A stretch of 64,000 bases of DNA, from the NCBI RefSeq assembly GCF_004214795.1, contig NZ_CP035928.1, positions 62,001-126,000 of the forward strand, in the 5' to 3' direction. The number at the start of each line of letters is the position of its first letter. Position 1 is the first letter of the stretch. Under the pieces are notes generated by a model. The model was given only the letters and a program-made list of their open reading frames with translations, ran no database searches and was not told the DNA's origin. This document shows, one piece after another, positions 1-64,000 of the stretch. Origin of the DNA: Malaciobacter pacificus. Its GTDB lineage: Bacteria; Campylobacterota; Campylobacteria; Campylobacterales; Arcobacteraceae. The position numbers and the translations under genes are program-made.

Positions 1-633
1 TTGTGCATTTGAGTTTAAATGGTCTTTTATTCTATCTTTCCCCATAGCAACTGAAATTGCTTCTTCTTGAACACTAAAAGTTCCTCCAAATCCACAACAC
101 TCATCCTCTCTTTTTAATTCAACAATATTTATATCATTTACTTTTGATAATAAATTTTTTAGCTTTGAATTATATGGAATATTTAATTCACTTGCAGTTG
201 CTAATTTTAAAACTCTATGCCCATGGCATGAGTTGTGTACACCTACATTAAAAGGGAATGATACATCAATATTTAAATTATCTAATCCTATTACATCATG
301 TAAAAATTCACATACTTCATACACTGATGCTTTAACATGATTATAGTCATTATCATTGTCAAAAAATGGTGCGTAATGTTCTTTTACCATAGATACACAT
401 GAACCACTTGGGGCAACAATATAATCATATTTTTTAAATGTTTTTACAAAATTTTTTGCTAATGTTTCTATATCTTTTGAGCAACCTGAGTTGGCCATAG
501 GTTGACCACAACAAGTCTGTTCTAATGGGTATTCTATTTCTAAATTTAAATTTTTTAATATTTTATATGTAGCTTTACAAATATCTGGGTAAAGTTCATT
601 CATAAAACAGGGAATAAATAATCCTATTTTCAT
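1..633 (-). CDS. LutA/LldE-type (Fe-S)-binding protein, 3' end cut by window
   Basis: Reading the minus strand from the ATG at 631-633 gives an open frame of 211 codons to the window edge, so the C-terminus is missing. It starts MKIGLFIPCFMNEL and has two CCG-type cysteine motifs, TCCGQP near residue 42 and ECCGFGGTFS near residue 180. These are the Fe-S/thiol ligand motifs of the LutA/LldE/HdrB/GlcF family. LutA is one subunit of the LutABC L-lactate oxidation complex, a cytoplasmic Fe-S electron-transfer protein. A good ribosome binding site (AGGAG, 639-643 complement) fixes the start. The lutB/lutC partners would lie outside the window to the left. Family assignment is firm; lactate as the substrate is inferred. 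Confidence 0.85.
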   Translation of the reverse strand, partial: MKIGLFIPCFMNELYPDICKATYKILKNLNLEIEYPLEQTCCGQPMANSGCSKDIETLAKNFVKTFKKYDYIVAPSGSCVSMVKEHYAPFFDNDNDYNHVKASVYEVCEFLHDVIGLDNLNIDVSFPFNVGVHNSCHGHRVLKLATASELNIPYNSKLKNLLSKVNDINIVELKREDECCGFGGTFSVQEEAISVAMGKDRIKDHLNSNAQ

Positions 634-694
634 AAAAACTCCTCATAGTTAATATTTGAATTTTATATTTAAAATATGAGATATATATGATATT

Positions 695-1255
695 TTATTT
701 TTTAATAAAAATAGAGAAATCATATTTAAGATAATTCTCTTTAAGTTCAATATTAGGATTAAAAGTTTTACAATAATCTATTATCTCTTTTTTTGAAGTT
801 CTAAAAAAGCTATTTGTAATAAAGTTAAATACAAAACCCTTATTTGAGGCTTCATAGCATTTTTTTATAAATCTAAAAACATATTTTTTAGGTAGTATAT
901 TCATAGCACCACTACAAAAATAGTAATCTACTTTTGGAAGTTCATCTTCCAAAATATCTAGAACAAAAAAATCATAGTCAGGATATTTCTTTTTATTGAT
1001 TTCTATCATAAAATCTTCACAATCAATTCCTACATAAGCTTTTGGTTTAATACTTTTGTTATTTAAGTATGTAATTAAATGGCCATAGCCACACCCAACA
1101 TCAATAAGTGTTGAATTTGATAATTCTTCTTTGATAAAACTAATTAAGACTTCAAATCTTTTTTCTTGTGAGTAAGTTGAAACCCAATGCAAAGCTTTTG
1201 CACTGGTATTATATTTTTCATGAGCTTTTTTATAGAATTCGTGGTTACTAATCAT
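695..1255 (-). CDS. class I SAM-dependent methyltransferase
   Basis: A 186-residue protein with the Rossmann motif I LIDVGCGYGHL near residue 50 and an acidic strand-2 end (YVGIDCEDF), the standard S-adenosylmethionine site. Strand 4 (DYYFCSGAMNIL) fits the class I methyltransferase fold. There is no membrane segment or signal peptide, so it should be cytoplasmic. The start overlaps the end of the upstream deaminase gene by 8 bp, so the two are probably co-transcribed and translationally coupled. The substrate cannot be read from the sequence; small molecule and protein are both possible. Confidence 0.8.
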   Translation of the reverse strand: MISNHEFYKKAHEKYNTSAKALHWVSTYSQEKRFEVLISFIKEELSNSTLIDVGCGYGHLITYLNNKSIKPKAYVGIDCEDFMIEINKKKYPDYDFFVLDILEDELPKVDYYFCSGAMNILPKKYVFRFIKKCYEASNKGFVFNFITNSFFRTSKKEIIDYCKTFNPNIELKENYLKYDFSIFIKK

Positions 1256-1694
1256 TGCTAGAAATTTGTTCTATTTGAACTCCATTATCTTTTATGAATT
1301 TTGATATTATTTCTGAGTTATTATGTTCATAAGCTTTTTCATAAACTATTCTTACAATTCCTGATGCAATAAGGTTTTTAGAGCATTCACTACAAGGTTC
1401 TAATGTAACATAAATTGTTCCACCTTCAATACTTATACCTTTTCTTGCTGCCCAAATAATTGCATTCATTTCTGCATGTATTTCATATTTTTTTGACCAT
1501 TCATGGTGATCTTTTGTATACTCTCCATTCCAATGGTCTGAACAATTTTTATATCCTGCTGGAGTTCCATTGTATCCCGTTGAAAGAATTCTTCCATCTT
1601 TTACAATAACTGCACCTACTTGTTTTGAAACACATTTTGATGCATTTGCAATCTCTTTAGCAATATTTATAAAACTTCTGTCATTTAACATCAA
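1248..1694 (-). CDS. deoxycytidylate (dCMP) deaminase family protein (ComEB-like)
   Basis: A 148-residue zinc deaminase. The HAEMNAI motif supplies the zinc histidine and catalytic glutamate, and LEPCSECSKNL supplies the two zinc cysteines; these are the signatures of the cytidine/deoxycytidylate deaminase superfamily. The N-terminal GAVIVKDGRILSTGYNGTP segment is typical of dCMP deaminase/ComEB. The expected role is conversion of dCMP to dUMP for dTTP synthesis. The length is normal. It is first in a short minus-strand unit with the methyltransferase at 695-1255 and is divergent from accB. Confidence 0.88.
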   Translation of the reverse strand: MMLNDRSFINIAKEIANASKCVSKQVGAVIVKDGRILSTGYNGTPAGYKNCSDHWNGEYTKDHHEWSKKYEIHAEMNAIIWAARKGISIEGGTIYVTLEPCSECSKNLIASGIVRIVYEKAYEHNNSEIISKFIKDNGVQIEQISSND

Positions 1695-1790
1695 AAATCC
1701 TATTTTTTTAGCCCATTATATCAATTTTTTTAAAATTTTCTATAAGCTTAAAACTTAAAAAAAACTTATTTAAAGCTTCTAAAATAGAAT

Positions 1791-1796
1791 TATAAT
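1791..1796 (+). promoter_or_regulatory. putative -10 box of accBC promoter
   Basis: A perfect TATAAT sits 49 bp upstream of the accB start, in an A/T tract typical of campylobacterotan promoters, where the -35 region is poorly conserved. Position and sequence support a sigma-70 promoter for accBC. No transcription data are available. Confidence 0.5.
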
Positions 1797-1844
1797 CAAA
1801 ATTGTGATATTATCTCAAAAAATTTAACTAGTAAAAGGCTAAGT

Positions 1845-2312
1845 ATGGACTTTAAAGAAATCAAAGAGTTAATCAGAGTATTTGATAAAAGCGAATTAAA
1901 TAAATTAAAAGTAAAAGATGGTGAATTTGAAATATCTATGCAAAGTGGTTTTGAAGGTACTGTAGTAACTACAACAGCAGCACCAGTTGCAGCTTCTTCA
2001 GCACCAGTTGCATCTGCACCAGTTGCAGCACCAGCAGCACCAGTTGCAAGTGAATCAGCAGCACCAGTATCAGGTGATGCTATTAACTCTCCAATGGTTG
2101 GAACATTCTATGCTTCTCCATCTCCAGAATCTCCAGCGTTTGTAAAAGTTGGTGATACAGTTAAAAAAGGTCAAACTTTATGTATCTTAGAAGCAATGAA
2201 AATTATGAATGAAGTTGAAGCAGAGTTTGATTGTAAAATTGTTGAGATTTTAGTTGAAGATGGTTCTCCAGTTGAATATGATATGCCAATTTTCGTAGTT
2301 GAAAAATTATAA
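1845..2312 (+). CDS. accB: acetyl-CoA carboxylase biotin carboxyl carrier protein
   Basis: A 155-residue BCCP. The C-terminal biotinyl domain has the hallmark EAMKIMNEVEAEFD, whose lysine is biotinylated. The N-terminal region (1-40) is followed by a flexible Ala/Pro/Val-rich linker (about residues 42-75) usual for bacterial BCCPs. It carries the biotin between biotin carboxylase (AccC, next gene) and carboxyltransferase in the first step of fatty acid synthesis. It lies 10 bp upstream of accC in the same operon. Length and layout are normal. Confidence 0.97.
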   Translation: MDFKEIKELIRVFDKSELNKLKVKDGEFEISMQSGFEGTVVTTTAAPVAASSAPVASAPVAAPAAPVASESAAPVSGDAINSPMVGTFYASPSPESPAFVKVGDTVKKGQTLCILEAMKIMNEVEAEFDCKIVEILVEDGSPVEYDMPIFVVEKL

Positions 2313-2322
2313 GAGCTAAACT

Positions 2323-3675
2323 ATGGCTGAAATTAAAAAAATATTAATCGCTAATAGGGGTGAAATAGTTCAAAGAGCTATTAGAACTATTAGAGAGATG
2401 GGTAAAAAGTCAGTTGCTGTTTACTCTGCAGGTGATAAAAATGCATCTTATTTAAAACATGCAGATGAAGCAGTATGTATTGGTGGTGCTAAATCATCTG
2501 AATCTTATTTAAATATTCCTGCAATTATTACTGCAGCTGAAATGACTGGATGTGATGCAATTTTTCCAGGTTATGGATTCTTATCTGAAAATCAAGATTT
2601 TGTAGAAATTTGTAGATTGCACAATATTAAATTTATTGGTCCTTCTGTTGAAGTAATGGAAAAAATGGCTGATAAATCTAAAGCAAAAGAAGAGATGATT
2701 AGAGCTGGCGTTCCAGTAGTTCCAGGATCTGATGGTGCTGTTCACTCTGTTGAAGAGGGAAAAAGAGTTGCTAAAGAGATTGGTTATCCAATTATGGCAA
2801 AAGCTGCTGCAGGTGGTGGTGGTAGAGGTATGAGACTTATTGAAACTGAAGATAAGTTTGAGCAACTATTTACTGCTGCTTCTTCAGAAGCTTTAGCTGC
2901 ATTTGGTGATGGTACTATGTATTTAGAAAGATTCATTAATAACCCAAGACATATTGAAGTTCAAGTTATTGGTGATAGCCATGGAAATGCAATTCATATT
3001 GGTGAGAGAGATTGTTCACTACAAAGAAGACACCAAAAAGTTATCGAAGAATCTCCTGCAATTTTATTAAATGATGAGACAAGAGCTCATTTACATGAAG
3101 TTGCAGTTAAAGCTACTAAATACTTAAACTATGAAGGTGCGGGTACTTTTGAATTCTTAGCAGATGATAAACAAAATGTTTACTTTATGGAAATGAATAC
3201 TAGACTTCAAGTTGAGCATCCAGTTTCTGAAATGGTATCAGGACTTGATATCATTGAGTGGATGATTAAAGTAGCTGAGGGTGAAGAATTACCATCTCAA
3301 GATAAAATCAAATTCAGAGGTCATGCTATTGAAGTTAGAATTACAGCAGAAGATCCAAATACATTTTTACCTTGTCCAGGTAATGTAAAACAATGGTTTG
3401 TACCAGGTGGTAGAAATGTAAGAGTTGACTCTCACGTTTATGCAGGATATTCTGTACCTCCATTTTATGACTCAATGATTGGTAAACTAATTGTTTGGGG
3501 AAGAGATAGAAATAAAGCTATTAATATTATGAAAAGAGCTTTAAATGAGTTTGAAGTAGAAGGAATTAAAACAACTATTCCATTCCATAAAAAAATGATG
3601 GAAAATGAAGACTTTATCTCAAATAACTATGACACTAAATACCTAGAAGGTTACAAAAGTCTAGATGACATCTAA
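2323..3675 (+). CDS. accC: acetyl-CoA carboxylase, biotin carboxylase subunit
   Basis: A 450-residue ATP-grasp enzyme that carboxylates the biotin on AccB using ATP and bicarbonate. It has the N-terminal KILIANRGEIVQRAIR pre-ATP-grasp motif, the glycine-rich loop AAAGGGGRGM (about residues 161-170), the HIGERDCSLQRRHQK segment, and EMNTRLQVEHPVSE with the catalytic glutamate/arginine region. The length matches the family (about 450). It is directly downstream of accB and followed by a strong hairpin terminator, so accBC is a closed two-gene operon. Confidence 0.97.
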   Translation: MAEIKKILIANRGEIVQRAIRTIREMGKKSVAVYSAGDKNASYLKHADEAVCIGGAKSSESYLNIPAIITAAEMTGCDAIFPGYGFLSENQDFVEICRLHNIKFIGPSVEVMEKMADKSKAKEEMIRAGVPVVPGSDGAVHSVEEGKRVAKEIGYPIMAKAAAGGGGRGMRLIETEDKFEQLFTAASSEALAAFGDGTMYLERFINNPRHIEVQVIGDSHGNAIHIGERDCSLQRRHQKVIEESPAILLNDETRAHLHEVAVKATKYLNYEGAGTFEFLADDKQNVYFMEMNTRLQVEHPVSEMVSGLDIIEWMIKVAEGEELPSQDKIKFRGHAIEVRITAEDPNTFLPCPGNVKQWFVPGGRNVRVDSHVYAGYSVPPFYDSMIGKLIVWGRDRNKAINIMKRALNEFEVEGIKTTIPFHKKMMENEDFISNNYDTKYLEGYKSLDDI

Positions 3676-3702
3676 TACAAAAAAGGCTAGTCCTTTTTTG
3701 TA
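3676..3702 (+). terminator. rho-independent terminator after accC
   Basis: It begins right after the accC stop codon. An 11-bp stem (TACAAAAAAGG / CCTTTTTTGTA) closes a 5-nt loop (CTAGT), with a T-run in the 3' arm. It separates accBC from the helicase gene. Confidence 0.8.
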
Positions 3703-3714
3703 CAAGCTTAAATT

Positions 3715-3730
3715 TATCTAAATTTAGATA
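3715..3730. repeat. 16-bp perfect palindrome upstream of the helicase gene
   Basis: TATCTAAATTTAGATA reads the same on both strands. It lies between the accC terminator and the 150-bp leader of the DEAD-box helicase gene. It could be an operator for a dimeric regulator or a chance palindrome in AT-rich DNA. No second copy was noticed in the window. Confidence 0.35.
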
Positions 3731-3880
3731 TACTCCGCAAAATTATACACATTTACATATCCATTAATTAAACTACAAAGACTTATCTTAAGAGTTGATT
3801 TTAATCCAATTGATTTTATAGTAACAAATCGCGTGTTAGATATCTGGTGTGTATTTTTTTAATATATACTAAGGTAAAAA

Positions 3881-5386
3881 ATGACATTCAATGAATTTAA
3901 TTTCAAAACACAATTACAAAAAGCGATAGATGATGCTGGTTTTAAAGAGCCAAGTCCTATTCAAGCAGACGCAATTCCTATTATTTTAGAGGGAAAAGAT
4001 ATTGTTGGTCAAGCACATACAGGTACAGGTAAAACAGCGGCATTTGGACTTCCAATTTTAAATAAGTTAGAGTGTAACGGTGATGTAGAAGCAGTAGTTA
4101 TTGTACCAACAAGAGAACTTGCGATGCAAGTATCTGATGAGATTTTTAGATTTGGAAAATTTCTTAAAATCAATACAGCAACTGTATATGGTGGACAATC
4201 ATATTCAAGACAATTAAAACATATTGATAATGCATCAGTAATTGTTGCAACTCCAGGTAGATTCTTAGACTTACTAAGAGATGGAAAAATCAATATTGCA
4301 CCTAAATATGTGATTTTAGATGAAGCAGATGAAATGCTTGATATGGGATTTTTAGATGATATTAAAGAAATCTTTACTTTTATGCCAAATGAAAGACAAA
4401 CTCTATTATTCTCAGCAACTATGCCTCCTGCTATTAAAAAGTTAGCACAAACAATTTTAGTAGAGCCAGAATTTATTACAATCACAAAAAGTGATGTTAC
4501 AAACTCTAAAATTACTCAAACTTTCTACGTAGTAGAAGAAAAAGAGAGAGATGATGCTTTAATTAGATTATATGATTTTAAAAACCCAGAAAAGTCAATC
4601 ATTTTTTGTAGAACAAAAAAAGAAGTTGATAGATTATCAACTTTCTTAGTATCTCAAGGATTTATGGCTAAAGGTCTTCATGGAGATATGGAGCAAAGAC
4701 AAAGAGAAGAAGCTATTAGAGCATTTAAAACTTCTAAGTTAGAGATTTTAATTGCAACGGATGTTGCAGCAAGAGGGCTTGATGTAAATGATGTGACTCA
4801 TGTATTTAATTATCATTTACCATTTGATTCTGAATCTTATGTACATAGAATTGGTAGAACAGGACGTGCTGGAAAAGAAGGAATGGCAGTGTCTATTGTA
4901 ACTCCACATGAGTTTAGAATGCTTCAAAAAATTGAGAAAAATATTGGTACTAAATTAGAAGGTAGATCTGTTCCAAATATCAGTTCAGTAAAAGAGAAAA
5001 AAGTTACTGATTTAATGAATAAAATTAAAGAACAAGATATCCAAGATTATGCTTTAGCATTAGTTGAGGAGCTAAAAGAAGAATATGATATTTCAACTAT
5101 TGCTTATAAACTAGCATCTATGATTTCATCTTCTACTTATGTAAAAGGTAATAACAAAATCGGTAAATCAGAACAAGATATTCAAAGATTAATTGAAAAT
5201 GCTAATAAATATGGTGATTCAAATGGTCGAGATAGAAATAGAGGTGGTAGAGGAAGAGGTTCTAGAGGTGGTTCTAGATATGGTGGTTCTAGAAATAGAA
5301 ACGACAGAAGCTCTGATAGAGAAAGAAGTGGTGGAGATTCTAGAAGAAGAAATAGAAGCGGTGATTCTAGAAGAAGAAGGGACTAA
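3881..5386 (+). CDS. DEAD-box ATP-dependent RNA helicase (DeaD/CsdA-like)
   Basis: A 501-residue superfamily 2 helicase. It has a Q motif (FKEPSPIQADAIP), motif I AHTGTGKT (about 45-52), motif II DEAD (about 147-150), motif III SAT, and motif VI HRIGRTGRAG. After the core, residues 455-501 form an Arg/Gly/Ser/Asp-rich RGG-like tail of the kind that binds RNA. It is expected to unwind structured RNA during ribosome assembly and mRNA decay, often at low temperature. The roughly 180-bp non-coding stretch upstream leaves room for a long cold-shock-type leader. It could equally be called RhlE-like; family-level assignment is firm. Confidence 0.92.
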   Translation: MTFNEFNFKTQLQKAIDDAGFKEPSPIQADAIPIILEGKDIVGQAHTGTGKTAAFGLPILNKLECNGDVEAVVIVPTRELAMQVSDEIFRFGKFLKINTATVYGGQSYSRQLKHIDNASVIVATPGRFLDLLRDGKINIAPKYVILDEADEMLDMGFLDDIKEIFTFMPNERQTLLFSATMPPAIKKLAQTILVEPEFITITKSDVTNSKITQTFYVVEEKERDDALIRLYDFKNPEKSIIFCRTKKEVDRLSTFLVSQGFMAKGLHGDMEQRQREEAIRAFKTSKLEILIATDVAARGLDVNDVTHVFNYHLPFDSESYVHRIGRTGRAGKEGMAVSIVTPHEFRMLQKIEKNIGTKLEGRSVPNISSVKEKKVTDLMNKIKEQDIQDYALALVEELKEEYDISTIAYKLASMISSSTYVKGNNKIGKSEQDIQRLIENANKYGDSNGRDRNRGGRGRGSRGGSRYGGSRNRNDRSSDRERSGGDSRRRNRSGDSRRRRD

Positions 5387-5398
5387 GCCCTTTCTTCT
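5372..5398 (+). terminator. hairpin overlapping the helicase stop codon
   Basis: AGAAGAAGGG pairs with CCCTTTCTTCT with one bulged base across a 6-nt loop that includes the TAA stop. It ends in a pyrimidine-rich stretch. Likely the transcription terminator of the helicase gene. Confidence 0.5.
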
Positions 5399-5569
5399 AT
5401 CCTTATTAAAAAATTCAAGCATTTTAAATCTCTTTTGCTTATTTACTATGAACTACTCAAAACAAAATAAATTTTTCTTTAAATCTTAATTATCTATATT
5501 TTATAGTTACTATATATAAAATAAATAGATATCTCAACTTTTTAATTTTTTTACTATTTTTAATTAAAC

Positions 5570-5589
5570 TAGAAATTTATAAATTTCTA
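5570..5589. repeat. 20-bp perfect palindrome upstream of pit
   Basis: TAGAAATTTATAAATTTCTA is perfectly self-complementary. It sits about 90 bp upstream of the -10 box of the phosphate transporter gene, where an operator could lie. No clear Pho-box match is seen, so its role is open. Confidence 0.3.
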
Positions 5590-5679
5590 AAGAATAAAAT
5601 ATAGAGTTAACATATATATAAATGTTTTTAACTATAAAAAGTTTAAGCTTAGTTAAAGGTTTGATAAGGAAATAGCCAA

Positions 5680-5685
5680 TATAAT
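5680..5685 (+). promoter_or_regulatory. putative -10 box for pit
   Basis: TATAAT lies 23 bp before the pit ATG. This predicts a short leader of about 15 nt with no obvious Shine-Dalgarno sequence (only an A-rich stretch). Confidence 0.45.
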
Positions 5686-5707
5686 CTTATATTAAAAAAA
5701 TCACAAA

Positions 5708-7309
5708 ATGGTTACAAAAAGGGTTACTTTGGATATCAAAACAATTGAAAAAATTGATACTGTAAAAGAAAAAACACTTCCTGGTTTTGCAAAATTATCT
5801 CTAGCACTTTTATTTATGGTTATTGTATTTTTATGGTCTTACACTTCACATGGTGATGTTCCTAATAATACATTTTTAATTATTGGTGCAGTATTTGGTG
5901 CATATATGGCAATGAATATTGGTGCAAATGATGTTGCAAATAATGTTGGACCTGCTGTTGGGTCAAAAGCATTAACAATGATGGGAGCAATTTTAATTGC
6001 AGCAGTATTTGAAGCATTGGGAGCATTTATTGCTGGTGGTGATGTTGTTAAAACAATTAAAAAAGGTATTATTGACCCAGGTTTAATTGATAATCCAGAG
6101 ATATTTATTTGGGCTATGACAGCAGCACTTTTAGCAGCAGCACTTTGGTTAAACTTTGCTACTTCTATAGGCGCTCCTGTTTCAACTACTCACTCAATTG
6201 TTGGAGGAGTTATGGGAGCTGGAATTGCAGCTGCTGGTTTTGCAATTGTTTCATGGGGAACTATGGGTAAAATTGCTGCATCTTGGGTTATATCTCCTGT
6301 ATTAGGAGGATTGATTGCAGCAGGATTTTTATATGCTATAAAAGTAAAAATTGTTTTCACAAAAGATATGATAAGTGCAGCAAAAAGTTTTGTTCCAGTT
6401 TTGATTGCTGTGATGACATGGGCATTTTCTACTTATATTATCTTAAAAGGTATTAAGAAGATTATTAAATTAGACTTTTTAACTGCTGCTGGTATTGGTT
6501 TAGTTATAGCAATAATTGCTTATGTTGTTTTAAAGCCAATTGTTGCAAAAGCGGCTGATAAATTAGAAAATAATAGAGAAGGTGTAAATACTTTATTTAC
6601 TATTCCTTTAATTTTTGCTGCAGCATTATTATCATTTGCTCATGGAGCTAATGATGTAGCAAATGCAATTGGACCACTTGCAGCTATTAGTGATGCTGTT
6701 ATTAATTCAGGTGTTCAATCAAAAGTTGCAATCCCATTTTGGGTTATGGCAGTTGGTGCATTTGGTATTGCAGTTGGTTTACTTTTATTTGGTCCAAAAC
6801 TTATTAGAACTGTAGGTAGTGAAATTACAGAGTTAGATCAAATGAGAGCATTTGCAATTGCAATGGCTGCTGCTATTACAGTTATTATTGCATCTCAATT
6901 AGGATTACCTGTTTCTTCAACTCACATTGCAGTTGGTGGTGTATTTGGAGTTGGTTTCTTAAGAGAGTATTTAGATTCAAATGAAACTAGATATATTCAA
7001 GGTATTAGAAAGAAATTTAAAAAACATAAAAAAGAATTAGATAAAATGACTTCAGAATTAGCTAAGTTAGAAGTTATTGAGGAAAAATCTAAATCTAATT
7101 ATGTAAGAATAGTTGAATTATATAAAGCAATTGAAGATAAAGAAGCTTTAGTTAAACAAGAGAAAAAAGATGTAAAAGAAGCTAAGCGAACAAAATATGT
7201 AAAAAGAGATGCAGTTAAAAAGATTGTTGCTGCGTGGATTATTACTGTTCCTGCTGCTGCACTTTTATCTGCCGCTATTTTCTTTATGATAAAAGGTATC
7301 ATGGCATAA
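5708..7309 (+). CDS. PiT-family inorganic phosphate transporter
   Basis: A 533-residue polytopic membrane protein. It has the duplicated PiT signature: GANDVANNVGPAVGSKAL at about residue 72 and GANDVANAIGPLA at about residue 312. Each is followed by a serine/threonine-rich motif (GAPVSTTHSIVGG and GLPVSSTHIAVGG). It imports phosphate with a cation at the inner membrane. A hydrophilic, charged coiled-coil-like insertion (about residues 430-505, rich in K/E) precedes a last transmembrane helix; this cytoplasmic stretch makes the protein longer than minimal PiT proteins. It has its own promoter and terminator. Confidence 0.93.
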   Translation: MVTKRVTLDIKTIEKIDTVKEKTLPGFAKLSLALLFMVIVFLWSYTSHGDVPNNTFLIIGAVFGAYMAMNIGANDVANNVGPAVGSKALTMMGAILIAAVFEALGAFIAGGDVVKTIKKGIIDPGLIDNPEIFIWAMTAALLAAALWLNFATSIGAPVSTTHSIVGGVMGAGIAAAGFAIVSWGTMGKIAASWVISPVLGGLIAAGFLYAIKVKIVFTKDMISAAKSFVPVLIAVMTWAFSTYIILKGIKKIIKLDFLTAAGIGLVIAIIAYVVLKPIVAKAADKLENNREGVNTLFTIPLIFAAALLSFAHGANDVANAIGPLAAISDAVINSGVQSKVAIPFWVMAVGAFGIAVGLLLFGPKLIRTVGSEITELDQMRAFAIAMAAAITVIIASQLGLPVSSTHIAVGGVFGVGFLREYLDSNETRYIQGIRKKFKKHKKELDKMTSELAKLEVIEEKSKSNYVRIVELYKAIEDKEALVKQEKKDVKEAKRTKYVKRDAVKKIVAAWIITVPAAALLSAAIFFMIKGIMA

Positions 7310-7329
7310 GTAGAATTTTTCTACTTATG
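7305..7329 (+). terminator. terminator after pit
   Basis: A perfect 11-bp stem, CATAAGTAGAA / TTCTACTTATG, with a 3-nt T loop. It contains the pit stop codon and is followed by T-rich sequence. Confidence 0.75.
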
Positions 7330-7392
7330 TATTAATTTCTATTTCTTTATCACTTTAATGATAGAATCACAAAAAAATTTTAGGATTTTATC

Positions 7393-8307
7393 ATAGAAGC
7401 TATATTTTCAGTTCTTCCTATTTACTTTTTTATTCTTATGGGCTTTACAGCCAAAAAAATCTTTAAAGAAGAAATAAATGAAAGAACACTTGTTTTACTC
7501 TCTTTATACTTTTTTCAACCAATTTTGATTTTTTGGGGTTTAACTAAACGTCCTATTGATTATGAATTTATAGCTTCTCCAATTGCATATTTGTCTATAG
7601 TGTTAGTTATATTAGTTTTATTAATTCCTTTAAGTAAATTACTATTTAAACAAAGACAAAATCAATCTATATATTTAGCTACTTCATTAGTAGGAAATAC
7701 AGGTAACTTAGGAATTCCTCTTGGAATTGCAATATTTGGTATAGAATCAGTTCCTTATACAAGTATAATAAATATTGCAAATATTTTATTTATATATATT
7801 TTTTCAGTCTATTTTTTTGCAAGGGAGCAGTTTCAATTAAAAGATGCTGTATATTCTATTTTAAAAATTCCTGGTATTTGGTTTGCATTACTTGCACTTT
7901 TTATTAATTATAATGGAATAACTATAAATGAACACGTATATGCAGCACTTGAAATGGGTGCATATACTTCAATGGTAATTCAACTTTTAATATTTGGTAT
8001 TTATTTATCAAGTGTAAAGGTGCGAACTATGCCTTGGCATTTATCTTTAAATATTAGTTTTATTAAACATATTTTACTTCCAATTGCTGGAATTATTTTC
8101 ATTGTTAATTTTACTGATTTAAACGCTTTTGTAGCTTCAATTTTAATTATGGAGTTGATGGTGCCTTTAGCTGTTAATAATGTTAATATTGCAGCTTTAT
8201 ATAATTGTAGACCCTATGATGTTGCTGCAACTGTTTTAGTATCAACAGCACTTTTTGTAGCTCTTTTATATTTTTATATCGAAATGATAAACTATTTTAT
8301 AAAGTAG
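7393..8307 (+). CDS. AEC-family (auxin efflux carrier-like) permease with apparent AUA/AUC start
   Basis: A membrane protein of about 305 residues with two five-helix halves, typical of AEC transporters of organic acids such as malate (substrate unknown here). The first ATG is at 7438, but the family's first helix starts upstream: reading back from it gives IEAIFSVLPIYFFIL before MGFTAKK. That is the usual conserved AEC N-terminus. The only codons left before the in-frame stop TAG at 7381-7383 are GAT, TTT, ATC (7390) and ATA (7393). An AGGA lies 7 nt before the ATA. I therefore place the start at ATA 7393; ATC 7390 is the alternative. With 7438 as start, helix 1 would be lost. Four bases separate it from asnB. 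Confidence 0.8.
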   Translation: MEAIFSVLPIYFFILMGFTAKKIFKEEINERTLVLLSLYFFQPILIFWGLTKRPIDYEFIASPIAYLSIVLVILVLLIPLSKLLFKQRQNQSIYLATSLVGNTGNLGIPLGIAIFGIESVPYTSIINIANILFIYIFSVYFFAREQFQLKDAVYSILKIPGIWFALLALFINYNGITINEHVYAALEMGAYTSMVIQLLIFGIYLSSVKVRTMPWHLSLNISFIKHILLPIAGIIFIVNFTDLNAFVASILIMELMVPLAVNNVNIAALYNCRPYDVAATVLVSTALFVALLYFYIEMINYFIK

Positions 8308-8311
8308 AATT

Positions 8312-10102
8312 ATGTGTGGAATTATAGGAACAAATTTTTTAAGTAACAATTTTAAAAATGCATTAGAGCATATGAATAATAGAGGACCTGATTTTAAAAA
8401 TTCTGTTAAAATTGATAACCAAGAGTTTGGACATACTAGACTCTCTATTATTGATTTAGATGAAGAAGCAAATCAACCAATGATTTTTGATGATATTGTT
8501 TTAGTTTTTAATGGAGAAATTTATAATTATAAGCAACTAATTATTGATGAACAACTAGAGTGTAAAACAAAAAGTGATAGTGAAGTTATAATTAGACTTT
8601 ATCAAAAATATGGAGTTGATTTTTTAAATAAACTAAATGGCATGTTTGCTTTTTGTATTTATGATATTAAAAAAGAGAAATATTTCTTAGCTAGAGATAG
8701 ATATGGTAAAAAACCACTATTTTATTTTTTTAAAGATAATAAGTTTATTTTTTCTTCTTCAATAAAATCAGTATTAAAACTTCTTGATTATAAACCTAAT
8801 TTAAATAAAGTTGCTGTTAATAAATATATGCAATATTTTGTCTCTTATGGAGAAGATACATTTTATCAAGATATTAAAAAGCTTGAATCATCTTCATATA
8901 TGATTTATGAGCCAAATAAAGCTCATGAGCTTTCAATCAAGCGTTACTATAAGATAAACACCTATAAAAGTGTTTTTGATGAAAATCAGGCTTTAAATGA
9001 TATTGAAGAGATTTTAATAAAAAGTGTTGAGTCTAGACTTGTTGGTGATGTTGAAGTTGCTTCACTTTTAAGTGGGGGAATTGATAGTTCATTAATTTCT
9101 GCACTTTATACAAAAATTACAGGCAAAAAGATTAATACATTTTCTGTTGGTTACAATGAGTATAAAAATTATTGTGAATTAGATTATGCAAAAATTACAG
9201 CTAAGTATATTGGCTCAAACCATAATCCAGTTGAAATATCAAAGAAAGATTATATAAATGTCTTTGAAGATAGTTTAGATGCACTTGAAGAACCTCATGG
9301 AGATAGTGCAGCAGTTCCTTTAAATATTTTAACAAAACAGATTCATAATAGTGGAATAAAAACAGTACTTTCTGGTGAAGGTAGTGATGAACTTTTTTTA
9401 GGTTATGATAACTATGCTAAGTTTTTAAAATATTATGAGTTTGAAAAAACACTTTCAAATGAACAAAATGGTTTCTTAAATGAAATTATTGGAGCACTTC
9501 AAAATAATACAAAAGAGAGTGAGTACTTAAGAAGAATCATAAAAAAACAAAATCTTTATAACTCTTTTGGAGAAATATATACTGATATTCAAAGAAAAAG
9601 ACTTTTTAGAAAAGTTCCAACATATAAAAGTGAAAAAGCAAAACAAGATCCAGTTGATTGGATGAGTTATATTGATTTAAAAATTTGGTTAGGAGAATCA
9701 CTTTTATCAAAAGTAGATAGAATCTCTATGCATAATTCTTTGGAAGTGAGAACACCATTTTTAGATTTTAATTTAGTAAATTATATGTTTCACGTGAAAT
9801 CAGATATAAAAGTTGGAAATACAAATAAATATTTATTAAAGAAAATTGCTTCAAAATATATTCCTGATGTGATAATAAACAGAACTAAAAAAGGATTTAA
9901 TTCGCCATTTAATGAATGGTTAAACGAAGAGTTTAAAGATTCTATTTTGGATGTAGTTTTAGAAGTTAATAATGCTACAAATTTATTTAATGATGAGTAC
10001 ATAAAACATATTTATCATTTAGCAAAAGATAGAAAATTCAAACAACATTTATATTCACTTTTTGTTTTTTCATTGTGGTATAAAAAAGAATTTTTATCTT
10101 AA
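8312..10102 (+). CDS. asnB: asparagine synthase (glutamine-hydrolysing)
   Basis: A 596-residue two-domain enzyme. The N-terminal glutaminase domain starts MCGIIG, so Cys2 is the nucleophile, with FNGEIYNY and RDRYGKKPLFY downstream. The C-terminal synthetase domain has the ATP-binding loop LLSGGIDSSLISA (about 252-264) and SGEGSDELFLGYD. It makes asparagine from aspartate, glutamine and ATP in the cytosol. The length is normal for AsnB (590-640). Members of this family also occur in surface-polysaccharide loci, but the neighbours here do not suggest that. A parS-like sequence lies inside the gene at 9786-9801. Confidence 0.92.
   Translation: MCGIIGTNFLSNNFKNALEHMNNRGPDFKNSVKIDNQEFGHTRLSIIDLDEEANQPMIFDDIVLVFNGEIYNYKQLIIDEQLECKTKSDSEVIIRLYQKYGVDFLNKLNGMFAFCIYDIKKEKYFLARDRYGKKPLFYFFKDNKFIFSSSIKSVLKLLDYKPNLNKVAVNKYMQYFVSYGEDTFYQDIKKLESSSYMIYEPNKAHELSIKRYYKINTYKSVFDENQALNDIEEILIKSVESRLVGDVEVASLLSGGIDSSLISALYTKITGKKINTFSVGYNEYKNYCELDYAKITAKYIGSNHNPVEISKKDYINVFEDSLDALEEPHGDSAAVPLNILTKQIHNSGIKTVLSGEGSDELFLGYDNYAKFLKYYEFEKTLSNEQNGFLNEIIGALQNNTKESEYLRRIIKKQNLYNSFGEIYTDIQRKRLFRKVPTYKSEKAKQDPVDWMSYIDLKIWLGESLLSKVDRISMHNSLEVRTPFLDFNLVNYMFHVKSDIKVGNTNKYLLKKIASKYIPDVIINRTKKGFNSPFNEWLNEEFKDSILDVVLEVNNATNLFNDEYIKHIYHLAKDRKFKQHLYSLFVFSLWYKKEFLS
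9786..9801. other. parS-like site 1 (inside asnB)
   Basis: TGTTTCACGTGAAATC matches the widely conserved ParB-binding consensus TGTTTCACGTGAAACA at 14 of 16 positions, including the central TTTCACGTGAAA palindrome. It is one of four such sites in 7.2 kb. Confidence 0.6.
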
Positions 10103-10110
10103 GATAAAAA
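10091..10110 (+). terminator. terminator overlapping the asnB stop codon
   Basis: A 20-bp perfect palindrome, TTTTTATCTTAAGATAAAAA, spans the stop codon TAA at 10100-10102. Acting as a hairpin it would end the AEC-asnB transcript. The loop would be very tight, so efficiency is uncertain. Confidence 0.45.
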
Positions 10111-10163
10111 ATTGTAAAATCAAAAAATTTGAATTAATATAAATTTTTAAGAAAAGAGAAAAT

Positions 10164-10466
10164 ATGACTATTTTAATTCCTGTAGACTCTAAAGATAGAG
10201 ATCAATGTATTATAAGTTCAATTGAAGAGAATAAAGCATGGGCTTTTGTTACTTTAGATGAAGGTAAAATTGCTAAAGTGGAGTTTTTTGATAGAAGAGA
10301 AGATATATCATGTTGGATTGATACAGTTGTTGTAATTAATGAGCTTGAATATGTTTGGCCTTTTATGGATGAAGGTATAGTAGCTCTAATTGCACCAACG
10401 CAAAAAAGTATTGATGAAATTGTAGAAGCTTTTTTATTTAAAGACTTACACGACTTTGCTGTTTAA
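10164..10466 (+). CDS. conserved hypothetical protein, possibly NifX/NafY-like fold
   Basis: A 100-residue soluble protein beginning MTILIPVDSKDRDQCIISS and ending FLFKDLHDFAV. It is acidic, with no signal peptide and a single Cys pair too far apart for an obvious metal site. The alternating strand/helix pattern and the opening IPVDS resemble the dinitrogenase iron-molybdenum cofactor (NifX) domain, but the match is weak and no nif genes are in the window. Its stop overlaps the bluB start by one base (TAATG), so it is translationally coupled to bluB and may act with it. Confidence 0.6.
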   Translation: MTILIPVDSKDRDQCIISSIEENKAWAFVTLDEGKIAKVEFFDRREDISCWIDTVVVINELEYVWPFMDEGIVALIAPTQKSIDEIVEAFLFKDLHDFAV

Positions 10467-11086
10467 TGAAATTTACTCAAAAAGATGTTAACACACTAAC
10501 AAAAATTATTACCTCTAGAAGAGATGTTAGAGGTAATAACTTCATAAAAAAGAAAATATCAAAAAAGAAACTTAATAAAATTTTAGAAGCTGGTATAACA
10601 GCACCTTCAGTTGGTTATTCTCAACCTTGGAGATTTGTAATAGCTGATGATAAAAAAAGAAATGAAGTTTATAATCACTTTACAGATGTTTTTAATAAAA
10701 GTAAAGAGAAGTTCAAAGATAGACCAATCTATAATAAATTAAAACTTGAGGGAATTTTAGAATCTGATATTAATATTGCTGTGTATTATAAAGAAAGTGA
10801 TGAAGAAGTTTTAGGTCAAACTTATATGAAAAGAAGTGGTGAATACTCTGTAGTTTGTGCAATATTAAATATGTGGCATATGGCTAGAGCTTTGAACATT
10901 GGGATGGGTTGGGTATCAATTTTAAAACCAAAAAAGATAAATAAAATTCTAAATATTGATAAAAATGAGTATAAGTTTATTGCTTACTTATGTTTTGGTT
11001 ATACTAAAAAGTTTCACGTGGAACCAGAACTAAAAATATTGAAATGGAATAAAAAGAAAAAACTACAAGAGTGTTTGCTTACTTAA
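10466..11086 (+). CDS. bluB: 5,6-dimethylbenzimidazole synthase (BluB), nitroreductase family
   Basis: A 206-residue flavoenzyme of the BluB branch. It opens with RRDVRGN, then APSVGYSQPWRFV, and later GMGWVSILKP and KFIAYLCFGY; these BluB motifs distinguish it from ordinary nitroreductases. BluB cleaves reduced FMN with oxygen to make 5,6-dimethylbenzimidazole, the lower ligand of vitamin B12. The start ATG overlaps the previous stop codon. No other cobalamin gene or cobalamin riboswitch was recognised nearby. A parS-like site lies within the gene at 11010-11025. Confidence 0.85.
   Translation: MKFTQKDVNTLTKIITSRRDVRGNNFIKKKISKKKLNKILEAGITAPSVGYSQPWRFVIADDKKRNEVYNHFTDVFNKSKEKFKDRPIYNKLKLEGILESDINIAVYYKESDEEVLGQTYMKRSGEYSVVCAILNMWHMARALNIGMGWVSILKPKKINKILNIDKNEYKFIAYLCFGYTKKFHVEPELKILKWNKKKKLQECLLT
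11010..11025. other. parS-like site 2 (inside bluB)
   Basis: AGTTTCACGTGGAACC matches the parS consensus at 13 of 16 positions and keeps the GTTTCACGTG half intact. It is the weakest of the four sites in this stretch. Confidence 0.45.
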
Positions 11087-11109
11087 GAACTATTACACAC
11101 TGAATAATA

Positions 11110-11115
11110 TATAAT
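11110..11115 (+). promoter_or_regulatory. putative -10 box of the TRAP binding-protein gene
   Basis: TATAAT lies 26 bp before the ATG and is followed by a good ribosome binding site, AGGAG at 11131-11135. This supports an independent promoter for the periplasmic binding protein. Confidence 0.5.
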
Positions 11116-11140
11116 CTAGAAAATTTTCTTAGGAGAGTAT

Positions 11141-12205
11141 ATGAAAAAAATCATTGCTAGATTATGTATTGCTTCTATTGCAATTACACTAACTACTTCA
11201 CTTTATGCAAAAGATAAAGTATATAAATTAAAAATGGCTACAACATGGGGACCAACTTTATCTCCTTTAATTGATGCTGCAAATAATATGGCAGATATGG
11301 CTAAAACTATGTCTAATGGAAGATTGATTATTGATGTACATACATCAAATAAACATAAAGCTCCTTTAGGCATTTTAGATATGGTTAAGGGTGGTCAATA
11401 TGATATGGGGCACTCAGCATCATATTATTGGAAAGGTAAAGATATAAACACTTTACCATTTACTTCAATGCCTTTTGGTTTAACTAGTCCAGAACAGTAT
11501 GCATGGTTTTATTATGGTGGTGGTTTAGAACTTATGAATAAAGTATATGATAAACATAATGTATTATCATTTCCAGGTGGAAGTACTGGTGTTCAAATGG
11601 GTGGATGGTTTAGAAAAGAGATTAACTCACTAGAAGATTTAAAAGGTCTTAAGATGAGAATCCCAGGATTTGCAGGTGAGATTATGGCAAAACTTGGAGT
11701 ACAAGTAACAAATATCGCACCAGGGGAATTATATACAGCTTTAGATAGAAATTCAATTGATGCACTTGAATGGGTTGGTCCATCAATGGATATTAAAATG
11801 GGATTTCATAAAATTGCTCCATATTACTATACAGGTTGGCATGAACCTGCATCAGAAATGCATTTTATTATAAATAAAAGAAAGTTTAAAAAACTACCTA
11901 AAGATTTACAAGATATTATGATAAAAGCTATTAGACTTAGTGCATATGATATGTATATTCAAAATTATGATATGAATGCTACAGCATGGCAAGATATGAA
12001 AAAAGAGTATCCAAATATTAAGGTTAAAACTTTACCAAAAGAAGTTATGGATGCTATGAAAAAAGCTAATAAAGAGTTAAGAGATGAAATGTCTGCTAAA
12101 TCACCTTTATTAAAAGAGGTATTAGATTCACAAGATAATTATATGTTAAAAGTTAGAGAGTGGACTAAGATGTCTGATTATTTATATTTAAAAGATAATT
12201 TATAA
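11141..12205 (+). CDS. TRAP transporter substrate-binding protein (DctP/TakP family), orphan
   Basis: A 354-residue periplasmic protein. It has a signal peptide (residues 1-23, ending SLYA before KDK) and the DctP domain: KLKMATTWGP, then LKGLKMRIPG with the carboxylate-binding arginine, then LDRNSIDALEWVGPSMD. The tryptophan/glycine-rich pattern is closest to the TakP-type binding proteins for 2-oxo or hydroxy acids. It would deliver substrate to DctQ/DctM membrane proteins, but neither is adjacent. It has its own promoter and a shared terminator, so it is a single-gene unit. The substrate is inferred. Confidence 0.9.
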   Translation: MKKIIARLCIASIAITLTTSLYAKDKVYKLKMATTWGPTLSPLIDAANNMADMAKTMSNGRLIIDVHTSNKHKAPLGILDMVKGGQYDMGHSASYYWKGKDINTLPFTSMPFGLTSPEQYAWFYYGGGLELMNKVYDKHNVLSFPGGSTGVQMGGWFRKEINSLEDLKGLKMRIPGFAGEIMAKLGVQVTNIAPGELYTALDRNSIDALEWVGPSMDIKMGFHKIAPYYYTGWHEPASEMHFIINKRKFKKLPKDLQDIMIKAIRLSAYDMYIQNYDMNATAWQDMKKEYPNIKVKTLPKEVMDAMKKANKELRDEMSAKSPLLKEVLDSQDNYMLKVREWTKMSDYLYLKDNL

Positions 12206-12230
12206 GATTAAGAGTTTTAGCTCTTAATCT
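12205..12230. terminator. bidirectional terminator between convergent genes
   Basis: A 10-bp perfect stem, AGATTAAGAG / CTCTTAATCT, with a 6-nt loop TTTTAG. It lies between the stop of the TRAP binding protein (plus) and the stop of the Phd-like gene (minus), and can serve both. Confidence 0.7.
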
Positions 12231-12238
12231 AAACAAAT

Positions 12239-12643
12239 CTATTCCCAAAAATCTTTTAGTTGCTCTTTTTTTTCTTCATTTGATAACTGTATTTTTTCAC
12301 TAGTATTAAAATCTAATTTTTCAATTTCTGCTAATGCTTTTTCTAAATCTTTATTATCGATTTCATCTTTTGTTTCATGTGAAACATCTTGTGTTAGTTT
12401 TTCATTTGTTGTTTTTTTCTTTTTGTTATCATTAATATCAACTAATTCTTTCAATTCAAGATATTCTGTAATTAACTCTTCATATTTTGTAAAATCCATT
12501 AACATAAAGCTTGGTTTACCATCTCTTAAAATGATTGCTTTTTCAATTTCTTTATTATTAATTTTATCAAATACCATTTTACTTTTTCTTATTAAGTCTG
12601 TAGATGAAAACATCTCTTTTGAAGTATATTGTAATAATGACAT
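12239..12643 (-). CDS. Phd/YefM-like antitoxin-fold protein, no toxin partner seen
   Basis: A 134-residue protein. Residues 1-65 (YTSKEMFSSTDLIRKSKMVF, then KAIILRDGKPSFMLMDFTKY) resemble the DNA-binding domain of Phd/YefM antitoxins. The remaining half is highly charged (K/E/D) and probably disordered, as in antitoxin tails. The ribosome binding site AGGAG and an upstream TATAAT in the minus-strand sense suggest its own promoter. No RelE/Doc/Fic-like ORF is next to it, so it may be a stand-alone transcriptional regulator. A parS-like site is embedded at 12371-12386. Confidence 0.6.
   Translation of the reverse strand: MSLLQYTSKEMFSSTDLIRKSKMVFDKINNKEIEKAIILRDGKPSFMLMDFTKYEELITEYLELKELVDINDNKKKKTTNEKLTQDVSHETKDEIDNKDLEKALAEIEKLDFNTSEKIQLSNEEKKEQLKDFWE
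12371..12386. other. parS-like site 3 (inside Phd-like gene)
   Basis: TGTTTCATGTGAAACA matches the parS consensus at 15 of 16 positions, with only C to T in the centre. It is one of the two strongest copies in the window. Confidence 0.7.
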
Positions 12644-12735
12644 TCCAACTCCTATACGTATTGTAGTTTGTATTTATTATAGTAAATTTTTTTAATTTTG
12701 TATAGACTAAGTAGTTTTAATTAAGTAAAAAATTT

Positions 12736-12769
12736 AATAATATTACACCTTTTAAGTTGTAATATTATT
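12736..12769 (-). terminator. terminator after the phoH gene
   Basis: A 12-bp perfect stem (AATAATATTACA / TGTAATATTATT) with a 10-nt loop, 5 bp beyond the phoH stop codon on the minus strand. It closes the long rsmA-to-phoH minus-strand gene run. Confidence 0.6.
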
Positions 12770-12773
12770 ATAA

Positions 12774-14171
12774 TTATTTAGAGAATATTTTTTCTGCCCA
12801 TTCTGTTATAGGGCCTCTTAAGACTTTTTGTAGTTTTATCGCATAGTTATTAACAAGTTCACTTTTTTCTTGTGTAGATTTTAGCAAAGTTGTAAGAGCA
12901 TTTGTGTATTTATTCACATAGAAGTTATCTATTTGCTTATTTGAACCTAATATCACAACCTTACAAGTATTGTCTATTCTTGATAAAACCATTTGCATTG
13001 TTTTATTTGACATATTTTGCGCTTCATCAATAATAATAAATGCATTAGATAGAGTTCTTCCTCTCATCTCCCCTACCCACATAGTTTCAATTGAGTAGTT
13101 TTTAATTAGGTCATCTATTCTTGCTGTAACCTCTGCATCATCAAGTTCTTGAGTGTATTCATTTTTTTTAGTTTTTTTCTTTTTATAATCACTTCTTATT
13201 ATATAATCTAAACTATCCATAAGTGGATGATTATAAATTGCAAACTTCTCTTCTAGTCCTGGTAAATATCCTACATCTTCACCCTTATCCAATGATTCTA
13301 TAGAATTTCTAATATAAATTATTCTTTGGAAGTGTTTTTGCCTTACTAACTTTAAAGCACCACTTAAAGCTAGCAAAGTTTTACCTGAACCTGCTTTTGC
13401 TTCAATTATTAAAACATTAAAGAAGTGAGATAAAATTGCATTTGAAAAAAATAATTGTTCTTTATTTAAAGGAGTTATGATTTGATTTCTAATTTCACCC
13501 TCATCTAGAAGTATCACTCTATTGTTTTGAATAGTTGCAAGTATAACTTGATCTGAACCTTTAACTTTAAAACAATAGTTATAGTTATACGGTTTATAAT
13601 CTTCATCAAAATCACTTATTAAAGCATTATCTAAAAACTCTGTATCTTCAAAGTTTATTATGATTTCTTTAATAAATTCATAGTTAAAATCTTCCTTGTT
13701 TCCTACTAATGCATCTGTTTTTATATCAAGTGATATTGCCCTTGTTCTAGCCATAATATCAAGGGATAAGAACTCAATTTGTGTATTATAATATCTATTA
13801 GCAAAACTAGCTATTTCAAGTATCTTTCTATCATTAATTATATTAATTGAAACATTTTTTATATTAACATCATAATACTCTTTTGAAATAATATCAATAG
13901 TTGCATCAGCTTTTTCATTTATTTTAAGTCTTATGATCTTATAATCATCTTGTTTTTTTGATTCAACTATATCTGCGCTTTCTAAAATTCTAGCAAATTC
14001 TCTAGCTTGAAAATTAATTTCATCAAATCCACTTTTCTTACTATCAATTTCATCTAAAACTGTTTCAGGAAGTATGATTAGGTTTTTTGAGTCTTGAGCT
14101 AATTTAAATATATTAGAGGCATCTTCTAACATAATATTTGTGTCTAGTACATAATATTTTTCGAAATTCAT
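12774..14171 (-). CDS. PIN domain / PhoH-family ATPase fusion (PhoH2-like)
   Basis: A 465-residue protein with two domains. Residues 1-150 form a PIN nuclease domain with the acidic motif VLDTNIML at the start. The C-terminal PhoH domain has Walker A EAKAGSGKTLLAL (about 255-267) and a Walker B-like IIIDEAQNMS (about 376). PIN-PhoH (PhoH2) proteins are RNA helicase/nucleases in the families studied. The gene starts exactly where hemJ ends (shared base) and is the last gene of the minus-strand run, followed by a hairpin. Confidence 0.88.
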   Translation of the reverse strand: MNFEKYYVLDTNIMLEDASNIFKLAQDSKNLIILPETVLDEIDSKKSGFDEINFQAREFARILESADIVESKKQDDYKIIRLKINEKADATIDIISKEYYDVNIKNVSINIINDRKILEIASFANRYYNTQIEFLSLDIMARTRAISLDIKTDALVGNKEDFNYEFIKEIIINFEDTEFLDNALISDFDEDYKPYNYNYCFKVKGSDQVILATIQNNRVILLDEGEIRNQIITPLNKEQLFFSNAILSHFFNVLIIEAKAGSGKTLLALSGALKLVRQKHFQRIIYIRNSIESLDKGEDVGYLPGLEEKFAIYNHPLMDSLDYIIRSDYKKKKTKKNEYTQELDDAEVTARIDDLIKNYSIETMWVGEMRGRTLSNAFIIIDEAQNMSNKTMQMVLSRIDNTCKVVILGSNKQIDNFYVNKYTNALTTLLKSTQEKSELVNNYAIKLQKVLRGPITEWAEKIFSK

Positions 14172-14695
14172 TATTTTGCTTCTTTTGGTTTTTGATTAAA
14201 TACTTTATAAACTATAAATGCTCCAATTACTAAAGTAATTATTGTAAATAGAATTGAAAATGTTTTTGTGATAACATATCCAACAATCAACAATGCTAAA
14301 ATAGTTGGTACTTCATTATAGGCTCTAAAAAAATTACCAGATTTTTTATAGTTCTCTATCTCTAATTCTTTTCTATATTTTTCCAAACTAAATGAGTAAA
14401 TTATTAAAAAAAATACTACTAAAAGTTTAGCATGCATCCAACCACCAGTTTCCCCAGATAGTAAATATGGATTTAAATATAGCATCACAGCACCACTTAT
14501 AATTGTTGCCCACATAGCAGGTGCACCAATATATTTGTAGATTTTAAACTCTTGAATTTTTACAACATCAACAAAATCTTTTTTATTTTTATTCTCTACA
14601 TGATATACATAAAGTCTCGGTAGATAAAAGAGCATTGCCATCCATGACATAACTGCCATAATGTGAAAAGTAAGTATCCATGTGTAGTATTCCAC
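14171..14695 (-). CDS. hemJ: HemJ-type protoporphyrinogen IX oxidase
   Basis: A 174-residue membrane protein with about four helices. The first contains the conserved heme-ligand-type histidine in LTFHIMAVMSWMAMLFYLPR, the HemJ signature. It is followed by the usual GGWMHAKLLVVFFL in the third helix. HemJ oxidises protoporphyrinogen IX to protoporphyrin IX in the inner membrane for heme synthesis and is the usual form in Campylobacterota. It shares single-base boundaries with both neighbours, so translation is coupled. Confidence 0.85.
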   Translation of the reverse strand: MEYYTWILTFHIMAVMSWMAMLFYLPRLYVYHVENKNKKDFVDVVKIQEFKIYKYIGAPAMWATIISGAVMLYLNPYLLSGETGGWMHAKLLVVFFLIIYSFSLEKYRKELEIENYKKSGNFFRAYNEVPTILALLIVGYVITKTFSILFTIITLVIGAFIVYKVFNQKPKEAK

Positions 14696-15882
14696 TAATT
14701 GTCCTTATTTTTTATTTTATGAACCCAATCATTTAATGTCTTTTCAAAACCAATATTTGAAGTTTCATAAAACTCTAGATTCTCTTTTAAATATTCTTGT
14801 TCAACATAACCACCAAAATCATGGGGATATAGATATCCAACGTGTTGAGCGTCTAAATGTTTAGGTATCTCTAATATTTTACCACTTTTAACTTCACTAA
14901 TGGCTTTATTAATTGCCATATAAGCGCTATTTGATTTTGGACTTGATGCAAGATAAATCACACATTGTCCCAAGATTATTCTTGATTCTGGATATCCTAT
15001 TTTATTACATGCATGCATAGTACTAACAGCTAGATTTATTGCATTTGGATTAGCATTACCAATATCTTCACTTGCAAAAATTACAAGTCTTCTTGTAATA
15101 AAATCAACACTTTCTCCACCATTTATCAATCTTGCAAGATAATAAAGTGCAGCATTTATATCTGAACCTCTAAGAGATTTTATAAGGGCACTTGATAAAT
15201 CATAATGAGTATCTGAAGAAGAGACTCCATCCCCTATTACATTCTCTCTTAACTCTTTTAATAAATCAATTGTTATTTCATTTGATACTTTATATACAAA
15301 ATTTAAAAGTGTTAACATCGCTCTAGCATCACCTGAGCTTGAAATAATCAAGTACTCTTTAGCATTTGATTTAATTTTTATATTTATATCAATTAAAACT
15401 ATATTTAATATTTGTTCCATCTCTTTTTTAGTAAAAGCTTTAAATTCATAAAGAAAAGATCTTGAACGTATTGCATTTGTTAATGTAAAAAATGGATTTT
15501 CAGTGCTTGCTCCTATAATTATTGCATCATAGTTTTCCATAATAGGCAATAGTACTTCTTGTTGATTTTTTGATAGTCTATGTACTTCATCTATAAAAAT
15601 TAAAGGTTTAATTAAAGCATTTTTATATCTATCAAATACTTTACGTAAATCTTCTACTTTTATTGATGTTGCATTAAAATAGTAGTAATCAGTTCCTATC
15701 TCTTTTGCAATAATTTTTGCTAGTGTTGTTTTACCAGTTCCAGGTTTTCCATAGAAAAATAAATGGGGGATATCTTTTTGTTTTATGAGTTTATATAAGG
15801 CTTTGTCTTTTGAAATTATGTGAGATTGACCAACAAAAGTTTCTAAACTTGTTGGTCTATATTTATTAGCTAAGTCCTGCAT
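14695..15882 (-). CDS. rarA: replication-associated recombination protein A (RarA/MgsA)
   Basis: A 395-residue AAA+ ATPase. It opens with LANKYRPTSLETFVGQSHI and has Walker A GKPGTGKTT (45-53), Walker B LIFIDEVHRL (94-103), sensor 1 GASTENPFF, and a C-terminal MgsA domain (HYDLSSALIKSLRGSD onwards). It acts at stalled replication forks and is related to clamp-loader ATPases. The start overlaps rluB by 17 bp. Length and motifs are normal. Confidence 0.93.
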   Translation of the reverse strand: MQDLANKYRPTSLETFVGQSHIISKDKALYKLIKQKDIPHLFFYGKPGTGKTTLAKIIAKEIGTDYYYFNATSIKVEDLRKVFDRYKNALIKPLIFIDEVHRLSKNQQEVLLPIMENYDAIIIGASTENPFFTLTNAIRSRSFLYEFKAFTKKEMEQILNIVLIDINIKIKSNAKEYLIISSSGDARAMLTLLNFVYKVSNEITIDLLKELRENVIGDGVSSSDTHYDLSSALIKSLRGSDINAALYYLARLINGGESVDFITRRLVIFASEDIGNANPNAINLAVSTMHACNKIGYPESRIILGQCVIYLASSPKSNSAYMAINKAISEVKSGKILEIPKHLDAQHVGYLYPHDFGGYVEQEYLKENLEFYETSNIGFEKTLNDWVHKIKNKDN

Positions 15883-16669
15883 TTTCTTCGTTCATAAATA
15901 TTCTAAGATTTTTATACTCTTCTCTTGTTAAGAATCTTGACTTTCCAGTTGGAAGGTTATTTAATGAAATTCCTCCAAATTCTAATCTTTTTAAATCCAT
16001 AACATCTAAGTTAAAGTGTGCAAAGAATCTTCTTAGTTCCCTATTCTTACCTTCATTAATCACTACTTTAACTCTAGAAAAGTTTTGTTCATTTCTTTGA
16101 ATATCATATGCTAAAAATGGAGCAAAAGTCATTCCTTTTATTTTACTATCTTTATGACCTCCACTTGAAGCATCTTCAAGTACTAAACCATTTTGCATAG
16201 CCTCTTCTACTTTTTTAGATATAAAACCATTTACTTTGATTTTATATACTCTTTCTAAATCTGAGTGAACAACAGTGTTTAAAATGTCAACAGAGTCTGT
16301 TAAAAGCAATAAACCCTCTGATGCATAGTCAAGTCTACCTATTGGTAAAAAGTGCTTATATTTGCTTCCTAGAGAGTCAAAAATAGTTTTTCTACCTTGA
16401 GGGTCACTCTTAGATACAATTTCTCCTTTAGGTTTGTTATATACTATAACTGTAGCAATTCTATTTTTATCTTCTTTTATAACTCTTTTACCAACTAAAA
16501 CCTTATCATTATTTGAAACTTTAGTAGCAAGATTTGTAACAGGTTTACCATTTACTGTAACTCTACCCTCTTCTATAAGTTTGTCAGCTTCTCTTCTTGA
16601 GTATCCACTATTGTGTGAAATGAATTTATTAAGTCTAACTAATTCATTTTGTATTTTATTGTTTTTCAT
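15866..16669 (-). CDS. rluB: 23S rRNA pseudouridine synthase (RluB/RsuA family)
   Basis: A 267-residue enzyme. An S4 RNA-binding domain (LNKFISHNSGYSRREADKLI, about residues 13-32) is followed by an RsuA-type catalytic domain with the active-site aspartate in GRLDYASEGLLLLTD (Asp114). NEGKNRELRRFFAHF near the C-terminus is the second conserved motif. It isomerises a uridine in the large-subunit rRNA; RluB is preferred over RluE/RluF because it carries the S4 domain and has this length. It abuts the upstream sugar-phosphate isomerase gene without a gap. Confidence 0.88.
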   Translation of the reverse strand: MKNNKIQNELVRLNKFISHNSGYSRREADKLIEEGRVTVNGKPVTNLATKVSNNDKVLVGKRVIKEDKNRIATVIVYNKPKGEIVSKSDPQGRKTIFDSLGSKYKHFLPIGRLDYASEGLLLLTDSVDILNTVVHSDLERVYKIKVNGFISKKVEEAMQNGLVLEDASSGGHKDSKIKGMTFAPFLAYDIQRNEQNFSRVKVVINEGKNRELRRFFAHFNLDVMDLKRLEFGGISLNNLPTGKSRFLTREEYKNLRIFMNEENAGLS

Positions 16670-17632
16670 TTATTTTATTCCAGCTTCTACTAAATCATGA
16701 ATATGTAAAACTCCAACTAGTTTATTATCATCATCAGTTACAATTAAAAGTTGGATTTTGAAATCTTCAATTACTTTCAATGCATCACTAGCTAAAAGGT
16801 TTTTATTATTCAATGTTTTTGGATTCATAGTTGCAATATCTTCTACATTACAATCTATTGAAAAATCATTTTCCATTAGGGCTCTTCTTAAGTCACCATC
16901 ACTTAAAAGTCCTACTACCCTATTTTGATCATCAGTAATTATAACACTACCTATTCTTCCTGCACTCATTTCAACTATTGCATCTTTTAGTTTAGTTTCA
17001 CGTGAAACAATAGGAAGATTTTCTTTTCTTAATAAGTCTTCAACTTTAACAAAAAGTTTCTTCCCTAAGCTACCACCTGGATGAAATGATGCAAAATCTT
17101 CTTTTTGGAAGTTTCTTTTTTTCATTAAACATACAGCAAGAGCATCACCCATAGCCATTGTTAATGTAGTTGAAGAAGTTGGTGCTGTGTCAAGTGGACA
17201 AGCCTCTTTTTCAACTGAAATATTAATAAATACATCTGAGTATTTAGCTAGTGTTGAGTTTTCATTTCTTGCCATTGCAATTAAAGGAATATTAAATCTT
17301 TTTAGGTGAGGTAAAATCTGAACTAATTCTTCACTCTCTCCACTATAAGAAATTCCAAGAACAATATCATTTTTACCAATCATTCCTAAATCACCATGCA
17401 TAGCTTCAGTTGGATGAAGAAAAAATGAACTAGTACCAGTACTTGCTAGTGTTGCAGCAATTTTTGTACCAACAAGACCTGATTTACCAACTCCAGTTAT
17501 AATTAACTTACCTTTAGAGTTGATTATTAAATCAATTGCTTTTTCAATATCAAAAGAGATATTAGCAGCTGCTTTTTCAATCTCTTTTGCTTCTGTTAAT
17601 AAAACATCTTTAATAATCTCTTTAAAGTTCAT
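16670..17632 (-). CDS. kdsD: KpsF/GutQ-type arabinose-5-phosphate isomerase
   Basis: A 320-residue protein with an N-terminal SIS domain (GVGKSGLVGTKIAATLASTG, about 47-66) and the HPTEAMHGDLGMI active-site region, followed by two CBS domains (about 200-320). It interconverts ribulose 5-phosphate and arabinose 5-phosphate, the first step to the LPS sugar Kdo. The length matches KdsD/KpsF. It lies between rnj and rluB in the minus-strand run. A near-perfect parS site is embedded at 16994-17009. KpsF is an equally valid name. Confidence 0.9.
   Translation of the reverse strand: MNFKEIIKDVLLTEAKEIEKAAANISFDIEKAIDLIINSKGKLIITGVGKSGLVGTKIAATLASTGTSSFFLHPTEAMHGDLGMIGKNDIVLGISYSGESEELVQILPHLKRFNIPLIAMARNENSTLAKYSDVFINISVEKEACPLDTAPTSSTTLTMAMGDALAVCLMKKRNFQKEDFASFHPGGSLGKKLFVKVEDLLRKENLPIVSRETKLKDAIVEMSAGRIGSVIITDDQNRVVGLLSDGDLRRALMENDFSIDCNVEDIATMNPKTLNNKNLLASDALKVIEDFKIQLLIVTDDDNKLVGVLHIHDLVEAGIK
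16994..17009. other. parS-like site 4 (inside kdsD/kpsF)
   Basis: AGTTTCACGTGAAACA contains the perfect 14-bp palindromic core GTTTCACGTGAAAC of the ParB-binding site; only the first base differs from the 16-bp consensus. This is the best match in the window and the strongest reason to take the other three seriously. Confidence 0.75.
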
Positions 17633-17652
17633 TTTTATCCTTAATAAAAAAT

Positions 17653-19617
17653 TTATTGAACAAAGATTGTAGGAACAATCATAGGGTATTTTTTGTATTT
17701 TCTAATACAGTGTTTTCTTACAACTTTTCTTAATTCATCTTCTAAGATTCTGTTATTTTTAAATATTCCTGGTTTTACATTTGCTAAGAATGTAGTTAAT
17801 AAATCCTCAATCTCTTTTGAGAAGAATTTATCTTGTTTATCAGGAACAAGACCAAATGATGTAACTTTTGGTCTTTGAGCTAATGTTCTATCATTTTCAT
17901 TGATTTGAGCAACAATCATAACAACACCCTCGTTTGCCATAGTTTGTCTATCAATTACAATATCATCAGAAATTTTGTGATTCAATTGATTATCAATATA
18001 TACTTTACCAGTTTTAACAGTTTTTACTTTTTTAAGATATTTTGGAGTTACTTCAATTTGCTCACCATCACTCATAATGTAAACATTTCTTTCTAATACA
18101 CCACAATCAATACCTGTTTGTCCATGTTTTAAAGCGTGGTTGTACTCACCATGAACTGGCAAGAAGAATTTTGGTTTTACAAGTCTTAGCATTAATTTTT
18201 GCTCTTCTTGTGCAGCATGTCCTGAAACGTGAATATCACCGTAATCTTGATAAGCAACTTTTGCACCAGCTTTTAATAGGTGATTTATAATTCCAGATAC
18301 ACTTGCTTCATTTCCTGGAATTGCTTTAGCTGATAATATAATTTGATCATCAGGTTTAATCTTAATATGTCTATGCTCATGAATTGCCATTCTATAAAGT
18401 GCAGACATTGATTCTCCTTGAGAACCAGTAGTTACAATTAAAACCTCTTTGTCATTATATTTATTTACTTCATGGGCATCAATAAATTGATCTTTAGGGA
18501 ATTTAATATATCCTAAAGTCATAGCTAAATCTAAGTTTTTCTCCATAGATCTACCAATAACACAGATTTTTCTACCAAATGTAATAGCTCTTTCAATTGC
18601 TTGTGCAACTCTGTGAATATTTGAAGAGAAAGTTGACATAATCACCCTACCCTTAGCACCTGCAAATAGTCTATCAAATGTAGGACCAACTGTTTTTTCA
18701 GTTCTAGTAAATCCTGGTGCATGTGAATTTGTAGAATCAGATGTTAATAATAAAACACCCTTCTCTCCATAATAAGCGAGCCTATGTAAATCTGTTGGGA
18801 AACCATCATATGGAGTATGGTCTATTTTAAAGTCCCCAGTGTGAATCATAGTTCCAGCTTCAGTTGTAACAGCAATTGCAGAAGAGTCAATAATTGAGTG
18901 AGTAATATGCATCCACTCTACTTCAAACTCATTTCCTATTTTAATAGGTCTTCTTTTTTGTACAGCTCTAAATAAAGATCTATGTTCTCTCATTTTATGT
19001 TCATCAAATTTTGAACCAATCATTTCAAGTGGTAATGATGTTCCATAAACTGGAAATTGCATCTCTTTAAATAAATATGGCATTGCACCAATATGGTCTT
19101 CGTGACCGTGAGTAATAACAATACCAACAATCTTATCTTTGATTTCTCTAATGTAAGTGAAATCAGGAATTAAGATATCAACACCGTGCATATCCTCATC
19201 AGGGAAACTCATACCAACATCAACGATAATTGCTTCATTCTGAGTTTCAATTACCATCATATTTCCACCAATTTCACCTAATCCTCCAAGTGGAGTAATT
19301 TTAAGTTTAGCAGTAGTGTTTAAGTTTAATTTATAGTGTGGATTTAATCTATCTCTATGAATCTTTTCATTTATAATGTATGCTTTTTTAAGGTCATTAA
19401 TCCAACCCTCTTTTGGTCCCCCTACTGGACCTTTTTTAGTGTTGTTTGGTCTTGGCTTTCTTTTTTTATTGTATGGTGTTCTTTTTTTATTTTCACCATT
19501 TTGTTGAGCATTTTCAGTAGTTTCATTTTTTGAAACTTCATTTTGTTTGTTATCAGTGTTATTTGTAGTTGGGTTTTCTTGAACTACAACAGTTTCCTCA
19601 GTTTTTATTTCTTCCAT
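17653..19617 (-). CDS. rnj: ribonuclease J
   Basis: A 654-residue metallo-beta-lactamase/beta-CASP nuclease. The metal-binding motif THGHEDH is at residues 169-175, after PLGGLGEIGGNMMVIE. Further motifs are HTGDFKIDHTP and SGHAAQEEQKL with the C-terminal metal ligands. RNase J is the main mRNA-degrading 5'-exo/endonuclease in bacteria such as Helicobacter, where it works with the RhpA helicase. The first ~75 residues are a low-complexity, Asn/Lys-rich basic extension, as in other campylobacterotan RNase J. It overlaps rsmA by 20 bp. The DEAD-box helicase at 3881-5386 is a possible partner. Confidence 0.93.
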   Translation of the reverse strand: MEEIKTEETVVVQENPTTNNTDNKQNEVSKNETTENAQQNGENKKRTPYNKKRKPRPNNTKKGPVGGPKEGWINDLKKAYIINEKIHRDRLNPHYKLNLNTTAKLKITPLGGLGEIGGNMMVIETQNEAIIVDVGMSFPDEDMHGVDILIPDFTYIREIKDKIVGIVITHGHEDHIGAMPYLFKEMQFPVYGTSLPLEMIGSKFDEHKMREHRSLFRAVQKRRPIKIGNEFEVEWMHITHSIIDSSAIAVTTEAGTMIHTGDFKIDHTPYDGFPTDLHRLAYYGEKGVLLLTSDSTNSHAPGFTRTEKTVGPTFDRLFAGAKGRVIMSTFSSNIHRVAQAIERAITFGRKICVIGRSMEKNLDLAMTLGYIKFPKDQFIDAHEVNKYNDKEVLIVTTGSQGESMSALYRMAIHEHRHIKIKPDDQIILSAKAIPGNEASVSGIINHLLKAGAKVAYQDYGDIHVSGHAAQEEQKLMLRLVKPKFFLPVHGEYNHALKHGQTGIDCGVLERNVYIMSDGEQIEVTPKYLKKVKTVKTGKVYIDNQLNHKISDDIVIDRQTMANEGVVMIVAQINENDRTLAQRPKVTSFGLVPDKQDKFFSKEIEDLLTTFLANVKPGIFKNNRILEDELRKVVRKHCIRKYKKYPMIVPTIFVQ

Positions 19618-20398
19618 TTCTTACCTTTGTATGCAATTGGCTATACAAAGATGAACTTACTTCATGAGGTCTAATATTGTCATTTATATCAAGTTCTTCA
19701 AAAAGCTCAGATATTATTGATTTGTCAACTATTGACGAAAGATTTTTTGAAAGCTTCTTTCTTGGTTGTGTGAAACAGGCCTTTAAAAAGTCTTTAAAAC
19801 TTTTATCAATAGTTTTGTTCATATCTTTTCTAATATAAAGAATTGAAGACATTACTTTTGGAGGTGGGTTAAATGACTCAGGAGGTACATCAAATAGTAT
19901 CCTAGAATCAACTCCTAAGGTTTCAGTAATAATTGCTAAAGATGAGTACTCTTTTTCATTCACTCGCGCAGTGAATTTTTGAGCAACCTCTTTTTGAACC
20001 ATTACAATAATATGTTCACAGTTTTTGTCTTCAAATGCTCTTAATATAATGTTTGTCGCAATATAGTATGGTAAGTTTGCAATTAAGTCATATTTACCAT
20101 TATGAAGACTTCCTTGTTTATCCCAAGCTTCTAAAACGTCAGTGTGGATCAGTTTTAGTTTTTCTTCATTTAATTGTATTGCGAATTTAGACTTTAGAAT
20201 ACCAATAAGATCAGTATCCACTTCATAAGCAGTCATATCTTTGTACTTGACTAATTTCTCGGTCAAATCACCTAAGCCAGGCCCAATTTCTACGATGTAG
20301 TTATTGTTGTTGGGCATCGATTGGATGATCCTATCCAAAACTGTTGTATCAATTAAAAAGTTTTGTCCGAATTTCTTTTTTGCTATTACATTTTCCAT
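19598..20398 (-). CDS. rsmA: 16S rRNA dimethyladenosine transferase
   Basis: About 266 residues from ATG 20396-20398; an in-frame TTG at 20405-20407 would add three residues. It starts MENVIAKKKFGQNFLID, the RsmA/KsgA N-terminus. The SAM motif IVEIGPGLGDLTEKL and catalytic ANLPYYIATNIIL follow. It dimethylates two adenosines in helix 45 of 16S rRNA. There is no Shine-Dalgarno sequence: a TATACT on the minus strand (20409-20414) lies so close to the start that the mRNA may be leaderless or nearly so. First gene of the long minus-strand run, divergent from hisF. Confidence 0.92.
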   Translation of the reverse strand: MENVIAKKKFGQNFLIDTTVLDRIIQSMPNNNNYIVEIGPGLGDLTEKLVKYKDMTAYEVDTDLIGILKSKFAIQLNEEKLKLIHTDVLEAWDKQGSLHNGKYDLIANLPYYIATNIILRAFEDKNCEHIIVMVQKEVAQKFTARVNEKEYSSLAIITETLGVDSRILFDVPPESFNPPPKVMSSILYIRKDMNKTIDKSFKDFLKACFTQPRKKLSKNLSSIVDKSIISELFEELDINDNIRPHEVSSSLYSQLHTKVRNGRNKN

Positions 20399-20470
20399 TA
20401 GTAGCAAGAGTATATCTGTATTTAACTTACAATTAGATAAGATATTAGTACATATTATTAAGGATTTTAT

Positions 20471-21232
20471 TTGAGTAGTTTTGCAAAAAGAATAATTCCA
20501 TGTTTGGATGTTGATAACGGAAGAGTAGTAAAAGGTGTTAATTTTGTAGGTTTAAGAGATGCAGGAGACCCTGTAGAAGTTGCAAAAAGATATAATAATG
20601 AAGGTGCTGATGAAATAACTTTTCTTGATATTACAGCAAGTCATGAAAATAGAGGAACAATAGTTGATATTGTTAAAGAAGTTGCAAAAGAGGTTTTTAT
20701 TCCTTTAACTGTTGGTGGAGGAATTAGAAAGCTTGAAGATATATATTCACTTTTAAATGTTGGATGTGATAAAGTTTCAATAAACTCTTCTGCTGTAACA
20801 AACCCTGATTTAATTAATGAGGCTGCAAAAAGATTTGGCTCTCAATGTATTGTTACTGCAATTGATGTAAAAAAAGTTGCTGATGGTTCTTATCATGTTT
20901 TTGTAAAAGGTGGTAGAGAAGATACAGGACTTGATGCCCTATCTTGGGCAAAAGAGGTATATGATAGAGGTGCAGGTGAAATTCTTTTAACTTCAATGGA
21001 TACTGATGGCGCTAAAACAGGGTTTGAATTAAATATTACTGAGCAAATTTCTAAACTTGTTGATATTCCAGTTATTGCTTCAGGTGGTGCTGGAACAATG
21101 GAACATATGAAAGAGGCTTTTGAACATGGAGCTAGTGCAGCATTAGCAGCATCAATTTTTCACTTTAAAGAGATTGATATTATGGATTTAAAACACTATT
21201 TAAAAGATAATGGAATACCAGTAAGGATATAA
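20471..21232 (+). CDS. hisF: imidazole glycerol phosphate synthase, cyclase subunit
   Basis: A 253-residue TIM barrel. It starts [20 protein letters not shown] with the catalytic aspartate in CLDVD, and the second catalytic aspartate is in VTAIDVKK. It also has [12 protein letters not shown] and [13 protein letters not shown] phosphate-binding loops. With HisH it makes imidazole glycerol phosphate and AICAR in histidine synthesis. The start codon is TTG, 10 nt after AAGGA. Other his genes are not in the window. It heads a run of closely packed plus-strand genes up to gltX. Confidence 0.96.
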
Positions 21233-21233
21233 G

Positions 21234-21914
21234 ATGAAGAGATTTTTATTAGCTATATTTATTTTACCAGTTGTACTTTTTTCCTATGAAATTAATTTTA
21301 GTAAATCATTCACAACAAGTGTAAGCCCAGATTTATTAACAACATATGTAGATGTATCAATTTTTGATGAAAAAGAGAGAGTAATAAATAGTGAAATTGA
21401 AAAATTTAATGATTTTTTTAAAGAGTATGACGAAGTTGTAATAAAAGATGGAAGATATAATTTAAGCCCAAGATACAAATATATAAATAATAAACAAATT
21501 TTTACAGGTTATATTGGAAGTTTAAGATATAAAATAGAATCAAATAGTGCGAAAAATATAAATGAATTTATTAATCAGATTCTTGAACTAAAAGATAGAT
21601 CAAAAAATGATGAACTTAAATTAAATATTTCAAATATTAATTGGAATGTTAGTAATGAATTATATAATAAAAACCTAGATAATTTAAGAATTGAATCAAT
21701 TTTATGGATTAATGATTACGCAAAGTCTTTATCAAATAAAATTTCAAAAAGATGTTCTGTTGAAAAAATAGATATAAACTCAGTTAACAGAGGAAATATT
21801 TATATGGCTAGAGAAAGTGTAGTAATGAGTGCAAAAGTTGCAAGTGATGTGACACCTGCAAGTAGTGACGAAAATATCACAATAAACCCAAGCTTTGTTT
21901 TGGAGTGTAAATAA
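21234..21914 (+). CDS. SIMPL (DUF541) domain periplasmic protein
   Basis: A 226-residue protein with a signal peptide (about residues 1-17, ending LFS before YEINF). The body has the strand/helix pattern of SIMPL proteins: an opening beta strand FSKSFTTSVSPDLLTTYVDV and a late segment YMARESVVMSAKVAS resembling the usual R-A-variable-V-VSA ending. The single-start codon follows the hisF stop by 1 bp. Function in the periplasm or outer membrane is not established for the family. Confidence in the domain is moderate. Confidence 0.65.
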   Translation: MKRFLLAIFILPVVLFSYEINFSKSFTTSVSPDLLTTYVDVSIFDEKERVINSEIEKFNDFFKEYDEVVIKDGRYNLSPRYKYINNKQIFTGYIGSLRYKIESNSAKNINEFINQILELKDRSKNDELKLNISNINWNVSNELYNKNLDNLRIESILWINDYAKSLSNKISKRCSVEKIDINSVNRGNIYMARESVVMSAKVASDVTPASSDENITINPSFVLECK

Positions 21915-22450
21915 TGATTATTTGTGCTGGAAGAAATGAAACCTTTCCATTTGCAAGACCTATGGGAGTAGGTTTAGTAGAAACCGCAATTAATTTAACA
22001 CAACAGTGTTTATTTGATAAGCCAGATTATTTACTTTTTATTGGAAGTGCTGGAAGTTATGGAGAAAAAAAGATTTTTGATATTGTTGAATCAAAAAGAG
22101 CAAGTAATATAGAACTTGGATTTTTGACACAAAGTGCATATACTCCTTTGGATAATGTACTTGAATCTGATAATAAATTTGCAAGAAATGACACTATAGT
22201 TAATAGTTCAAATTATATTTCAACAAATAAAAAACTTACAAAAGAGTATTTAGATTATGGTGTTGGAATTGAAAATATGGAGTTTTTTTCAGTTTTAAGT
22301 GTTGCAAAAAAGTTTGAGATACCAGTTGCTGGAATATTTGTAGTTACAAACTATACAGATGAAAATGCCCATGAAGATTTCGTAAAAAATCATGAAGAAG
22401 CAAAAAATATACTAACTAAATACTTAATAGAAAAAAATATTATTAAATAA
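21914..22450 (+). CDS. short purine-nucleoside phosphorylase/MTAN-fold protein
   Basis: A 178-residue protein with phosphorylase-superfamily motifs: LLFIGSAGSYG (phosphate/nucleoside loop) and GIENMEFFSVLSVAKKFEIPVAGIFVVTNYTDENAHEDF, where the ENME segment is the ribose-binding signature and the D in NYTDEN the base-binding region. It is about 50 residues shorter than typical PNP/MTAN enzymes and lacks part of the N-terminal half. The start overlaps the previous stop by one base. Whether it is catalytically active on nucleosides is unknown. Confidence 0.7.
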   Translation: MIICAGRNETFPFARPMGVGLVETAINLTQQCLFDKPDYLLFIGSAGSYGEKKIFDIVESKRASNIELGFLTQSAYTPLDNVLESDNKFARNDTIVNSSNYISTNKKLTKEYLDYGVGIENMEFFSVLSVAKKFEIPVAGIFVVTNYTDENAHEDFVKNHEEAKNILTKYLIEKNIIK

Positions 22451-22468
22451 AATTGGATTAAAATATAA

Positions 22469-23551
22469 ATGGCAAAATTTGAAGAAATATCTATATATGA
22501 CTATAGTTTAGATGAATTAAAAGAGATGTTAAAACCATCATTTAGAGCAAAGCAGGTTTATAATTGGCTTTATAAAAAATATGCTAACTCTTATGATGAT
22601 ATGAAAAATATTCCAAATGAATTAAAAGAGGAATTAAAAGAGAAATATCCAATTGATATTATGCAAATTGTAAAAAAAGAGCAAAGTAGAGATGGAAGTA
22701 TTAAATATCTTTTTAAATTAAGAGATGGACATACTGTTGAAGCAGTATTACTTTTAATGAAGAAAAAGAAAAAAGATGAAGATGGAAATATCGTAAGAAG
22801 TGAACAATATACTGTTTGTATCTCATCACAAGTAGGGTGCAAAGTAGGGTGTACATTCTGTTTGACTGCAAAGGGTGGATTTGTTAGAAATCTTACAGTT
22901 GGAGAATATATAGCTCAAATTGTAAATATCAAAAGAGATAATGAAATTCCTGAAAACAAATCCCTAAATATTGTTTATATGGGAATGGGTGAACCACTTG
23001 ATAACTTTGAAAACTTTACTAAAGCAGTTCAAATATTCTCAGATGAAGAAGGACTTGCAATTAATAGAAGAAGACAAACAGTTTCAACTTCAGGGGTTGC
23101 AAGTAAGATTAAAAAATTAGGTGAAAAAGATTTAGGAATGCAACTTGCTATCTCACTTCATGCAGTTGATGATGAGTTAAGAAGTGAGCTTATTCCTATG
23201 AATAAAGCTTATAATATCGCTTCAATCATTGAAGCAGTAAAAGCATTTCCTGTGGATACAAGAAAAAAAGTTATGTTTGAATATTTAGTAATCAAAGGTA
23301 AAAATGATTCTATTGAAGCAGCAAGAAAATTAATCACACTTTTAAATGGAATTCAAGCAAAAGTAAATTTAATTTACTTTAATCCATATCCTGGAACTAC
23401 ATATCAGAGACCTGAAGAAAAAGATATGATAAAATTCAAAGATTATTTAAATGATAGAGGTCTTATTTGTACTATTAGAGAGTCAAAAGGTCTTGATATC
23501 AGTGCTGCTTGTGGGCAGTTAAAAGAGAAGGAAGCAAATGGCAACACTTGA
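22469..23551 (+). CDS. rlmN: 23S rRNA/tRNA adenine C2-methyltransferase
   Basis: A 360-residue radical SAM enzyme. The iron-sulfur cluster cysteines C124, C128 and C131 form the CxxxCxxC motif in GCKVGCTFCLTAKGGF. The C-terminal cysteine in SAACGQLKEKE is the methyl carrier. It methylates A2503 of 23S rRNA and certain tRNAs. The 3' end overlaps the start of a 33-codon ORF at 23538. Normal length. Confidence 0.95.
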   Translation: MAKFEEISIYDYSLDELKEMLKPSFRAKQVYNWLYKKYANSYDDMKNIPNELKEELKEKYPIDIMQIVKKEQSRDGSIKYLFKLRDGHTVEAVLLLMKKKKKDEDGNIVRSEQYTVCISSQVGCKVGCTFCLTAKGGFVRNLTVGEYIAQIVNIKRDNEIPENKSLNIVYMGMGEPLDNFENFTKAVQIFSDEEGLAINRRRQTVSTSGVASKIKKLGEKDLGMQLAISLHAVDDELRSELIPMNKAYNIASIIEAVKAFPVDTRKKVMFEYLVIKGKNDSIEAARKLITLLNGIQAKVNLIYFNPYPGTTYQRPEEKDMIKFKDYLNDRGLICTIRESKGLDISAACGQLKEKEANGNT

Positions 23552-23639
23552 GATAGCTTTATTAATATTTATCGTGGTAGTTGTAGTAGTATCAGGGGTA
23601 GGATTTTATATATTTAACAAAAATGAAGAGGAGAAGTAA
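23538..23639 (+). CDS. 33-residue single-helix membrane peptide between rlmN and gltX
   Basis: ATG at 23538 overlaps the 3' end of rlmN by 14 bp and is preceded by GAGAAGGAAG, a good ribosome binding site. The peptide begins MATLEIALLIF, has a hydrophobic helix of about 20 residues (V/I-rich), and ends in a charged NKNEEEK tail before TAA at 23637-23639. Its last codons form the GAGGAG ribosome binding site of gltX, 4 bp downstream, so translation is probably coupled. Function is unknown; size and composition fit small inner-membrane regulatory peptides. Too short for routine gene calling. Confidence 0.65.
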   Translation: MATLEIALLIFIVVVVVVSGVGFYIFNKNEEEK

Positions 23640-23643
23640 TTAA

Positions 23644-25053
23644 ATGGCAATTACAAGATTTGCACCAAGTCCAACAGGATATTTACATATTGGAGGATTA
23701 AGAACAGCTTTATATAGCTATCTTTGGGCTAAAAAAACTGGTGGTGAATTTAAATTAAGAATTGAAGATACTGATAATGCAAGAAATAATGAAGATGCGG
23801 TAAAAGCTATCTTAGAAGCATTTGAATGGGTTGGAATGCCAAGTGACTGTGAAATTGAATACCAATCAAAAAGAATAGATATTTATAAAAAATATATTGC
23901 TCAATTATTAGAAGAAGGTAAAGCATACAAGTGTTATATGAGTAGAGATGAACTTGATGCATTAAGAGCTTCACAAGAAGCAGCTAAGCAAAATCCTAGA
24001 TATGATGGAACTTGGAGACCAGAAGAAGGTAAAGTACTTCCTGAAATTCCTGAAGGAGTTGAGCCAGTTATTAGAATAAAAGCTCCACTTGAGGGAAAAA
24101 TTGAGTTTGAAGATGGTGTAAAAGGTAAAATGTCTTTTGATGCTAATCAAGTAGATGATTTTGTAATTGCTAGAGCAAATGGAATGCCTATTTATAACTT
24201 TGTTGTAGCTATTGATGATCATTTAATGGGAATGACAGATGTATTAAGAGGAGATGATCACTTATCAAATACTCCTAAACAAATCGTAATTTACAATGCT
24301 TTAGGTTTTGATGTACCAAAATTCTATCATATGCCAATGATTAACAATCCTGCTGGTAAGAAGTTATCTAAAAGAGATGGTGCAATGGATGTTATGCAGT
24401 ATAAAAGAGATGGATATTTACCTGAAGCACTTTTAAACTTTTTAGTAAGACTTGGTTGGTCAAATGGTGATCAAGAAATCTTCTCAATGGATGAAATGTT
24501 AGAACTATTTGATCCTAATAATATTAATAAATCAGCATCTGCTTATAATGCAGAAAAACTTTTATGGTTAAATGCTCATTATATTAAAAATGTATCAAAT
24601 GAAAGATTAGCAAAAGAGTTAGAGTTTTTTGATTGTAACTTAGAAGGTCACGATAAAAAAGAGATGCTTTTAGATTTATGTAAGGAAAGAGCTCAAACAC
24701 TAATTGAGTTAAAAGACGCAATTAACAATATTTTAGAAGTTCCTACTGAATATGATGCAAAAGGGACTAAGAAGTTTGTAAAAGAGGGAACTATTGAAAT
24801 GTTAAATGATTATTTAGCTTTACTTGAAGCAAATAAAGATTCATTACATTTAGCACCTGATTATGAAGCAATTACAAAACCATTTATTGAAGAGAATGGA
24901 CTAAAATTCCCACAACTATTTCAGCCAATTAGAATAGCACTAACGGGTGGAACACAAGCTCCTTCTGTTTATGATATTACAGCTATTTTAGGTTTTGAAG
25001 AGACAAAAAGTAGAATTAATAGCGCAATTAGTAAAAATTTTGGTAAAGAATAA
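23644..25053 (+). CDS. gltX: glutamyl-tRNA synthetase
   Basis: A 469-residue class I aminoacyl-tRNA synthetase. The HIGH-type motif is in RFAPSPTGYLHIGGLRTAL (HIGG about 16-19), the zinc-free KMSKS-type motif is KKLSKRDG (about 239-246), and RIEDTDNARN follows the first. It charges tRNA-Glu. Many Campylobacterota carry two GltX paralogues, one of which charges tRNA-Gln; this sequence alone does not tell me which this is. It is followed by the RRM gene with its own promoter. Confidence 0.95.
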   Translation: MAITRFAPSPTGYLHIGGLRTALYSYLWAKKTGGEFKLRIEDTDNARNNEDAVKAILEAFEWVGMPSDCEIEYQSKRIDIYKKYIAQLLEEGKAYKCYMSRDELDALRASQEAAKQNPRYDGTWRPEEGKVLPEIPEGVEPVIRIKAPLEGKIEFEDGVKGKMSFDANQVDDFVIARANGMPIYNFVVAIDDHLMGMTDVLRGDDHLSNTPKQIVIYNALGFDVPKFYHMPMINNPAGKKLSKRDGAMDVMQYKRDGYLPEALLNFLVRLGWSNGDQEIFSMDEMLELFDPNNINKSASAYNAEKLLWLNAHYIKNVSNERLAKELEFFDCNLEGHDKKEMLLDLCKERAQTLIELKDAINNILEVPTEYDAKGTKKFVKEGTIEMLNDYLALLEANKDSLHLAPDYEAITKPFIEENGLKFPQLFQPIRIALTGGTQAPSVYDITAILGFEETKSRINSAISKNFGKE

Positions 25054-25120
25054 TTCTTTTTTCTTGCTAATTCTTAAATAATAGGGCATAATATTAGCAC
25101 TTTTATAAAGGATAAGAAAA

Positions 25121-25387
25121 ATGAACATTTACGTAGGGAATTTATCATATAGAATGGATGATAAAGCATTAGAAGAGGTTTTCTCTAAATTTGGTGAAGT
25201 TAAGAGCGCTAAAGTTATTATGGATAGAGAAACAGGAAGATCTAAAGGATTTGGATTCATTGAAATGGTAGATTCGTCTGCTGGTTCTGAGGCGATTGAA
25301 GCTTTAAATGGAAATGAGTGTGAGGGTAGAACACTTAGAGTAAATGAAGCTAGACCAAGAGAAGAAAGACCAAGAAGACAATTTTAA
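25121..25387 (+). CDS. RNA recognition motif (RRM) protein
   Basis: An 88-residue protein that is essentially one RRM. RNP2 is IYVGNL (2-7) and RNP1 is RSKGFGFIEM (about 41-50). A short Arg/Glu-rich tail (ARPREERPRRQF) follows. Such one-domain RRM proteins occur in cyanobacteria and Campylobacterota and bind single-stranded RNA; the cellular targets are unknown. A CATAAT -10-like box about 30 bp upstream and the ribosome binding site AAAGGA support separate transcription, and a strong terminator follows. Confidence 0.9.
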   Translation: MNIYVGNLSYRMDDKALEEVFSKFGEVKSAKVIMDRETGRSKGFGFIEMVDSSAGSEAIEALNGNECEGRTLRVNEARPREERPRRQF

Positions 25388-25391
25388 TTTT

Positions 25392-25423
25392 TATACTTTA
25401 GTAGAATTTTCTACTAAGGTATA
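25392..25423 (+). terminator. terminator after the RRM gene
   Basis: A 14-bp stem (TATACTTTAGTAGA with TCTACTAAGGTATA, one G-T wobble) closes a 4-nt loop, 4 bp beyond the stop codon. Confidence 0.75.
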
Positions 25424-25452
25424 ACTACTTATTTACTACACAAAACTTATGA

Positions 25453-25458
25453 TATAAT
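25453..25458 (+). promoter_or_regulatory. -10 box implying a leaderless mRNA for the response regulator
   Basis: TATAAT ends 7 nt before the ATG at 25466. Transcription would therefore start at or next to the A of the start codon. No Shine-Dalgarno sequence is present (the spacer is CTTCACT). Confidence 0.5.
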
Positions 25459-25465
25459 CTTCACT

Positions 25466-26125
25466 ATGAAGATATTATTACTAGAAGATGATTTAATTTT
25501 AAATGAAATTATCGAAGAACACTTAATCAATTTAAAATATGATGTTATTACTACATTTAGTGGTAGCGAGGCTCAAGACTATTTATATTCACAAACCTTT
25601 GATTTATTATTATTTGATGTGAATGTTCCAGATATAAATGGTTTTGAGCTTTTAGAAGAGTTAAGAAAACAAAATATAAAAACACCTGCTATTTTTATCA
25701 CTTCCCTTAATATGGCTGATGATATGCAAAAGGGTTTTGATAGTGGATGTGATGATTATATAAAAAAACCATTTGAATTAAAAGAGTTAGACTTACGAAT
25801 AAATAATATAAAAAGACTTTTTAATATTACTTCAACACATATAATAGATATTGATACAAATACAAAACTTGATACAAACCAACTTTTAGTAATAAAAGAG
25901 CAAGATGAGATACATATTGCAAAAAAAGAGTGTGAAGTACTACAGTATTTAGTTAGAAATAAAGACAAAAGTGTCAGTGTCGATGAATTGATATTAAATG
26001 TATGGCCTTATGAAGAAGCTCCAAATACTTCAACAATAAGAAGCTATATAAAAAGATTACGAAAGATTTTAGGTGAAGAAAAAATTACTAATATAAGAGG
26101 AGTTGGATATAGACTTAACAGTTAG
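25466..26125 (+). CDS. OmpR-family response regulator
   Basis: A 219-residue two-domain regulator. The receiver domain (1-115) has the phosphorylation site Asp51 in LLLFDVNVPD and the conserved Thr/Lys positions (FITS, KKPFE). The winged-helix DNA-binding domain covers about 135-219 (SYIKRLRKILGEEKITNIRGVGYRL). It is paired with the overlapping histidine kinase gene and probably activates or represses nearby genes such as the MFS exporter. The mRNA appears leaderless. Confidence 0.93.
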   Translation: MKILLLEDDLILNEIIEEHLINLKYDVITTFSGSEAQDYLYSQTFDLLLFDVNVPDINGFELLEELRKQNIKTPAIFITSLNMADDMQKGFDSGCDDYIKKPFELKELDLRINNIKRLFNITSTHIIDIDTNTKLDTNQLLVIKEQDEIHIAKKECEVLQYLVRNKDKSVSVDELILNVWPYEEAPNTSTIRSYIKRLRKILGEEKITNIRGVGYRLNS

Positions 26126-27260
26126 TGAAAAAAGTACTTTCTTTAGATTCTTAGTACTTTATTTAGGCTCTTCTTTTATTTTAATGCTAATTGTAGCAAT
26201 ATTATATTTTCAAAATGAAAAAACTTTATATACTGATTTAATAAAATCAGAAATGCAAAACATAACATCTAAAGTATCAAATGAGATTATTTATTCACAT
26301 ATGATGGGAAGTAAGTTTGAAAAAGAGAAATATCTAGAATCAAAGCAGTATCAAATATCTTTCTATGATTTTACTAAAAGAAAATTGTATGGAACATTAG
26401 ATGAAAAAATTGATTTTACTAAAAAGTTTACTTTTAAAGATGATGAAGTAATTTTAGTAGATAATTCAACGGTAGGTCATTTAGGTATAGAGTATGTTGT
26501 TTTAAAAGATACAAGTCTTAACTTTAAAATAGAAAAGTTAAAAATATCAATACTATGGATGTTTTTATTATCTTGCATTTTTGTTTCATTTATAGGTTTC
26601 TATTTATCAAAACTGTTTTTAAAACCATTAAAAGAAGAGAGAGAAAAGTTAAATAATTTTATAAAAGATACTACCCATGAATTAAATACTCCAATAAGTG
26701 CTATTATGATGTCTAGTGAAAATGAAGAACTAAATTCAAAACAAATTCAACGTATCAGATTAAGTGCAAAAAGAATATCTGAAATATATAAAGACTTAAC
26801 ATATATTTTTTTAGAAGAGAAAGAAAAGACTAAAGAGCTAAAAGAGATAGATATTTCTAAGATTATAAAAGAGCAAATTGATGGCTTTGAACCTTTATAT
26901 TCTAAAAAGAGAATAGAAGTGGAAATTAAAGTTGAAAATATGAAATATATGATATTAGAAGATGATTTTATTAGATTATTTAACAATCTTTTTTCAAATG
27001 CAATTAAGTATAATAAACTAAATGGAAAAATAGAAATAATCTTAAAAGATAAAACTTTAATTATCAAAGATTGGGGAATAGGAATAAAAGAAGAAAAAAT
27101 TAAAGATATTTATAATAGATATTATAGAGCTACTTCACTAAATGGTGGTTTTGGATTAGGCTTAAATATTGTAAATATGATTTGTAAAAAATATAACATA
27201 AAAATAGAAGTTAGCTCACAAGAGAATATAGGAACAACTTTTAAATTACTACTTAACTAA
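26103..27260 (+). CDS. sensor histidine kinase
   Basis: A 385-residue membrane kinase. Two transmembrane helices (about 14-36 and 146-169) flank a periplasmic sensor loop of about 110 residues. The HisKA box TTHELNTPISAI contains the phosphorylated His192. The ATP-binding domain has NLFSNAIKYNK (N box), KDWGIGI (G1) and GGFGLGLNIV (G2). The ATG used overlaps the regulator gene by 23 bp; no clearly better start is seen. The stimulus is unknown. Confidence 0.92.
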   Translation: MDIDLTVSEKSTFFRFLVLYLGSSFILMLIVAILYFQNEKTLYTDLIKSEMQNITSKVSNEIIYSHMMGSKFEKEKYLESKQYQISFYDFTKRKLYGTLDEKIDFTKKFTFKDDEVILVDNSTVGHLGIEYVVLKDTSLNFKIEKLKISILWMFLLSCIFVSFIGFYLSKLFLKPLKEEREKLNNFIKDTTHELNTPISAIMMSSENEELNSKQIQRIRLSAKRISEIYKDLTYIFLEEKEKTKELKEIDISKIIKEQIDGFEPLYSKKRIEVEIKVENMKYMILEDDFIRLFNNLFSNAIKYNKLNGKIEIILKDKTLIIKDWGIGIKEEKIKDIYNRYYRATSLNGGFGLGLNIVNMICKKYNIKIEVSSQENIGTTFKLLLN

Positions 27261-27271
27261 AAAAGAAAAAT

Positions 27272-28414
27272 ATGAAAAAATATGATTTGTTTATAATAGT
27301 GTACTGTATTATTATAGTTTTATCTGTAATGTATGCAACTCAACCACTTCAACCACTTTTGGCAAAAGAGTTTGATGTATCCATAACAAAAGCCTCACAG
27401 TTTACAGCGGTGATTATGCTGTTTTTAGCAATTTCTCCTATTATATATGGATATATTTTAGAAAAAGTAAATGCAAAAAAAATGCTTATTAACTCTTCCA
27501 TAATACTATTTATTACAAATATTTTTTTAGGACTTGCAAGTAATTATGAATTATTCTTACTTTTTAGAACTATTGAAGCGCTAGTAATCCCAGCAATGCT
27601 TACATCACTTATGAGTATCTTAGCAAATATTGATAAAGAAAATATCAAGTTTAATATGTCAATTTATGTAGCTGCAACGGTATTTGGAGGATTGTTAGGA
27701 AGAGTTTTCTCTGGATTTATAGCAACCAATATCTCTTATCATTGGGTATTTTACTCTTTATCTTTTGCTATATTAATTTCTATATATTTTGTAAGTAAGT
27801 TAAGTTATGAAGGTGAAGCAACAATAGTTAAGCCTAAAATAAGTGATGTAACTGCTATTTTAAAAGATACAAGATTCTCTACAGTTTATTTACTTATGTT
27901 TTGTGTATTTTTTGTATTTGCTGGAGTTTTAAATGTATTACCTTTTAGATTAAAAGAGATTTCAACTGATATATCAGAATTTCAAATATCTTTACTTTAT
28001 TTAGGTTATGGAATGGGAATTTTGGTATCTTTAAATTCAAAAAAGATTATAAAGTTTTTTAAAAGTGAAGTAAATACTATTTTAGCAGGATTGATTTTCT
28101 TCTCTTTTATTACAATCTTTTTAACAATACCAAATGTAATGACAATGTTCTTACTGATATTTCTTTTTTGTTTAGGAATGTTTACAGTTCATACTGTAAG
28201 TACGGGGCTTGCAAACTCTCTAAAAGCATCTCAAAAATCATTAACTTCTGGAATGTATTTAACCTTTTATTATTTAGGTGGAGCTATTGGCTCATTTGTT
28301 CCTTCAATTATATATGAAAAGTTTGGTTGGAATAGTGTTATTTATATGTTTTGTGGGATTTTAATTTTAATAATAATACTTGTATTAAATAAAAAGAGAT
28401 TCTATTTACATTAA
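27272..28414 (+). CDS. MFS transporter (YnfM/arabinose-efflux-like)
   Basis: A 380-residue protein with about 12 membrane helices. The N-terminus (VMYATQPLQPLLAKEF) and the pattern FGGLLGRVFSGFIA in helix 5 resemble the YnfM-type drug/sugar efflux branch of the major facilitator superfamily. It starts 11 bp after the histidine kinase gene, so it is probably part of the same transcript and a target or tool of that two-component system. The substrate cannot be inferred. Confidence 0.8.
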   Translation: MKKYDLFIIVYCIIIVLSVMYATQPLQPLLAKEFDVSITKASQFTAVIMLFLAISPIIYGYILEKVNAKKMLINSSIILFITNIFLGLASNYELFLLFRTIEALVIPAMLTSLMSILANIDKENIKFNMSIYVAATVFGGLLGRVFSGFIATNISYHWVFYSLSFAILISIYFVSKLSYEGEATIVKPKISDVTAILKDTRFSTVYLLMFCVFFVFAGVLNVLPFRLKEISTDISEFQISLLYLGYGMGILVSLNSKKIIKFFKSEVNTILAGLIFFSFITIFLTIPNVMTMFLLIFLFCLGMFTVHTVSTGLANSLKASQKSLTSGMYLTFYYLGGAIGSFVPSIIYEKFGWNSVIYMFCGILILIIILVLNKKRFYLH

Positions 28415-28529
28415 ATTCATAAACCTTTAACTCCACATATTTTACACACAAAATAGTATAAAATTTTTTAAATAAAATAAAGGAGTCAACTATAAAGAAA
28501 CCTAACTAAAAAACAAAGATTTTAAAGTT

Positions 28530-29726
28530 TCATTTGGAAACACCTAAAGCTAAATTTTCATCAAATTTGGTTTTGTTCTTTAACATTACAAATATTGTTT
28601 TTAGAAGTTTATTTGCAACAGCAATAACAGCTTGTTTGAATTTTTTACCTTCTTCTCGTTTTTTAGAGAAATAGAGTTTAAATTTTTCACAAGAACGAAT
28701 AGTACCAATTGCCATTTGCCAAATAGTTCTTCTAAGGTTTGCATTACCTCTTTTAGAGATTTTGCCCCTATAGTTGATTGAAGTACCACTTTGTCTAACT
28801 GATGGGTCAATTCCTATAAAAGCACATAGTTGCTTTACGGAATTAAACTTATCAACAGAGGATACTTCAACCATAAAGTTTTTAGAAGTTACTGCTCCAA
28901 TTCCTGGTATTGATTGTACTATATCAATATCATTGTTTATATCAGTATCTTCTAAAGAGTTTTCCAACTCAGAATCTAGAATAGATAATTCATCTTGAAT
29001 AGCTATTAATCTTCTAATTTTAGAAGTTAAAACCTTTTCAAGATATTTATCGGATACGGCGATAGAAGTTTTTGCTAAGGCTAATATATCCTTTGCAGTA
29101 ATTTTAACTTTATTGCCACTTGTATCATCTAAGATTCGTTGGATGGTCTTTTCCCTTAAGTTCCTAATTGCTTTACGGCTAGGAGCTTTAAGGAGCAGAT
29201 TTAAAATGCTCTTTGTAAATATATTTGTGTTCTTTAACAATTCAGGGAATAATTGCACTAAATTAGCTTTTATTTCAGTTTTTAATCTTGCTACATCTTT
29301 CGAGAGGTTTTCTCTTTCACGGATAAGCGGTCTAATATTTTCAATATTATTAGTACTAGCAAGATGTAAAGATTGATATGATTTTAAACTAAATAGAGCA
29401 ATTGAAGCTGCATCTTTTTTATCATTCTTAGTTTTTCTAAGGGTAGTTGAACCAATAAAACTCTTTATGAGTATTGGATTAATCACTACACACTTAAAAC
29501 TATTTTCTAATAAAAAAGATAATAGTGGTAAATGATAAATACCAGTTGCTTCCATTGCTATTAAAAGCTCTTCTTTAGGATATGTGGATAAATACTCTAC
29601 TAAAGTATCAAATCCATCTCTATTCATTGTAAGCTTTACTTCTAGTTTAATTTCACCACTATTTTCAAGTAGTGTTAAATCAAAGCTATCTTTAGAAATA
29701 TCTATTCCTATGAATTGTTTATACAT
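28530..29726 (-). CDS. IS110-family DEDD transposase
   Basis: A 398-residue recombinase starting at ATG 29724-29726 (an in-frame GTG lies one codon upstream; AAAGG is 8 nt from the ATG). The N-terminal RuvC-like DEDD domain has GIDISKDSFD, AMEATGIYH and KNDKKDAASIA. The C-terminal Tnp domain has SIPGIGAVTSKNF, AFIGIDPSVRQSG, and SKRGNANLRRTIWQMA with the catalytic serine region. It is full length with no frameshift, so it is potentially active. Enzymes of this family are guided by a structured bridge RNA encoded in the element's non-coding end. Confidence 0.93.
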   Translation of the reverse strand: MYKQFIGIDISKDSFDLTLLENSGEIKLEVKLTMNRDGFDTLVEYLSTYPKEELLIAMEATGIYHLPLLSFLLENSFKCVVINPILIKSFIGSTTLRKTKNDKKDAASIALFSLKSYQSLHLASTNNIENIRPLIRERENLSKDVARLKTEIKANLVQLFPELLKNTNIFTKSILNLLLKAPSRKAIRNLREKTIQRILDDTSGNKVKITAKDILALAKTSIAVSDKYLEKVLTSKIRRLIAIQDELSILDSELENSLEDTDINNDIDIVQSIPGIGAVTSKNFMVEVSSVDKFNSVKQLCAFIGIDPSVRQSGTSINYRGKISKRGNANLRRTIWQMAIGTIRSCEKFKLYFSKKREEGKKFKQAVIAVANKLLKTIFVMLKNKTKFDENLALGVSK

Positions 29727-29751
29727 CACAAATACCTTTACAAATGTTATT

Positions 29752-29773
29752 TTACATACAAACAGATAAGTAA
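29752..29773 (+). repeat. left arm of a 22-bp inverted repeat in the IS110 upstream region
   Basis: The sequence at 29752-29773 is the reverse complement of 29918-29939 at 21 of 22 positions. The arms are 144 bp apart. They sit in the non-coding region between the transposase start and the next plus-strand gene. Confidence 0.85.
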
Positions 29774-29917
29774 CCTTACTTTTATCCTATCTCCATAATG
29801 ACAGAAGCTCGAAGCTTAATCAACCTATTGGGATTTGAAGTAAGTGATAGACTCCTTGGAGATTTAATAAAACTTCATTAAAAGTTCTATCATTGATCTA
29901 AAAAAAATGTGATCATC
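29774..29917 (-). ncRNA. candidate IS110 bridge RNA region
   Basis: 144 bp of non-coding sequence upstream of the transposase, enclosed by the 22-bp inverted repeat. In the transposase sense it can fold several hairpins: GATAGA pairs with TCTATC around an inner CTCC-AA-GGAG hairpin, and AAGCT-TCG-AGCTT forms another. IS110-group elements encode their guide (bridge) RNA in exactly this place, with target- and donor-binding loops. Position, size and hairpins fit; boundaries and guide loops are not determined. Confidence 0.45.
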
Positions 29918-29939
29918 TTACTTATCTCTTTGTATGTAA
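29918..29939 (-). repeat. right arm of the 22-bp inverted repeat
   Basis: Partner of 29752-29773 (21/22 complementary). It ends about 30 bp before the start of the YtkA-like gene, so it may mark the element's end or the base of a long RNA stem. Confidence 0.85.
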
Positions 29940-29968
29940 TTATACAAAATTTATTAGTAGGAGAAATA

Positions 29969-30352
29969 ATGAAGGTTTTATTTAAAACTTTTTTAGCACT
30001 ATTAATAACTATTGGATTCTTAAATGCAGAAATTGTTGAGCAAGTTGGGGAGAAAAATGGTTATGAAGTAGAATTAACAACAACAAAATCTTTGGTTGTA
30101 GGTGATAATGACTTTTTTGTAACATTATCAAAAGATGGAACTAAAGTGACTGATGCAAAAGTAAAAGCAAAATTCTTTATGCCAGAAATGCCAGGTATGC
30201 CATATATGGAATATGAGGATAAAGCAAAACTAGTAAATGGCAAATACAAGATGATGATTAATTTCTCTATGGGTGGAACATGGCAGTATCAACTAAAATT
30301 TAAAACATCAGATGATAAAGTGCATACAATTAGAGGAAGTGTGAACTTATAA
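29969..30352 (+). CDS. YtkA/FixH-like periplasmic protein of the metal operon
   Basis: A 127-residue protein from ATG 29969, chosen over an upstream in-frame ATG at 29909 because it has the ribosome binding site AGGAG and starts a proper signal peptide (cleavage after LNA). The mature part is a beta-sandwich-like YtkA domain with DAKVKAKFFMPEMPGMPYMEY; this methionine/proline-rich loop could bind copper. It starts a run of genes, overlapping the outer-membrane factor gene by one base. Likely a metal-binding accessory protein for the RND pump. Confidence 0.75.
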   Translation: MKVLFKTFLALLITIGFLNAEIVEQVGEKNGYEVELTTTKSLVVGDNDFFVTLSKDGTKVTDAKVKAKFFMPEMPGMPYMEYEDKAKLVNGKYKMMINFSMGGTWQYQLKFKTSDDKVHTIRGSVNL

Positions 30353-31548
30353 TGAAAAAGCTAGCTTTGACTTTTATTATTTGCTCATCTTTAAGCTTTG
30401 CTGCATCAATAGATGAAATCGTTTCAAATAGTTTACAAAATAGTAGTGATTTAAGAAGTTTAAATCACTCTATTAAAGTAGCAAATGAGAATATAAAGCT
30501 AGCTTCAAAATGGAGTGATCCAGTTTTAAGTTTAGGGTTTAATGATATTCATTTTACTAAGCCTTTTAAAAGAGATAAAGAAGCAATGCAGGCTTCTTTT
30601 ATCGGACTTTCTCAAGTAATACCTACAAATGATAAATTGGAGATAAAAGAGAAAATCGCTTTAAAAGATATGCAAATAAAGTCTTTAGTATTAGAAGATA
30701 AAAAGTTAAAGCTAAAAGCTAAGATTTATGAATTAGCATATTCAATAGTAGTTTTAGAAAAAAAGCTAAAACTACTAAATGAGTATGAAAAAAATATCAA
30801 AACATTAGAGTCTTTATCTAAATCTCTTTATGAATTTGGAAAAGCTACACAAAATGAAGTACTTGATACAAAAGTTTTATTTTTAAATGTGCAGATACAA
30901 AAACAAAAATTAAAAAATCTAATTGATAATTTATATTTAAAGTTAGAGCAAATATCTTATATGAAAATAGATGAGATTTCTCAAACAAAAACACAAAATC
31001 TTTCTAAACTAACTTTAAATATGAATAGTGATGAACATCCAATTATAAAGCAAGAGTATGTAAAATCAAAAAGGTATATGTACCTTTCAAAGCTTGAAAA
31101 AGCAAATGAAACCCCTGATATAAAGCTAAATGTGACTTATTTTAACAGAGACAATAAGTTTGAAGATTATGCAAATATTTCTGTAAATATTCCTTTAGCT
31201 ATAAACAATACTCAAAGTGTGAAATCTTTAAAAGCAAAGTTTGAATCAAATAGAGTCTCTTCAAAACTTGATGATACAAAAAGAGTTTTACAAACAGAAC
31301 TTAAAACTTATATAAACAATGCAAACAGTGCTTATGTAAACTATGAGCTTATTAAAAAACAGGTTTTACCACTTAAGAATAAAATCCAAAAAAACCTTGA
31401 AAACTACAATAGCTTTTCAAGTGTAAAACCACAAGATTTAATTAAAAATCTAAATGAGTTAATCTCATTTGAGATAAAAGCCTTAGATGAAAAGTTTGAG
31501 TACTTTTCAAACTATTCAAAAACAAAATATTATACTTTAGAGGACTAG
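30352..31548 (+). CDS. TolC-family outer membrane efflux protein (CusC/CzcC-like)
   Basis: A 398-residue protein with a signal peptide (ending SFAAS) and long amphipathic helices rich in K/L/E, the outer-membrane factor pattern of two repeated coiled-coil hairpins. ASKWSDPVLSLGF after the first helix is typical of heavy-metal OMFs. It would form the exit duct of the tripartite pump with the next two gene products. Overlaps the upstream stop (TAATGA). The lipobox of some CusC proteins is absent. Confidence 0.85.
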   Translation: MKKLALTFIICSSLSFAASIDEIVSNSLQNSSDLRSLNHSIKVANENIKLASKWSDPVLSLGFNDIHFTKPFKRDKEAMQASFIGLSQVIPTNDKLEIKEKIALKDMQIKSLVLEDKKLKLKAKIYELAYSIVVLEKKLKLLNEYEKNIKTLESLSKSLYEFGKATQNEVLDTKVLFLNVQIQKQKLKNLIDNLYLKLEQISYMKIDEISQTKTQNLSKLTLNMNSDEHPIIKQEYVKSKRYMYLSKLEKANETPDIKLNVTYFNRDNKFEDYANISVNIPLAINNTQSVKSLKAKFESNRVSSKLDDTKRVLQTELKTYINNANSAYVNYELIKKQVLPLKNKIQKNLENYNSFSSVKPQDLIKNLNELISFEIKALDEKFEYFSNYSKTKYYTLED

Positions 31549-31551
31549 TAA

Positions 31552-32568
31552 ATGCAGAAGTTTTATTTAAAAAGTGCAATTTTTCTATCAATATTTATTT
31601 TTACAAATTTAAATGCAAAAATTATAGAAGCTGAGCAGTTATTTAATAAAAAAGTAACGAAAGTAAAAAAAGAGTCAATTTCTATTAATAAAAGTTTTTA
31701 TGGAAAAACAGTTATTGATGAAACATCAATAAAAGATATAGTAACAAGATTTGATGGCTATATTACTAAATTAGATGCAAATAAGACATATATGAATATA
31801 AAGAAAAACCAAACACTTTTCTCTGTATATTCTGATGAAATTCAAAGTTTACAAGATGAATTAAAAATAGCAAAAACATTTAATAAAAATATTTATAAAA
31901 GTACTCTAGTAAAATTAGAAAATTTAGATATATCTCAAAGTGAGATAAATAGAATAAAAAAAGGAACGGTTTCTAAAAATGGTATTAATATCAAAGCTAA
32001 TAGCAATTCGATTTTATTAAAAAAGAGTATAAATAGTGGTAGTGCAGTTAAAAAGGGTCAATTACTTTTACAGTTAGCTTCACTAGATAAAATTTGGGTA
32101 ATAGCTTCAATATATCAAAGTGATTTATCTTTTGTAAAAAAAGACATGCCTGCAAAAATAAAAATTGATGGGGTATCAAAGGAAATTGAATCAAAAGTTG
32201 ATTTTATCTATCCTATTTTTGATGAAAGTAGTAAAACAGTTGATGTTAGATTTATAGTAGATAATAAAGATAATACTCTTTATCCAAGTATGTTTGCAAA
32301 AGTTAATATAAGTAAAGAGAAAAAATCTATGCTAACTCTGCCTAAAAGTGCAGTTTTAAAAAAAGCAAATGATTATTATGTATTTAAACCAGTTTCAAAA
32401 ACTGAGTTTGAACCAGTAAAAATAAGTGCCACAAGAATCTCATCTAATAGATATAAAATTACAAGTGGTCTAAGTGAGGGTGATGAGGTTATAAATAATG
32501 CCTTATTTTTATTAGATTCAGATGCTATTACAAATGCTTTATATACATCTGATGATGAAGATTGGTAA
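31552..32568 (+). CDS. RND efflux periplasmic adaptor (CusB-like)
   Basis: A 338-residue membrane fusion protein. It has an N-terminal signal sequence (ending NLNA), a split lipoyl-like/barrel-sandwich domain (IVTRFDGYITKLDANKTY and NSGSAVKKGQLLLQLASLDKIW), a short coiled coil (about 95-130) and a beta-barrel region with GLSEGDEVINNALFLLDSD. It links the inner-membrane pump CusA to the TolC-like duct. Spaced 3 bp from the previous gene. Confidence 0.87.
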   Translation: MQKFYLKSAIFLSIFIFTNLNAKIIEAEQLFNKKVTKVKKESISINKSFYGKTVIDETSIKDIVTRFDGYITKLDANKTYMNIKKNQTLFSVYSDEIQSLQDELKIAKTFNKNIYKSTLVKLENLDISQSEINRIKKGTVSKNGINIKANSNSILLKKSINSGSAVKKGQLLLQLASLDKIWVIASIYQSDLSFVKKDMPAKIKIDGVSKEIESKVDFIYPIFDESSKTVDVRFIVDNKDNTLYPSMFAKVNISKEKKSMLTLPKSAVLKKANDYYVFKPVSKTEFEPVKISATRISSNRYKITSGLSEGDEVINNALFLLDSDAITNALYTSDDEDW

Positions 32569-32573
32569 TAGTT

Positions 32574-35500
32574 ATGGTTGAAAATCTAATATCATATAGT
32601 ATTAAAAACAAATTTTTAGTATTGATCTTAACTTTAGTTTTAACTGTTGGTTCATTTTGGGCAGTTAAAAACACAAGTTTAGATGCCTTACCTGATTTAT
32701 CACCTCCTCAAGTAATTGTGCAAGTTAAGTGGGCAGGGCAGAGTCCAAAGACTATTGAAGAACAAGTTTCATATCCTCTTATTTCCAATCTAATGAGCTT
32801 ACCAAATATTGAGACAGTTAGAGCTATGAGTTCATTTCAAAATGCGCTTATATATATCATCTTTAAAGATGGGACTGATTTATATGATTCAAGAAATAGA
32901 ATACTAGAGCAATTATCACAACTACAAGGGACTTTTCCAGAAGGTGCAACTGTAGCAATTGGTCCAGATGCAACAGGTGTTGGATGGGCTTATGAATACG
33001 CTTTAAAATCTGATACAAAAAGTTTAGATGAGTTAAGAACTTTACAAGACTATTACTATAAATATGCACTTTTAGGTGTTGATGGCGTTAGTGAGATAGC
33101 ATCAATTGGTGGGTTTATTAGAAACTATGAAATCACACTTGATCAAGATAAAATGGTTCAATATAATCTTGGAATTAATGAAATAAAAAATGCAATAACT
33201 TCAAATAATGATGATAAAGGTGGAAGAATCATTTTAGAAAATGGTTTTGAGCACATGATTCAAGCAAAGGCTTATCTAAAATCATTAAAAGATATTGAAG
33301 ATATAACTATTAAAACAGTGAATTCAATTCCATTGAAAATTTCAGATATTGCCCAGGTTAATATTACTTCAGCAAATAGAAGAGGAATGGCTGATTTAAA
33401 CGGGCAGGGTGAAACTGTTGGTGGAATTGTAGTTGTTAGATATGGTGAAAATCCATATAAAGTAATTAAATCAGTTAAAGCAAAACTTGAAACTCTAAAA
33501 ATTGATGGAGTTGAAGTTGTTGAGACTTATGATAGAACATCATTGATTGATAAAGCAATTGATACACTCAAAAATACACTTATTGAAGAATCTATTATTG
33601 TTATGGTGATTACAGCACTATTTTTATTCCACTTTAGAAGTGCACTTATTATTATAATTACTTTACCTATTACTGTATTGCTTACATTTTTTCTTATGAA
33701 ACTATTTGGAATAGGTTCAAATATAATGAGTTTAGGTGGTATTGCTATTGCAATTGGAGCGATGGTTGATGCAACTATTGTAATGGTTGAAAATGCTCAC
33801 AAATATCTTCAAGGTAAAGAGAATATCTCAAATAATGAAAGAATAGAAATTATTATAAAATCAGCTAAGCAAGTAGGGCGACCAATATTCTTTGCACTAG
33901 TTCTTGTTGTAGTTTCATTTTTACCAATATTTGCTCTAACTGGACAAGAAGGTAGATTATTTACTCCACTTGCTTTTACAAAATCATTTGCTATGAGTGT
34001 GGGTGCGATACTTTCAATCACATTAGTTCCAATATTGATGATATTTTTTATCAAAGGTAAGATTGTAAGTGAAGATAAAAACCTATTGAATAAATTTTTT
34101 GTGAAACTTTATTCTCCATTTTTAAAGCTTGCTTTGAAACTGCGATATCTAGTTGTTTTAGTTTTTTTAGGGACATTAGTTTTAGGTGTAATGACATACA
34201 AAAAACAAAACTGGGAATTCATGCCTATGATGAATGAGCAAACTTTTATGTATATGCCTGTAACTCCTTATGGAATAGGAGTTGATTTAGCAAAAGAGTT
34301 AACTCAAAAGACTGATAAGATTTTAAAATCATTCCCTGAAGTTGAGACTGTATTTGGAAAAGCTGGGCGAGCAGATACTGCAACGGACCCTGCACCACTT
34401 GCTATGATTGAAACAATAGTTACATTTAAGCCAGAATCGCAATGGCGAGAGGGTATGACATATAAAAAACTAATGAGTGAAATGGATAATGCACTAAGAG
34501 TAAATGGACTTATTAACTCTTGGACATATCCAATTAGAGGTAGAATTGATATGCTTCTAACAGGTATTAGAACACCTCTTGGAATTAAATTATATGGAAA
34601 TGACCATGAAAAATTAGAGCAGACAGCTGGATTAATTGAACAAAAATTAAAAAAATTTGATAAGACACTTTCTGTTTCAACTGATAAAATAAATTCAGGG
34701 TATTACTTAAATGTTGATGTAAAAGAAGAGATGATAGCTAGATATGGTATTTCTAAAGCTGATGTTTTAAGTGCTATTAGTCTTGGAGTAGGGGGTGCTA
34801 AAATCTCAACATTTTTAGATAAATTAGAAAGATACCCTATAAGTTTAAGATATGATAGCTCATATAGAGAAGATATTACAAAATTAAACAATATTCAAAT
34901 AAAAACAAAACTAGGTATGCAACCCCTTAGTGAGTTTGCAAATCTTTATTATGAAGAAGGTCCAAGTGTAATTAAATCTGAAAAAGCATTAAATGTAAAT
35001 TTTATATATATAACACCTAAAAATGAGGTTTCAGCAAAAGAGTATAAAGATAAAGCTGTTGAACTTTTAAAGGATATAAAGTTACCAAGTGGTTACTATA
35101 TGGAATGGGCAGGTCAGAGCCAATATTTAGAATCAGCGATGGAAAGATTAATTTTTATTATTCCATTAACGTTTATGTTAATATTTATGTTGATTTATTT
35201 TGCATTGAAAAATATTAATTATACTTTGATAATATTTTTTACTTTACCATTTTCTCTTTGTGGGGGAATTTTTTATATAGAGTATTTAAATTTTAATATA
35301 TCAATTGCCGTAATAGTGGGTTTCTTAGCCCTATTAGGAGTTGCTGCTGAAACTTCAATTGTAATGTTAGTTTATTTACATGAATCAATGAAGAAGTTAG
35401 AAAAAACTTCTACAAATTTTTCTAAAATAGAAATAAGTAAAGCTATTTATGAGGGAGCAGTTTTAAGGCTAAGACCAAAACTTATGACTTTATTTGCTAT

Positions 35501-35669
35501 TTTAGGCGGATTAATTCCTATTATGTATATTAATGGAGTAGGGAGTGAAGTTATGCAAAGAATAGCAGCTCCTATGATAGGTGGAATGGTTACATCAGCT
35601 ATTTTAACTTTAGTTATAATACCAAGTATTTTTTATATTTTTGAACTTAAAAAATATAATACACAATAA
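32574..35669 (+). CDS. heavy-metal RND efflux pump (CusA/CzcA family)
   Basis: About 1031 residues from ATG 32574; an in-frame TTG at 32562 would add four. It has 12 membrane helices and two large periplasmic loops. IAIGAMVDATIVMVENAHK in helix 4 has the proton-relay aspartate of HME-RND pumps. The methionine-rich FMPMMNEQTFMYMPV segment resembles the metal-binding region of CusA, which favours Cu(I)/Ag(I) over Zn/Co. Exports metal ions with CusB and CusC homologues encoded just upstream. Confidence 0.92.
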   Translation: MVENLISYSIKNKFLVLILTLVLTVGSFWAVKNTSLDALPDLSPPQVIVQVKWAGQSPKTIEEQVSYPLISNLMSLPNIETVRAMSSFQNALIYIIFKDGTDLYDSRNRILEQLSQLQGTFPEGATVAIGPDATGVGWAYEYALKSDTKSLDELRTLQDYYYKYALLGVDGVSEIASIGGFIRNYEITLDQDKMVQYNLGINEIKNAITSNNDDKGGRIILENGFEHMIQAKAYLKSLKDIEDITIKTVNSIPLKISDIAQVNITSANRRGMADLNGQGETVGGIVVVRYGENPYKVIKSVKAKLETLKIDGVEVVETYDRTSLIDKAIDTLKNTLIEESIIVMVITALFLFHFRSALIIIITLPITVLLTFFLMKLFGIGSNIMSLGGIAIAIGAMVDATIVMVENAHKYLQGKENISNNERIEIIIKSAKQVGRPIFFALVLVVVSFLPIFALTGQEGRLFTPLAFTKSFAMSVGAILSITLVPILMIFFIKGKIVSEDKNLLNKFFVKLYSPFLKLALKLRYLVVLVFLGTLVLGVMTYKKQNWEFMPMMNEQTFMYMPVTPYGIGVDLAKELTQKTDKILKSFPEVETVFGKAGRADTATDPAPLAMIETIVTFKPESQWREGMTYKKLMSEMDNALRVNGLINSWTYPIRGRIDMLLTGIRTPLGIKLYGNDHEKLEQTAGLIEQKLKKFDKTLSVSTDKINSGYYLNVDVKEEMIARYGISKADVLSAISLGVGGAKISTFLDKLERYPISLRYDSSYREDITKLNNIQIKTKLGMQPLSEFANLYYEEGPSVIKSEKALNVNFIYITPKNEVSAKEYKDKAVELLKDIKLPSGYYMEWAGQSQYLESAMERLIFIIPLTFMLIFMLIYFALKNINYTLIIFFTLPFSLCGGIFYIEYLNFNISIAVIVGFLALLGVAAETSIVMLVYLHESMKKLEKTSTNFSKIEISKAIYEGAVLRLRPKLMTLFAILGGLIPIMYINGVGSEVMQRIAAPMIGGMVTSAILTLVIIPSIFYIFELKKYNTQ

Positions 35670-35718
35670 CTAAACATAAAAAATATAAAATTTTATTATC
35701 ACAAAAAAGGAGCGGATT

Positions 35719-36303
35719 ATGAAACTAATTAGTAAATCAGTTTTAGCATTGGCAATGTCATTAAGTCTTGTAAATGCTAGTGAATATCTACTTGATAATT
35801 CACATACAGAAGTTGGATTCTCAGTAAAGCATTTGATGATTACTAATGTTAAAGGTGAATTTAAATCTTATGATGCTGAAATTGACTTTGATGCAAAAAA
35901 TATGATTTTTAACAAATTTAATGCAACTGTTGATACAGAATCAATTGATACAGGTATTGAAAAAAGAGATAACCACTTAAGAAGTGATGATTTCTTTTTA
36001 TCTGAAAAATACCCAAAGATGACTTTTGAAATGACTTCATATAAAGCTAATGGTGATGAAGGTGAAATGAAAGGTAATCTTACTATTAGAGGTATTACAA
36101 AAGCTGTAACTTTAGAGGTTGAAGATTTATCTACAATTAAAGATTTCCAAGGAAATACAAGAGTTGGTTTTACACTTAATGGTAAAATCAATAGAATGGA
36201 CTATGGATTAAAATGGAACAAAGCTTTAGAATTAGGTGGTGTAGCAGTTAGTGAAACTGTAAAAATTATTATTGATGTTCAAGCAAAAGAAAAACAAAAA
36301 TAG
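35719..36303 (+). CDS. YceI-family periplasmic protein
   Basis: A 194-residue protein with a signal peptide (cleavage after LVNA). The mature lipocalin-like YceI barrel starts SEYLLDNSHTEVGFSVKHLM and has the usual TDSI-type and LTIRGITKAVTLEV segments. YceI proteins bind isoprenoid-type lipids in the families studied. It has a strong ribosome binding site (AAGGAG) and lies between the pump and the bufferin genes, spaced 49 and 27 bp. Role in metal stress is inferred from position. Confidence 0.9.
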   Translation: MKLISKSVLALAMSLSLVNASEYLLDNSHTEVGFSVKHLMITNVKGEFKSYDAEIDFDAKNMIFNKFNATVDTESIDTGIEKRDNHLRSDDFFLSEKYPKMTFEMTSYKANGDEGEMKGNLTIRGITKAVTLEVEDLSTIKDFQGNTRVGFTLNGKINRMDYGLKWNKALELGGVAVSETVKIIIDVQAKEKQK

Positions 36304-36330
36304 AAACTAAATTTAATTAAAGGAAAAATT

Positions 36331-36651
36331 ATGAGTAAAAAACTAAAATTAGCAGGTATGGTATTAGGTGCAGCATTAAGTACAACAGCAGCATTTGCAG
36401 GTAATGGTTCTTGTGGTGCAGGAAAATGTGGTGGTGAAGCTAAAAAAATGGAAAAGAAAGGTTCTTGCGGTGCTGGTAAGTGCGGTGGAGAGATGAAAAA
36501 GAAAGCTGATGGAGCTTGTGGTGCAGGTAAGTGTGGCGGAGAGATGAAAAAGAAAGCTGATGGAGCTTGTGGTGCAGGTAAGTGTGGTGGAGAGATGAAA
36601 AAGACAGAGAAAAAAGCAACAGGAGCTTGTGGCGCTGGTAAATGTGGGTGA
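36331..36651 (+). CDS. bufferin/HvfA-type cysteine-repeat RiPP precursor
   Basis: A 106-residue protein. A signal peptide (ending AAFA before GNG) is followed by five copies of CGAGKCG linked by Lys/Glu-rich spacers; 10 cysteines in all. The CG-[EA]-GKCG pattern and the next two genes (DUF692 then DUF2063) identify it as a precursor of the bufferin (HvfA-like) group, in which cysteines are oxidised by an MNIO enzyme to copper-binding heterocycles. All five copies have Ala where the usual motif is EGKCG. Copper sequestration in the periplasm is inferred from family and the adjacent Cus-type pump. Confidence 0.85.
   Translation: MSKKLKLAGMVLGAALSTTAAFAGNGSCGAGKCGGEAKKMEKKGSCGAGKCGGEMKKKADGACGAGKCGGEMKKKADGACGAGKCGGEMKKTEKKATGACGAGKCG
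36466..36650 (+). repeat. in-frame tandem repeats of the bufferin gene
   Basis: Units of 17 codons (51 bp) encoding [GS]-A/S-CGAGKCGGEMKKKAD repeat in tandem; two adjacent units are nearly identical in DNA. The array is coding, and copy number could change by recombination or slippage. Confidence 0.8.
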
Positions 36652-36669
36652 AATGGAGAAGATGAGTAG

Positions 36670-37491
36670 ATGATAAATTTAAAGGGTTGTGGATTAGGAC
36701 TTAGAAGTGATTTTTTACTTGATTTAAAAGATAGTAAATTTAAACCAGATTTTTGGGAAGTAACTCCTGAAAACTGGATGCATATGCCAAAAATTTTTGA
36801 AAAAGCTTTTGAGCAAGCAGTTTTTCAAAGACCAACTATAGCTCATGGTTTATCTCTATCAATTGGGTCTGTTGACAAACTAAACAAAAAGTTTGTTAAA
36901 CAGATCAAAACTTTCTTAGATAGATACAATATCGAATACTATTCTGAACATCTGAGTTTTTCATCACTAGATAATAGACAATCTTATGAACTCTTACCAG
37001 TACCAATGACTAAGAAGATGATTGAGATTATTAGTGATAGAGTTAAAGAGGTTGAGGATATTATTCAAAGAAACTTAATACTTGAAAATGCTACTTATTA
37101 TTTAGTTCCTTATAGTGAAATGGCTGAAACTGATTTCATAAATGAAGTTATGGAAAAATCAGGTGCTAAAATGTTACTTGATGTAAACAATGTATTTGTA
37201 AATTCTGTAAATCATGGTTTTAAAGCAAGAAAATTTATAGACCAAATAGACAAAAGTAAAGTAGCTTATATGCATATGGCAGGACATTATTTTGATGAAG
37301 AAGCGAATATGAAAATAGATTCTCATGGTATGCCTATTGATTCAGGTGTTTGGAAATTATTAAAATACACTTTAAATCAAATTGATGCTCCTGTAATGAT
37401 TGAAAGAGATAATAATATACCTCCTTTAGAAGAGTTAGTTACTGAATATAATAAGATGAAAAAAATTTATGAAGAAGTAAAGAATGGCTAA
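36670..37491 (+). CDS. MNIO (DUF692) multinuclear iron-dependent oxidase, bufferin-modifying
   Basis: A 273-residue TIM-barrel enzyme. Metal-ligand motifs of the DUF692 family are visible in order: HGLSLSIGS, YYSEHLSFSS, LILENATYY, MLLDVNNVFVN, AYMHMAGHY, DSHGMPIDSGVW and MIERDNNIP. These enzymes use two or three iron ions and oxygen to turn peptide cysteines into oxazolone/thiooxazole groups. It follows its probable substrate by 18 bp and overlaps the DUF2063 gene by 8 bp. Family is firm; product chemistry on this precursor is inferred. Confidence 0.9.
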   Translation: MINLKGCGLGLRSDFLLDLKDSKFKPDFWEVTPENWMHMPKIFEKAFEQAVFQRPTIAHGLSLSIGSVDKLNKKFVKQIKTFLDRYNIEYYSEHLSFSSLDNRQSYELLPVPMTKKMIEIISDRVKEVEDIIQRNLILENATYYLVPYSEMAETDFINEVMEKSGAKMLLDVNNVFVNSVNHGFKARKFIDQIDKSKVAYMHMAGHYFDEEANMKIDSHGMPIDSGVWKLLKYTLNQIDAPVMIERDNNIPPLEELVTEYNKMKKIYEEVKNG

Positions 37492-38176
37492 ACTAGAAAG
37501 AGATGTAGAAAAGAGGTTTTTTGATATTATTACTAAGCAAGAGGATAATCCAAGTTCCAATGCATATAAGGTATATCAAAAACTTGTTTATTATAGATTT
37601 GAAGAGATAATTAAAAATAGTTTCCCTGAATTTATAAAACATATTTCAATTAATGAGTTAGAAAAATCCCTATATGAATTTTTAAAAAAACCTCCTTCAA
37701 CACCTTTTGTATGGAAAATTGCTAATGATTATAGAAAATTTGTAAAGAAACAAAAACTTTTTCATAATAAAAAATATTTATATGAACTTTTATATTTTGA
37801 TTGGATTGAAGTAGAAATACTTATGAAAGAGTATAAATTTAGAAAAAACACAGAATTTTCATGGAATGAGAGTTATAAACTCTCTTCAAGCGCTAGAATT
37901 AAAAAATTTAATTTTGATATTATTAATAGTCAGTATGAGATTAAAAGAGAAAATTTTTTAGTAAGCTATTATGACTTTTCTAGGGATGAAGTTTTATTTA
38001 GAGAACTTAATGAGTTTTTATTTGTTTTATTAAAAAAATTAAATAAGAAACAGACTTTAAAAGAGGTATTGAAACTTTTATGTAAAGAGAATGAAATTAA
38101 TTTTAAAGAAGCAAAAGAATTACTAGAAGATGCAATAAAAGAGTTGTTTTCTCTTAATATTATTGTTAAATCATAG
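37484..38176 (+). CDS. DUF2063-family partner protein of the MNIO system (HvfC/BufC-like)
   Basis: A 230-residue cytoplasmic protein. The N-terminal half (YQKLVYYRFEEIIKNSFPEF, then FLKKPPSTPFVWKIANDYRKF and LYELLYFDWIEVEILM) matches the DUF2063 putative DNA-binding/peptide-recognition domain found next to DUF692 enzymes. In characterised systems this partner holds the precursor leader for the MNIO. The C-terminal half is a winged-helix-like segment. It overlaps the MNIO gene and ends the operon at a hairpin. Confidence 0.82.
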   Translation: MAKLERDVEKRFFDIITKQEDNPSSNAYKVYQKLVYYRFEEIIKNSFPEFIKHISINELEKSLYEFLKKPPSTPFVWKIANDYRKFVKKQKLFHNKKYLYELLYFDWIEVEILMKEYKFRKNTEFSWNESYKLSSSARIKKFNFDIINSQYEIKRENFLVSYYDFSRDEVLFRELNEFLFVLLKKLNKKQTLKEVLKLLCKENEINFKEAKELLEDAIKELFSLNIIVKS

Positions 38177-38194
38177 AACCTATATAGTTCTATG
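38172..38194. terminator. bidirectional terminator between the bufferin operon and MATE gene
   Basis: An 8-bp stem (CATAGAAC / GTTCTATG) with a 7-nt loop. It includes the stop codons of both convergent genes. Confidence 0.6.
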
Positions 38195-39532
38195 ACAAAC
38201 TTTTTTTAATAAGCTATTTGTATAATAGTATGCAAAAATAGCTGCAGAATAAATCATAACTAAAATTCCAAACCAAAGATAAATAAACTCTAAATCAAGT
38301 ATTTTTACTATGATATAAGCAACAAGAAATTTTGCTACAATTTGTCTATAAAGTGCAATATAAACTATCATTTTTGGTTTTTTAATTCCTTGAAGAGTTG
38401 AAACACTTATGAATAAAATAACATAAGCATAGAAAATCCAAATTTCAACAAGCAAATAATCAACTCCAAAATCTACAACAGTTGCATTTGAATCAAATAG
38501 TGAGATTAAAAATCTTCCTATAATAGTTAGTGTAATAATTCCAATAGTTGAAAGTACAAATCCATATTTTAAAGCAGTTTTCAAAATCTCAATAACTCTG
38601 TCATACTTCTTGGCTCCATAGTTATTAGAAACTAAAGTTAAAACAGCAGTACTAAGTCCTAAACAAGGAAGTAACATAAGTTGCTCAACTCTAAATGCTA
38701 TTCCATATCCTGCCATTGCTTCTATACCATAATGAGCTACAAAATAAGTAAGTATTAGTGAACCAATAGACATAATAAGCATATTTAAACTTGAAGGAAT
38801 TCCTTGTGATAAAAAGTGTTTGTATACTCTAAGATTTGGTAAAAAGTATTCTAGTTTCTCAAAGTGTATTACTTTTGTTTGAAGTACTTTGTAAAGCATA
38901 TAAAACATATTTATAACTTGTATTAAAACTGTTGCTATTGCTATACCTTGAAGTCCCATAGCAGGTATAAATAAAAATCCATATATAAATAAAGGATTTA
39001 AAACTAAGTTTGCAAAGAATCCAAATATCAAAGTATTTCTATATGTTTTTGTATCACCAAGGGCAACTAAAATAGAGTTTAGAGAAAAGTTAAACATAAA
39101 AAATATTGTTCCAAATAAAATTGGATTTATATAAGTCATTGCATCATCTAAGTACTCACCATTTGCTCCAAGTAAAGTAAATAGTGCAGGTGAAAATATA
39201 AGACCTAAGATAGATAAAAAAATACCAATAATAGGAATAAATAAAATACCTTTATGTGCATAAATAGAGGCTAAGTGATTTCTCTTTTTACCAAATGAAT
39301 TTCCAAGTATTGCAGTGATTGCTGAAGAAAAACCATATCCAAATCCAACAATTACAAAAAATACCATAAATGATAAAGTTAAAGCAGAAACGGCTTGAGT
39401 TGAGATAAGTCCAGCATAAAAAGTATCAACAACATTATACATAGTATTAAAAAACATACCTGTACTAGCTGGAATGGCTAATTGTTTTATAAGTGAGGGA
39501 ATATCCTCTGTGGTTAGTTTATTTGATTTCAA
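38180..39532 (-). CDS. MATE-family multidrug efflux protein
   Basis: A 450-residue protein with 12 predicted helices in two related halves. The N-terminal motif PASTGMFFNTMYNVVDTFYAGLI and the matching MSIGSLILTYFVAHYGIEAMAGYG in the second half are typical of the DinF/NorM-like MATE branch. It exports drugs or metabolites by cation antiport in the inner membrane. It lies 20 bp downstream of hom on the minus strand but is not functionally related to it. The substrate is unknown. Confidence 0.88.
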   Translation of the reverse strand: MKSNKLTTEDIPSLIKQLAIPASTGMFFNTMYNVVDTFYAGLISTQAVSALTLSFMVFFVIVGFGYGFSSAITAILGNSFGKKRNHLASIYAHKGILFIPIIGIFLSILGLIFSPALFTLLGANGEYLDDAMTYINPILFGTIFFMFNFSLNSILVALGDTKTYRNTLIFGFFANLVLNPLFIYGFLFIPAMGLQGIAIATVLIQVINMFYMLYKVLQTKVIHFEKLEYFLPNLRVYKHFLSQGIPSSLNMLIMSIGSLILTYFVAHYGIEAMAGYGIAFRVEQLMLLPCLGLSTAVLTLVSNNYGAKKYDRVIEILKTALKYGFVLSTIGIITLTIIGRFLISLFDSNATVVDFGVDYLLVEIWIFYAYVILFISVSTLQGIKKPKMIVYIALYRQIVAKFLVAYIIVKILDLEFIYLWFGILVMIYSAAIFAYYYTNSLLKKVCHRTI

Positions 39533-39551
39533 GATTTTTTAGAATTGAAGT

Positions 39552-40814
39552 TTAGTCTTCAATTCTAATCATAACAGGATCTGCTGTAACTACTCCAGCA
39601 TCAACTATTGCATTTAATGCATCCATAATATCTTTTTCAACAGAAGTGTGAGTAGATAACATTATGTGAGCACAAGTTTTATTTAATGGTTTTTGAATCA
39701 TCTTTTCAATTGAGATATTTTTAGTTCCTAAGATAGTTGCAATTTTTGCTAAAACACCAGCTTTATCTTCAACTCTTAATCTTAAGTAATATTTTGTTTC
39801 AATCTCATCTTTTGGCATAATTGAAAGATTTTCACTATGGTCAAATTCAAAACCAAGCATTGGAGCACCTTTACCACGTCTTGCAATATCAATGATATTT
39901 GCAATAACAGCAGATGCTGTTGCATCTCCTCCTGCACCTGGTCCATAATACATTGTTTCACCAACTTTATCACCAATTACAGAAACTCCATTCATAACAC
40001 CATCAACTTTTGCAATCATTTCATCATTTGAAATAAATGCAGGGTGAACTCTAAGCTCTACTTTTTTGCCAATTTTTTTAGCGATTGTTAAAAGTTTAAT
40101 TGTATAGTTAAACTCATTTGCAAAGTCTATATCTTCAGGACTAATATCTTGAATACCTTCGATTAAAATATCTTCAGGTTTTGCATCAACATCATATGCA
40201 ATAGACCCAAGAATTAAAAGTTTATGTGCTGCATCAAATCCACCAACATCAAATGTTGGATCAGCTTCTGCATAACCTAATTCTTGTGATTCTTTTAAAA
40301 TAGTGTCATAATCAACACCTTCATTAATCATTTTTGTAAGCATATAGTTACAAGTACCATTCATAATACCTCTAATTGATTTGATATTATTTGCACTTAA
40401 TCCATCTCTTAGGGCATTAATAATTGGAATACCACCAGCAACTGCTGCTTCATACTCAAATGGAATATCACCAGCTAACTTTTCTAAGTCATATCTGTGA
40501 TAAGCAAGTAGCGCTTTATTTGCTGTTACTACTGCTTTACCATTTGCTAATGCTTTTTTTACTATTTCATATGGTTTTTCAATTCCACCCATTAATTCAA
40601 CTACAATATCAATTGATTCGTCATTTAAAACTTCATCAGCATTGTCAGTTAATTTAATAGTTACATCTCTATCTTTGCTTAAGTTTGAAACTACTCCAAG
40701 AACTGGTTCTATTTCAACACCAGCACGTGCTTTGATAATATCTTTGTTATCTCTTAAAATATTAGCAACACTTGCTCCAACAGTACCAACTCCAATAATT
40801 CCTACTTTTAACAT
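39552..40814 (-). CDS. hom: homoserine dehydrogenase
   Basis: A 420-residue monofunctional enzyme. The NAD(P) loop GIIGVGTVGASV is at the start. The catalytic lysine region ANKALLAYH and IRGIMNGTCNYML follow, and GYAEADPTFDVGGFDAAHKL is the substrate-binding signature. A C-terminal ACT domain (about 345-420) suggests feedback control by threonine. It reduces aspartate semialdehyde to homoserine. It is downstream of an aminotransferase gene in the same direction, spaced 14 bp. Confidence 0.95.
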   Translation of the reverse strand: MLKVGIIGVGTVGASVANILRDNKDIIKARAGVEIEPVLGVVSNLSKDRDVTIKLTDNADEVLNDESIDIVVELMGGIEKPYEIVKKALANGKAVVTANKALLAYHRYDLEKLAGDIPFEYEAAVAGGIPIINALRDGLSANNIKSIRGIMNGTCNYMLTKMINEGVDYDTILKESQELGYAEADPTFDVGGFDAAHKLLILGSIAYDVDAKPEDILIEGIQDISPEDIDFANEFNYTIKLLTIAKKIGKKVELRVHPAFISNDEMIAKVDGVMNGVSVIGDKVGETMYYGPGAGGDATASAVIANIIDIARRGKGAPMLGFEFDHSENLSIMPKDEIETKYYLRLRVEDKAGVLAKIATILGTKNISIEKMIQKPLNKTCAHIMLSTHTSVEKDIMDALNAIVDAGVVTADPVMIRIED

Positions 40815-40828
40815 TCTAATTCCTATTC

Positions 40829-42043
40829 CTATTTCTCTAAAGTTTTTAAATATCTTTTTATATTTTTTGCTGCTTGTCTAATTCTTTTTTCATTTTCAAT
40901 TAATGCAATTCTCACATACTGATCACCATAATGACCAAATCCAATACCTGGACTTACTGCAACATCAGCTTCAGTTAACAGTTGTTTTGAAAATTCTAAG
41001 CTTCCTAAGTGTGCTGCACACTGTGGAATCTTAGCCCAAATAAACATTGAAGCATTTGGACAGTTCATTTTCCATCCAGCATCTTCAAATGCCTCAAGCA
41101 TAACATCTCTTCTTTTTCTATATTTTTCAACATGTTCATCTACACAATCTTGTGGACCATCTAATGCAACCGTTGCTGCAACTTGAATTGGTGTAAACAT
41201 ACCATAATCAAGCCAAGACTTAATTCTTTTAAGTGCACCCACTAGTTTTTCATTACCAGTAATAAATCCAACTCTCCATCCTGCCATATTATATGATTTA
41301 GATAAAGTAAATGACTCAACTGCTACATCAAGTGCTCCATCAGCTTGGAAAATTGAAGGAGTTTTATACCCATCAAAAGTGATATCAGCATAAGCAATAT
41401 CAGATATAATATAAAATCTCTCTTTTTTAGCCATATCAACTAATCTTTGGTAAAAATCAACTGTAACTGTAGCACATGATGGGTTATGTGGGAAGTTAAC
41501 AACGATATATTTTACTCTTGGAATTGATTCATCAATTGTTTTTTGTAATCTTTCAAAAAATAGTTCTTCATCAACTCTAAAATCATCTCCAAATGTTAAT
41601 TCAAACTTATGAACAGCAGCACCTGCAAGCATAAATGCATAAGAGTGAATTGGGTAAGTCGGATCTGGAACAACTGCAACATCACCAACATTTACAATAG
41701 CTTCAACTAAGTGTACATATCCCTCTTTTGAACCCATTGTAGCAACTGCATGTTTATCAGGGTCTAAATAATCAACACCATATTTTCTTTTGTACCAATT
41801 ACAAATTGCAAGTCTTAATTTATAAATACCTGCACTTGCACTATATCCATGATTTTTTGGTTTATCAGCAGCCTCTTTTAATTTATCTGTAATATGTTGT
41901 GGTGCTGGCCCATCTGGATTACCCATAGAAAAGTCTATTACATCTTTTCCTGCTCTTCTTGCTTCCATTTTGATATTATTAACCTCTGCAAACACATAGT
42001 TTGGAAGTCTCTTCATTCTTTCAAAGTCTATTTCTGGAAACAC
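40829..42043 (-). CDS. class I PLP-dependent aminotransferase (AlaC / LL-DAP aminotransferase-like)
   Basis: A 404-residue fold-type I aminotransferase. It has DFSMGNPDGPAPQHI, the ring-stacking and phosphate region, and the PLP lysine in ESFTLSKSYNMAGWRVGFI, plus the substrate arginine in QYVRIALIENE. The sequence fits the group containing AlaC and the aspartate/LL-diaminopimelate aminotransferases. Being next to hom suggests a role in the aspartate family, but alanine synthesis is equally possible. Normal length, cytoplasmic. Confidence 0.85.
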   Translation of the reverse strand: MFPEIDFERMKRLPNYVFAEVNNIKMEARRAGKDVIDFSMGNPDGPAPQHITDKLKEAADKPKNHGYSASAGIYKLRLAICNWYKRKYGVDYLDPDKHAVATMGSKEGYVHLVEAIVNVGDVAVVPDPTYPIHSYAFMLAGAAVHKFELTFGDDFRVDEELFFERLQKTIDESIPRVKYIVVNFPHNPSCATVTVDFYQRLVDMAKKERFYIISDIAYADITFDGYKTPSIFQADGALDVAVESFTLSKSYNMAGWRVGFITGNEKLVGALKRIKSWLDYGMFTPIQVAATVALDGPQDCVDEHVEKYRKRRDVMLEAFEDAGWKMNCPNASMFIWAKIPQCAAHLGSLEFSKQLLTEADVAVSPGIGFGHYGDQYVRIALIENEKRIRQAAKNIKRYLKTLEK

Positions 42044-42046
42044 GTT

Positions 42047-42859
42047 TTACTCCTTAGTAATTGTAAGTCCCCGCTTTAGATTAGCAAGGGTATATAAATC
42101 ATTGATTTTAATATATTTAGTATCATTAGGCACATCAACTCTAAGGTCTTTGCGCAAACTATCATCTTTAAATGTATCGATTATATTCAATTCATCATCA
42201 TAAAAAATTATATTTGGGTGCCAGTTATTTCCATTATTTGATTGGATATTTAATGCATTTGCATTGGATACCCTAACCATATATGGTTTTGAAGACTTTC
42301 TAACACTTTGTGATGATTCATTTATTAAATCTACGGTTTTTTCAATATCAGAGTTTCTTGTATCTATATAATAACTCCATTTATACGAACTCCCTCTTTG
42401 GATATCTACAACTCTACAGCCATTTTTTTGTAGTTCTTGAGATAATCTAAGAGGGTTTATGGCGGCTTTAGTCTTCAATTTTATAGTCCATTTTAAACTA
42501 TTATCACTTTTATTGGCTTCTTTTGTAAAGTAGTAGTAGTGACCAATAGTTTTTAAACTATCATTTAAGATTTTAAAAGATTTTTTCGGATTATCATTTA
42601 TTGTAAATGTAACATCTATAAATCTATTTGCTCCGTATCCAAGTTTTAGTAATCCATTATTTTGAAGAGCACTTGTAACTTTTACATAATCAATCTTACC
42701 ATTTGTATAGTAGGCAGATTTATTTTTAAATATATAATTAATTAGGTTTTTATGTTTATTATAAGCACTGTATCCTATGATACCTTTTACTTTTGTATTT
42801 AAACTTGCATTTAAAACTACACTTAGTGATACAATTAAAAATAAAAACTTACCAATCAT
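42047..42859 (-). CDS. conserved periplasmic protein of unknown function
   Basis: A 270-residue protein with a signal peptide (about 1-18, ending VLNA before SLNTKV). It has no cysteine pairs or lipobox. There are repeated segments resembling the BON/AMIN-type alpha-beta pattern (for example FTINDNPKKSFKILNDSLKTI and TIKLKTKAAINPLRLSQEL), followed by a segment ending NTKYIKINDLYTLANLKRGL. I do not recognise a named family. It sits between rlmB and the aminotransferase gene in the same direction with 3- and 17-bp spacings. Confidence 0.7.
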   Translation of the reverse strand: MIGKFLFLIVSLSVVLNASLNTKVKGIIGYSAYNKHKNLINYIFKNKSAYYTNGKIDYVKVTSALQNNGLLKLGYGANRFIDVTFTINDNPKKSFKILNDSLKTIGHYYYFTKEANKSDNSLKWTIKLKTKAAINPLRLSQELQKNGCRVVDIQRGSSYKWSYYIDTRNSDIEKTVDLINESSQSVRKSSKPYMVRVSNANALNIQSNNGNNWHPNIIFYDDELNIIDTFKDDSLRKDLRVDVPNDTKYIKINDLYTLANLKRGLTITKE

Positions 42860-42876
42860 AATAATTACTCTCTATA

Positions 42877-43566
42877 CTATTTTTTAAGATTATAAATTAA
42901 TATACCCGCTGCAACAGAAACATTTAATGAATCAAATTTATGTTCCATTCCAATTGAAACTTTCAAGTCTAATTTTTTAGCAACTTTAGGAGATATTCCT
43001 TCTCCCTCACTTCCTAAAAATAAAGCTACTTTGTCATCTTTTTCAATTTTTCCATATTTTTTTAAATCAGTTCCATCCATTGTTGCACCAATTAAAGCAA
43101 AACCATATTGACTTAATTCGTTTGCTAAATCAACTGATTTTGGATATATAGTAAAAGGCATATCAAGCATAGCTCCAGCACTTGTTCTAACTATCCCTTG
43201 ATTATTTAAGGTTTTAACGTTTGAAGCTACAATTCCTTCAACTCCTAAAGAGTATGCTGTTCTAACTATCGCTCCAATATTTCCAACATCAGTTAATCCA
43301 TCTAAAACTAATATAAAATTCATATCTTTTATATCTTTTATGGGAGTGTAACTAAACTCTGAAAGTTTTAGGAAAAAACCTTGATGGTTTCCACCTTTTG
43401 ATAGAGCTTGTGCCTTTTTATTGTCTAGCTTAATGATTTTTTTACCAAGTTTTAAAAACTTAGAAAAAAGCTTTGGCTCAATCTCTTTTGAAAACATTAC
43501 TTCTTCAATTAGTTGGGGATGCTTATCAAGTACATAAAGTACAATTTGTTTACCATATATTATCAT
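42877..43566 (-). CDS. rlmB: SPOUT-family rRNA 2'-O-methyltransferase (RlmB/TrmH)
   Basis: A 229-residue enzyme. The N-terminal substrate-binding region (to about 75) is followed by the knotted SpoU domain: FILVLDGLTDVGNIGAIVRTA, VALFLGSEGEGISPKV, and SLNVSVAAGILIYNL. It methylates a ribose in 23S rRNA; RlmB (G2251) is the likely identity because of the N-terminal domain. First gene of a minus-strand run, divergent from the FIST chemoreceptor. Confidence 0.87.
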   Translation of the reverse strand: MIIYGKQIVLYVLDKHPQLIEEVMFSKEIEPKLFSKFLKLGKKIIKLDNKKAQALSKGGNHQGFFLKLSEFSYTPIKDIKDMNFILVLDGLTDVGNIGAIVRTAYSLGVEGIVASNVKTLNNQGIVRTSAGAMLDMPFTIYPKSVDLANELSQYGFALIGATMDGTDLKKYGKIEKDDKVALFLGSEGEGISPKVAKKLDLKVSIGMEHKFDSLNVSVAAGILIYNLKK

Positions 43567-43728
43567 GGCGAGATTATATCTAAAATAAATTGATATTCAT
43601 CTTTTATAATATATACAAATTATTTTTTTAAATTCTTTTAATTATGTATACTCATGCTATATTTTTCTGTTAAGATTTAAAAATTATTAGTTATATAAGA
43701 TAGTTGAAAATTCGAAAGGTTAAAAGTT

Positions 43729-45708
43729 ATGAGTTTAGATAGTAATAATTATATAAAGGTTTTAACAAGTGATGAGAGAAGTTTGAGTCAAGAGCAAGCT
43801 TAATCTTTGTTTTTTAATGACATTGCTCCCAAATTAGTTTTGGGATTTATATCACCACACATTAGTTTTGATAGTGTAGCAAGAAGAATTAAATCTATGT
43901 TCCCAAGTGATACAAAAGTTATATTAACTACAACTGCAGGAGAGTTGTGTACTTTTAATTTAGATGAAAAAAGAGACTCTTTATATTTAGATGCAAGTTC
44001 AACATGGAATAATATTATCTTACAAAGTTTTAGTTCTGATATGATTGAAGATGTAGAGATTTTAACAATACCTTTATTTAGTGAAAATATAACTCAACAA
44101 ACAATAAGTCATAATGAAAGAATCAAAAAAATAAAAAATGAAATAGATAGAATAAATGTACCTTTTAGTTTTAACCATGAGAATTCATTTGCATTAACTA
44201 TTGTTGATGGTTTATCAAATAGTGAAAGCTTTTTAACAGAAGCACTTTATAAAAGTGGAAAATTACCTTGTTTATTAGTAGGTGGTAGTGCTGGAGGAAA
44301 GTTTGATTTTAAAGAAACATTTATTTTTAACAACAGTAATACAATTAGACATAATGCTATAATTGCTTTAGTAAAATTAAAACCAGCTATTAAATATGGA
44401 GTTTTTAAATCTCAAAGTGTTGAAAAAACAAATTTAACATATTTAGTTGCACAATCAAATCTTCTAAATAGAAGTGTACAAAGTGTATTAGACCCATCAT
44501 CAAATAGTATTGCAAGTTTTGTAGATGTACTTTGTCAACATTTAAGATGTGATTTATCAGATTTAGCAACAGTTTTATCTGATTATACATTTGCAATTGA
44601 AGTTGATAATGAGTTATATATTAGGTCAGTTTCAAATGTAGATATAGAAAATAAATCTATTTCTTTCTTTTGTGATATCTCTTTTGGTGATGTTTTACAT
44701 TTAGTAAAAAACAAAGATTTTGTATCTCAAACAGATAGTGATTTTAGAAGTTTTAGTTCAAGAAAACCTTCAAGTCCAATAGGTGGAATTTTAAATGATT
44801 GTATTTTAAGAAGATTATTAAACTCTAATAGTTTAAACTCTCTAAAAACATTTAATAACATTCCTTTAGCAGGATTTTCAACATTTGGTGAATTATTAGG
44901 ACTAAATATCAACCAAACACTTACCGCACTATTCTTTTATGAGGTTAAAGAGGGTGAAACTTTTTATGATGATTATGTAAATAATTTTGTTCATAAGTAC
45001 TCTAATTTTAATTTATATTTTGCACAAAGAGAAATTCATAAATATCAATTAATAGCAAAAGTAAGATCAGCAGTATTAGACTCATTAAAAGAGGCTTTCC
45101 CTTTAATTAAAGATATGGTTACTATTTTAAATCATGTGTATAAAGATACAACAGAAGGTAATAAAATTATTGTAGATATAACTTCAAGATTTGAAAACTT
45201 TGTAAAAGATCTAATGTCAAATGTTGAAACAAACAGTTCTTTAGTTAATGATATGGAAGATTTAACTAAAAACGCTTCTGAGATTAAAAAAGTTTTATCT
45301 TCAATTTCAGGAATTGCAATCCAAACAAATCTTCTTGCTTTAAATGCAGCAATTGAAGCTTCAAGAGCAGGAGAATTTGGTAATGGATTTAAAGTTGTTG
45401 CAGATGAGGTAAAAAAACTTGCAGCTAAAACTCAGGTGAGTTTAACAGAAAGTAACCAATCTGTTGATGTAACTATAAAAAATATTGATGCAATTTCTCA
45501 AGATATTACTCAATCTAGTGAAAAGTTAGAATTAGTTTCAAATGATATGAGATTAATTAATGAATCAATAGAAAAAATTTATAACAATTCAACACAAAGT
45601 AATAGTTATATAGAACAAAAAAGAGATAATTTTAATAGATTAATTGAAAGTATTAATACAATTGAGCAAGTTCATAATCAACTTGAACAATTAAAACATA
45701 ATTTCTAG
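43729..45708 (+). CDS. cytosolic FIST-domain methyl-accepting chemotaxis protein, interrupted by an in-frame TAA
   Basis: A frame of about 660 codons. The natural start is ATG 43729, with AAAGG 9 nt upstream; it encodes [20 protein letters not shown] and continues the FIST N-terminus, but codon 25 is TAA (43801-43803). The frame then goes on without change through FIST_N ([15 protein letters not shown]), FIST_C (about residues 250-400) and a chemoreceptor signalling domain ([20 protein letters not shown], about 530-550). A TTG at 43807, two codons after the stop, could allow reinitiation and a 633-residue product. No transmembrane helix: it is a soluble receptor. The stop may be a real nonsense mutation or a sequencing error. 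Confidence 0.85.
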
Positions 45709-45711
45709 GGA

Positions 45712-46524
45712 TTAATTCTCTAGAAGTTCGTTATAAATATCTTTGACTTTTTTACCTGTCATCTTTGAAAGTAGTTTAGCTTTTATTTTTGGAGGTAAAT
45801 CTAAAGATTGGATATCTGCTAAATCTAAGTTTTGACCAATAGTTTCTTTTGGTTCAATTATTACAACCCATTCTCCTCTAATATTCTCATTTTTGAATTT
45901 TTCAAAAAGATTTTTAGAGTTGTCCTTAAAAGTTGTTTGGTGTAGTTTTGAAATCTCTTTTACTAAAAATATAGTTCTATTTTCATCTAGTCTTGCTAAT
46001 TCTTCTAATAATTTTAATAATCTATGGGGAGATTCATATAAAATTCCAAGATTAGAATCATTTAAAATGTCATTTAATTTTGATGCTCTACTTGCACCTT
46101 TATGGTCTAAAAAACCATGAAAAGAAAAAGTAGTATGTGTAAATCCACTCATTGCATATGCTGTTAAAACTGCATTTGCCCCTGGAATTACATCATATGT
46201 AACACCATTTTGAATACAATAATCAACAAGTGTTGCACCTGGGTCACTAACACAAGGCATTCCCGCATCACTAACATAAACTACATTTTTAGTAAAAGTA
46301 TCGGGTGTTAAAGTTTTTAAGATTTGATTTTCATTATGAGAGTGGTATGATTTATACTCTTTATTTGAAAAATCTAGATTGTTTTTTTCGCCAAGAAGGT
46401 GTAGAAGTTTTTTCGTGACTCTTGTATCTTCACAAAATATTAGTTCTGCCTCCAAAAGAGCATCTAGACTTCTCTTTGAGATGTCGTCTAGATTTCCTAT
46501 TGGAGTTGGAACTAAAGTAAGCAC
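45712..46524 (-). CDS. rsmI: 16S rRNA (cytidine-1402-2'-O)-methyltransferase
   Basis: A 270-residue tetrapyrrole-methylase-fold enzyme. It begins LTLVPTPIGNLDDISKRSLD and has YVSDAGMPCVSDPG and FSFHGFLDHKGASR, all RsmI signatures. It methylates the ribose of C1402 in 16S rRNA together with RsmH. Its stop is 3 bp from the convergent chemoreceptor stop. The downstream end has a short hairpin TTCTAG/CTAGAA shared by both genes. Confidence 0.94.
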   Translation of the reverse strand: MLTLVPTPIGNLDDISKRSLDALLEAELIFCEDTRVTKKLLHLLGEKNNLDFSNKEYKSYHSHNENQILKTLTPDTFTKNVVYVSDAGMPCVSDPGATLVDYCIQNGVTYDVIPGANAVLTAYAMSGFTHTTFSFHGFLDHKGASRASKLNDILNDSNLGILYESPHRLLKLLEELARLDENRTIFLVKEISKLHQTTFKDNSKNLFEKFKNENIRGEWVVIIEPKETIGQNLDLADIQSLDLPPKIKAKLLSKMTGKKVKDIYNELLEN

Positions 46525-46538
46525 TTGTAAGTTTTAAC

Positions 46539-46739
46539 TTATTTTTGTGCGTATTTAGCTTTGAATTTCTCAACTCTACCAGCAGCATCAACGATTTTTT
46601 GCTCTCCAGTAAAGAATGGGTGACAAGCATTACAAATGTCAATTCTCATTGTTTCAACATTTGATTTTGTTTCGAATGAGTTACCACAAGCACAAGAAAC
46701 TGTACAAGTTTTGTAATCTGGGTGGATGTCTTTTTTCAC
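46539..46739 (-). CDS. rpmE: 50S ribosomal protein L31
   Basis: A 66-residue L31 with the zinc-type cysteines (SCACGN and [10 protein letters not shown]), so it is the zinc-containing form. It starts [16 protein letters not shown]. The start codon is GTG at 46737-46739, with AGGA 8 nt upstream. The GTG is nested inside ATGGCGTGA, a two-codon ORF in another frame. Located between miaA and rsmI in the same direction. Confidence 0.96.
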
Positions 46740-46825
46740 GCCATATTCCTTATTTAAATTAATGTAAAATAAAAGGTCAAGTCTGGGCAGGCCCTTTATT
46801 AAACTCTTTGTGAAGGCGGATTATA
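46740..46825 (-). promoter_or_regulatory. rpmE promoter and GC-rich leader
   Basis: A minus-strand TATAAT lies at 46820-46825, overlapping the miaA stop. It would give a leader of about 70 nt with an unusually GC-rich GGGCCTGCCC element (46785-46794 region) in otherwise AT-rich DNA. L31 synthesis is autoregulated in some bacteria; a leader element is possible here but unproven. Confidence 0.4.
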
Positions 46826-47696
46826 TCGAAAAATACTTAAGAATATCTGAATTTAAGTTTTCTATAATATTTGAAGTTTTATCTTTAAATTGACCTTTAT
46901 TAAAAGTGTTTTGTCTTTTTGCCAATTTTGCAGTATTTAAAGCGATTTTCTCTTCTAATTGCTCTTTTGTAAGTTTTCCATCTAAGTACTCTAATGTTTC
47001 AATAATTCCAATTGAACTTATACAATTTGGTTTTCTTCCATATTTCGATTCTAAATAGATAACTTCATCTATAATTCCATCATTTATCATCTGTTTTGTT
47101 CTTAGATTTATTCTTTGTTTTAAAACTTCTCTATCCCATAAGATTTCAAATATTTTTAAATCTTTTGCTACAGGAGTTTTTTGATTTTCACTAAAATAAA
47201 CACTTGGTGTTTTATTTGTTGATTTATATATACAGTAGGCTTTTTCAATTCTATATCTGTCATTTCTTTCAATTTTTTGCATATACTCTTTATCTAAACT
47301 ATAAAGTAAATCATAGGCTTCCTCTTTTGAAATATCCAAAGGAATATTTTGATTAATCCCCGTTGATAATCCTTCTATTAAAGCTTTTAAGTAAAAACCA
47401 GTCCCACCTACGATAATAAGATTTTTATCATTTTGTTTTACAAACTCTTTTGTTTGTTTGTATAGTTCTATAAATTGGATAACATCAAACTCTTCATTTG
47501 GATACACAACATCAATTCCAAAATGAATAATATCACCTCTTTCTTGTGGTGTTGGTTTTGCAGAAGCTATGTCTATTTCTTTATAAACAGATAGAGAATC
47601 AAGTGATAATATTACAGAATTAGTTTTATTTGCTATATCAATTGATAATGCAGTTTTACCAGATGCCGTTGATCCAATGATTGCTATTTCTTTCAT
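46821..47696 (-). CDS. miaA: tRNA dimethylallyltransferase
   Basis: A 291-residue enzyme. The P-loop is GSTASGKTALSIDIA (8-22), followed by the MiaA signatures LSLDSLSVYKEIDIASAKPT and VGGTGFYLKALIEGL. It adds the isopentenyl group to A37 of tRNAs reading UNN codons. Length is slightly below the Escherichia enzyme but normal for Campylobacterota. The lipoprotein gene upstream ends 8 bp before it. Confidence 0.95.
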   Translation of the reverse strand: MKEIAIIGSTASGKTALSIDIANKTNSVILSLDSLSVYKEIDIASAKPTPQERGDIIHFGIDVVYPNEEFDVIQFIELYKQTKEFVKQNDKNLIIVGGTGFYLKALIEGLSTGINQNIPLDISKEEAYDLLYSLDKEYMQKIERNDRYRIEKAYCIYKSTNKTPSVYFSENQKTPVAKDLKIFEILWDREVLKQRINLRTKQMINDGIIDEVIYLESKYGRKPNCISSIGIIETLEYLDGKLTKEQLEEKIALNTAKLAKRQNTFNKGQFKDKTSNIIENLNSDILKYFSI

Positions 47697-47704
47697 CTAA
47701 TCTC

Positions 47705-47899
47705 TTATTTACTATTTTTACAGTTTTCTAATTCTCTATTTAGATTATTAATCTCTTTTTCTTTTTGAATTAAAGTTTTTAATAACTGTGAAATATCTTG
47801 TTTGTTTGAATCTATCATATCATCTTGTGATTTTGAAGAACACCCATTAAATATAAGTGTACATAGGCTTATTATAAATGTAAATTTTAATATTTTCAT
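47705..47899 (-). CDS. small lipoprotein with coiled-coil tail
   Basis: A 64-residue protein. A signal peptide ends in the lipobox LIFNGC (Cys20), so it should be lipid-anchored. The mature part is polar and has heptad-like spacing (LLKTLIQKEKEINNLNRELE), suggesting a short coiled coil. Function unknown. The first ~35 residues resemble the start of the 408-residue lipoprotein upstream (both have C-S-S-K after the lipobox). Confidence 0.7.
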   Translation of the reverse strand: MKILKFTFIISLCTLIFNGCSSKSQDDMIDSNKQDISQLLKTLIQKEKEINNLNRELENCKNSK

Positions 47900-47923
47900 A
47901 AATCTTTCTATTATGTATAAATT

Positions 47924-47951
47924 AACAAAAAGTGATTAGTCACTTTTTGTT
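47924..47951 (-). terminator. terminator after the repeat lipoprotein gene
   Basis: A 12-bp perfect stem (AACAAAAAGTGA / TCACTTTTTGTT) with a 4-nt loop TTAG, 13 bp beyond the stop codon on the minus strand. Confidence 0.75.
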
Positions 47952-47964
47952 TTAATAAAAGGTA

Positions 47965-49191
47965 TTATAGTCCTAAAGACTTTAATGTTTCTAAAGTTAA
48001 TGCACCTTGATTTAATTTATTCTCTTTTTGATAAGCATTTACAGCAGCTTTTGTCTCAGGTCCATAAACACCATCAATTTTTGTGATTTTGTAGTTTTTA
48101 GATTGTAAAGCTTTTTGTAAATTAGAAATTACATTTGTAGTTGTATTTGTTTCACATAAAATTGGTTGCCATCTTAAGTATGAATCAGCTGTTTTTACTT
48201 TTGTTGGAACCATAGTATAAATTGCTGGAATCTCACTTTTAATCTCTTTAGCAGGAGTTGCAACTTCTCTTGTTTTTACAATTTTACAAATTGCTGGGAT
48301 CTTAACTTCTTTAGTAGTAGCAGGAGTAGCTACTACTTGTTTTGTAACAGTTTTATACACAGGTGGAGTCACAACTTTTTTAGTAGTGGCAGGAGTAGCT
48401 ACAACTCTTTTTGTAACAGTTTTGTAAACAGCTGGAGTTTTAATCTCTTTAGTAGTAGCAGGAGTAGCGATAACTTTTTTAGTAACAGATTTATATACTG
48501 CTGGTACTTCAACTAAACACATAATTTCACCTGTTGAGTTGTCAACTTTCTCAATCTCTCCTCTACCTTTTTTCCATGTAGTATATGCATCGGAAATTTT
48601 GATTTTTTCAGTAATAGTTTTATATGTTGCTGGAATTGATACAAGTTTTGTTTTTTCTGGTTCTACCATAATTTGTTCACTTACAGTTTTATATGTTGCA
48701 GGAACAGGTATTAATTTTGTAGCTTCAGGTTTTACTAAAATTTTTTCAGTCACAGTTTTATAAGTTTCAGGAACTTCAACTAATTTTGTTGATTCTTCTC
48801 TTAATGTAACTTTCTTCTCAACTACTTTATAAGTTGCTGGAACTATTTTAATAGTTTCTTGTGCTTCTTTTACCATTTTTTTAATCATTTTAGTTTCATA
48901 TTTTTCTGGAACTAAAACTTTTGCATAACATTCACCTGGCTTTGCATTTGGTGGTACTAATGAATTACTTACTGCATTTTTATCTTTGGCTTCAGCATTT
49001 AGTGCATTAATTGAATTTAAAGCCTTTGACTTTTCAGCTTCAAGTTGAGAAATTTGTGCATCTTTTTCTTCTAATGCTTTTTGTAGTTCAGCAACTGAGC
49101 TTGATAAAACTTCTTCTTTTGAAGAACAACCACTCATAGTAATAATTGCCGCAGCTGCTAATACTGCAGAATTTCTTAAATATTTAGTCAT
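47965..49191 (-). CDS. repeat-rich lipoprotein with C-terminal peptidoglycan-binding domain
   Basis: A 408-residue protein. A signal peptide ends in the lipobox TMSGC, then a coiled coil (about 28-65) is followed by about nine imperfect repeats of 22-23 residues with the pattern P-x-x-Y-K-x-V-T-x-x-V, followed by a P/E/T-rich spacer. Two segments with [SA]-D-[AS]-Y-x-x-W interrupt the array. The last ~60 residues (VISNLQKALQSKNYKITKID, GVYGPETKAAVNAYQKEN) are a PG_binding_1 domain. It probably spans from a lipid anchor to the cell wall. Function unknown. Confidence 0.8.
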   Translation of the reverse strand: MTKYLRNSAVLAAAAIITMSGCSSKEEVLSSSVAELQKALEEKDAQISQLEAEKSKALNSINALNAEAKDKNAVSNSLVPPNAKPGECYAKVLVPEKYETKMIKKMVKEAQETIKIVPATYKVVEKKVTLREESTKLVEVPETYKTVTEKILVKPEATKLIPVPATYKTVSEQIMVEPEKTKLVSIPATYKTITEKIKISDAYTTWKKGRGEIEKVDNSTGEIMCLVEVPAVYKSVTKKVIATPATTKEIKTPAVYKTVTKRVVATPATTKKVVTPPVYKTVTKQVVATPATTKEVKIPAICKIVKTREVATPAKEIKSEIPAIYTMVPTKVKTADSYLRWQPILCETNTTTNVISNLQKALQSKNYKITKIDGVYGPETKAAVNAYQKENKLNQGALTLETLKSLGL

Positions 49192-49274
49192 ATTATTTCC
49201 TTTGTTTAATAATGATTTATGTAAATGGTATCAAAATAATTATAAACGTTACTTTAAAATAAACTTTTTTCTGA

Positions 49275-49280
49275 TATAAT
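49275..49280 (+). promoter_or_regulatory. putative -10 box of the OmpA-like gene
   Basis: TATAAT lies 30 bp before the TTG start, and AAGGAG follows about 8 bp before the start. It supports an independent promoter and the choice of the TTG. Confidence 0.5.
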
Positions 49281-49310
49281 TATTTTTATATCAAATCAAG
49301 GAGACGAATT

Positions 49311-49790
49311 TTGAAAAAAATAGTAATAAATACATTATTAGGGTTAAGTACAACAATAGCTTTAAATGCAGCAGATTGTATCATGGTAAAAGAGTTAAAT
49401 GTTGAATTTAAAAATGCTTCAACTGTATATTCAAATGCTTCTGAGTACCAAGAAGTAAAAGATTATGCAAACTTTTTAAAAGAAACTGGTTTATATGCAT
49501 TAATTGAAGGTCATACAAGTTCTTTATCAGGGGCAAAATATAATTATGATTTATCTACAAGAAGAGCTGCAAAAGTTAGAGAAACACTAATTTCACTAGG
49601 AGTTAATCCTTCACAAGTTAAATCTATGGGATATGGAGAGTCTACGCCATTATATGATAATAGTACAGAAGATGGTGAAGCTAAAAACAGAAGAGTAAGG
49701 GGAGAAGTATTTAACAGTGCTTCTGAATTAAATGAATATATAACTTCAGAAAAAAATAGAATCGCTTCAATAAAATATCAAGAACAATAA
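49311..49790 (+). CDS. OmpA-family periplasmic protein
   Basis: A 159-residue protein beginning at TTG 49311, preceded by AAGGAG. The signal peptide ends ALNAAD. The OmpA C-terminal domain covers about 40-140: ALIEGHTSS, YNYDLSTRRAAKVRETLISLG with the peptidoglycan-contact D and R, and GYGESTPLYDN. It should bind peptidoglycan non-covalently. No beta-barrel is present and no lipobox, so it is a soluble or loosely attached periplasmic protein. It is divergent from the repeat lipoprotein gene. Confidence 0.85.
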   Translation: MKKIVINTLLGLSTTIALNAADCIMVKELNVEFKNASTVYSNASEYQEVKDYANFLKETGLYALIEGHTSSLSGAKYNYDLSTRRAAKVRETLISLGVNPSQVKSMGYGESTPLYDNSTEDGEAKNRRVRGEVFNSASELNEYITSEKNRIASIKYQEQ

Positions 49791-49804
49791 ATCAAAATAA
49801 ATAG

Positions 49805-49830
49805 TAAGTAAAGAATCTTTTCTTTACTTA
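49805..49830 (+). terminator. terminator after the OmpA-like gene
   Basis: An 11-bp perfect stem (TAAGTAAAGAA / TTCTTTACTTA) with a 4-nt loop TCTT, shortly after the stop codon. Confidence 0.75.
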
Positions 49831-49850
49831 TATTTTGATACAATCCCAAC

Positions 49851-50711
49851 ATGAATAAATTGTTAAAAAAATTAAATGACTTCAATGAACTAGTTATGTT
49901 CAAACACTCAATATTTTCACTTCCTTTTATTTTTATTGCAATGATTGTAGCTGCAAAAGGATGGTTTGGGTTTTCATTATTGGTATTAGGAATTTTAGCT
50001 GCACTAACTGCTCGTAATTTTGCGATGGGATTTAATAGGTATTTAGATAGAGATATTGATGCTTTAAATCCAAGAACAGTAAATAGGCCAAATGTAGATG
50101 GACGATTAAGTGCAAATCAAATATTAATTTTTACTTTTGCAAATGCCTTGGGTTTTATATTAGTAGCATATTTTGTAAATGATTTAGCTTTGATATTATC
50201 TTTACCTATTTTAATAATTATTGGTTCATACTCATATTTTAAAAGATTCTCTTTTTTAGCTCATTTAATACTTGGAATATCATTAGGACTTGCTCCTATT
50301 GCAGGTGTTGTTGCAGTTAGTGAGACTATAACTTTATGGTCAATATTATTAAGTATTGGTGTTATGTTTTGGGTTGCTGGTTTTGATTTATTATACTCTT
50401 TACAAGATATTGATGTAGATAAAAAGCTTGGACTTCATTCAATTCCTTCAAAATTTGGTGTAAAAAATACGATGAATATTTCAAAAGTTTTTCATGCCTT
50501 AACTATAGTTTTTTGGTTTTTCTTTGTAGTTACTTCAAATGGTGGGACTTTTGCTTATATTGCAATATTAGTTAGTGTTTTAATGTTATCATATGAACAC
50601 TACTTAGTAAATAAAGATTTTAGAAAAATCGATAAAGCATTTTTTACAGTAAATGGATATTTAGGAATAGTATTCTTTTTCTTAATATTATTAGATACAA
50701 TTTTTTACTAA
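49851..50711 (+). CDS. UbiA-family polyprenyltransferase (MqnP/UbiA)
   Basis: A 286-residue protein with about eight helices. The first prenyl-diphosphate/magnesium motif is in FAMGFNRYLDRDIDALNPRT and the second is FDLLYSLQDIDVDKKLGLHS. It attaches a polyprenyl tail to an aromatic quinone precursor in the inner membrane; in Campylobacterota this is expected to be the futalosine-type menaquinone pathway (MqnP). It lacks a Shine-Dalgarno sequence; TACAAT at 49839-49844 is 7 bp from the ATG, so the mRNA may be leaderless. Preceded by a terminator. Confidence 0.9.
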   Translation: MNKLLKKLNDFNELVMFKHSIFSLPFIFIAMIVAAKGWFGFSLLVLGILAALTARNFAMGFNRYLDRDIDALNPRTVNRPNVDGRLSANQILIFTFANALGFILVAYFVNDLALILSLPILIIIGSYSYFKRFSFLAHLILGISLGLAPIAGVVAVSETITLWSILLSIGVMFWVAGFDLLYSLQDIDVDKKLGLHSIPSKFGVKNTMNISKVFHALTIVFWFFFVVTSNGGTFAYIAILVSVLMLSYEHYLVNKDFRKIDKAFFTVNGYLGIVFFFLILLDTIFY

Positions 50712-50749
50712 AAGTTTAAGTTTGTATTTGATAATATTCCATTTCTAGC

Positions 50750-50826
50750 GCGTCTATGGCTCAACTGGATAGAGCTCCCGGTTTCGGCCCGGGTGGTTGT
50801 GGGTTCGAATCCTACTAGGCGTGCCA
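50750..50826 (+). tRNA. tRNA-Arg, anticodon UCG
   Basis: A 77-nt cloverleaf. The acceptor GCGTCTA pairs with TAGGCGT (two G-U pairs), D stem GCTC/GAGC, anticodon stem CCCGG/CCGGG with loop TTTCGGC (anticodon TCG at 50784-50786), T arm GTGGG-TTCGAAT-CCTAC, discriminator G and an encoded CCA (50824-50826). It reads CGN arginine codons. It sits immediately upstream of the pilus-like cluster, a position often used by genomic islands, but no repeat of its 3' end was found in the window. Confidence 0.95.
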
Positions 50827-51079
50827 TCTTACATAATATACAAATTTTCCATTTATTAAATATAGCTTATTTATTTTTAAATAATTTTTTCATTTTGAAT
50901 ATGGAATAAAAAATCTCTTTTTAAAATTCTATTATATAAGCTATGTTAGTAAAAAAATAAAAGAATTATGTGAAAAAATAATTTATCAACTGACTAAAAT
51001 ATAATTATAATTTAAGCTAATCTTTTTATGCTAGAATATGCATGTAACTGTAAAAATCTAATCAAAACAAGGGATATAT

Positions 51080-51634
51080 ATGCCTTATCTGGTATCTTCA
51101 ATTATTACTGTTGTTGCTGCAATGGTGATACTTTTAACAAGATATGAAGCAGATGATAGTGCTATTATGTCACAAATTGAAAAGATGAAAACAATGGTCT
51201 CTATGGTTGATGGATATGTAAATACATATATCGAATCAGGAGGAATTTTAAGTGATATTAACTTTCAAGTTTTAGCAGATGCTGGTATCTTAAGTAATGT
51301 TGGTACAAATCAAAATAACACTAGATTAAATCCTAGTGATGGTTCTGGAACAATAGAAACAACTATGAGTCTACCAAATGATGATGTTATTTGGCATATT
51401 ATTCCAAATAAGTTAAACGCAGACTCTTATAAACTTTTAGTTGATTTTACAGGAGATTCTTCTTTGATGAGTAAATCTAGATTTTCAGAAGGATTTATAG
51501 GTAGAGAGTATTGTGAAAAGATGTTATTTGGAGAGTTATTAAGAGAACAAGATCAATTTGATGGTACAGATGATTTTGAAAATGATTCAGGTTCAAATGA
51601 TGATGGAAGATTTGTTTGTATAGTATATAAATAA
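51080..51634 (+). CDS. leaderless pilin-like protein 1
   Basis: A 184-residue protein. Residues 1-20 (MPYLVSSIITVVAAMVILLT) are one hydrophobic helix, followed by an amphipathic helix (to about 48) and a segment with DINFQVLADAGILSN, the same order as in type IVb pilins. There is no prepilin leader, no Gly-cleavage site and no Glu5; an in-frame TAA lies just upstream, so no leader is possible. AGGGA precedes the ATG. The C-terminal tail is Asp/Asn/Gly-rich with two late cysteines. It starts the secretion/pilus cluster. Probably a minor pilin. Confidence 0.65.
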   Translation: MPYLVSSIITVVAAMVILLTRYEADDSAIMSQIEKMKTMVSMVDGYVNTYIESGGILSDINFQVLADAGILSNVGTNQNNTRLNPSDGSGTIETTMSLPNDDVIWHIIPNKLNADSYKLLVDFTGDSSLMSKSRFSEGFIGREYCEKMLFGELLREQDQFDGTDDFENDSGSNDDGRFVCIVYK

Positions 51635-51679
51635 ATTTTGGTGTAGCTAAATGCTACTTTAATATGGGCTGTAGGTAGG

Positions 51680-51685
51680 TATAAT
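51680..51685 (+). promoter_or_regulatory. putative promoter (-10) of pilin-like gene 2
   Basis: TATAAT in the context TAGGTATAATCTTAAC lies 29 bp before the ATG at 51709. It separates the second pilin-like gene from the first and suggests independent, perhaps strong, expression. Confidence 0.55.
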
Positions 51686-51708
51686 CTTAACATAAAAAGG
51701 GTCGAAAA

Positions 51709-52371
51709 ATGCCACAACTGATAGCAATGGTAATCGTAGTAGTTGGAGCTATGATATATATGTTCCAAACATTTGGTGGAACTGGTGATAAAATTGAAGG
51801 TATTGCACAAAGAACAAGCATTATTACTGAAATTAATAATATTAGAAATGGTCTACAGTTAGCTGTAAGAGCTGGAGATATTACTAACGATGGTGCAGGA
51901 AATGTTACTACTTTAAGAGATCTAGCAGTTTTAGGTTATTTCGCAGATCAAATGAATGATGAAATTGCGGATAATACTGATAATGCTCTTTTAACAAATG
52001 GTAATGGAAATGCATATAGTGCTATTTCATTTGGTGGTGAAAATAACCCAGGAATGATTATAAATTTAGTAGTTGGTGCAGTAGATACTAGACCAGGAAT
52101 TAGGGTAGAGTTTTTAAATGAACTTGCAACAAATGCAGATTTTTTAGAAACACAGATATATAATGATTTATCAGCAGTTGCATCAATTGACAGAACAACT
52201 ACAGATGGTTCTTCAGTTGCAATCGACGGTAATGGTGATACACCTGATGGTACAAGACCTGTAGATAATGCAGCTACTGTAGGTACAGTTGCTGCAGGTA
52301 CAGCAACTTTAACAGATGGAATTTTTACAATTTATTTTAAAGATATGCCTGAAAGAATAGCAAATCCATAA
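51709..52371 (+). CDS. leaderless pilin-like protein 2, likely major pilin
   Basis: A 220-residue protein starting MPQLIAMVIVVVGAMIYMF, one hydrophobic helix, then an amphipathic helix (about 25-55) and LRDLAVLGYFADQM. The remaining part is Asn/Asp/Gly/Thr-rich. The layout parallels the mature part of type IVb pilins such as BfpA, but there is no leader peptide, no glycine cleavage site and no Glu5; a TAA stands in frame just upstream. It has its own promoter (51680) and its own strong terminator (52376-52403), so it may be the abundant subunit. No cysteines. Confidence 0.65.
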   Translation: MPQLIAMVIVVVGAMIYMFQTFGGTGDKIEGIAQRTSIITEINNIRNGLQLAVRAGDITNDGAGNVTTLRDLAVLGYFADQMNDEIADNTDNALLTNGNGNAYSAISFGGENNPGMIINLVVGAVDTRPGIRVEFLNELATNADFLETQIYNDLSAVASIDRTTTDGSSVAIDGNGDTPDGTRPVDNAATVGTVAAGTATLTDGIFTIYFKDMPERIANP

Positions 52372-52375
52372 TAAA

Positions 52376-52403
52376 TAATATTTAGGCTCACGCCTAAATA
52401 TTA
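52376..52403 (+). terminator. terminator after pilin-like gene 2
   Basis: A 12-bp perfect stem (TAATATTTAGGC / GCCTAAATATTA) with loop TCAC, 4 bp after the stop codon. It isolates the candidate major pilin gene from the rest of the cluster; read-through would supply the downstream genes. Confidence 0.75.
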
Positions 52404-52480
52404 CAGTTTACACAAAACAAAACCTAAGTACTAAATAATTTAGCATTTAGTTTTTATTTTTATTAAAAAAAGGTTTATAA

Positions 52481-53206
52481 ATGTTCGCAACAAAAATATG
52501 GCTAGCATCGGCACTCACTGTTACAGCTATATTTACTGCATCAGCAGTTTATAAATCATATAGTGACTTACATGAAGCAAAACAAATCCAAGAGCACTTT
52601 GAAATAATTACAGATATAAAAACCCTTCTAGCCAAACAGTATAATAAAAATCCAAATGATATTACAAGAGATGAAATAATAGCCTATTTACCAAAGGGTG
52701 GAAACTGGGATAAAGTTCTACTTTTAGATAGAAACCAAGATAGCACTTTAAGTGAAGATGAACTTGTAAATAATGATGGAGAAATTATAATAAATGAAGA
52801 TGAAAAAGTAAAACTTTTTGCTTTAAAAGCAAAGTTAAATGATACATTAAACACTGCATCAATGAGTGCTTCAAATGGAACTTATACTGTCAATATAGCT
52901 CATAATAAAACCATAAAACAAAAAGATAAAACAGTAGAGGATAGTTTGGAAAAAGCTATTTATTATGCTACTCAAGAGCTTATATATGGAACTGAAACAA
53001 ACTACTCAGGTGTTGTTACAAATATGGTAGATAACTTTACTCCACATGATGATATTTATCATGACTTAAGTGATATAGGGCTTTCAACTGATAGTGAAAC
53101 TATAAAGAAAAAGAAATACTTCCAAAGTTTACTAAAAAGTAGGCTAGAAAAAAGTCTAACTCCAATTGAGAGCAAGTTATATACTCTTTTGAAAGATGAA
53201 TTATGA
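52481..53206 (+). CDS. pilin-like protein 3 with EF-hand loop
   Basis: A 241-residue protein with an N-terminal membrane helix (about 5-24, IWLASALTVTAIFTASAVY) and then an amphipathic helix, as in pseudopilins. Residues about 83-94 (DRNQDSTLSEDE) form a canonical EF-hand calcium loop with Asp1, Asn3, Asp5, Ser9 and Glu12. The helix-then-DEIIAYLP element parallels the other two pilin-like proteins. There is no prepilin cleavage site. Its last bases overlap the next start (ATGA). Likely a minor pilin or tip-complex member. Calcium binding is inferred. Confidence 0.6.
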   Translation: MFATKIWLASALTVTAIFTASAVYKSYSDLHEAKQIQEHFEIITDIKTLLAKQYNKNPNDITRDEIIAYLPKGGNWDKVLLLDRNQDSTLSEDELVNNDGEIIINEDEKVKLFALKAKLNDTLNTASMSASNGTYTVNIAHNKTIKQKDKTVEDSLEKAIYYATQELIYGTETNYSGVVTNMVDNFTPHDDIYHDLSDIGLSTDSETIKKKKYFQSLLKSRLEKSLTPIESKLYTLLKDEL

Positions 53207-53931
53207 TTAGATTATTAACTCTTTTATCAATACTATTTTCAATATCTTTTTCTATGGATTTAACAAAATTTGAAGATAGACAAATTATGATTGATGAGAT
53301 AAAAGCAATTGTTTTAAAAGAGGAAGAGACAGCAAAGGCTTATGAAGAGTATATTTTAGAAAATTATGATATTCCTACATTGTTAGAACTTGAAGGTGCT
53401 AGTTATTTAGGAAGCTCTTTTTTAAGTGGAATTGATACTACTTATTTTGTGAAACTTGCCTTTGATGGAATTTCAAAACTTACATATAGCCTAAAAGAAG
53501 AAGTGAAAAATGACAACTATTTAAAGTCACTTTATGAGAGTAATACCTTTAGAAAAAATAGTTTTTATTCAGGTGGAAAAATTAATTTTATAGTTAAAGA
53601 TGACTTTGCAAAATATATAATTTATTTAGTTCAAAATCAAACAGCAGGGATTGATGGAATTATTGATTGTAGTTTAAATTTATTAGGAGTTTCTCTTAGT
53701 AAGTATTGTAAAGATGGTGATAATATCTATATTTATGATGACTTACAAGTAAATAAGCTTATGTATTTTTATAAAGAAAATTTTAAAAAAGGTCCAATTA
53801 TTATAACTTCAGATAGAACACTTCAAACAACAAATGCAGAGTTTGATTTTATCCCAAAGGGTGCTGTTTTATATGATGAGGATGGAATTAAATATGTAAA
53901 GACATCTACAGGAATTGAGGAGATACAATGA
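53203..53931 (+). CDS. secreted paralogue family member 1 of the pilus-like cluster
   Basis: A 242-residue protein with a signal peptide (about 1-17). Residues 30-75 form a shared module: KEEETAKAYEEYILENYDIP, then LGSSF. The same module is found in the proteins at 53928, 54666 and 63172. The C-terminal part ends with a strand-rich segment (IPKGAVLYDEDGIKYVKTSTG). Two cysteines (about C164 and C176) may pair. It overlaps both neighbours by 4 bp (ATGA), so translation is coupled. Family unknown to me. Confidence 0.7.
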   Translation: MIRLLTLLSILFSISFSMDLTKFEDRQIMIDEIKAIVLKEEETAKAYEEYILENYDIPTLLELEGASYLGSSFLSGIDTTYFVKLAFDGISKLTYSLKEEVKNDNYLKSLYESNTFRKNSFYSGGKINFIVKDDFAKYIIYLVQNQTAGIDGIIDCSLNLLGVSLSKYCKDGDNIYIYDDLQVNKLMYFYKENFKKGPIIITSDRTLQTTNAEFDFIPKGAVLYDEDGIKYVKTSTGIEEIQ

Positions 53932-54665
53932 TAAAGTTTATTTTATTTATTTTTTCATTTTCTATTATTTCATTTGCAGATGAAAATCAAATGTTAAAAC
54001 AACAAAATGTTCTTCTTGTTCAAAAATTAATTGAGAGTGAGGAAAAAATAGCCAAAAATTTTGAGAGATATATTCTTGAAAAGTATAAAATACCAACTAT
54101 GAGCAATCTATTAGAGGATGAGTATTTAGGCTCAAGTTTTTCATTATCAAATAAGTTTGGCTTTGATTTAAGTTTTAAAAGTAGTTCTAATTTACAGTTA
54201 TATTATGCAATAACAAATGAAAATGACCCAAATGATTATAAAAATTTACTTTATAAAAGAGATTTATACAGAGAATATACTTCTGTATATTTAGAAGAAA
54301 TTAGTGCTGATGAAATTAACTACAATAATTCGTTTACAGAAATTTTATTAAAGAGTGATGAAGCTAAAACTTTACACTCAATTTTAAAAGCAGGTTATAC
54401 TATTGAAGAGAGTTGCCCTTCACCTTCTGGTACCTTAGTAGATAAGTATTGTAGTTTAAATGACAGTGCTATAAGATGGTATAATAGTAGTTCTTTTTGG
54501 ATTGAATATAGTAAAAAAGATTTTGATAGAGGTAATGTAACAGTTTCTACAAGTTCTCTTTTAAGTGATAGTAGAATAACTTCACTACCTATTGGTACAT
54601 ATATTTATATAAATAATGGTGCACAATATGTTAAATTAAAAGATAGTATTTTAAAGGTGGATTAA
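53928..54665 (+). CDS. secreted paralogue family member 2
   Basis: A 245-residue protein with a signal peptide (about 1-17, ending SFA). The shared module is SEEKIAKNFERYILEKYKIP then DEYLGSSF. The C-terminal part is strand-rich and ends LPIGTYIYINNGAQYVKLKD, matching the IPKGAVLYDEDGIKYVK ending of the 53203 protein. Two cysteines in the second half lie at similar positions as in member 1. The two are full-length paralogues in tandem. Function unknown. Confidence 0.7.
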   Translation: MIKFILFIFSFSIISFADENQMLKQQNVLLVQKLIESEEKIAKNFERYILEKYKIPTMSNLLEDEYLGSSFSLSNKFGFDLSFKSSSNLQLYYAITNENDPNDYKNLLYKRDLYREYTSVYLEEISADEINYNNSFTEILLKSDEAKTLHSILKAGYTIEESCPSPSGTLVDKYCSLNDSAIRWYNSSSFWIEYSKKDFDRGNVTVSTSSLLSDSRITSLPIGTYIYINNGAQYVKLKDSILKVD

Positions 54666-57560
54666 ATCAAAAAGCTAGTTTTATTTTTATCAATTATTTT
54701 TGTTAATTTTATTTTTGCTAATTCTCAAAATGTAGCATTAATGAATGGTATCAAAAATGTTATTCAAAAAGAAGAGTTTATTGCAATAGCAATAAATAAA
54801 TATATTTTACAAAATTTAACTGTACCTAAAAAATTAAATGTCGTAAATTCAAAATATGAATTAGACTGGAATGAAATGCTAAATGATGAGTATTTAGGGA
54901 CTAATTTTAATAAATATAATCCAATACTAAAAAGTGATATTCTAGTAGAGTTTGATAGCAAAAATAATGCCTATATAAAAGGTGCAATAACAGAAACTAC
55001 TGAGTATAAAGAAGAGTATAAATATCTATATAACTTTTATACAAATAAAGTATTTAGAGTAAATACAATAGCCCCAATTGATAATACAGATACAAATTTA
55101 CTTAATGGTTCCCTTGTAGTCTATTCAGATTTACAACAAAAAATTATAAATCTATTAAATGATAGCCAATCTATTTTATACCCAAGTCAAAACTGTACAG
55201 CAGGAACATATTTTTATGAAATACAAGATGAAGAATTAATTTATAAATATTGTAAATCACAAAGCTATAAAATAGAGGTTTATCAAAAAGAACCTGTGTA
55301 TGTAGAAGAGGATGATGATTTAAGTTTTATAAAATCAGATATTGGCTCAAAAGGATATGTAAAAAAGAATGGATTCTGGTATGAATATTATTATCAAGGA
55401 GATACTAATAGTCCTTGGATACCAACTGGTTCAGGAAGTATTTTAACTGAAAACTTAGATAATACTACAATTGAAGATAGGATCTTATCTTATATCCCTG
55501 ATTCAAAAGCACTAACTATTAAAGAAGCAGGTGGTTGTATGCTTGCAAATGGTGATATTTTTTGTTGGGGAGATAATTCTTATAAAAGAGCTGGAATTGA
55601 TACTTATGGTCAGATTGATACAAGCCTATCTCCTGATTTTGTAAATACTCCTGTGATGTTAAAAGTTAATATAAATGATTCAGTAAGAGCTAATAAAAAA
55701 TGGTATAACAATCCATATAGAATTAAATTTGAATCAATGTTTATGAATGGTAAAAATGTATGTGGAACTTCACCAATTTATGATATAGATGGAACAAATG
55801 AGAAGTATGGAGGGGATTTATATTGTAATGGTAGTGTTGATTCTATGTATTATGAAACATCAGCTAACTCAATTCAAACTTCAATTTTAAGTAAGAATAA
55901 ATTCTTTGCATGGGGAAAAGATGATTTTGAAGATAATGCCCCTCAAACTATAAATGATGAAGAAGATGGTGGCCCAAACTACAATGATAGACCTATTAGA
56001 GATGAGATATATCTAACTGATGTTGCAATGACATCTGATACAATTGCTGTTTTAAGTGATGATGGAAAAATCTATACTTTAGGCAGAAATTATAATGGTT
56101 TGTTAGGTATTGGAAGTAATGATAAATTTATCACTCAATATGAACCTGTACAAGTACAAGTTGATGCAGGAGTATTTTTTGACCAAATATTTGTTCTTAG
56201 GGATATAGATACTTTTGGTGCAATTGATAATAATAAAAACTTTTGGATTTGGGGAGAAAGGGATGGCACTTTTTTATCAAAACCAACAAGATTAAATGAT
56301 GGTGATATGCAAATAAATCCTGATTTAATTTTTGTAAATAGTAAAGAGTTTTTATTCCAAAATTTAAGCTCAAAAGTATTTTATAGAACAGATGGCCAAA
56401 ATGATATTGTCTCAATTAGTACGAGTGATATTCCAAAAACAGCAGTTAGTGCAACAATAATTGAAGAAGATGGAGTTTGGAAATATTTATATGTTGATGA
56501 AGATTTTGATTTAAAAGGTACACAAGCATTGTTAGAGTGTAGAAATAAGCGAGATTTTAGATGTAGTGCGGCATTAAATATACAAATTTTTGACCACGCT
56601 TTGCAAAAATTAAATAATGAATCTAATTTTTTAAATGTTTCTACATATAAGTTAGATGCAACCGTTGAAGAAGTTTATGAAAATTTTGAAGGCTCTTCTT
56701 CTACTGTAAATACATGGACATTAAATACATATAGTGATAATAATTTTACAAACCTAACATCTTCTGTTACCCCACCTTTATATAATCCAACAGAAAGTGT
56801 ATCCTCTGATGATAAGGTAAGAGTTGACCCTACACAAGTTTTAGGAAGATTTAGAATTGGATATCAATCTGTAGATAAAACTTATGATTTTGGATCTTCT
56901 TATGCAAATAGAGATGTAGTTCTTGAGTTTGATTTTTATGAAATTGATTCTTGGGATATGGAAAGATTTAATGTTGTAATAAATGGTGAGAGATATACAG
57001 ATGATGGGTTTATTCATGATGACCATCAAGAGTGGCAAGATACAAATGACACAGGAATTTATACACTAAACTTAGGAACTATGTATGGAAGTAATACTAG
57101 TAGATCTAAATATAATGATGAAAAATATCATTATAAAATAAAAACTAAACTAGACTCAAATGGAAAATTAGAAGTTAAGTTTAGAGTTAGAGAGTTACAA
57201 GCTGGTGAATATGGAGATAATAGTTGGGATTTTGGGCAGGCTTTAAATGATGAATCTTGGGCTATTGATAATATACATGTGAAAGTAAAAGAAAAAGATA
57301 AACATTTTACATGTGCAATAACAGGAATTAGTACTGATTCACAGATGTATTGTTGGGGAGTTGTGGGAAGAAGTTTACCTATTTTAAGCACTTCATTATA
57401 TAATATGTATAAAATAAGTACTTTAAATAAATTATTTATTTCAACAAATGCAGACGCTAATAAACAAATGACTTTAGATGAATTTGACATAGATGGAAGT
57501 CTATTTTTGAAATATCCCACGTACATTGGTGGATTTGACTATCCATTTTATTTTAAGTAA
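54666..57560 (+). CDS. large secreted RCC1-like propeller protein with apparent AUC start
   Basis: About 964 residues. The first ATG (54741) lies inside the mature part; reading upstream gives the signal peptide KKLVLFLSIIFVNFIFA before NSQNV. The previous gene's TAA (54663-54665) is directly before it, so the only start is ATC 54666, with AGGTGG just upstream. The shared module follows (IQKEEFIAIAINKYILQN, EYLGTNF). Then come RCC1-like blades: GGCMLANGDIFCWGDNSYKR, SDDGKIYTLGRNYNGLLGIG, and a late MYCWG. A jelly-roll-like insertion (EFDFYEIDSWDMERFNVVIN, about residues 725-880) interrupts the propeller. Likely a surface adhesin or cargo. Confidence 0.7.
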   Translation: MKKLVLFLSIIFVNFIFANSQNVALMNGIKNVIQKEEFIAIAINKYILQNLTVPKKLNVVNSKYELDWNEMLNDEYLGTNFNKYNPILKSDILVEFDSKNNAYIKGAITETTEYKEEYKYLYNFYTNKVFRVNTIAPIDNTDTNLLNGSLVVYSDLQQKIINLLNDSQSILYPSQNCTAGTYFYEIQDEELIYKYCKSQSYKIEVYQKEPVYVEEDDDLSFIKSDIGSKGYVKKNGFWYEYYYQGDTNSPWIPTGSGSILTENLDNTTIEDRILSYIPDSKALTIKEAGGCMLANGDIFCWGDNSYKRAGIDTYGQIDTSLSPDFVNTPVMLKVNINDSVRANKKWYNNPYRIKFESMFMNGKNVCGTSPIYDIDGTNEKYGGDLYCNGSVDSMYYETSANSIQTSILSKNKFFAWGKDDFEDNAPQTINDEEDGGPNYNDRPIRDEIYLTDVAMTSDTIAVLSDDGKIYTLGRNYNGLLGIGSNDKFITQYEPVQVQVDAGVFFDQIFVLRDIDTFGAIDNNKNFWIWGERDGTFLSKPTRLNDGDMQINPDLIFVNSKEFLFQNLSSKVFYRTDGQNDIVSISTSDIPKTAVSATIIEEDGVWKYLYVDEDFDLKGTQALLECRNKRDFRCSAALNIQIFDHALQKLNNESNFLNVSTYKLDATVEEVYENFEGSSSTVNTWTLNTYSDNNFTNLTSSVTPPLYNPTESVSSDDKVRVDPTQVLGRFRIGYQSVDKTYDFGSSYANRDVVLEFDFYEIDSWDMERFNVVINGERYTDDGFIHDDHQEWQDTNDTGIYTLNLGTMYGSNTSRSKYNDEKYHYKIKTKLDSNGKLEVKFRVRELQAGEYGDNSWDFGQALNDESWAIDNIHVKVKEKDKHFTCAITGISTDSQMYCWGVVGRSLPILSTSLYNMYKISTLNKLFISTNADANKQMTLDEFDIDGSLFLKYPTYIGGFDYPFYFK

Positions 57561-57568
57561 GGAAAAAC

Positions 57569-59221
57569 ATGCGTAAAGTATTGAGTATCACTTTTATAGT
57601 ATCACTGATTATCTTATTTTCAGGCTGCAGTCCTAAAAGTTACCATAATGAGATGTTAGATAACACAAAAAGAAGCCTTGGGAAAAAGGATTATCAAGAT
57701 ATTAAAACCTCTTATACAGAAGAGTTAGTAAATGAAGTAAAAAAGCAAAAAGAGTATATTTCAATTTTAGAAGATAAATCTTTAGGGGATATTTTAAAAG
57801 AAATGGAACTATTAGATGGTAATTTTTACTTTCTAAAAAGCAGTGATATTCTTATTCCTAAAAGTAGAATTAAAATTCATAGCATGAGTGAATTAAATCA
57901 CTATTTAAATGCTGTATTAGATAAAGAACTTTTTGTAAAAAAAAGTGGCTCAATTTATCTTGTAAAACTTTTAAATGTAAGTGAATCAAAAAAACTATCA
58001 CTTGATAGAATTCCTTTTAAATTAAATGGTCAAATTTCAGTAGAAGAGTTAATAAAACTAATTACAGCAAGCTGCGGATATGAAGTATCAATTGGAAATT
58101 ATATAAAAGATAGATTTGGATTTCAAAATAGTATTGTAAATATCAGTTCTACAAATTTAAAAGATGCATTAAATTCATTAGCTTATGCAAAAAATGTTTA
58201 CGTAGATATTGATTATGATAAAGAGATGATAAATATTAGTAGATATAAAGATATGGTTGTTGAGTTAAATATTCCTCTTTTAGATATTAAATCTACAAAT
58301 GAAACATCAAGTCAAGAAACATCAGGTGAAAGTAGTATCAAAAATAGTTCTCAAATAGTTTTATATGATGAGCTTGATAAAATGTTAAAAAATATAATAG
58401 CAACTGATTCAATCTCTACATATCATATTGATAAAGCAAGTGGATTGATATTTTTAAAATCAACTAGAAGTGTTGAAAATGCAGTTAGAACTATAGTTAA
58501 AGCATATGAAACAAGTTTTGCTAAAGAAGCAACTATAGAGTTTGAAAGAATTGAGTTAGCTTTAAATAAAAGTAGAGAGTATGGCATTGGTAGTATTAGT
58601 GATAGTAGACAAACAAATCAAGATGCAGGTGTATTAAAATCTATCGGTGCTGATGGTGCAATAAATTTTACAAGCGATAATGCAACAAGACTTTTACAAA
58701 TTGCAGCAAAAGCAAATAATGAAATAGGAACAATCTTAAATTATAGTAAAAATATAATTGTGTTAAAAAATAATATCCCATCTGTTCAATCAATTAGTCA
58801 AAATACTGATTATATTGAAAAAATTGAAACAACAGTAACTGAAGGTGTTAGTACATCTGAAGCAACAGTTAATACTATTAAAGATGGAACTTCTGTTACA
58901 GCAATGGCTAAAATATCTAGGGATAAAATATTTTTAAATATTACACCAACAATTAAAAAACTAATTGAAATTACTGAAAAAACAGTTGGTGATTCAACTA
59001 TTCAATTACCTCAATACAATGACCAAAGTTACAATATTTCAAGAGAAGTAAAACTAGGAGAGACAGCAATCGTTGGTTCTATTATAATTCATGATGATGC
59101 AAAAGAGTATCAAGGGATTTTACCTTTAGAAGGTTTTGCAATTGGTGGGGCTGATTCAAAATCTTATGTAAGAAGAGAAATTGTGTACATTGTAACACTA
59201 AGAAATATTAAAGGCTTTTAA
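57569..59221 (+). CDS. lipoprotein secretin (type IVb pilus PilN/BfpB-like)
   Basis: A 550-residue protein with a signal peptide ending in the lipobox ILFSGC (Cys20). The N-terminal half holds small alpha-beta domains (for example VEELIKLITASCGYEVSIG, then NISSTNLKDALNSLAYAKNV). The C-terminal half has the secretin pattern: IVLKNNIPSVQSI, VTAMAKIS, LNITPTIKKLI and LGETAIVGSIIIHDD. It should form the multimeric outer-membrane gate of the machine. The lipoprotein form and size fit R64 PilN / BfpB rather than GspD, which is longer. Confidence 0.85.
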   Translation: MRKVLSITFIVSLIILFSGCSPKSYHNEMLDNTKRSLGKKDYQDIKTSYTEELVNEVKKQKEYISILEDKSLGDILKEMELLDGNFYFLKSSDILIPKSRIKIHSMSELNHYLNAVLDKELFVKKSGSIYLVKLLNVSESKKLSLDRIPFKLNGQISVEELIKLITASCGYEVSIGNYIKDRFGFQNSIVNISSTNLKDALNSLAYAKNVYVDIDYDKEMINISRYKDMVVELNIPLLDIKSTNETSSQETSGESSIKNSSQIVLYDELDKMLKNIIATDSISTYHIDKASGLIFLKSTRSVENAVRTIVKAYETSFAKEATIEFERIELALNKSREYGIGSISDSRQTNQDAGVLKSIGADGAINFTSDNATRLLQIAAKANNEIGTILNYSKNIIVLKNNIPSVQSISQNTDYIEKIETTVTEGVSTSEATVNTIKDGTSVTAMAKISRDKIFLNITPTIKKLIEITEKTVGDSTIQLPQYNDQSYNISREVKLGETAIVGSIIIHDDAKEYQGILPLEGFAIGGADSKSYVRREIVYIVTLRNIKGF

Positions 59222-59224
59222 AAA

Positions 59225-60241
59225 ATGAGTATGTTCTCTGATCCTTATGAGTCTTTTTTATTAGATTATTTGATTACTAAATTAGAAAATGGTTCTAATA
59301 CTAGAAGAGCATTACTTTTATATGGTGAACAAATAACTAAAGAAACAAAATTTAAAAAAAGACTTAAAGCTGCAATTAGAGATATGGAAATAGGTAAACA
59401 CTCACTTGAAGCAATTTTACATAAGCATAAGTTTTTAAACTCATTTCAATATAGTTTAGTAGTAAATAGTACAAGTACAATTGATGGATTAAAACTTGTA
59501 CAATCATTTAAAAAGGCAAACTCAAATCTATTAACTAAAATGATAAATCCTATTTTTGTACCCTTAGGAATAATAATAGCAACATTTTATGGATTGATTT
59601 TATATCTTGGAATGCTTGAAAAAGAGCTTGTAGGTTTGAAAAAATTAAATCCTGATGTAGAACAATTTCTAGGAATCCCTGGCTATTTTACTTATGATAT
59701 TGCATATCTAGGACTTGGAATATCTATTTTTATTACAGCATTTATTCTTTTTGGATATATTTATTGTGAAAAATATAAACCTGGATGGTTATATGGTGTT
59801 TTTAAAACACAAGCCTTTTCTGATGGAAGATTTATGTTTAGAATTTTAAATGGTATGCTAAGTGCTGGTATATCTTTTCATAAAACATCATTGATTTTAT
59901 CAAAAGACTATTTTAAAGTAGGTCTTAGACCATTTTTTCACGAGTTATCAGATATTATCAATAGAAATAAAAAACTATTTATAGTTTTTGAAAAATATAA
60001 TTTTCCTACAATTATAACAGCAGATATAAAACTTTCAGAACTAAGTAAAACAAGTTTTGTAGAAGTAACAAAAGCACTATATCAAACTTGTGATACAATG
60101 TATGAAAAAAATATTAATTATATGGTATTACAATGGAGATTTTTCTTCTGGTTAATTGCTATGTTAGTAACAGTTATTATTGGTTCGGATGTTATTAACT
60201 TAGTTATTAGTACATTTACATTTAAAACTTTATATCAGTAG
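59225..60241 (+). CDS. GspF/PilC-like inner-membrane platform protein (PilR-type)
   Basis: A 338-residue protein with two weakly similar cytoplasmic helical domains (FKKRLKAAIRDMEIGKHSLE and FMFRILNGMLSAGISFHKTS) and three membrane helices (about 115-133, 155-178, 310-332). This T2SSF-domain layout is shared by GspF, PilC and R64 PilR. It connects the ATPase to pilus or pseudopilus assembly. Located 4 bp after the secretin gene. Confidence 0.82.
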   Translation: MSMFSDPYESFLLDYLITKLENGSNTRRALLLYGEQITKETKFKKRLKAAIRDMEIGKHSLEAILHKHKFLNSFQYSLVVNSTSTIDGLKLVQSFKKANSNLLTKMINPIFVPLGIIIATFYGLILYLGMLEKELVGLKKLNPDVEQFLGIPGYFTYDIAYLGLGISIFITAFILFGYIYCEKYKPGWLYGVFKTQAFSDGRFMFRILNGMLSAGISFHKTSLILSKDYFKVGLRPFFHELSDIINRNKKLFIVFEKYNFPTIITADIKLSELSKTSFVEVTKALYQTCDTMYEKNINYMVLQWRFFFWLIAMLVTVIIGSDVINLVISTFTFKTLYQ

Positions 60242-60253
60242 GCAAAAGTAGTT

Positions 60254-61942
60254 ATGTTAGGTAAATTATTTAATAAGAAAACATCTTTAAAAGTGTTAAA
60301 AGGAATCAAAAAAAGTAATAAGAAAAAAGAGTCTAAAAATATTTTTGATTCAAAAAATTTAAAAAGAATTTTTGAAGAACAAAAAAAATCTTTTATTAAA
60401 TTAATAAACAATAAAGAAGATGCAGATACAGACTTAGCTATTTTAATTGAAGATATGATTAAAGATAAATACAAGTTAAGTGGTGGATTTGGAGACTTAA
60501 TTGCAAATGAAGAAAAATATGAAGAGTTTGTAAGAAGTCTTGGATATGAATATTATGCAACTTATAATGAATTATCTCAATATTATCAAGATACATCTTT
60601 TCAACTTGATGAAAAAAAATTAGAGTTTTGTACAAGTATGTACATAATAACTTTAGAAGATAAAAAAACAAAAAATAAAGTTCTTGGTATTAGAGATGTT
60701 GTAAACTTAGACTTTGATGTTTTAAGTAAGTTTTACTTCACAAAAATTGTAGTTTTAGGAGAGGGAGTATTATCTTCAGTATTTGGTGAAGATAGAGAGA
60801 TTATCTTTGGTTCAAATGCTGATACAGATAATGATGAAGAGATTAATAAATATTTTGACAAAATGATGGGACAAGCTATTTTATTAGGAGCTTCTGATAT
60901 TCACATTCAAAAAACAAATAGATATGCAAGTCTTTGGTTTAGAATCGATGGTATTAAAGTTGAGATGGGTACTATGCCTATTGCAATTGCAAAGACTTTA
61001 AAAAGAAGACTTGTAACAATGGCAGACCAAGAAGATTCTGATTATGAATCAATTAATGGTGTTATTAATTATGAGTATGGAAAAAAATCAATAAAATTTA
61101 GACTTGGTTTAATTAACTCAAAACTAAACTTTTCACTTGTTATGAGGATGATTGGTGGTAAAGGTGTAGTTTCTCATAAACTTGAGGGATTAAACTATCC
61201 AAAAGAGTCAGTTGATATACTAAAAAATCTTACAAGATATGCAAATGGAATGATACTTATCACAGGACAAGTTGGTTCTGGTAAAACACACTTAATGTAT
61301 GCCCTATTAAAACAACTTGCACAACAGCAACAATATGTTGTAACCATTGAAGATCCAGTTGAGTATGTTGATGAAGCCTTTTTCCAAATTGACTTATCAG
61401 AGTTTGCAAGTGCAAGTGAAGAGTTTAAGTATGGTTATCCTGAAGCGGTTGTTGATATTTTAAGACAAGATTCAAATATTATTCTTATTGGTGAGACAAG
61501 AGAGCCTCAAACAGCTTCACAACTTGTAAATGCAGCAAACTTAGGACAGTTAGTATTCTCTACAATGCACACCAACTCAGCCCCTGCAACAGTGTCAAGA
61601 ATGACAAGTTCATTAGGAATTAATGAAGGGGATATTGTTGATAACTTAAGAGGAATAGTATCTCAAAGACTAGTTAGAAAACTTTGTGGTTATTGTAAAA
61701 CAGAAGATGGAGAAGGTGGTTATAAAAAAGTTGGATGTGATGAATGTAACAATAGCGGATTTAAAGATAGGGTTCCTATTGCAGAGGTTGTAAGATTTAA
61801 AATTGGTCATGATGGTGATTTCGAAAATCCAGCTGAATATATGACAGTTGAGAAAGCTTGTATGGCGCAATATCATGCTGGATTAATTACAAAAGAGGAT
61901 GCGATGGCAATTATTAGAGGGGAAGAAGTATGGTACGACTAG
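60254..61942 (+). CDS. GspE/PilB-type secretion ATPase
   Basis: A 562-residue cytosolic hexameric ATPase. Walker A is ITGQVGSGKTHLMYALL (about 336-352), the Asp box is VTIEDPVEYVDEAFFQID, Walker B is NIILIGETREPQTASQL and the His box is FSTMHTNSAPATVSRM. A tetracysteine zinc motif (CGYCKTEDGE, then GCDECNNSGF) follows the His box, marking it as an assembly-type GspE/PilB protein. N-terminal residues 1-150 are divergent and charged. It powers extension of the pilus or pseudopilus. No second (retraction) ATPase is in the window. Confidence 0.92.
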   Translation: MLGKLFNKKTSLKVLKGIKKSNKKKESKNIFDSKNLKRIFEEQKKSFIKLINNKEDADTDLAILIEDMIKDKYKLSGGFGDLIANEEKYEEFVRSLGYEYYATYNELSQYYQDTSFQLDEKKLEFCTSMYIITLEDKKTKNKVLGIRDVVNLDFDVLSKFYFTKIVVLGEGVLSSVFGEDREIIFGSNADTDNDEEINKYFDKMMGQAILLGASDIHIQKTNRYASLWFRIDGIKVEMGTMPIAIAKTLKRRLVTMADQEDSDYESINGVINYEYGKKSIKFRLGLINSKLNFSLVMRMIGGKGVVSHKLEGLNYPKESVDILKNLTRYANGMILITGQVGSGKTHLMYALLKQLAQQQQYVVTIEDPVEYVDEAFFQIDLSEFASASEEFKYGYPEAVVDILRQDSNIILIGETREPQTASQLVNAANLGQLVFSTMHTNSAPATVSRMTSSLGINEGDIVDNLRGIVSQRLVRKLCGYCKTEDGEGGYKKVGCDECNNSGFKDRVPIAEVVRFKIGHDGDFENPAEYMTVEKACMAQYHAGLITKEDAMAIIRGEEVWYD

Positions 61943-62679
61943 TAATTACTGATTTTGCTAGTAAAGAAGATAATGAATCATTTTATGTAAATGATGAATT
62001 TGATGCTTTAACTCAAATATATACATATCAATCCTTTAAAAAAAATGCAGTATATTTATCAAAATATGAAGTGCATGATGAAATATACTCTTTAAATTTG
62101 CTTTCAAAAAAACATTTGAAAAAAAATCAGTTTTTAATTCATATTGCAGATGGGGAATATATTATTTTATTTAATCATAAAACAGTTTATTCTGCAAAAA
62201 TAAATCAAAACTTTATTACTGATGATATGATTAAATCGATCTTAATTACAAAACATATTGTAATGCTTTCAAGTGGTGGAGCTATTGATAAACTCTATTA
62301 TGTAATAAACTCTAAATATAAAAGTGCTATTGAAAATATTTTAAAACAAAATACAAGAAATGATAAAGGTGATGTTGTTGCGCAATCCTTAGGAGAAATC
62401 AAAGATTTAGTAAGGCCATTAGTTGAATTAGATACTTTTAAAGGTCATGCTTTTAAAAACTCATTTAGCTTGATTTTTGTTGCTGGAATTTTGTGGTTCA
62501 TGTTTTATGGCTTAGATGTTTTTAGTAATAGTTTATTTGGTAAAGAGTCTTTAGATAGTTTAAATAGAGAATTAAAAGTACAAAACAGATTGTTAAAAAG
62601 GCAAGAAGTATTATATAATAAGAGTTTAAAAGAGTATAAAGATTTGACTGATTGTATAACTGTGAAAGGTACAAACTAA
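61930..62679 (+). CDS. GspL/PilO-like bitopic protein of the pilus-like machine
   Basis: A 249-residue protein. Residues 1-170 look like a cytoplasmic domain of mixed alpha-beta type, then one membrane helix (LIFVAGILWFMFYGLDVF, about 183-200) is followed by a short periplasmic coiled coil (LNRELKVQNRLLKRQEVLY). This order matches GspL, PilM-PilN fusions and R64 PilO-like assembly proteins that link the ATPase to the alignment complex. The start overlaps the ATPase gene by 13 bp. The family is not recognised by sequence; the assignment rests on topology and place. Confidence 0.6.
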   Translation: MVRLVITDFASKEDNESFYVNDEFDALTQIYTYQSFKKNAVYLSKYEVHDEIYSLNLLSKKHLKKNQFLIHIADGEYIILFNHKTVYSAKINQNFITDDMIKSILITKHIVMLSSGGAIDKLYYVINSKYKSAIENILKQNTRNDKGDVVAQSLGEIKDLVRPLVELDTFKGHAFKNSFSLIFVAGILWFMFYGLDVFSNSLFGKESLDSLNRELKVQNRLLKRQEVLYNKSLKEYKDLTDCITVKGTN

Positions 62680-62680
62680 G

Positions 62681-63175
62681 ATGGTAAGTATTAGTAAAAA
62701 AACTGTATCTTTAATTATTAAAATAGGACTAGCCGTAGTTGTTGTATATACTATTGGTTTTGCTTTTTATAAAATTGGTACGTATTATAAAACATATTAT
62801 GAAAAGCAAAAACTTACTCAAGAGTTACAAATAAAGAAAAATGAAACTAATAGTTTAAAAAGACAAATAAAATTAAATCAAGAAAAGATTGAAGATGTTA
62901 AAAATAGTTATATATCAAAGGATGAATTGGCAGTAAAAGTAAAAGATATTTTTGAAAGAATGTCTGTATTTGATTATAATTTAGCATTTTTAGATGCAAA
63001 AAAAATGTGTGTTGATAGGTATGTATTAATCACACAATTAACTTATCAAAGTGAACAAGGGAAAAAAGCAGGTGAGGGTATTTTATCATACATTGGTGAT
63101 ATGAAACAAAGTGATAAAAATAGTTCTTTATATTTTGTTGATTATGTGACAAAACCTAAAGGAATTAAAAAATGA
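62681..63175 (+). CDS. GspM/PilO-like bitopic protein
   Basis: A 164-residue protein. One membrane helix near the N-terminus (about 8-30, SLIIKIGLAVVVVYTIGFAF) is followed by a coiled coil (about 40-75, LQIKKNETNSLKRQIKLNQE) and a small periplasmic domain. Type II secretion GspM and type IV pilus PilO have this layout and pair with the bitopic GspL/PilN-like protein encoded 1 bp upstream. It overlaps the next gene's start by 3 bp (ATGA). Topology-based call. Confidence 0.6.
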   Translation: MVSISKKTVSLIIKIGLAVVVVYTIGFAFYKIGTYYKTYYEKQKLTQELQIKKNETNSLKRQIKLNQEKIEDVKNSYISKDELAVKVKDIFERMSVFDYNLAFLDAKKMCVDRYVLITQLTYQSEQGKKAGEGILSYIGDMKQSDKNSSLYFVDYVTKPKGIKK

Positions 63176-64000
63176 AATTAGTTATTCTTTTTTTTCTACT
63201 ATTTAATTTTTCTATTGCTACAAAGTTAGATTCCCTAAGTTTAGCAAAAATCAAGAAAACTGTTCAAAAAGAGGAAGAAATAGCTAAAGCTTATAAGAAT
63301 TTTTTGATAAATGAAGGTAGTGTACCAACTGTTGATAGTTTAATTACAGCTGGATATTTACCAAAGGGCTTTAGTAAAATTAATCCTTTTGGTAAGGAGA
63401 TGAAAATCTCATTAACACTTGATAATACAATTGTTAATAGCCTTCCAGATAGTATAAAAATTGATGCTTATGATCATTATTACAATGGAAAATACAGAGA
63501 GTATACAAGAGAACCTCTAAGTTCTACTAGTGATAATGTAAAAATATATTTAAGTAAAAAAGAGAAAATTATTTTTGATAGAATCGCAGAAATTGATAAT
63601 ACAAATCCTGTTAGTCAATATAGTTTAGAAGATGGTGTTCTAAATTGGTATGATGCAAATGGAAATTATAAATACTCTTTTGATGGTGAAAAAATAATTG
63701 TAGATGAAAGTGTAACAATTTTAAATTCATTAAAATCTTTTTCGACTGAGTTTAAAAATATGACATCTGGAGTTAGACATGCAGGACAGACTATTTTACA
63801 AGAAGATAATGGAGTAGTAGAAGATTATTTAGTAACAGATGATAGTGCTGTTGCTTTAAATGAAACGAAAAGAAATTATGGTGGAACAATTATTCAATTT
63901 ACAAGACGTGCTGGTGGAATGATTGTAAATGGAGATATTTATACTTGGGGAAATAATCAAAATAGAATTACAAGTATCAATAGTGATAATTTAACAGGAG
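63172..64000 (+). CDS. secreted paralogue family member 4 with RCC1-like start, cut by window
   Basis: ATG 63172 overlaps the previous stop. The frame is open to the window edge (276 codons), so the C-terminus is missing. A signal peptide (about 1-17, MKLVILFFLLFNFSIA) leads into the shared module VQKEEEIAKAYKNFL, then TAGYLPKGF. From residue 240, GGMIVNGDIYTWGNNQNR is the opening of an RCC1-like blade, as in the 54666 protein. It is probably a second large propeller protein. The paralogue pair flanks the assembly genes. Confidence 0.75.
   Translation, partial: MKLVILFFLLFNFSIATKLDSLSLAKIKKTVQKEEEIAKAYKNFLINEGSVPTVDSLITAGYLPKGFSKINPFGKEMKISLTLDNTIVNSLPDSIKIDAYDHYYNGKYREYTREPLSSTSDNVKIYLSKKEKIIFDRIAEIDNTNPVSQYSLEDGVLNWYDANGNYKYSFDGEKIIVDESVTILNSLKSFSTEFKNMTSGVRHAGQTILQEDNGVVEDYLVTDDSAVALNETKRNYGGTIIQFTRRAGGMIVNGDIYTWGNNQNRITSINSDNLTG

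Follow-up and report, generated by a model that had tools for sequence, protein, structure and literature searches.

Malaciobacter pacificus is a bacterium related to Arcobacter, and the DNA considered here (the window, a stretch of 64,000 nucleotides) sits in its complete 2.66-Mb genome. The window places genes of a copper pump directly before genes of a cysteine-rich RiPP system, and the locus raises the question of how the two sets are regulated and what the peptide does. The original prediction described one operon at 29969–38176. Eight plus-strand ORFs were recovered at these coordinates with gaps of no more than 49 bp, and the proposed families (YtkA; CusC-, CusB- and CusA-like; YceI; precursor; MNIO; partner) matched the Pfam and NCBIfam assignments. 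The region as described omitted the response regulator and kinase genes (25466–27260), the IS110 element before crdA and an operator with a promoter between czcA and yceI. The features of the extended locus were as follows.

25466–26125, plus strand: response regulator of the OmpR/PhoB type, CrdR-like, at the head of the locus in relatives (PF00072 and PF00486; synteny)
26103–27260, plus strand: sensor histidine kinase, CrdS-like (HisKA/HATPase; alignment of 77 sequences; sensor model)
27272–28414, plus strand: MFS transporter gene (PF07690)
28432–28448, plus strand: operator 1, TCCACATATTTTACACA, of the crdA promoter, a perfect TMCACA-N5-TMCACA, with the −10-like TATAAAAT at 28457–28464
28486–29963, minus strand: IS110-family element (transposase 28530–29729, minus strand) that entered at the AGGAG of crdA
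29969–30352, plus strand: crdA, secreted Met-rich YtkA-like copper protein with the motif FMPEMPGMPYMEYE (PF13115, 88 bits; PDB 9ll2)
30352–31548, plus strand: crdB, CusC-like outer-membrane factor, OEP (PF02321)
31552–32568, plus strand: czcB, CusB-like periplasmic adaptor, HlyD_D23/CusB (PF16576, 158 bits)
32577–35669, plus strand: czcA, CusA-like heavy-metal RND pump (TIGR00914, 998 bits; CusA residues for Cu(I)/Ag(I) conserved)
35660–35676, plus strand: operator 2, TACACAATAACTAAACA, which overlaps the stop codon of czcA, with the −10-like TATAAAAT at 35684–35691
35719–36303, plus strand: yceI, periplasmic lipocalin-like protein (PF04264)
36331–36651, plus strand: hvfA-like precursor, a signal peptide with LAGMVLGAALSTT followed by five CGAGKCG units (NF050137, 43 bits)
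36670–37491, plus strand: hvfB-like MNIO maturase (PF05114, 294 bits; 3bww; nine iron-site residues)
37484–38176, plus strand: hvfC-like partner, DUF2063/NGO1945_C (NF050145, 68.8 bits, cut-off 142; PF22106)
38171–38195, plus strand: terminator-like hairpin with a T run that closes the RiPP unit

The closest named relatives of the window were Arcobacteraceae, for example Poseidonibacter, Halarcobacter and Malaciobacter. In these relatives the genes were arranged as RR–HK–crdA–crdB–czcB–czcA–(yceI)–precursor–MNIO–HvfC on one strand, or as two divergent halves. Since the gene order was kept in many relatives, a chance grouping of the genes is ruled out; the physical linkage of pump and RiPP genes thus held up, and the shared operator adds a regulatory link to it; these links are kept throughout the family. 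The yceI gene was found 3' of the pump gene even in loci without a precursor (L251, L252, L254–L256, L259–L262, L267 and L269), which places YceI with the Crd locus rather than with the RiPP system.

The 106-residue precursor, in which a Sec-type signal peptide was recognized by inspection, contained 10 Cys and five G[SA]CGAGKCG units. Its score for NCBIfam NF050137 (HvfA-type KCG repeat) was 43 bits, above the cut-off of 19.5, whereas that for the HvfA equivalog NF050188 was 26.5 bits, below the cut-off of 95, the units being CGAGKCG and not EGKCGEGKCG. The MNIO had the full set of nine residues which are iron ligands in MbnB or indispensable in HvfB (H59, H94, E139, D171, N174, H202, D217, H219 and E245), and its score for the HvfB equivalog was 318.8, below the cut-off of 360. 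The partner scored below the cut-off for HvfC NF050145 and above that for PF22106. No DoxX-like HvfX was found among the locus genes and the next gene (MatE), all of which were assigned to other families, and the precursor matched no Pfam family, including DUF2282 (Buf1). The label "bufferin-type" is loose; with its KCG repeats, the set is closest to the HvfABC/oxazolin kind, not to Buf1/Buf2. HvfB and HvfC convert the cysteines of KCG-type repeats to copper-binding 5-thiooxazoles (PMC13419390). Because all three scores were below the equivalog cut-offs, no DoxX gene was present and the unit was CGAGKCG, the set was filed as a putative variant of that kind. The CGAGKCG core and the low scores mean that the exact modification could differ from that of HvfA. 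Outside Arcobacteraceae, the same cut-offs yielded very weak RND matches but no Crd genes in the MNIO relatives (Nitrosospira, Nitrosomonas and Thiobacillus; 35–43% identity), and no KCG precursor was seen in 20 windows around Crd loci of other families.

The distribution of the maturase was compared with that of the precursor. An MNIO was present in 36 of 104 genomes of the family, a 37th match (G034) being weak and partial, and the precursor occurred in more genomes than the MNIO. In at least 14 genomes of three genera the precursor lay beside the pump with no MNIO match genome-wide (G002, G004, G006, G010, G011, G017, G021, G022, G023, G026, G030, G032, G033 and G081). Several of these genomes were single contigs, and G034 resembled them apart from its weak MNIO match. 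The orphan precursor directly followed cusA–(yceI), except in G081, where it lay beside yceI in a divergent arrangement. A 2025 survey described such precursors as rare without an MNIO (PMC12452194). On the CusA tree, the distribution of the MNIO required seven changes, at least four of them forced by well-supported branches. An LG[AT][AT]L-type motif was found in the signal peptide of all 36 MNIO-linked precursors; a loose LGAAL-type pattern was found in 2 of 15 orphans, namely G081 and, through a different stretch, G017. Pairwise dN between orphan precursors was 0.05–0.21 and dS was 0.36–0.70, in alignments that were rough owing to the repeats. The orphan peptides are thus under purifying selection, with the LGAAL-type motif mostly lost. 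Together, the co-variation of motif and maturase and the orphan dN/dS values suggest that the motif is there for the maturase and that, without this enzyme, the peptide still has a selected function. The orphan precursor of G004 (L166:10221–10520), a genome with no MNIO, had gained a metallothionein-like CACN...CTC...CTC insert, which brought it to 12 Cys in total.

The retention of precursors by relatives without an MNIO makes it less plausible that only the modified peptide is functional. The maturase seems to be an optional addition to a peptide of the copper regulon. A broader reading is advanced tentatively, as one that may well prove right or wrong: the KCG peptide of Arcobacteraceae would belong to the core of the CrdRS copper regulon and act, unmodified, as a periplasmic thiol copper binder, MNIO and HvfC would have been gained and lost, and their loss would be followed by decay of the LGAAL motif while the Cys units remain under selection. 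Natural relatives that have retained the peptide but not the maturase make it possible to ask what the modification adds. The rival explanation, in which the peptide is an unmodified Cys-rich copper binder and the MNIO pair is a lineage-specific addition, draws on the orphan genomes of three genera, on the dN and dS values and on the insert gained in G004; it is nevertheless considered unlikely, against an MNIO that is intact in the window and an LGAAL-type leader kept in every MNIO-linked precursor, although it may hold for the orphans themselves. Since the enzyme is intact and the leader kept, modification of the peptide is likely in the window.

The four genes preceding yceI were compared with known copper systems. 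The best solved relative of the first protein was PDB 9ll2, "Copper resistance protein" (E = 2e-15), the sequence of which carries MMPEMPGMPAMKEM, fitting the motif given for the copper-binding CrdA of H. pylori (PMC9182242). The corresponding stretch in the window, FMPEMPGMPYMEYE, is of the same MxEMPGM type that marks a Crd system. On account of this relative and this motif, the genes are identified as the Helicobacter-type copper system crdA–crdB–czcB–czcA, and Crd naming (CrdAB–CzcBA) is better for them than Cus-type labels. The residues M560, M610, M659, E612 and D398 of czcA corresponded to M573, M623, M672, E625 and D405 of CusA; this pattern fits a predicted specificity for Cu(I)/Ag(I) and not for Zn/Co.

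The two sets of genes were connected by a direct repeat, TMCACA-N5-TMCACA, which starts about 25 nt ahead of a TATAAT-like box. Both operators of the window start 59 nt before an ATG, that of crdA (with the IS element removed in silico) and that of yceI. The repeat preceded crdA and the yceI/precursor genes across Arcobacteraceae, and crdA across Campylobacteria. In counts that treat related genomes as separate and thereby overstate statistical significance, exact doublets numbered 24 at the 11-bp spacing against 0–3 at any other spacing in the range 6–30, an operator score of at least 11 of 12 was reached at 44 of 55 crdA, yceI or precursor starts against 6 of 442 other genes, and in other families of Campylobacteria the operator preceded crdA in 18 of 21 loci but only 3 of 159 genes taken as controls. 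The near-uniqueness of the operator in this genome was considered as evidence and rejected; by our own estimate, base composition alone would give about one exact match in each genome by chance, so the argument rests on the conserved position across genomes. A 21-nt sequence at crdA is the reported binding site of H. pylori CrdR (PMC9927306), and by analogy we infer that the repeat may be the class-wide version of this site. Most likely, an export unit and a neighbouring buffering unit are both activated by a putative CrdR. The prediction of a CrdR operator thereby extends to an entire bacterial class, with genomes as small as that of Helicobacter among them. Short secreted KCG peptides with a perfect operator about 110 nt upstream were also seen in another family of the order (L172 and L174), and KCG repeats occurred there in lipoprotein-like proteins as well (LSACSDEK.../LSGCSDEK...; L172:9651, L174:9079 and L172 18403, minus strand).

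The position of operator 2 bears on whether crdA to hvfC form one operon, as the original prediction proposed. A single copper-induced transcript would agree with eight codirectional genes spaced by at most 49 bp and with the sole plus-strand terminator-like site, which lies at the end of the locus. The terminator scan showed none between czcA and yceI, and read-through across the 49-bp gap separating these genes is conceivable. Against these points stand the conserved operator and −10 box at that very junction, the nine relatives in which the halves lie on opposite strands, the longer, operator-bearing gap ahead of the precursor in Poseidonibacter-type loci, and the separation of crdA from its promoter by IS110 in this genome. 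A crd locus was in the same neighbourhood for 24 of the 36 MNIO loci (14 codirectional, including the window, 1 in reversed order and 9 divergent), and in further relatives the crd and hvf halves lay apart. A single transcript is hence regarded as rather improbable, and "one operon" is probably wrong. One regulon with two transcription units is the preferred reading because of the conserved operator at the junction and the opposite strands of the halves.

In this genome, the first unit was altered by the IS110 element. The element was inserted at the Shine-Dalgarno AGGAG of crdA and separates the gene from operator 1, and yceI keeps its own operator and promoter. Six near-identical copies were present in the genome (28486–29963 and five others, L071–L075), all at a Shine-Dalgarno AGGAG a few bases 5' of an ATG, one with AGGA at its right edge. 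The element looks like an IS110 that targets ribosome-binding sites and carries AGGAG at its own end. Outside this genome, one diverged copy was found (G005, 64% identity), at the ends of which the same target was not clearly seen. Because the end of the element restores AGGAG but not the promoter, the copper control of the pump may be broken here and that of the RiPP unit intact; the pump unit may have lost its link to the switch, or read-through or an IS-borne promoter may drive it.

The CrdRS-like regulator pair lies upstream of the region first described. In relatives, the RR–HK genes were directly 5' of crdA, with a usual spacing of 60–90 nt; in the window, the MFS gene and IS110 separate the kinase gene from crdA. 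The MFS gene begins about 12 bp 3' of the kinase stop, ahead of the crdA operator. It was absent from the RR–HK–crdA junction in most relatives and, judged by this synteny, is not part of the Crd system there. The junction was also longer than 1.4 kb in four relatives (L252, L253, L261 and L268). In the periplasmic sensor of the kinase, M51, H66, M67 and H126 were conserved at 90–97% in an alignment of 77 sequences. The sensor model had a pLDDT of 85, and its best Foldseek match was the silver-bound CusS sensor. TlpB, a non-copper sensor, and WalK scored as high as CusS against this model in VIA-align. The CusS-like fold was thus rejected as proof of copper sensing, PAS-like sensor folds being common. 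Divergent-type genomes (L039, L063, L064, L188 and L193, with Halarcobacter among those named) had two related regulator/kinase pairs, one per arm.

The gene content, gene order, shared operator, residue conservation and co-variation of leader and maturase were read from sequence. A copper-regulated regulon of two units, the peptide of which is matured and buffers copper in this strain, is considered likely on these grounds; copper as the signal, the activation, thiooxazole formation and copper binding or buffering are what we infer from them. In the proposed mechanism, the CrdS-like kinase would sense periplasmic Cu(I), and the phosphorylated CrdR-like regulator would bind the direct repeat just upstream of the −10 box and activate both units. 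The products of crdA–crdB–czcB–czcA would pump periplasmic Cu(I) out of the cell, with CrdA as a putative periplasmic copper chaperone. The second activated unit would be yceI–hvfA–hvfB–hvfC, in which HvfB and HvfC would oxidise the CGAGKCG cysteines in the cytoplasm, probably to 5-thiooxazoles, and the modified peptide would be exported through its signal peptide and buffer copper in the periplasm. Methanobactin is an acquisition chalkophore among MNIO-modified peptides and RND pumps can export small molecules, but a chalkophore of this type, exported by the pump in place of free Cu(I), is very improbable given a pump found without the precursor in many relatives and class-wide, its Cu(I) Met triad, an operator common to crdA, which is a copper-excess gene in H. 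pylori, and eight genes with no TonB-dependent receptor among them. In the two-unit copper regulon, one conserved regulatory sequence would join a classical RND copper pump with modified copper peptides of a class discovered only recently, and the role of the peptide in copper excess is directly testable through this link.

Among known systems, E. coli CusCFBA/CusRS shares with the window an RND Cu(I) pump with a conserved Met triad and a CusS-like modelled sensor fold; unlike in Cus, CrdA takes the place of CusF and a RiPP is present. The bufferins Buf1 (DUF2282) and Buf2 share the idea of MNIO-dependent periplasmic copper buffering. The locus differs from them in its precursor family, as DUF2282 was not matched, and in the absence of sigma/NrsF and DoxX genes; its KCG-type Cys pattern sets the precursor apart from the 6/12-Cys precursor of Buf2. 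The likeness to Haemophilus influenzae HvfABC(X)/oxazolin (Buf_EGKCG/oxazolin group) is closer and comprises the Sec signal peptide, C-x4-C repeats with GKCG, and an MNIO with an HvfC-like partner in the order A–B–C. However, CGAGKCG units replace AEGKCGEGKCG, YceI is present and the DoxX gene (HvfX) is absent, the scores are below the equivalog cut-offs, and the set in the window has a copper pump and a two-component system linked to it. The pump unit corresponds to H. pylori CrdRS/CrdA–CrdB–CzcB–CzcA in its four-gene order, protein kinds, Met-rich CrdA motif and OmpR-type two-component regulator (PMC9182242, PMC9927306). Unlike in H. pylori, the regulator genes of the window are close to the pump genes, and the locus adds yceI and a RiPP unit that has a separate operator copy.

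Follow-up and report, generated by a model that had tools for sequence, protein, structure and literature searches.

A Type 4 Filament-Like Operon with Leaderless Pilin Candidates in Part of the Arcobacteraceae

Operon Layout and Conservation

The window analyzed here is a 64,000-nucleotide stretch (bases 62001–126000) of the single 2.66-Mb contig that makes up the genome of Malaciobacter pacificus. Downstream of ubiA and a flanking tRNA-Arg(tcg) gene (50750–50826, + strand; ARAGORN), 14 genes (o1–o14) form one operon on the + strand from window position 51080 to 67437, with the last 3.4 kb lying beyond the window end. These genes code for three small proteins (o1–o3), two Sec-exported proteins (o4, o5), an RCC1 protein (o6), a secretin (o7), a GspF-like and a GspE-like protein (o8, o9), a GspL-like and a GspM-like protein (o10, o11), an RCC1 paralogue (o12), an SH3 protein (o13), and a degenerate GHKL-like protein (o14). 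An initial annotation of this DNA had described a same-strand gene set with short or overlapping junctions, and all genes that it listed were found on the + strand. From o3 onward the junctions are mostly short or overlapping; the o1–o2 and o2–o3 gaps mostly measure about 60 to 380 nt. The operon end that had been placed at position 64000 is wrong, since o12 continues to 65346 and is followed by o13 and o14. Upstream of the tRNA gene, the − strand encodes a lipoprotein (47965–49191) with about ten "VPATYKTV"-type repeats and a C-terminal peptidoglycan-binding domain.

A search with the o7 secretin against 397 genomes of the phylum returned 12 matches at 60–100% identity, M. pacificus included, and one at 35% (G349). 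Gene order is kept in M. pacificus and 11 relatives, all Arcobacteraceae from several genera, and G349 carries a rearranged, divergent version. The same order was found in a collection of named genomes at seven loci, of which one lies on a short contig; names attached to related loci include Aliarcobacter, Arcobacter vandammei, and Poseidonibacter lekithochrous. The profile of o2 matches in exactly those 13 of 399 order-level genomes that contain the machine and nowhere else. Because gene order is kept across genera and o2 tracks the machine exactly, this gene set is more than a chance arrangement; conservation in other Campylobacterota, which the initial annotation had proposed to check, was found within the Arcobacteraceae, and a decayed operon can be ruled out. 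In one genome (G106; L041, 11133–12335 in operon orientation), o8 is split by an ORF of ∼400 aa that resembles an inserted transposase, and this copy may have been disrupted recently or may no longer function.

The genomic setting varies. In three small genomes (L040–L042) the operon lies between different flanks. In operon-negative genomes the same tRNA-Arg is often followed by integrase-like genes (L114, L119, L121, L122), and in others a short unrelated stretch separates it from purT. Where the operon is missing, the tRNA-Arg site is a hotspot of integration, and this variable occupancy suggests gain or loss of the operon at a busy site. For M. pacificus itself, a tRNA-borne mobile island is not supported, since no integrase was seen in the operon and the flanks are common to relatives. 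Viral contigs and phages contained no o2, and PHROGs and PADLOC gave nothing useful.

Secretin, Platform, and ATPase

The center of the operon encodes a recognizable assembly machine. Protein o9 (60254–61942, +) is a GspE/PilB-like assembly ATPase with a strong T2SSE match (4e-65) and a tetracysteine motif (CGYC...CDEC). Protein o8 (59225–60241, +) is a GspF/PilR-like inner-membrane platform with a weak T2SSF match and homology to the platforms of the leadered sister systems described below. Protein o7 (57569–59221, +) is a lipoprotein secretin of the BfpB/MshL/PilN type: its matches to the models of MshL (TIGR02519, 9.5e-13) and PilN (TIGR02520, 1.1e-7) stay under the cut-offs, and its profile finds BfpB alone among solved structures (9.1e-23). 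Of the three models suggested for checking the locus, T2SSE matched strongly, T2SSF weakly, and TIGR02520 below its cut-off. Proteins o10 (61930–62679, +) and o11 (62681–63175, +) have one transmembrane segment each and are assigned as GspL- and GspM-like bitopic proteins by position; o10 is conserved with no match in PDB or Pfam, and o11 adds a coiled helix. With these assignments, the secretin, platform, tetracysteine ATPase, and bitopic proteins of the initial annotation are all confirmed. Downstream of o12, o13 (65362–66357, +) is periplasmic and occupies the position of PilP/GspC, and o14 (66367–67437, +) is conserved at the operon end. When the profiles of o10, o13, and o14 were compared with PDB, a match was obtained for o13 only, to SH3. 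By our own reading, o14 (L004:18367–19437) carries an invariant NNGF box at the position where histidine kinases have a DNG box, and it is possibly an inactive histidine-kinase relative.

An ATPase and a platform encoded in one locus and, in diderms, an outer-membrane secretin are among the marks of the type 4 filament superfamily, and this operon has all three. These observations support a real, divergent machine of type IVb pilus/type II secretion system (T4b/T2SS)-like character.

Position among Known Systems

In trees of the ATPase and of the platform, the leaderless systems and three leadered systems (G044, G040, and contig C98 of G349) form one Campylobacterota-only clade (support 100/99 and 99/96). 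The R64-type T4b plasmid systems, the host T2SS, and the host Cts-like pair (L049) lie outside this clade, in trees with few references and long branches. Assignment to a known T4P or T2SS subtype, which had been named as the outcome that would count against novelty, is therefore not what the trees give.

The leadered sister systems have a secretin, platform, and ATPase homologous to those of the M. pacificus operon, similarly placed bitopic proteins, and Sec-secreted operon proteins whose resemblance to our cargo proteins is weakly supported by BLAST (1e-4 to 6e-3). They differ in gene order and in the presence of canonical prepilins inside their operons, and three of three sister prepilins match N_methyl. 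G349 carries both versions, the leadered one on contig C98 (L113) and the leaderless one on contig C56 (L043). A leadered sister system grouped with that of G040 lies on the 92-kb plasmid NZ_CP040940 of Caminibacter pacificus (9027–28613; L123), the only plasmid found in a secretin search of plasmids.

Among characterized systems, the type IVb pili (BFP, TCP, R64 thin pilus) resemble this operon in their clustered genes, lipoprotein secretin, single ATPase and platform, and few inner-membrane partners. TCP also encodes a Sec-exported cargo protein, TcpF, within its operon (PMC9565799). Unlike type IVb pili, the M. pacificus operon has pilin candidates that lack leader and Glu5, and it contains neither the linked prepilin peptidase nor the lytic transglycosylase of R64-type loci. 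Its ATPase and platform do not group with the R64-type branch, a placement to be read with the sparse references and long branches in mind, and T4bP have been reported from Proteobacteria only (PMC10191384). The operon shares GspE/F/D/L/M-like parts with T2SS but has neither leadered pseudopilins nor a T2SS-type ATPase and platform; the host T2SS occupies a different locus and a different branch. The MSHA pilus is similar in its MshL-type secretin and in that Denise et al. described MSHA loci that lack a peptidase and may borrow one from another system (PMC6668835). The difference is that MSHA pilins do have leaders for a borrowed enzyme, whereas in the present operon the leader itself is absent. 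Finally, the Cts and pilMNOPQ clusters of Campylobacterota (PMC8308473, PMC11870540) come from the same phylum and have homologous ATPases and platforms, but the M. pacificus operon does not follow the pilMNOPQ order, and the host's Cts-like pair stands apart in the trees.

Pilin Candidates without a Leader

The first two genes, o1 (51080–51634, +) and o2 (51709–52371, +), are paralogous (hhalign 2.9e-6), and their products begin directly with the hydrophobic stretch. The o2 protein starts with MPQLIAMxIxVVGAMIYMFQTFGGTGDKI, almost unchanged in 12 genomes, and with MPLLIAAVVGIAGAMIYLFSSYGNTTD in G349, and its first 30 residues hardly vary. For o1 the start is M[PAG]Y, except in G349, where it is MPLL. 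Glu5 is absent from both. The 26 o1/o2 proteins gave no match to N_methyl and one weak, non-significant match to Pilin (E 0.12), and o1 and o2 had no significant match to known pilins in Pfam, NCBIfam, or PDB, in line with the earlier remark that the pilins belong to no known family. The class III signal peptide, which defines prepilins (PMC10191384), is missing from o1 and o2 in all 13 genomes, although the prepilins of the sister systems have one. The third protein, o3 (52481–53206, +), is likewise small, N-terminally anchored, and leaderless, and is a candidate minor pilin. Three pilin-like proteins with an N-terminal hydrophobic stretch had been recognized correctly in the initial annotation; the leaderless nature of o1 and o2 had been missed, and the pilin role that it gave them is argued for below.

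Could this be an ordinary T4b pilus with prepilin leaders hidden by wrong start calls or non-AUG starts? Missed starts are conceivable in principle, given that o6 has non-AUG starts in four genomes. For o1 and o2, however, in-frame stop codons occur 1–18 codons 5′ of the starts in 13 of 13 genomes (1–4 codons 5′ of o2 in several, 1–3 codons 5′ of o1 in others), a ribosome-binding site lies directly before each ATG, and the 13 genomes share no upstream peptide. Mis-called starts are thereby refuted unless a programmed frameshift is demonstrated, and we regard overlooked leaders as highly improbable. Our literature search found nothing on leaderless pilins or on this Arcobacter locus.

Several features suggest that o1 and o2 are nevertheless the pilins of this machine. 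Two invariant Cys residues lie close to the C-terminus of o1, as is often the case in pilins. By our count, both proteins carry net negative charge just after the hydrophobic stretch, which fits a C-out topology. The o2 stop codon is followed by a perfect 12-bp hairpin (52376–52403, +), a candidate attenuator or mRNA stabilizer. In 11 of 12 genomes a hairpin is found at this constant place with varying sequence (z −2.5 to −6.8), as would be expected for a subunit made in excess. Against the pilin assignment, Foldseek found no usable PDB match for the AF2 model of o2, a model of modest confidence (pLDDT 66) with helices at residues 2–20 and 26–54 followed by strands where type 4 pilins have a long N-terminal helix and a beta-sheet head ("lollipop"), and hhalign detected no profile homology between o2 and the sister prepilins. 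Since o2 occurs only in genomes with the machine, the sister systems encode their leadered pilins inside the operon, no system-specific leadered pilin was found among the N_methyl proteins of two small positive genomes, and o2 is followed by the hairpin, we consider it quite probable that o1 and o2 are pilins. Their N-termini depart from the definition of type 4 pilins even though the machine resembles T4b systems, and we therefore do not call this operon a member of the T4bP.

Prepilin Peptidase and Leadered Pilins Elsewhere in the Genome

Every type 4 filament is described as having a pilin, a prepilin peptidase, an extension ATPase, and a platform (PMC10191384). The operon encodes neither a prepilin peptidase nor PilT, as had been noted for the window. 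The M. pacificus genome contains a single A24 peptidase, unlinked to the operon as in every genome tested, and no PilT; its only T2SSE-type ATPases above cut-off are o9, the GspE of a classical T2SS, and a Cts-like GspE. The initial annotation mentioned the lack of a peptidase alongside the compactness of the set. The absence stands, but it goes beyond compactness because o1 and o2, unlike the sister prepilins, have no class III leader and so present nothing for the A24 peptidase to cleave. In the smaller Arcobacteraceae genomes L074, L080, L081, L086, L088, and L090, the A24 frame measures only 164–179 aa, too short to accommodate the methylase domain that the 265-aa form has at its N-terminus.

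Leadered pilins do exist in the same genomes. M. pacificus has a full T2SS with leadered GspG/I/J prepilins (L048) in addition to the Cts-like ATPase and platform. No SPIII gene was found in the 64-kb window or the downstream 24 kb; the same scan gave three at the T2SS locus, the positive control. In the small complete operon-positive genomes G106 and G237 we found only two N_methyl proteins, of kinds that are present in operon-negative genomes as well; among the N_methyl-detectable proteins of these two genomes no leadered pilin specific to this system was found.

The A24 peptidase of these genomes is functional, and two leadered pilins are widespread in them, so that o1–o3 could instead be accessory membrane proteins, and the machine could polymerize a CtsG-like or priA-linked prepilin matured by the unlinked enzyme. 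The sharing of a peptidase between systems has precedent (PMC6668835), and the missing fold match of o2 would also be in keeping with such an arrangement. The candidate prepilins, however, are equally present in operon-negative genomes and are needed by the host T2SS and Cts-like systems, each leadered sister system has its own linked pilin, and o1 and o2 come first in the operon, to which they are strictly linked. We judge a borrowed prepilin to be improbable on this evidence. A bolder reading, which we consider somewhat likelier than its negation, is that leaderless pilins replaced canonical prepilins in one family, giving a peptidase-free type 4 filament in which methionine aminopeptidase would provide the only processing and no Glu5–N1 pairing would take place.

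Secreted Paralogues

Interleaved with the machine genes are four secreted paralogues, as initially described: o4 (53203–53931, +) and o5 (53928–54665, +), which are short Sec-secreted proteins, the RCC1-propeller protein o6 (54666–57560, +), and a second RCC1-propeller paralogue, o12 (63172–65346, +, cut by the window at 64000). Signal peptides and operon positions were seen, and the paralogy is real: o4, o5, and the N-terminal part of o12 have a region in common, marked by an invariant EE and by conserved A, Y, and R residues, which by position o6 appears to share. The 939-aa o6 protein scores above the RCC1 cut-off. It most likely starts at a non-AUG codon, AUC at 54666–54668 immediately after the o5 stop, and this start yields a signal peptide that is absent from the version beginning at the ATG of 54741. 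Corresponding non-AUG codons occur in four genomes, AUC in three and AUU in one (M. pacificus; L032 6323, L033 5876, L037 6356), and the other genomes have ATG at this position. The o5 model (pLDDT 89.5) combines a long helix with a beta-rich domain in a confident fold for which Foldseek found no usable relative in PDB, a further point that weighs against our overall reading.

Relative to the M. pacificus proteins, the core changes slowly (o8 71–87%, o9 78–90% identity) and the cargo fast (o4 27–42%, o6 32–53%, o12 32–59%), a pattern that would fit surface-exposed proteins. TcpF is Sec-exported, encoded in the same operon as a T4b pilus, and leaves the cell via this pilus by binding a minor pilin through its N-terminus (PMC9565799). 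By analogy, the shared N-terminal region may play a TcpF-like role, with the RCC1 propellers as the displayed part. The earlier proposal of a new T4b/T2SS-like subtype that displays or exports propeller proteins holds with respect to the divergent machine and its own secreted set; it may also hold for export and display, with TcpF as the precedent.

The same proteins could be released into the medium by a short periplasmic, T2SS-like pseudopilus rather than displayed on a surface pilus. Such a device would agree with the absence of PilT from the genome, with the operon's own set of four Sec-exported paralogues, and with the GspL/GspM-type bitopic proteins. The BfpB/MshL-like secretin and the separate, complete T2SS of the host speak against it. 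Because cargo export is known from T4b pili as well (PMC9565799), the two explanations overlap and differ only in filament length and in the fate of the cargo. We rate a pseudopilus as possible but rather unlikely.

Proposed Mechanism and Implications

Taken as a whole, the locus is best read as a type 4 filament machine with a plan nearest to type IVb pili, confined to part of the Arcobacteraceae, built from leaderless subunits, and carrying its cargo on or through the filament; we assign this reading a probability of roughly two in three. In the corresponding mechanism, o2 would probably be the major subunit and o1 and o3 accessory, all made without a prepilin leader. Their hydrophobic N-termini would insert them into the membrane in an N-in/C-out orientation, and in o1 and o2 the initiator Met alone would be removed in front of P, A, or G at residue 2. 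The o1–o3 subunits would then polymerize, extruded by the o9 ATPase acting on the o8 platform, held by o10, o11, and o13, and passing through the o7 lipoprotein secretin. The four Sec-exported paralogues, two of them RCC1 proteins, would be brought to the surface by this filament, either on it or through it, in the manner of TcpF and CofJ on type IVb pili.

The finding adds a Campylobacterota branch to the T4b-like machines, one in which the annotated relative, the Caminibacter plasmid system, has a functional name for its ATPase alone. If the leader and the peptidase step have indeed been dropped in nature, the purpose of this step, whether in membrane insertion, in the timing of assembly, or in the N-terminal chemistry of Glu5 and methylation, would become testable. 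The leader question can be addressed directly because leadered sisters exist in the same family and, in G349, even in the same genome.

Follow-up and report, generated by a model that had tools for sequence, protein, structure and literature searches.

Two neighbouring genes, here called P1 and P2, in a 64,000-nucleotide stretch (the window) of the complete 2.66 Mb genome of Malaciobacter pacificus probably encode filament subunits for a type IVb-like machine of the Arcobacteraceae whose pilins are made directly in their mature form. Type IV pilins are defined by a cleavable class III signal peptide (PMC10191384, PMC6668835), and they have been described as “invariably” made as prepilins with such a peptide, a hydrophilic leader ending in Gly or Ala (PMC10191384). 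Under this published definition P1 and P2 do not count as type IV pilins, but from their predicted fold and their operon they are expected to work like type IVb pilins. No description of naturally leaderless type IV pilins, or of this gene cluster, was found in the open-licence literature.

P1 (51080-51634, forward strand; 184 aa, MPYLVSSIITVVAAMVILLTRYEADD...) and P2 (51709-52371, forward strand; 220 aa, MPQLIAMVIVVVGAMIYMFQTFGGTGDKIEG...) begin at the ATG codons at 51080 (MPYLVSS...) and 51709 (MPQLIAM...), directly on a hydrophobic helix. Each ATG is preceded by a Shine-Dalgarno-like AAGGG, and in the window an in-frame stop lies 6 codons 5' of both, with no ATG, GTG or TTG in between. The initial annotation had claimed from the upstream stops that a longer start is excluded, and the orthologues agree with it. 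A genome scan for relatives, together with a survey of 104 genomes of the family, in which 25 had P2, yielded 25 distinct P2 proteins from the Arcobacteraceae, all with the same leaderless start. For 22 distinct orthologues the upstream frame was tabulated in full: 5' of the P2 start it stays open for 1-15 codons, with no alternative ATG, GTG or TTG in any of them; in L005 and L008 just one open codon separates the in-frame stop from the ATG. The N-terminus MPQLIAM is identical in 24 of the 25 P2 proteins, and the most divergent member (L031) reads MPLLIA. For P1, a possible start 2-11 codons upstream, which is not conserved, was found in 3 of 25 orthologues. Codons 2-50 of P2 specify 26 invariant residues in 24 orthologues, 22 of the 26 with synonymous variation, and the codons 5' of the start show neither conservation nor mutual resemblance. 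Judged from this pattern of substitution, P2 is under protein-level selection from codon 2 onward, and the leaderless start of P1 and P2 is, on comparison of the orthologues, neither chance nor a mis-called start.

The Gly/Ala-[FMLI]xxxE cleavage site is absent from P1 and P2, as is Glu at position 5, the first acidic residue occurring not before position 23 in P1 or position 27 in P2; inspection of the sequences thus bore out both absences noted in the initial annotation. Glu occupies position 5 of the mature type IV pilin chain often, not always. No class III leader was found in the 25 P2 and 25 P1 sequences, nor was any match to N_methyl obtained in Pfam scans of all members. Every P2 orthologue (n = 25) has Pro at residue 2; in P1 this residue is Pro in 19, Ala in five and Gly in one of 25. 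When any of these three follows the initial Met, methionine aminopeptidase normally cleaves the Met off, and the earlier proposal that Met removal would expose Pro is consistent with the Pro at residue 2 across about 25 orthologues of each protein, with the P1 proportion just given.

AlphaFold models were obtained from alignments of 9 sequences for P2 (pLDDT 71, pTM 0.71) and P1 (pLDDT 69, pTM 0.66). Both show an N-terminal helix of about 50 residues, broken near residues 23-26, followed by short helices, an antiparallel hairpin, a helix and further strands; the predicted helices (2-22 and 26-54 in P2, 3-23 and 27-52 in P1) include the hydrophobic N-terminal half of the long helix. As predicted models, P1 and P2 fit a lollipop fold with an antiparallel sheet as its head. 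VIA-align, whose Z values all lie below 8 and are not proof alone for models of moderate confidence, gave as the best match for P2 the ETEC type IVb pilin 9iuf (Z 7.9, 155 residues aligned, rmsd 6.8), with further matches to PilA1 (Z 7.7), TcpA (8uhf, Z 7.7) and PilW (Z 6.9). The best matches for P1 were PilW (Z 7.4), PilS of S. typhi (3fhu, Z 7.3), TcpA (8uhf, Z 7.0) and PilA1 (Z 7.0). In the P2 list pilins score from 7.9 to 6.8, the minor pilin PilE 4.7 and the first unrelated chain 3.8; in the P1 list pilins score from 7.4 to 6.8, PilA5 5.2 and the first unrelated chain 4.8. Residues 2-213 of the P2 model align on residues 1-208 of the 9iuf chain, with residue 2 on chain residue 1, and residues 33-184 of P1 align on 32-181 of PilS. 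Folds of the GspM/PilO type do not appear in the VIA-align lists, an absence that is no proof of difference. The initial annotation had named models lacking a pilin fold as grounds for refutation; the comparison of models that it proposed instead placed pilins at the head of both lists, Foldseek alone having returned only chance-level matches for either model.

A comparison with hhalign relates P1 to P2 (probability 70, E 4e-5). No sequence link to known pilins was found by hmmsearch of PDB chains or by Pfam scans of all members, and hhalign gave no relation between P1 or P2 and the prepilins of the sister clusters described below. The pilin prediction is convincing because one family heads both VIA lists, the N-terminal numbering matches and the genomic setting agrees. 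P1 and P2 are predicted to have a type IVb pilin fold, with an N-terminal helix of about 54 residues in the register of a mature pilin. The earlier claim that the helix order resembles that of mature type IVb pilins is supported for the models of these two proteins; the grouping of a third protein with them as pilin-like is not supported.

This third protein (52481-53206, forward strand; 241 aa) has an N-terminal hydrophobic helix and no leader, and it begins with MFATKIW, as the initial annotation had stated; its aligned relatives begin with MLGNIW or MFGNIW. Its outline resembles that of P1 and P2, but no link to them or to pilins emerged from hhalign or Pfam, and its candidacy as a pilin was dropped. 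The smallest form of the operon (L010, CAMCYD010000009.1), which contains P1, P2 and the machine, lacks the third protein and the RCC1 genes.

The cluster stands downstream of a tRNA-Arg gene (50750-50826) and runs past the window end, with all of the genes described here on the forward strand. The third protein is followed by two exported proteins of similar layout (53203-53931, 242 aa; 53928-54665, 245 aa), each with an apparent Sec-type signal and without a Pfam family, and by an RCC1-repeat protein (54741-57560, 939 aa; Pfam RCC1 1.3e-7), possibly a tip or secreted adhesin. A secretin-like lipoprotein (57569-59221), the putative outer-membrane gate, matches NCBIfam MshL (9.5e-13) and PilN (type IVb, 1.1e-7), both below the curated equivalog cut-off. 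The GspF/PilC-like inner-membrane platform (59225-60241) scores below the cut-off for Pfam T2SSF (E 0.023) and was assigned from alignment and from its place between secretin and ATPase; its length, TM layout and position fit GspF/PilC, it is 82-87% identical within most Arcobacteraceae, and its counterpart can be recognised in the sister clusters treated below. The assembly ATPase belongs to the GspE/PilB family (60254-61942; Pfam T2SSE, PF00437, 4.1e-65). It is followed by a one-TM inner-membrane protein in an N/L-like position (61930-62679), with no family match, and by an inner-membrane protein with a TM helix and a coiled coil in an O/M-like position (62681-63175), both placed by sequence and operon position. 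Another large protein, which bears a Sec signal and, by eye, motifs like those of RCC1, begins at 63172 and continues beyond the window end at 64000 (L002:4172-6346). The operon contains no canonical (N_methyl) prepilin and the cluster no PilT-type retraction ATPase; several N_methyl prepilins and two further T2SSE ATPases are encoded elsewhere in the genome.

Directly 3' of P2 lies a strong stem-loop with a 13-pair stem (52375-52404). Of 23 loci, 20 have a hairpin with a stem of at least 10 pairs after P2, whereas after P1 only 3 of 24 have one, and P2 is therefore probably the major, abundant subunit. The hairpin may limit read-through or stabilise the P2 message. In most relatives a strong hairpin is found in the same place, with a differing sequence.

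The search for a prepilin peptidase gene elsewhere, which the initial annotation had suggested, revealed PilD with a methylase domain in the source genome (G000:C1:2466498), where it serves at least the other, ordinary prepilins. An A24 prepilin peptidase (PF01478) was present, outside the cluster, in all 25 genomes with P2, and canonical prepilins were found in each of 10 sampled P2-bearing genomes. Since an A24 peptidase occurs in every P2-bearing genome, independence from this enzyme cannot be inferred from gene absence; the argument for it is that P2 has no site that could be cleaved. Six near-complete P2-bearing genomes (G005, G012, G015, G016, G027 and G029) lack the PF06750 methylase domain. 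Loss of the prepilin peptidase in these genomes was considered and discarded, PF01478 finding a short A24 peptidase in each. Only such short peptidases (frames of about 160-180 aa), lacking the N-methylase domain, occur there, and N_methyl-type prepilins are kept.

The cluster is also present in the named species Arcobacter vandammei and Poseidonibacter lekithochrous. A search of plasmids with P2 gave no match, and a candidate P2 from a phylum-wide search (G044, E 0.05) was rejected as unrelated by eye. Three sister clusters from the same bacterial order, the Campylobacterales, were found through the platform protein: L059 in G141, L060 in G044 and L063, the second cluster of G052. Like the leaderless cluster, they comprise a secretin, a pilin, a platform, two one-TM proteins, an ATPase and exported accessory proteins, and the GspF-like proteins of the two kinds of cluster match at about 1e-10 to 1e-17. 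They differ in their pilins, which are ordinary prepilins (N_methyl 1.2e-8) occupying the slot between secretin and platform, with leaders ending in G/FSLVE, G/ITLIE and A/ISMVE. G052 holds both kinds, a leaderless cluster (L061) and the ordinary one. The ATPase tree separates the two kinds: one branch, with support 95/90, sets apart the leaderless systems, and another, with support 100/99, the sisters. The simplest reading is a single leader loss in the ancestor of the leaderless systems, a direction taken from the near-universal occurrence of leaders and not from the rooting of the tree. In G015 the beginning of the platform gene and the rest of it lie on either side of a transposase-like reading frame (L062:6166-7368), and this copy of the system is probably broken.

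In the mechanism proposed here, the chain would insert N-in/C-out by means of its own N-terminal helix, and methionine aminopeptidase would remove Met1 and leave Pro1, which would give the chain the kind of secondary N-terminal amine that N-methylation gives an ordinary pilin. P2, as the major subunit, and P1, as the second or a minor one, could then be built by the GspE-family ATPase and the GspF-like platform into a filament or pseudopilus that would pass through the secretin; prepilin peptidase would cut neither protein. For the exported RCC1 proteins a place at the tip, or a role as secreted cargo, is plausible. The fuller reading, to which we give an even chance, is a natural type IV filament built from subunits already mature on translation, dispensing with leader, peptidase and Glu5, with the Pro amine replacing the N-methylated residue; it would have arisen from a leader-bearing ancestor and been kept across the Arcobacteraceae.

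P1 and P2 might instead be fixed, bitopic inner-membrane parts of the PilO/GspM or PilP/GspC kind, with a periplasmic domain that resembles a pilin, the filament itself being made from prepilins encoded elsewhere. The succession of an N-terminal helix that stays uncleaved, a further helix and a beta-beta-alpha-beta-beta arrangement would also suit ferredoxin-like assembly proteins, and canonical prepilin genes are indeed present elsewhere in the genome. This is nevertheless unlikely, given that the VIA matches are pilins, far ahead of unrelated folds in the case of P2, and that those positions in the operon are already taken by one-TM proteins, of which the O-like one (62681) shows no profile similarity to P1 or P2. 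The sister clusters, moreover, hold a prepilin where P1 and P2 stand, and the hairpin 3' of P2 suggests a product required at high dose.

If P1 and P2 are pilins, the prepilin peptidase could still act on them, either by removing a leader of two residues (in some P1 proteins M-A or M-G precedes Tyr) or by methylating the N-terminus. The Ala or Gly at residue 2 in 6 of 25 P1 proteins, residues that end a normal leader (PMC10191384), and the constant presence of an A24 enzyme in the genome would agree with this. We consider it quite improbable in view of the Pro at the same position in all P2 and most P1 proteins, and the six near-complete P2 genomes without PF06750 imply that an enzyme of this kind cannot methylate the N-terminus in every case. 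It is hardly credible that a non-standard start or a frameshift yields longer proteins with a leader that escapes notice: nothing was found in its favour beyond the general possibility of unusual starts, and the single open codon before the ATG in two orthologues, the lack of alternative starts, the good ribosome-binding sites and the unconserved upstream codons all stand against it. The preferred reading remains that of pilins translated in mature form.

Compared with type IVb pilins (TcpA, 9iuf and PilS 3fhu), P1 and P2 share the predicted long N-terminal helix, the short helices, the antiparallel sheet and the register of the mature chain, and a pair of conserved Cys residues near the C-terminus of P1 (Cys145 and Cys180) likewise closes the C-terminal region. 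They differ in lacking the leader, the Gly/Ala cleavage site, Glu5 and any recognisable sequence similarity. As in MSHA and type IVb machines, the secretin is of the MshL/PilN kind; the cluster contains no prepilin peptidase gene, which is also reported for MSH loci (PMC6668835). Here, by contrast, the secretin falls below the family cut-offs, the cluster has no PilT-type ATPase and the pilins are leaderless. The two-protein pilin of Geobacter and the helical Com pilins are natural departures from the standard plan in the globular head (PMC10191384), whereas the departure of P1 and P2 affects the leader.

The rule that pilins are cleaved before assembly may thus have a natural exception, kept across Arcobacter-type bacteria. 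If the leaderless machine works, the roles of the leader (orientation, holding in the membrane and timing of release) would be separable from the needs of assembly, and the machine would provide a test of the roles of Glu5 and of N-methylation, the purpose of which has been called a mystery (PMC10191384). Gene finders that seek prepilins, and signal-peptide programs, will miss leaderless systems.

A minor observation concerns the exported proteins of the cluster (53203-57560, 63172-64000 and L002:4172-6346), in which the signal peptide is followed by a common motif of the form KxEExxAxAYExYIL...PTxxxL..YLG. By eye, this motif resembles the second half of the pilin helix and the element that follows it, minus the membrane half.
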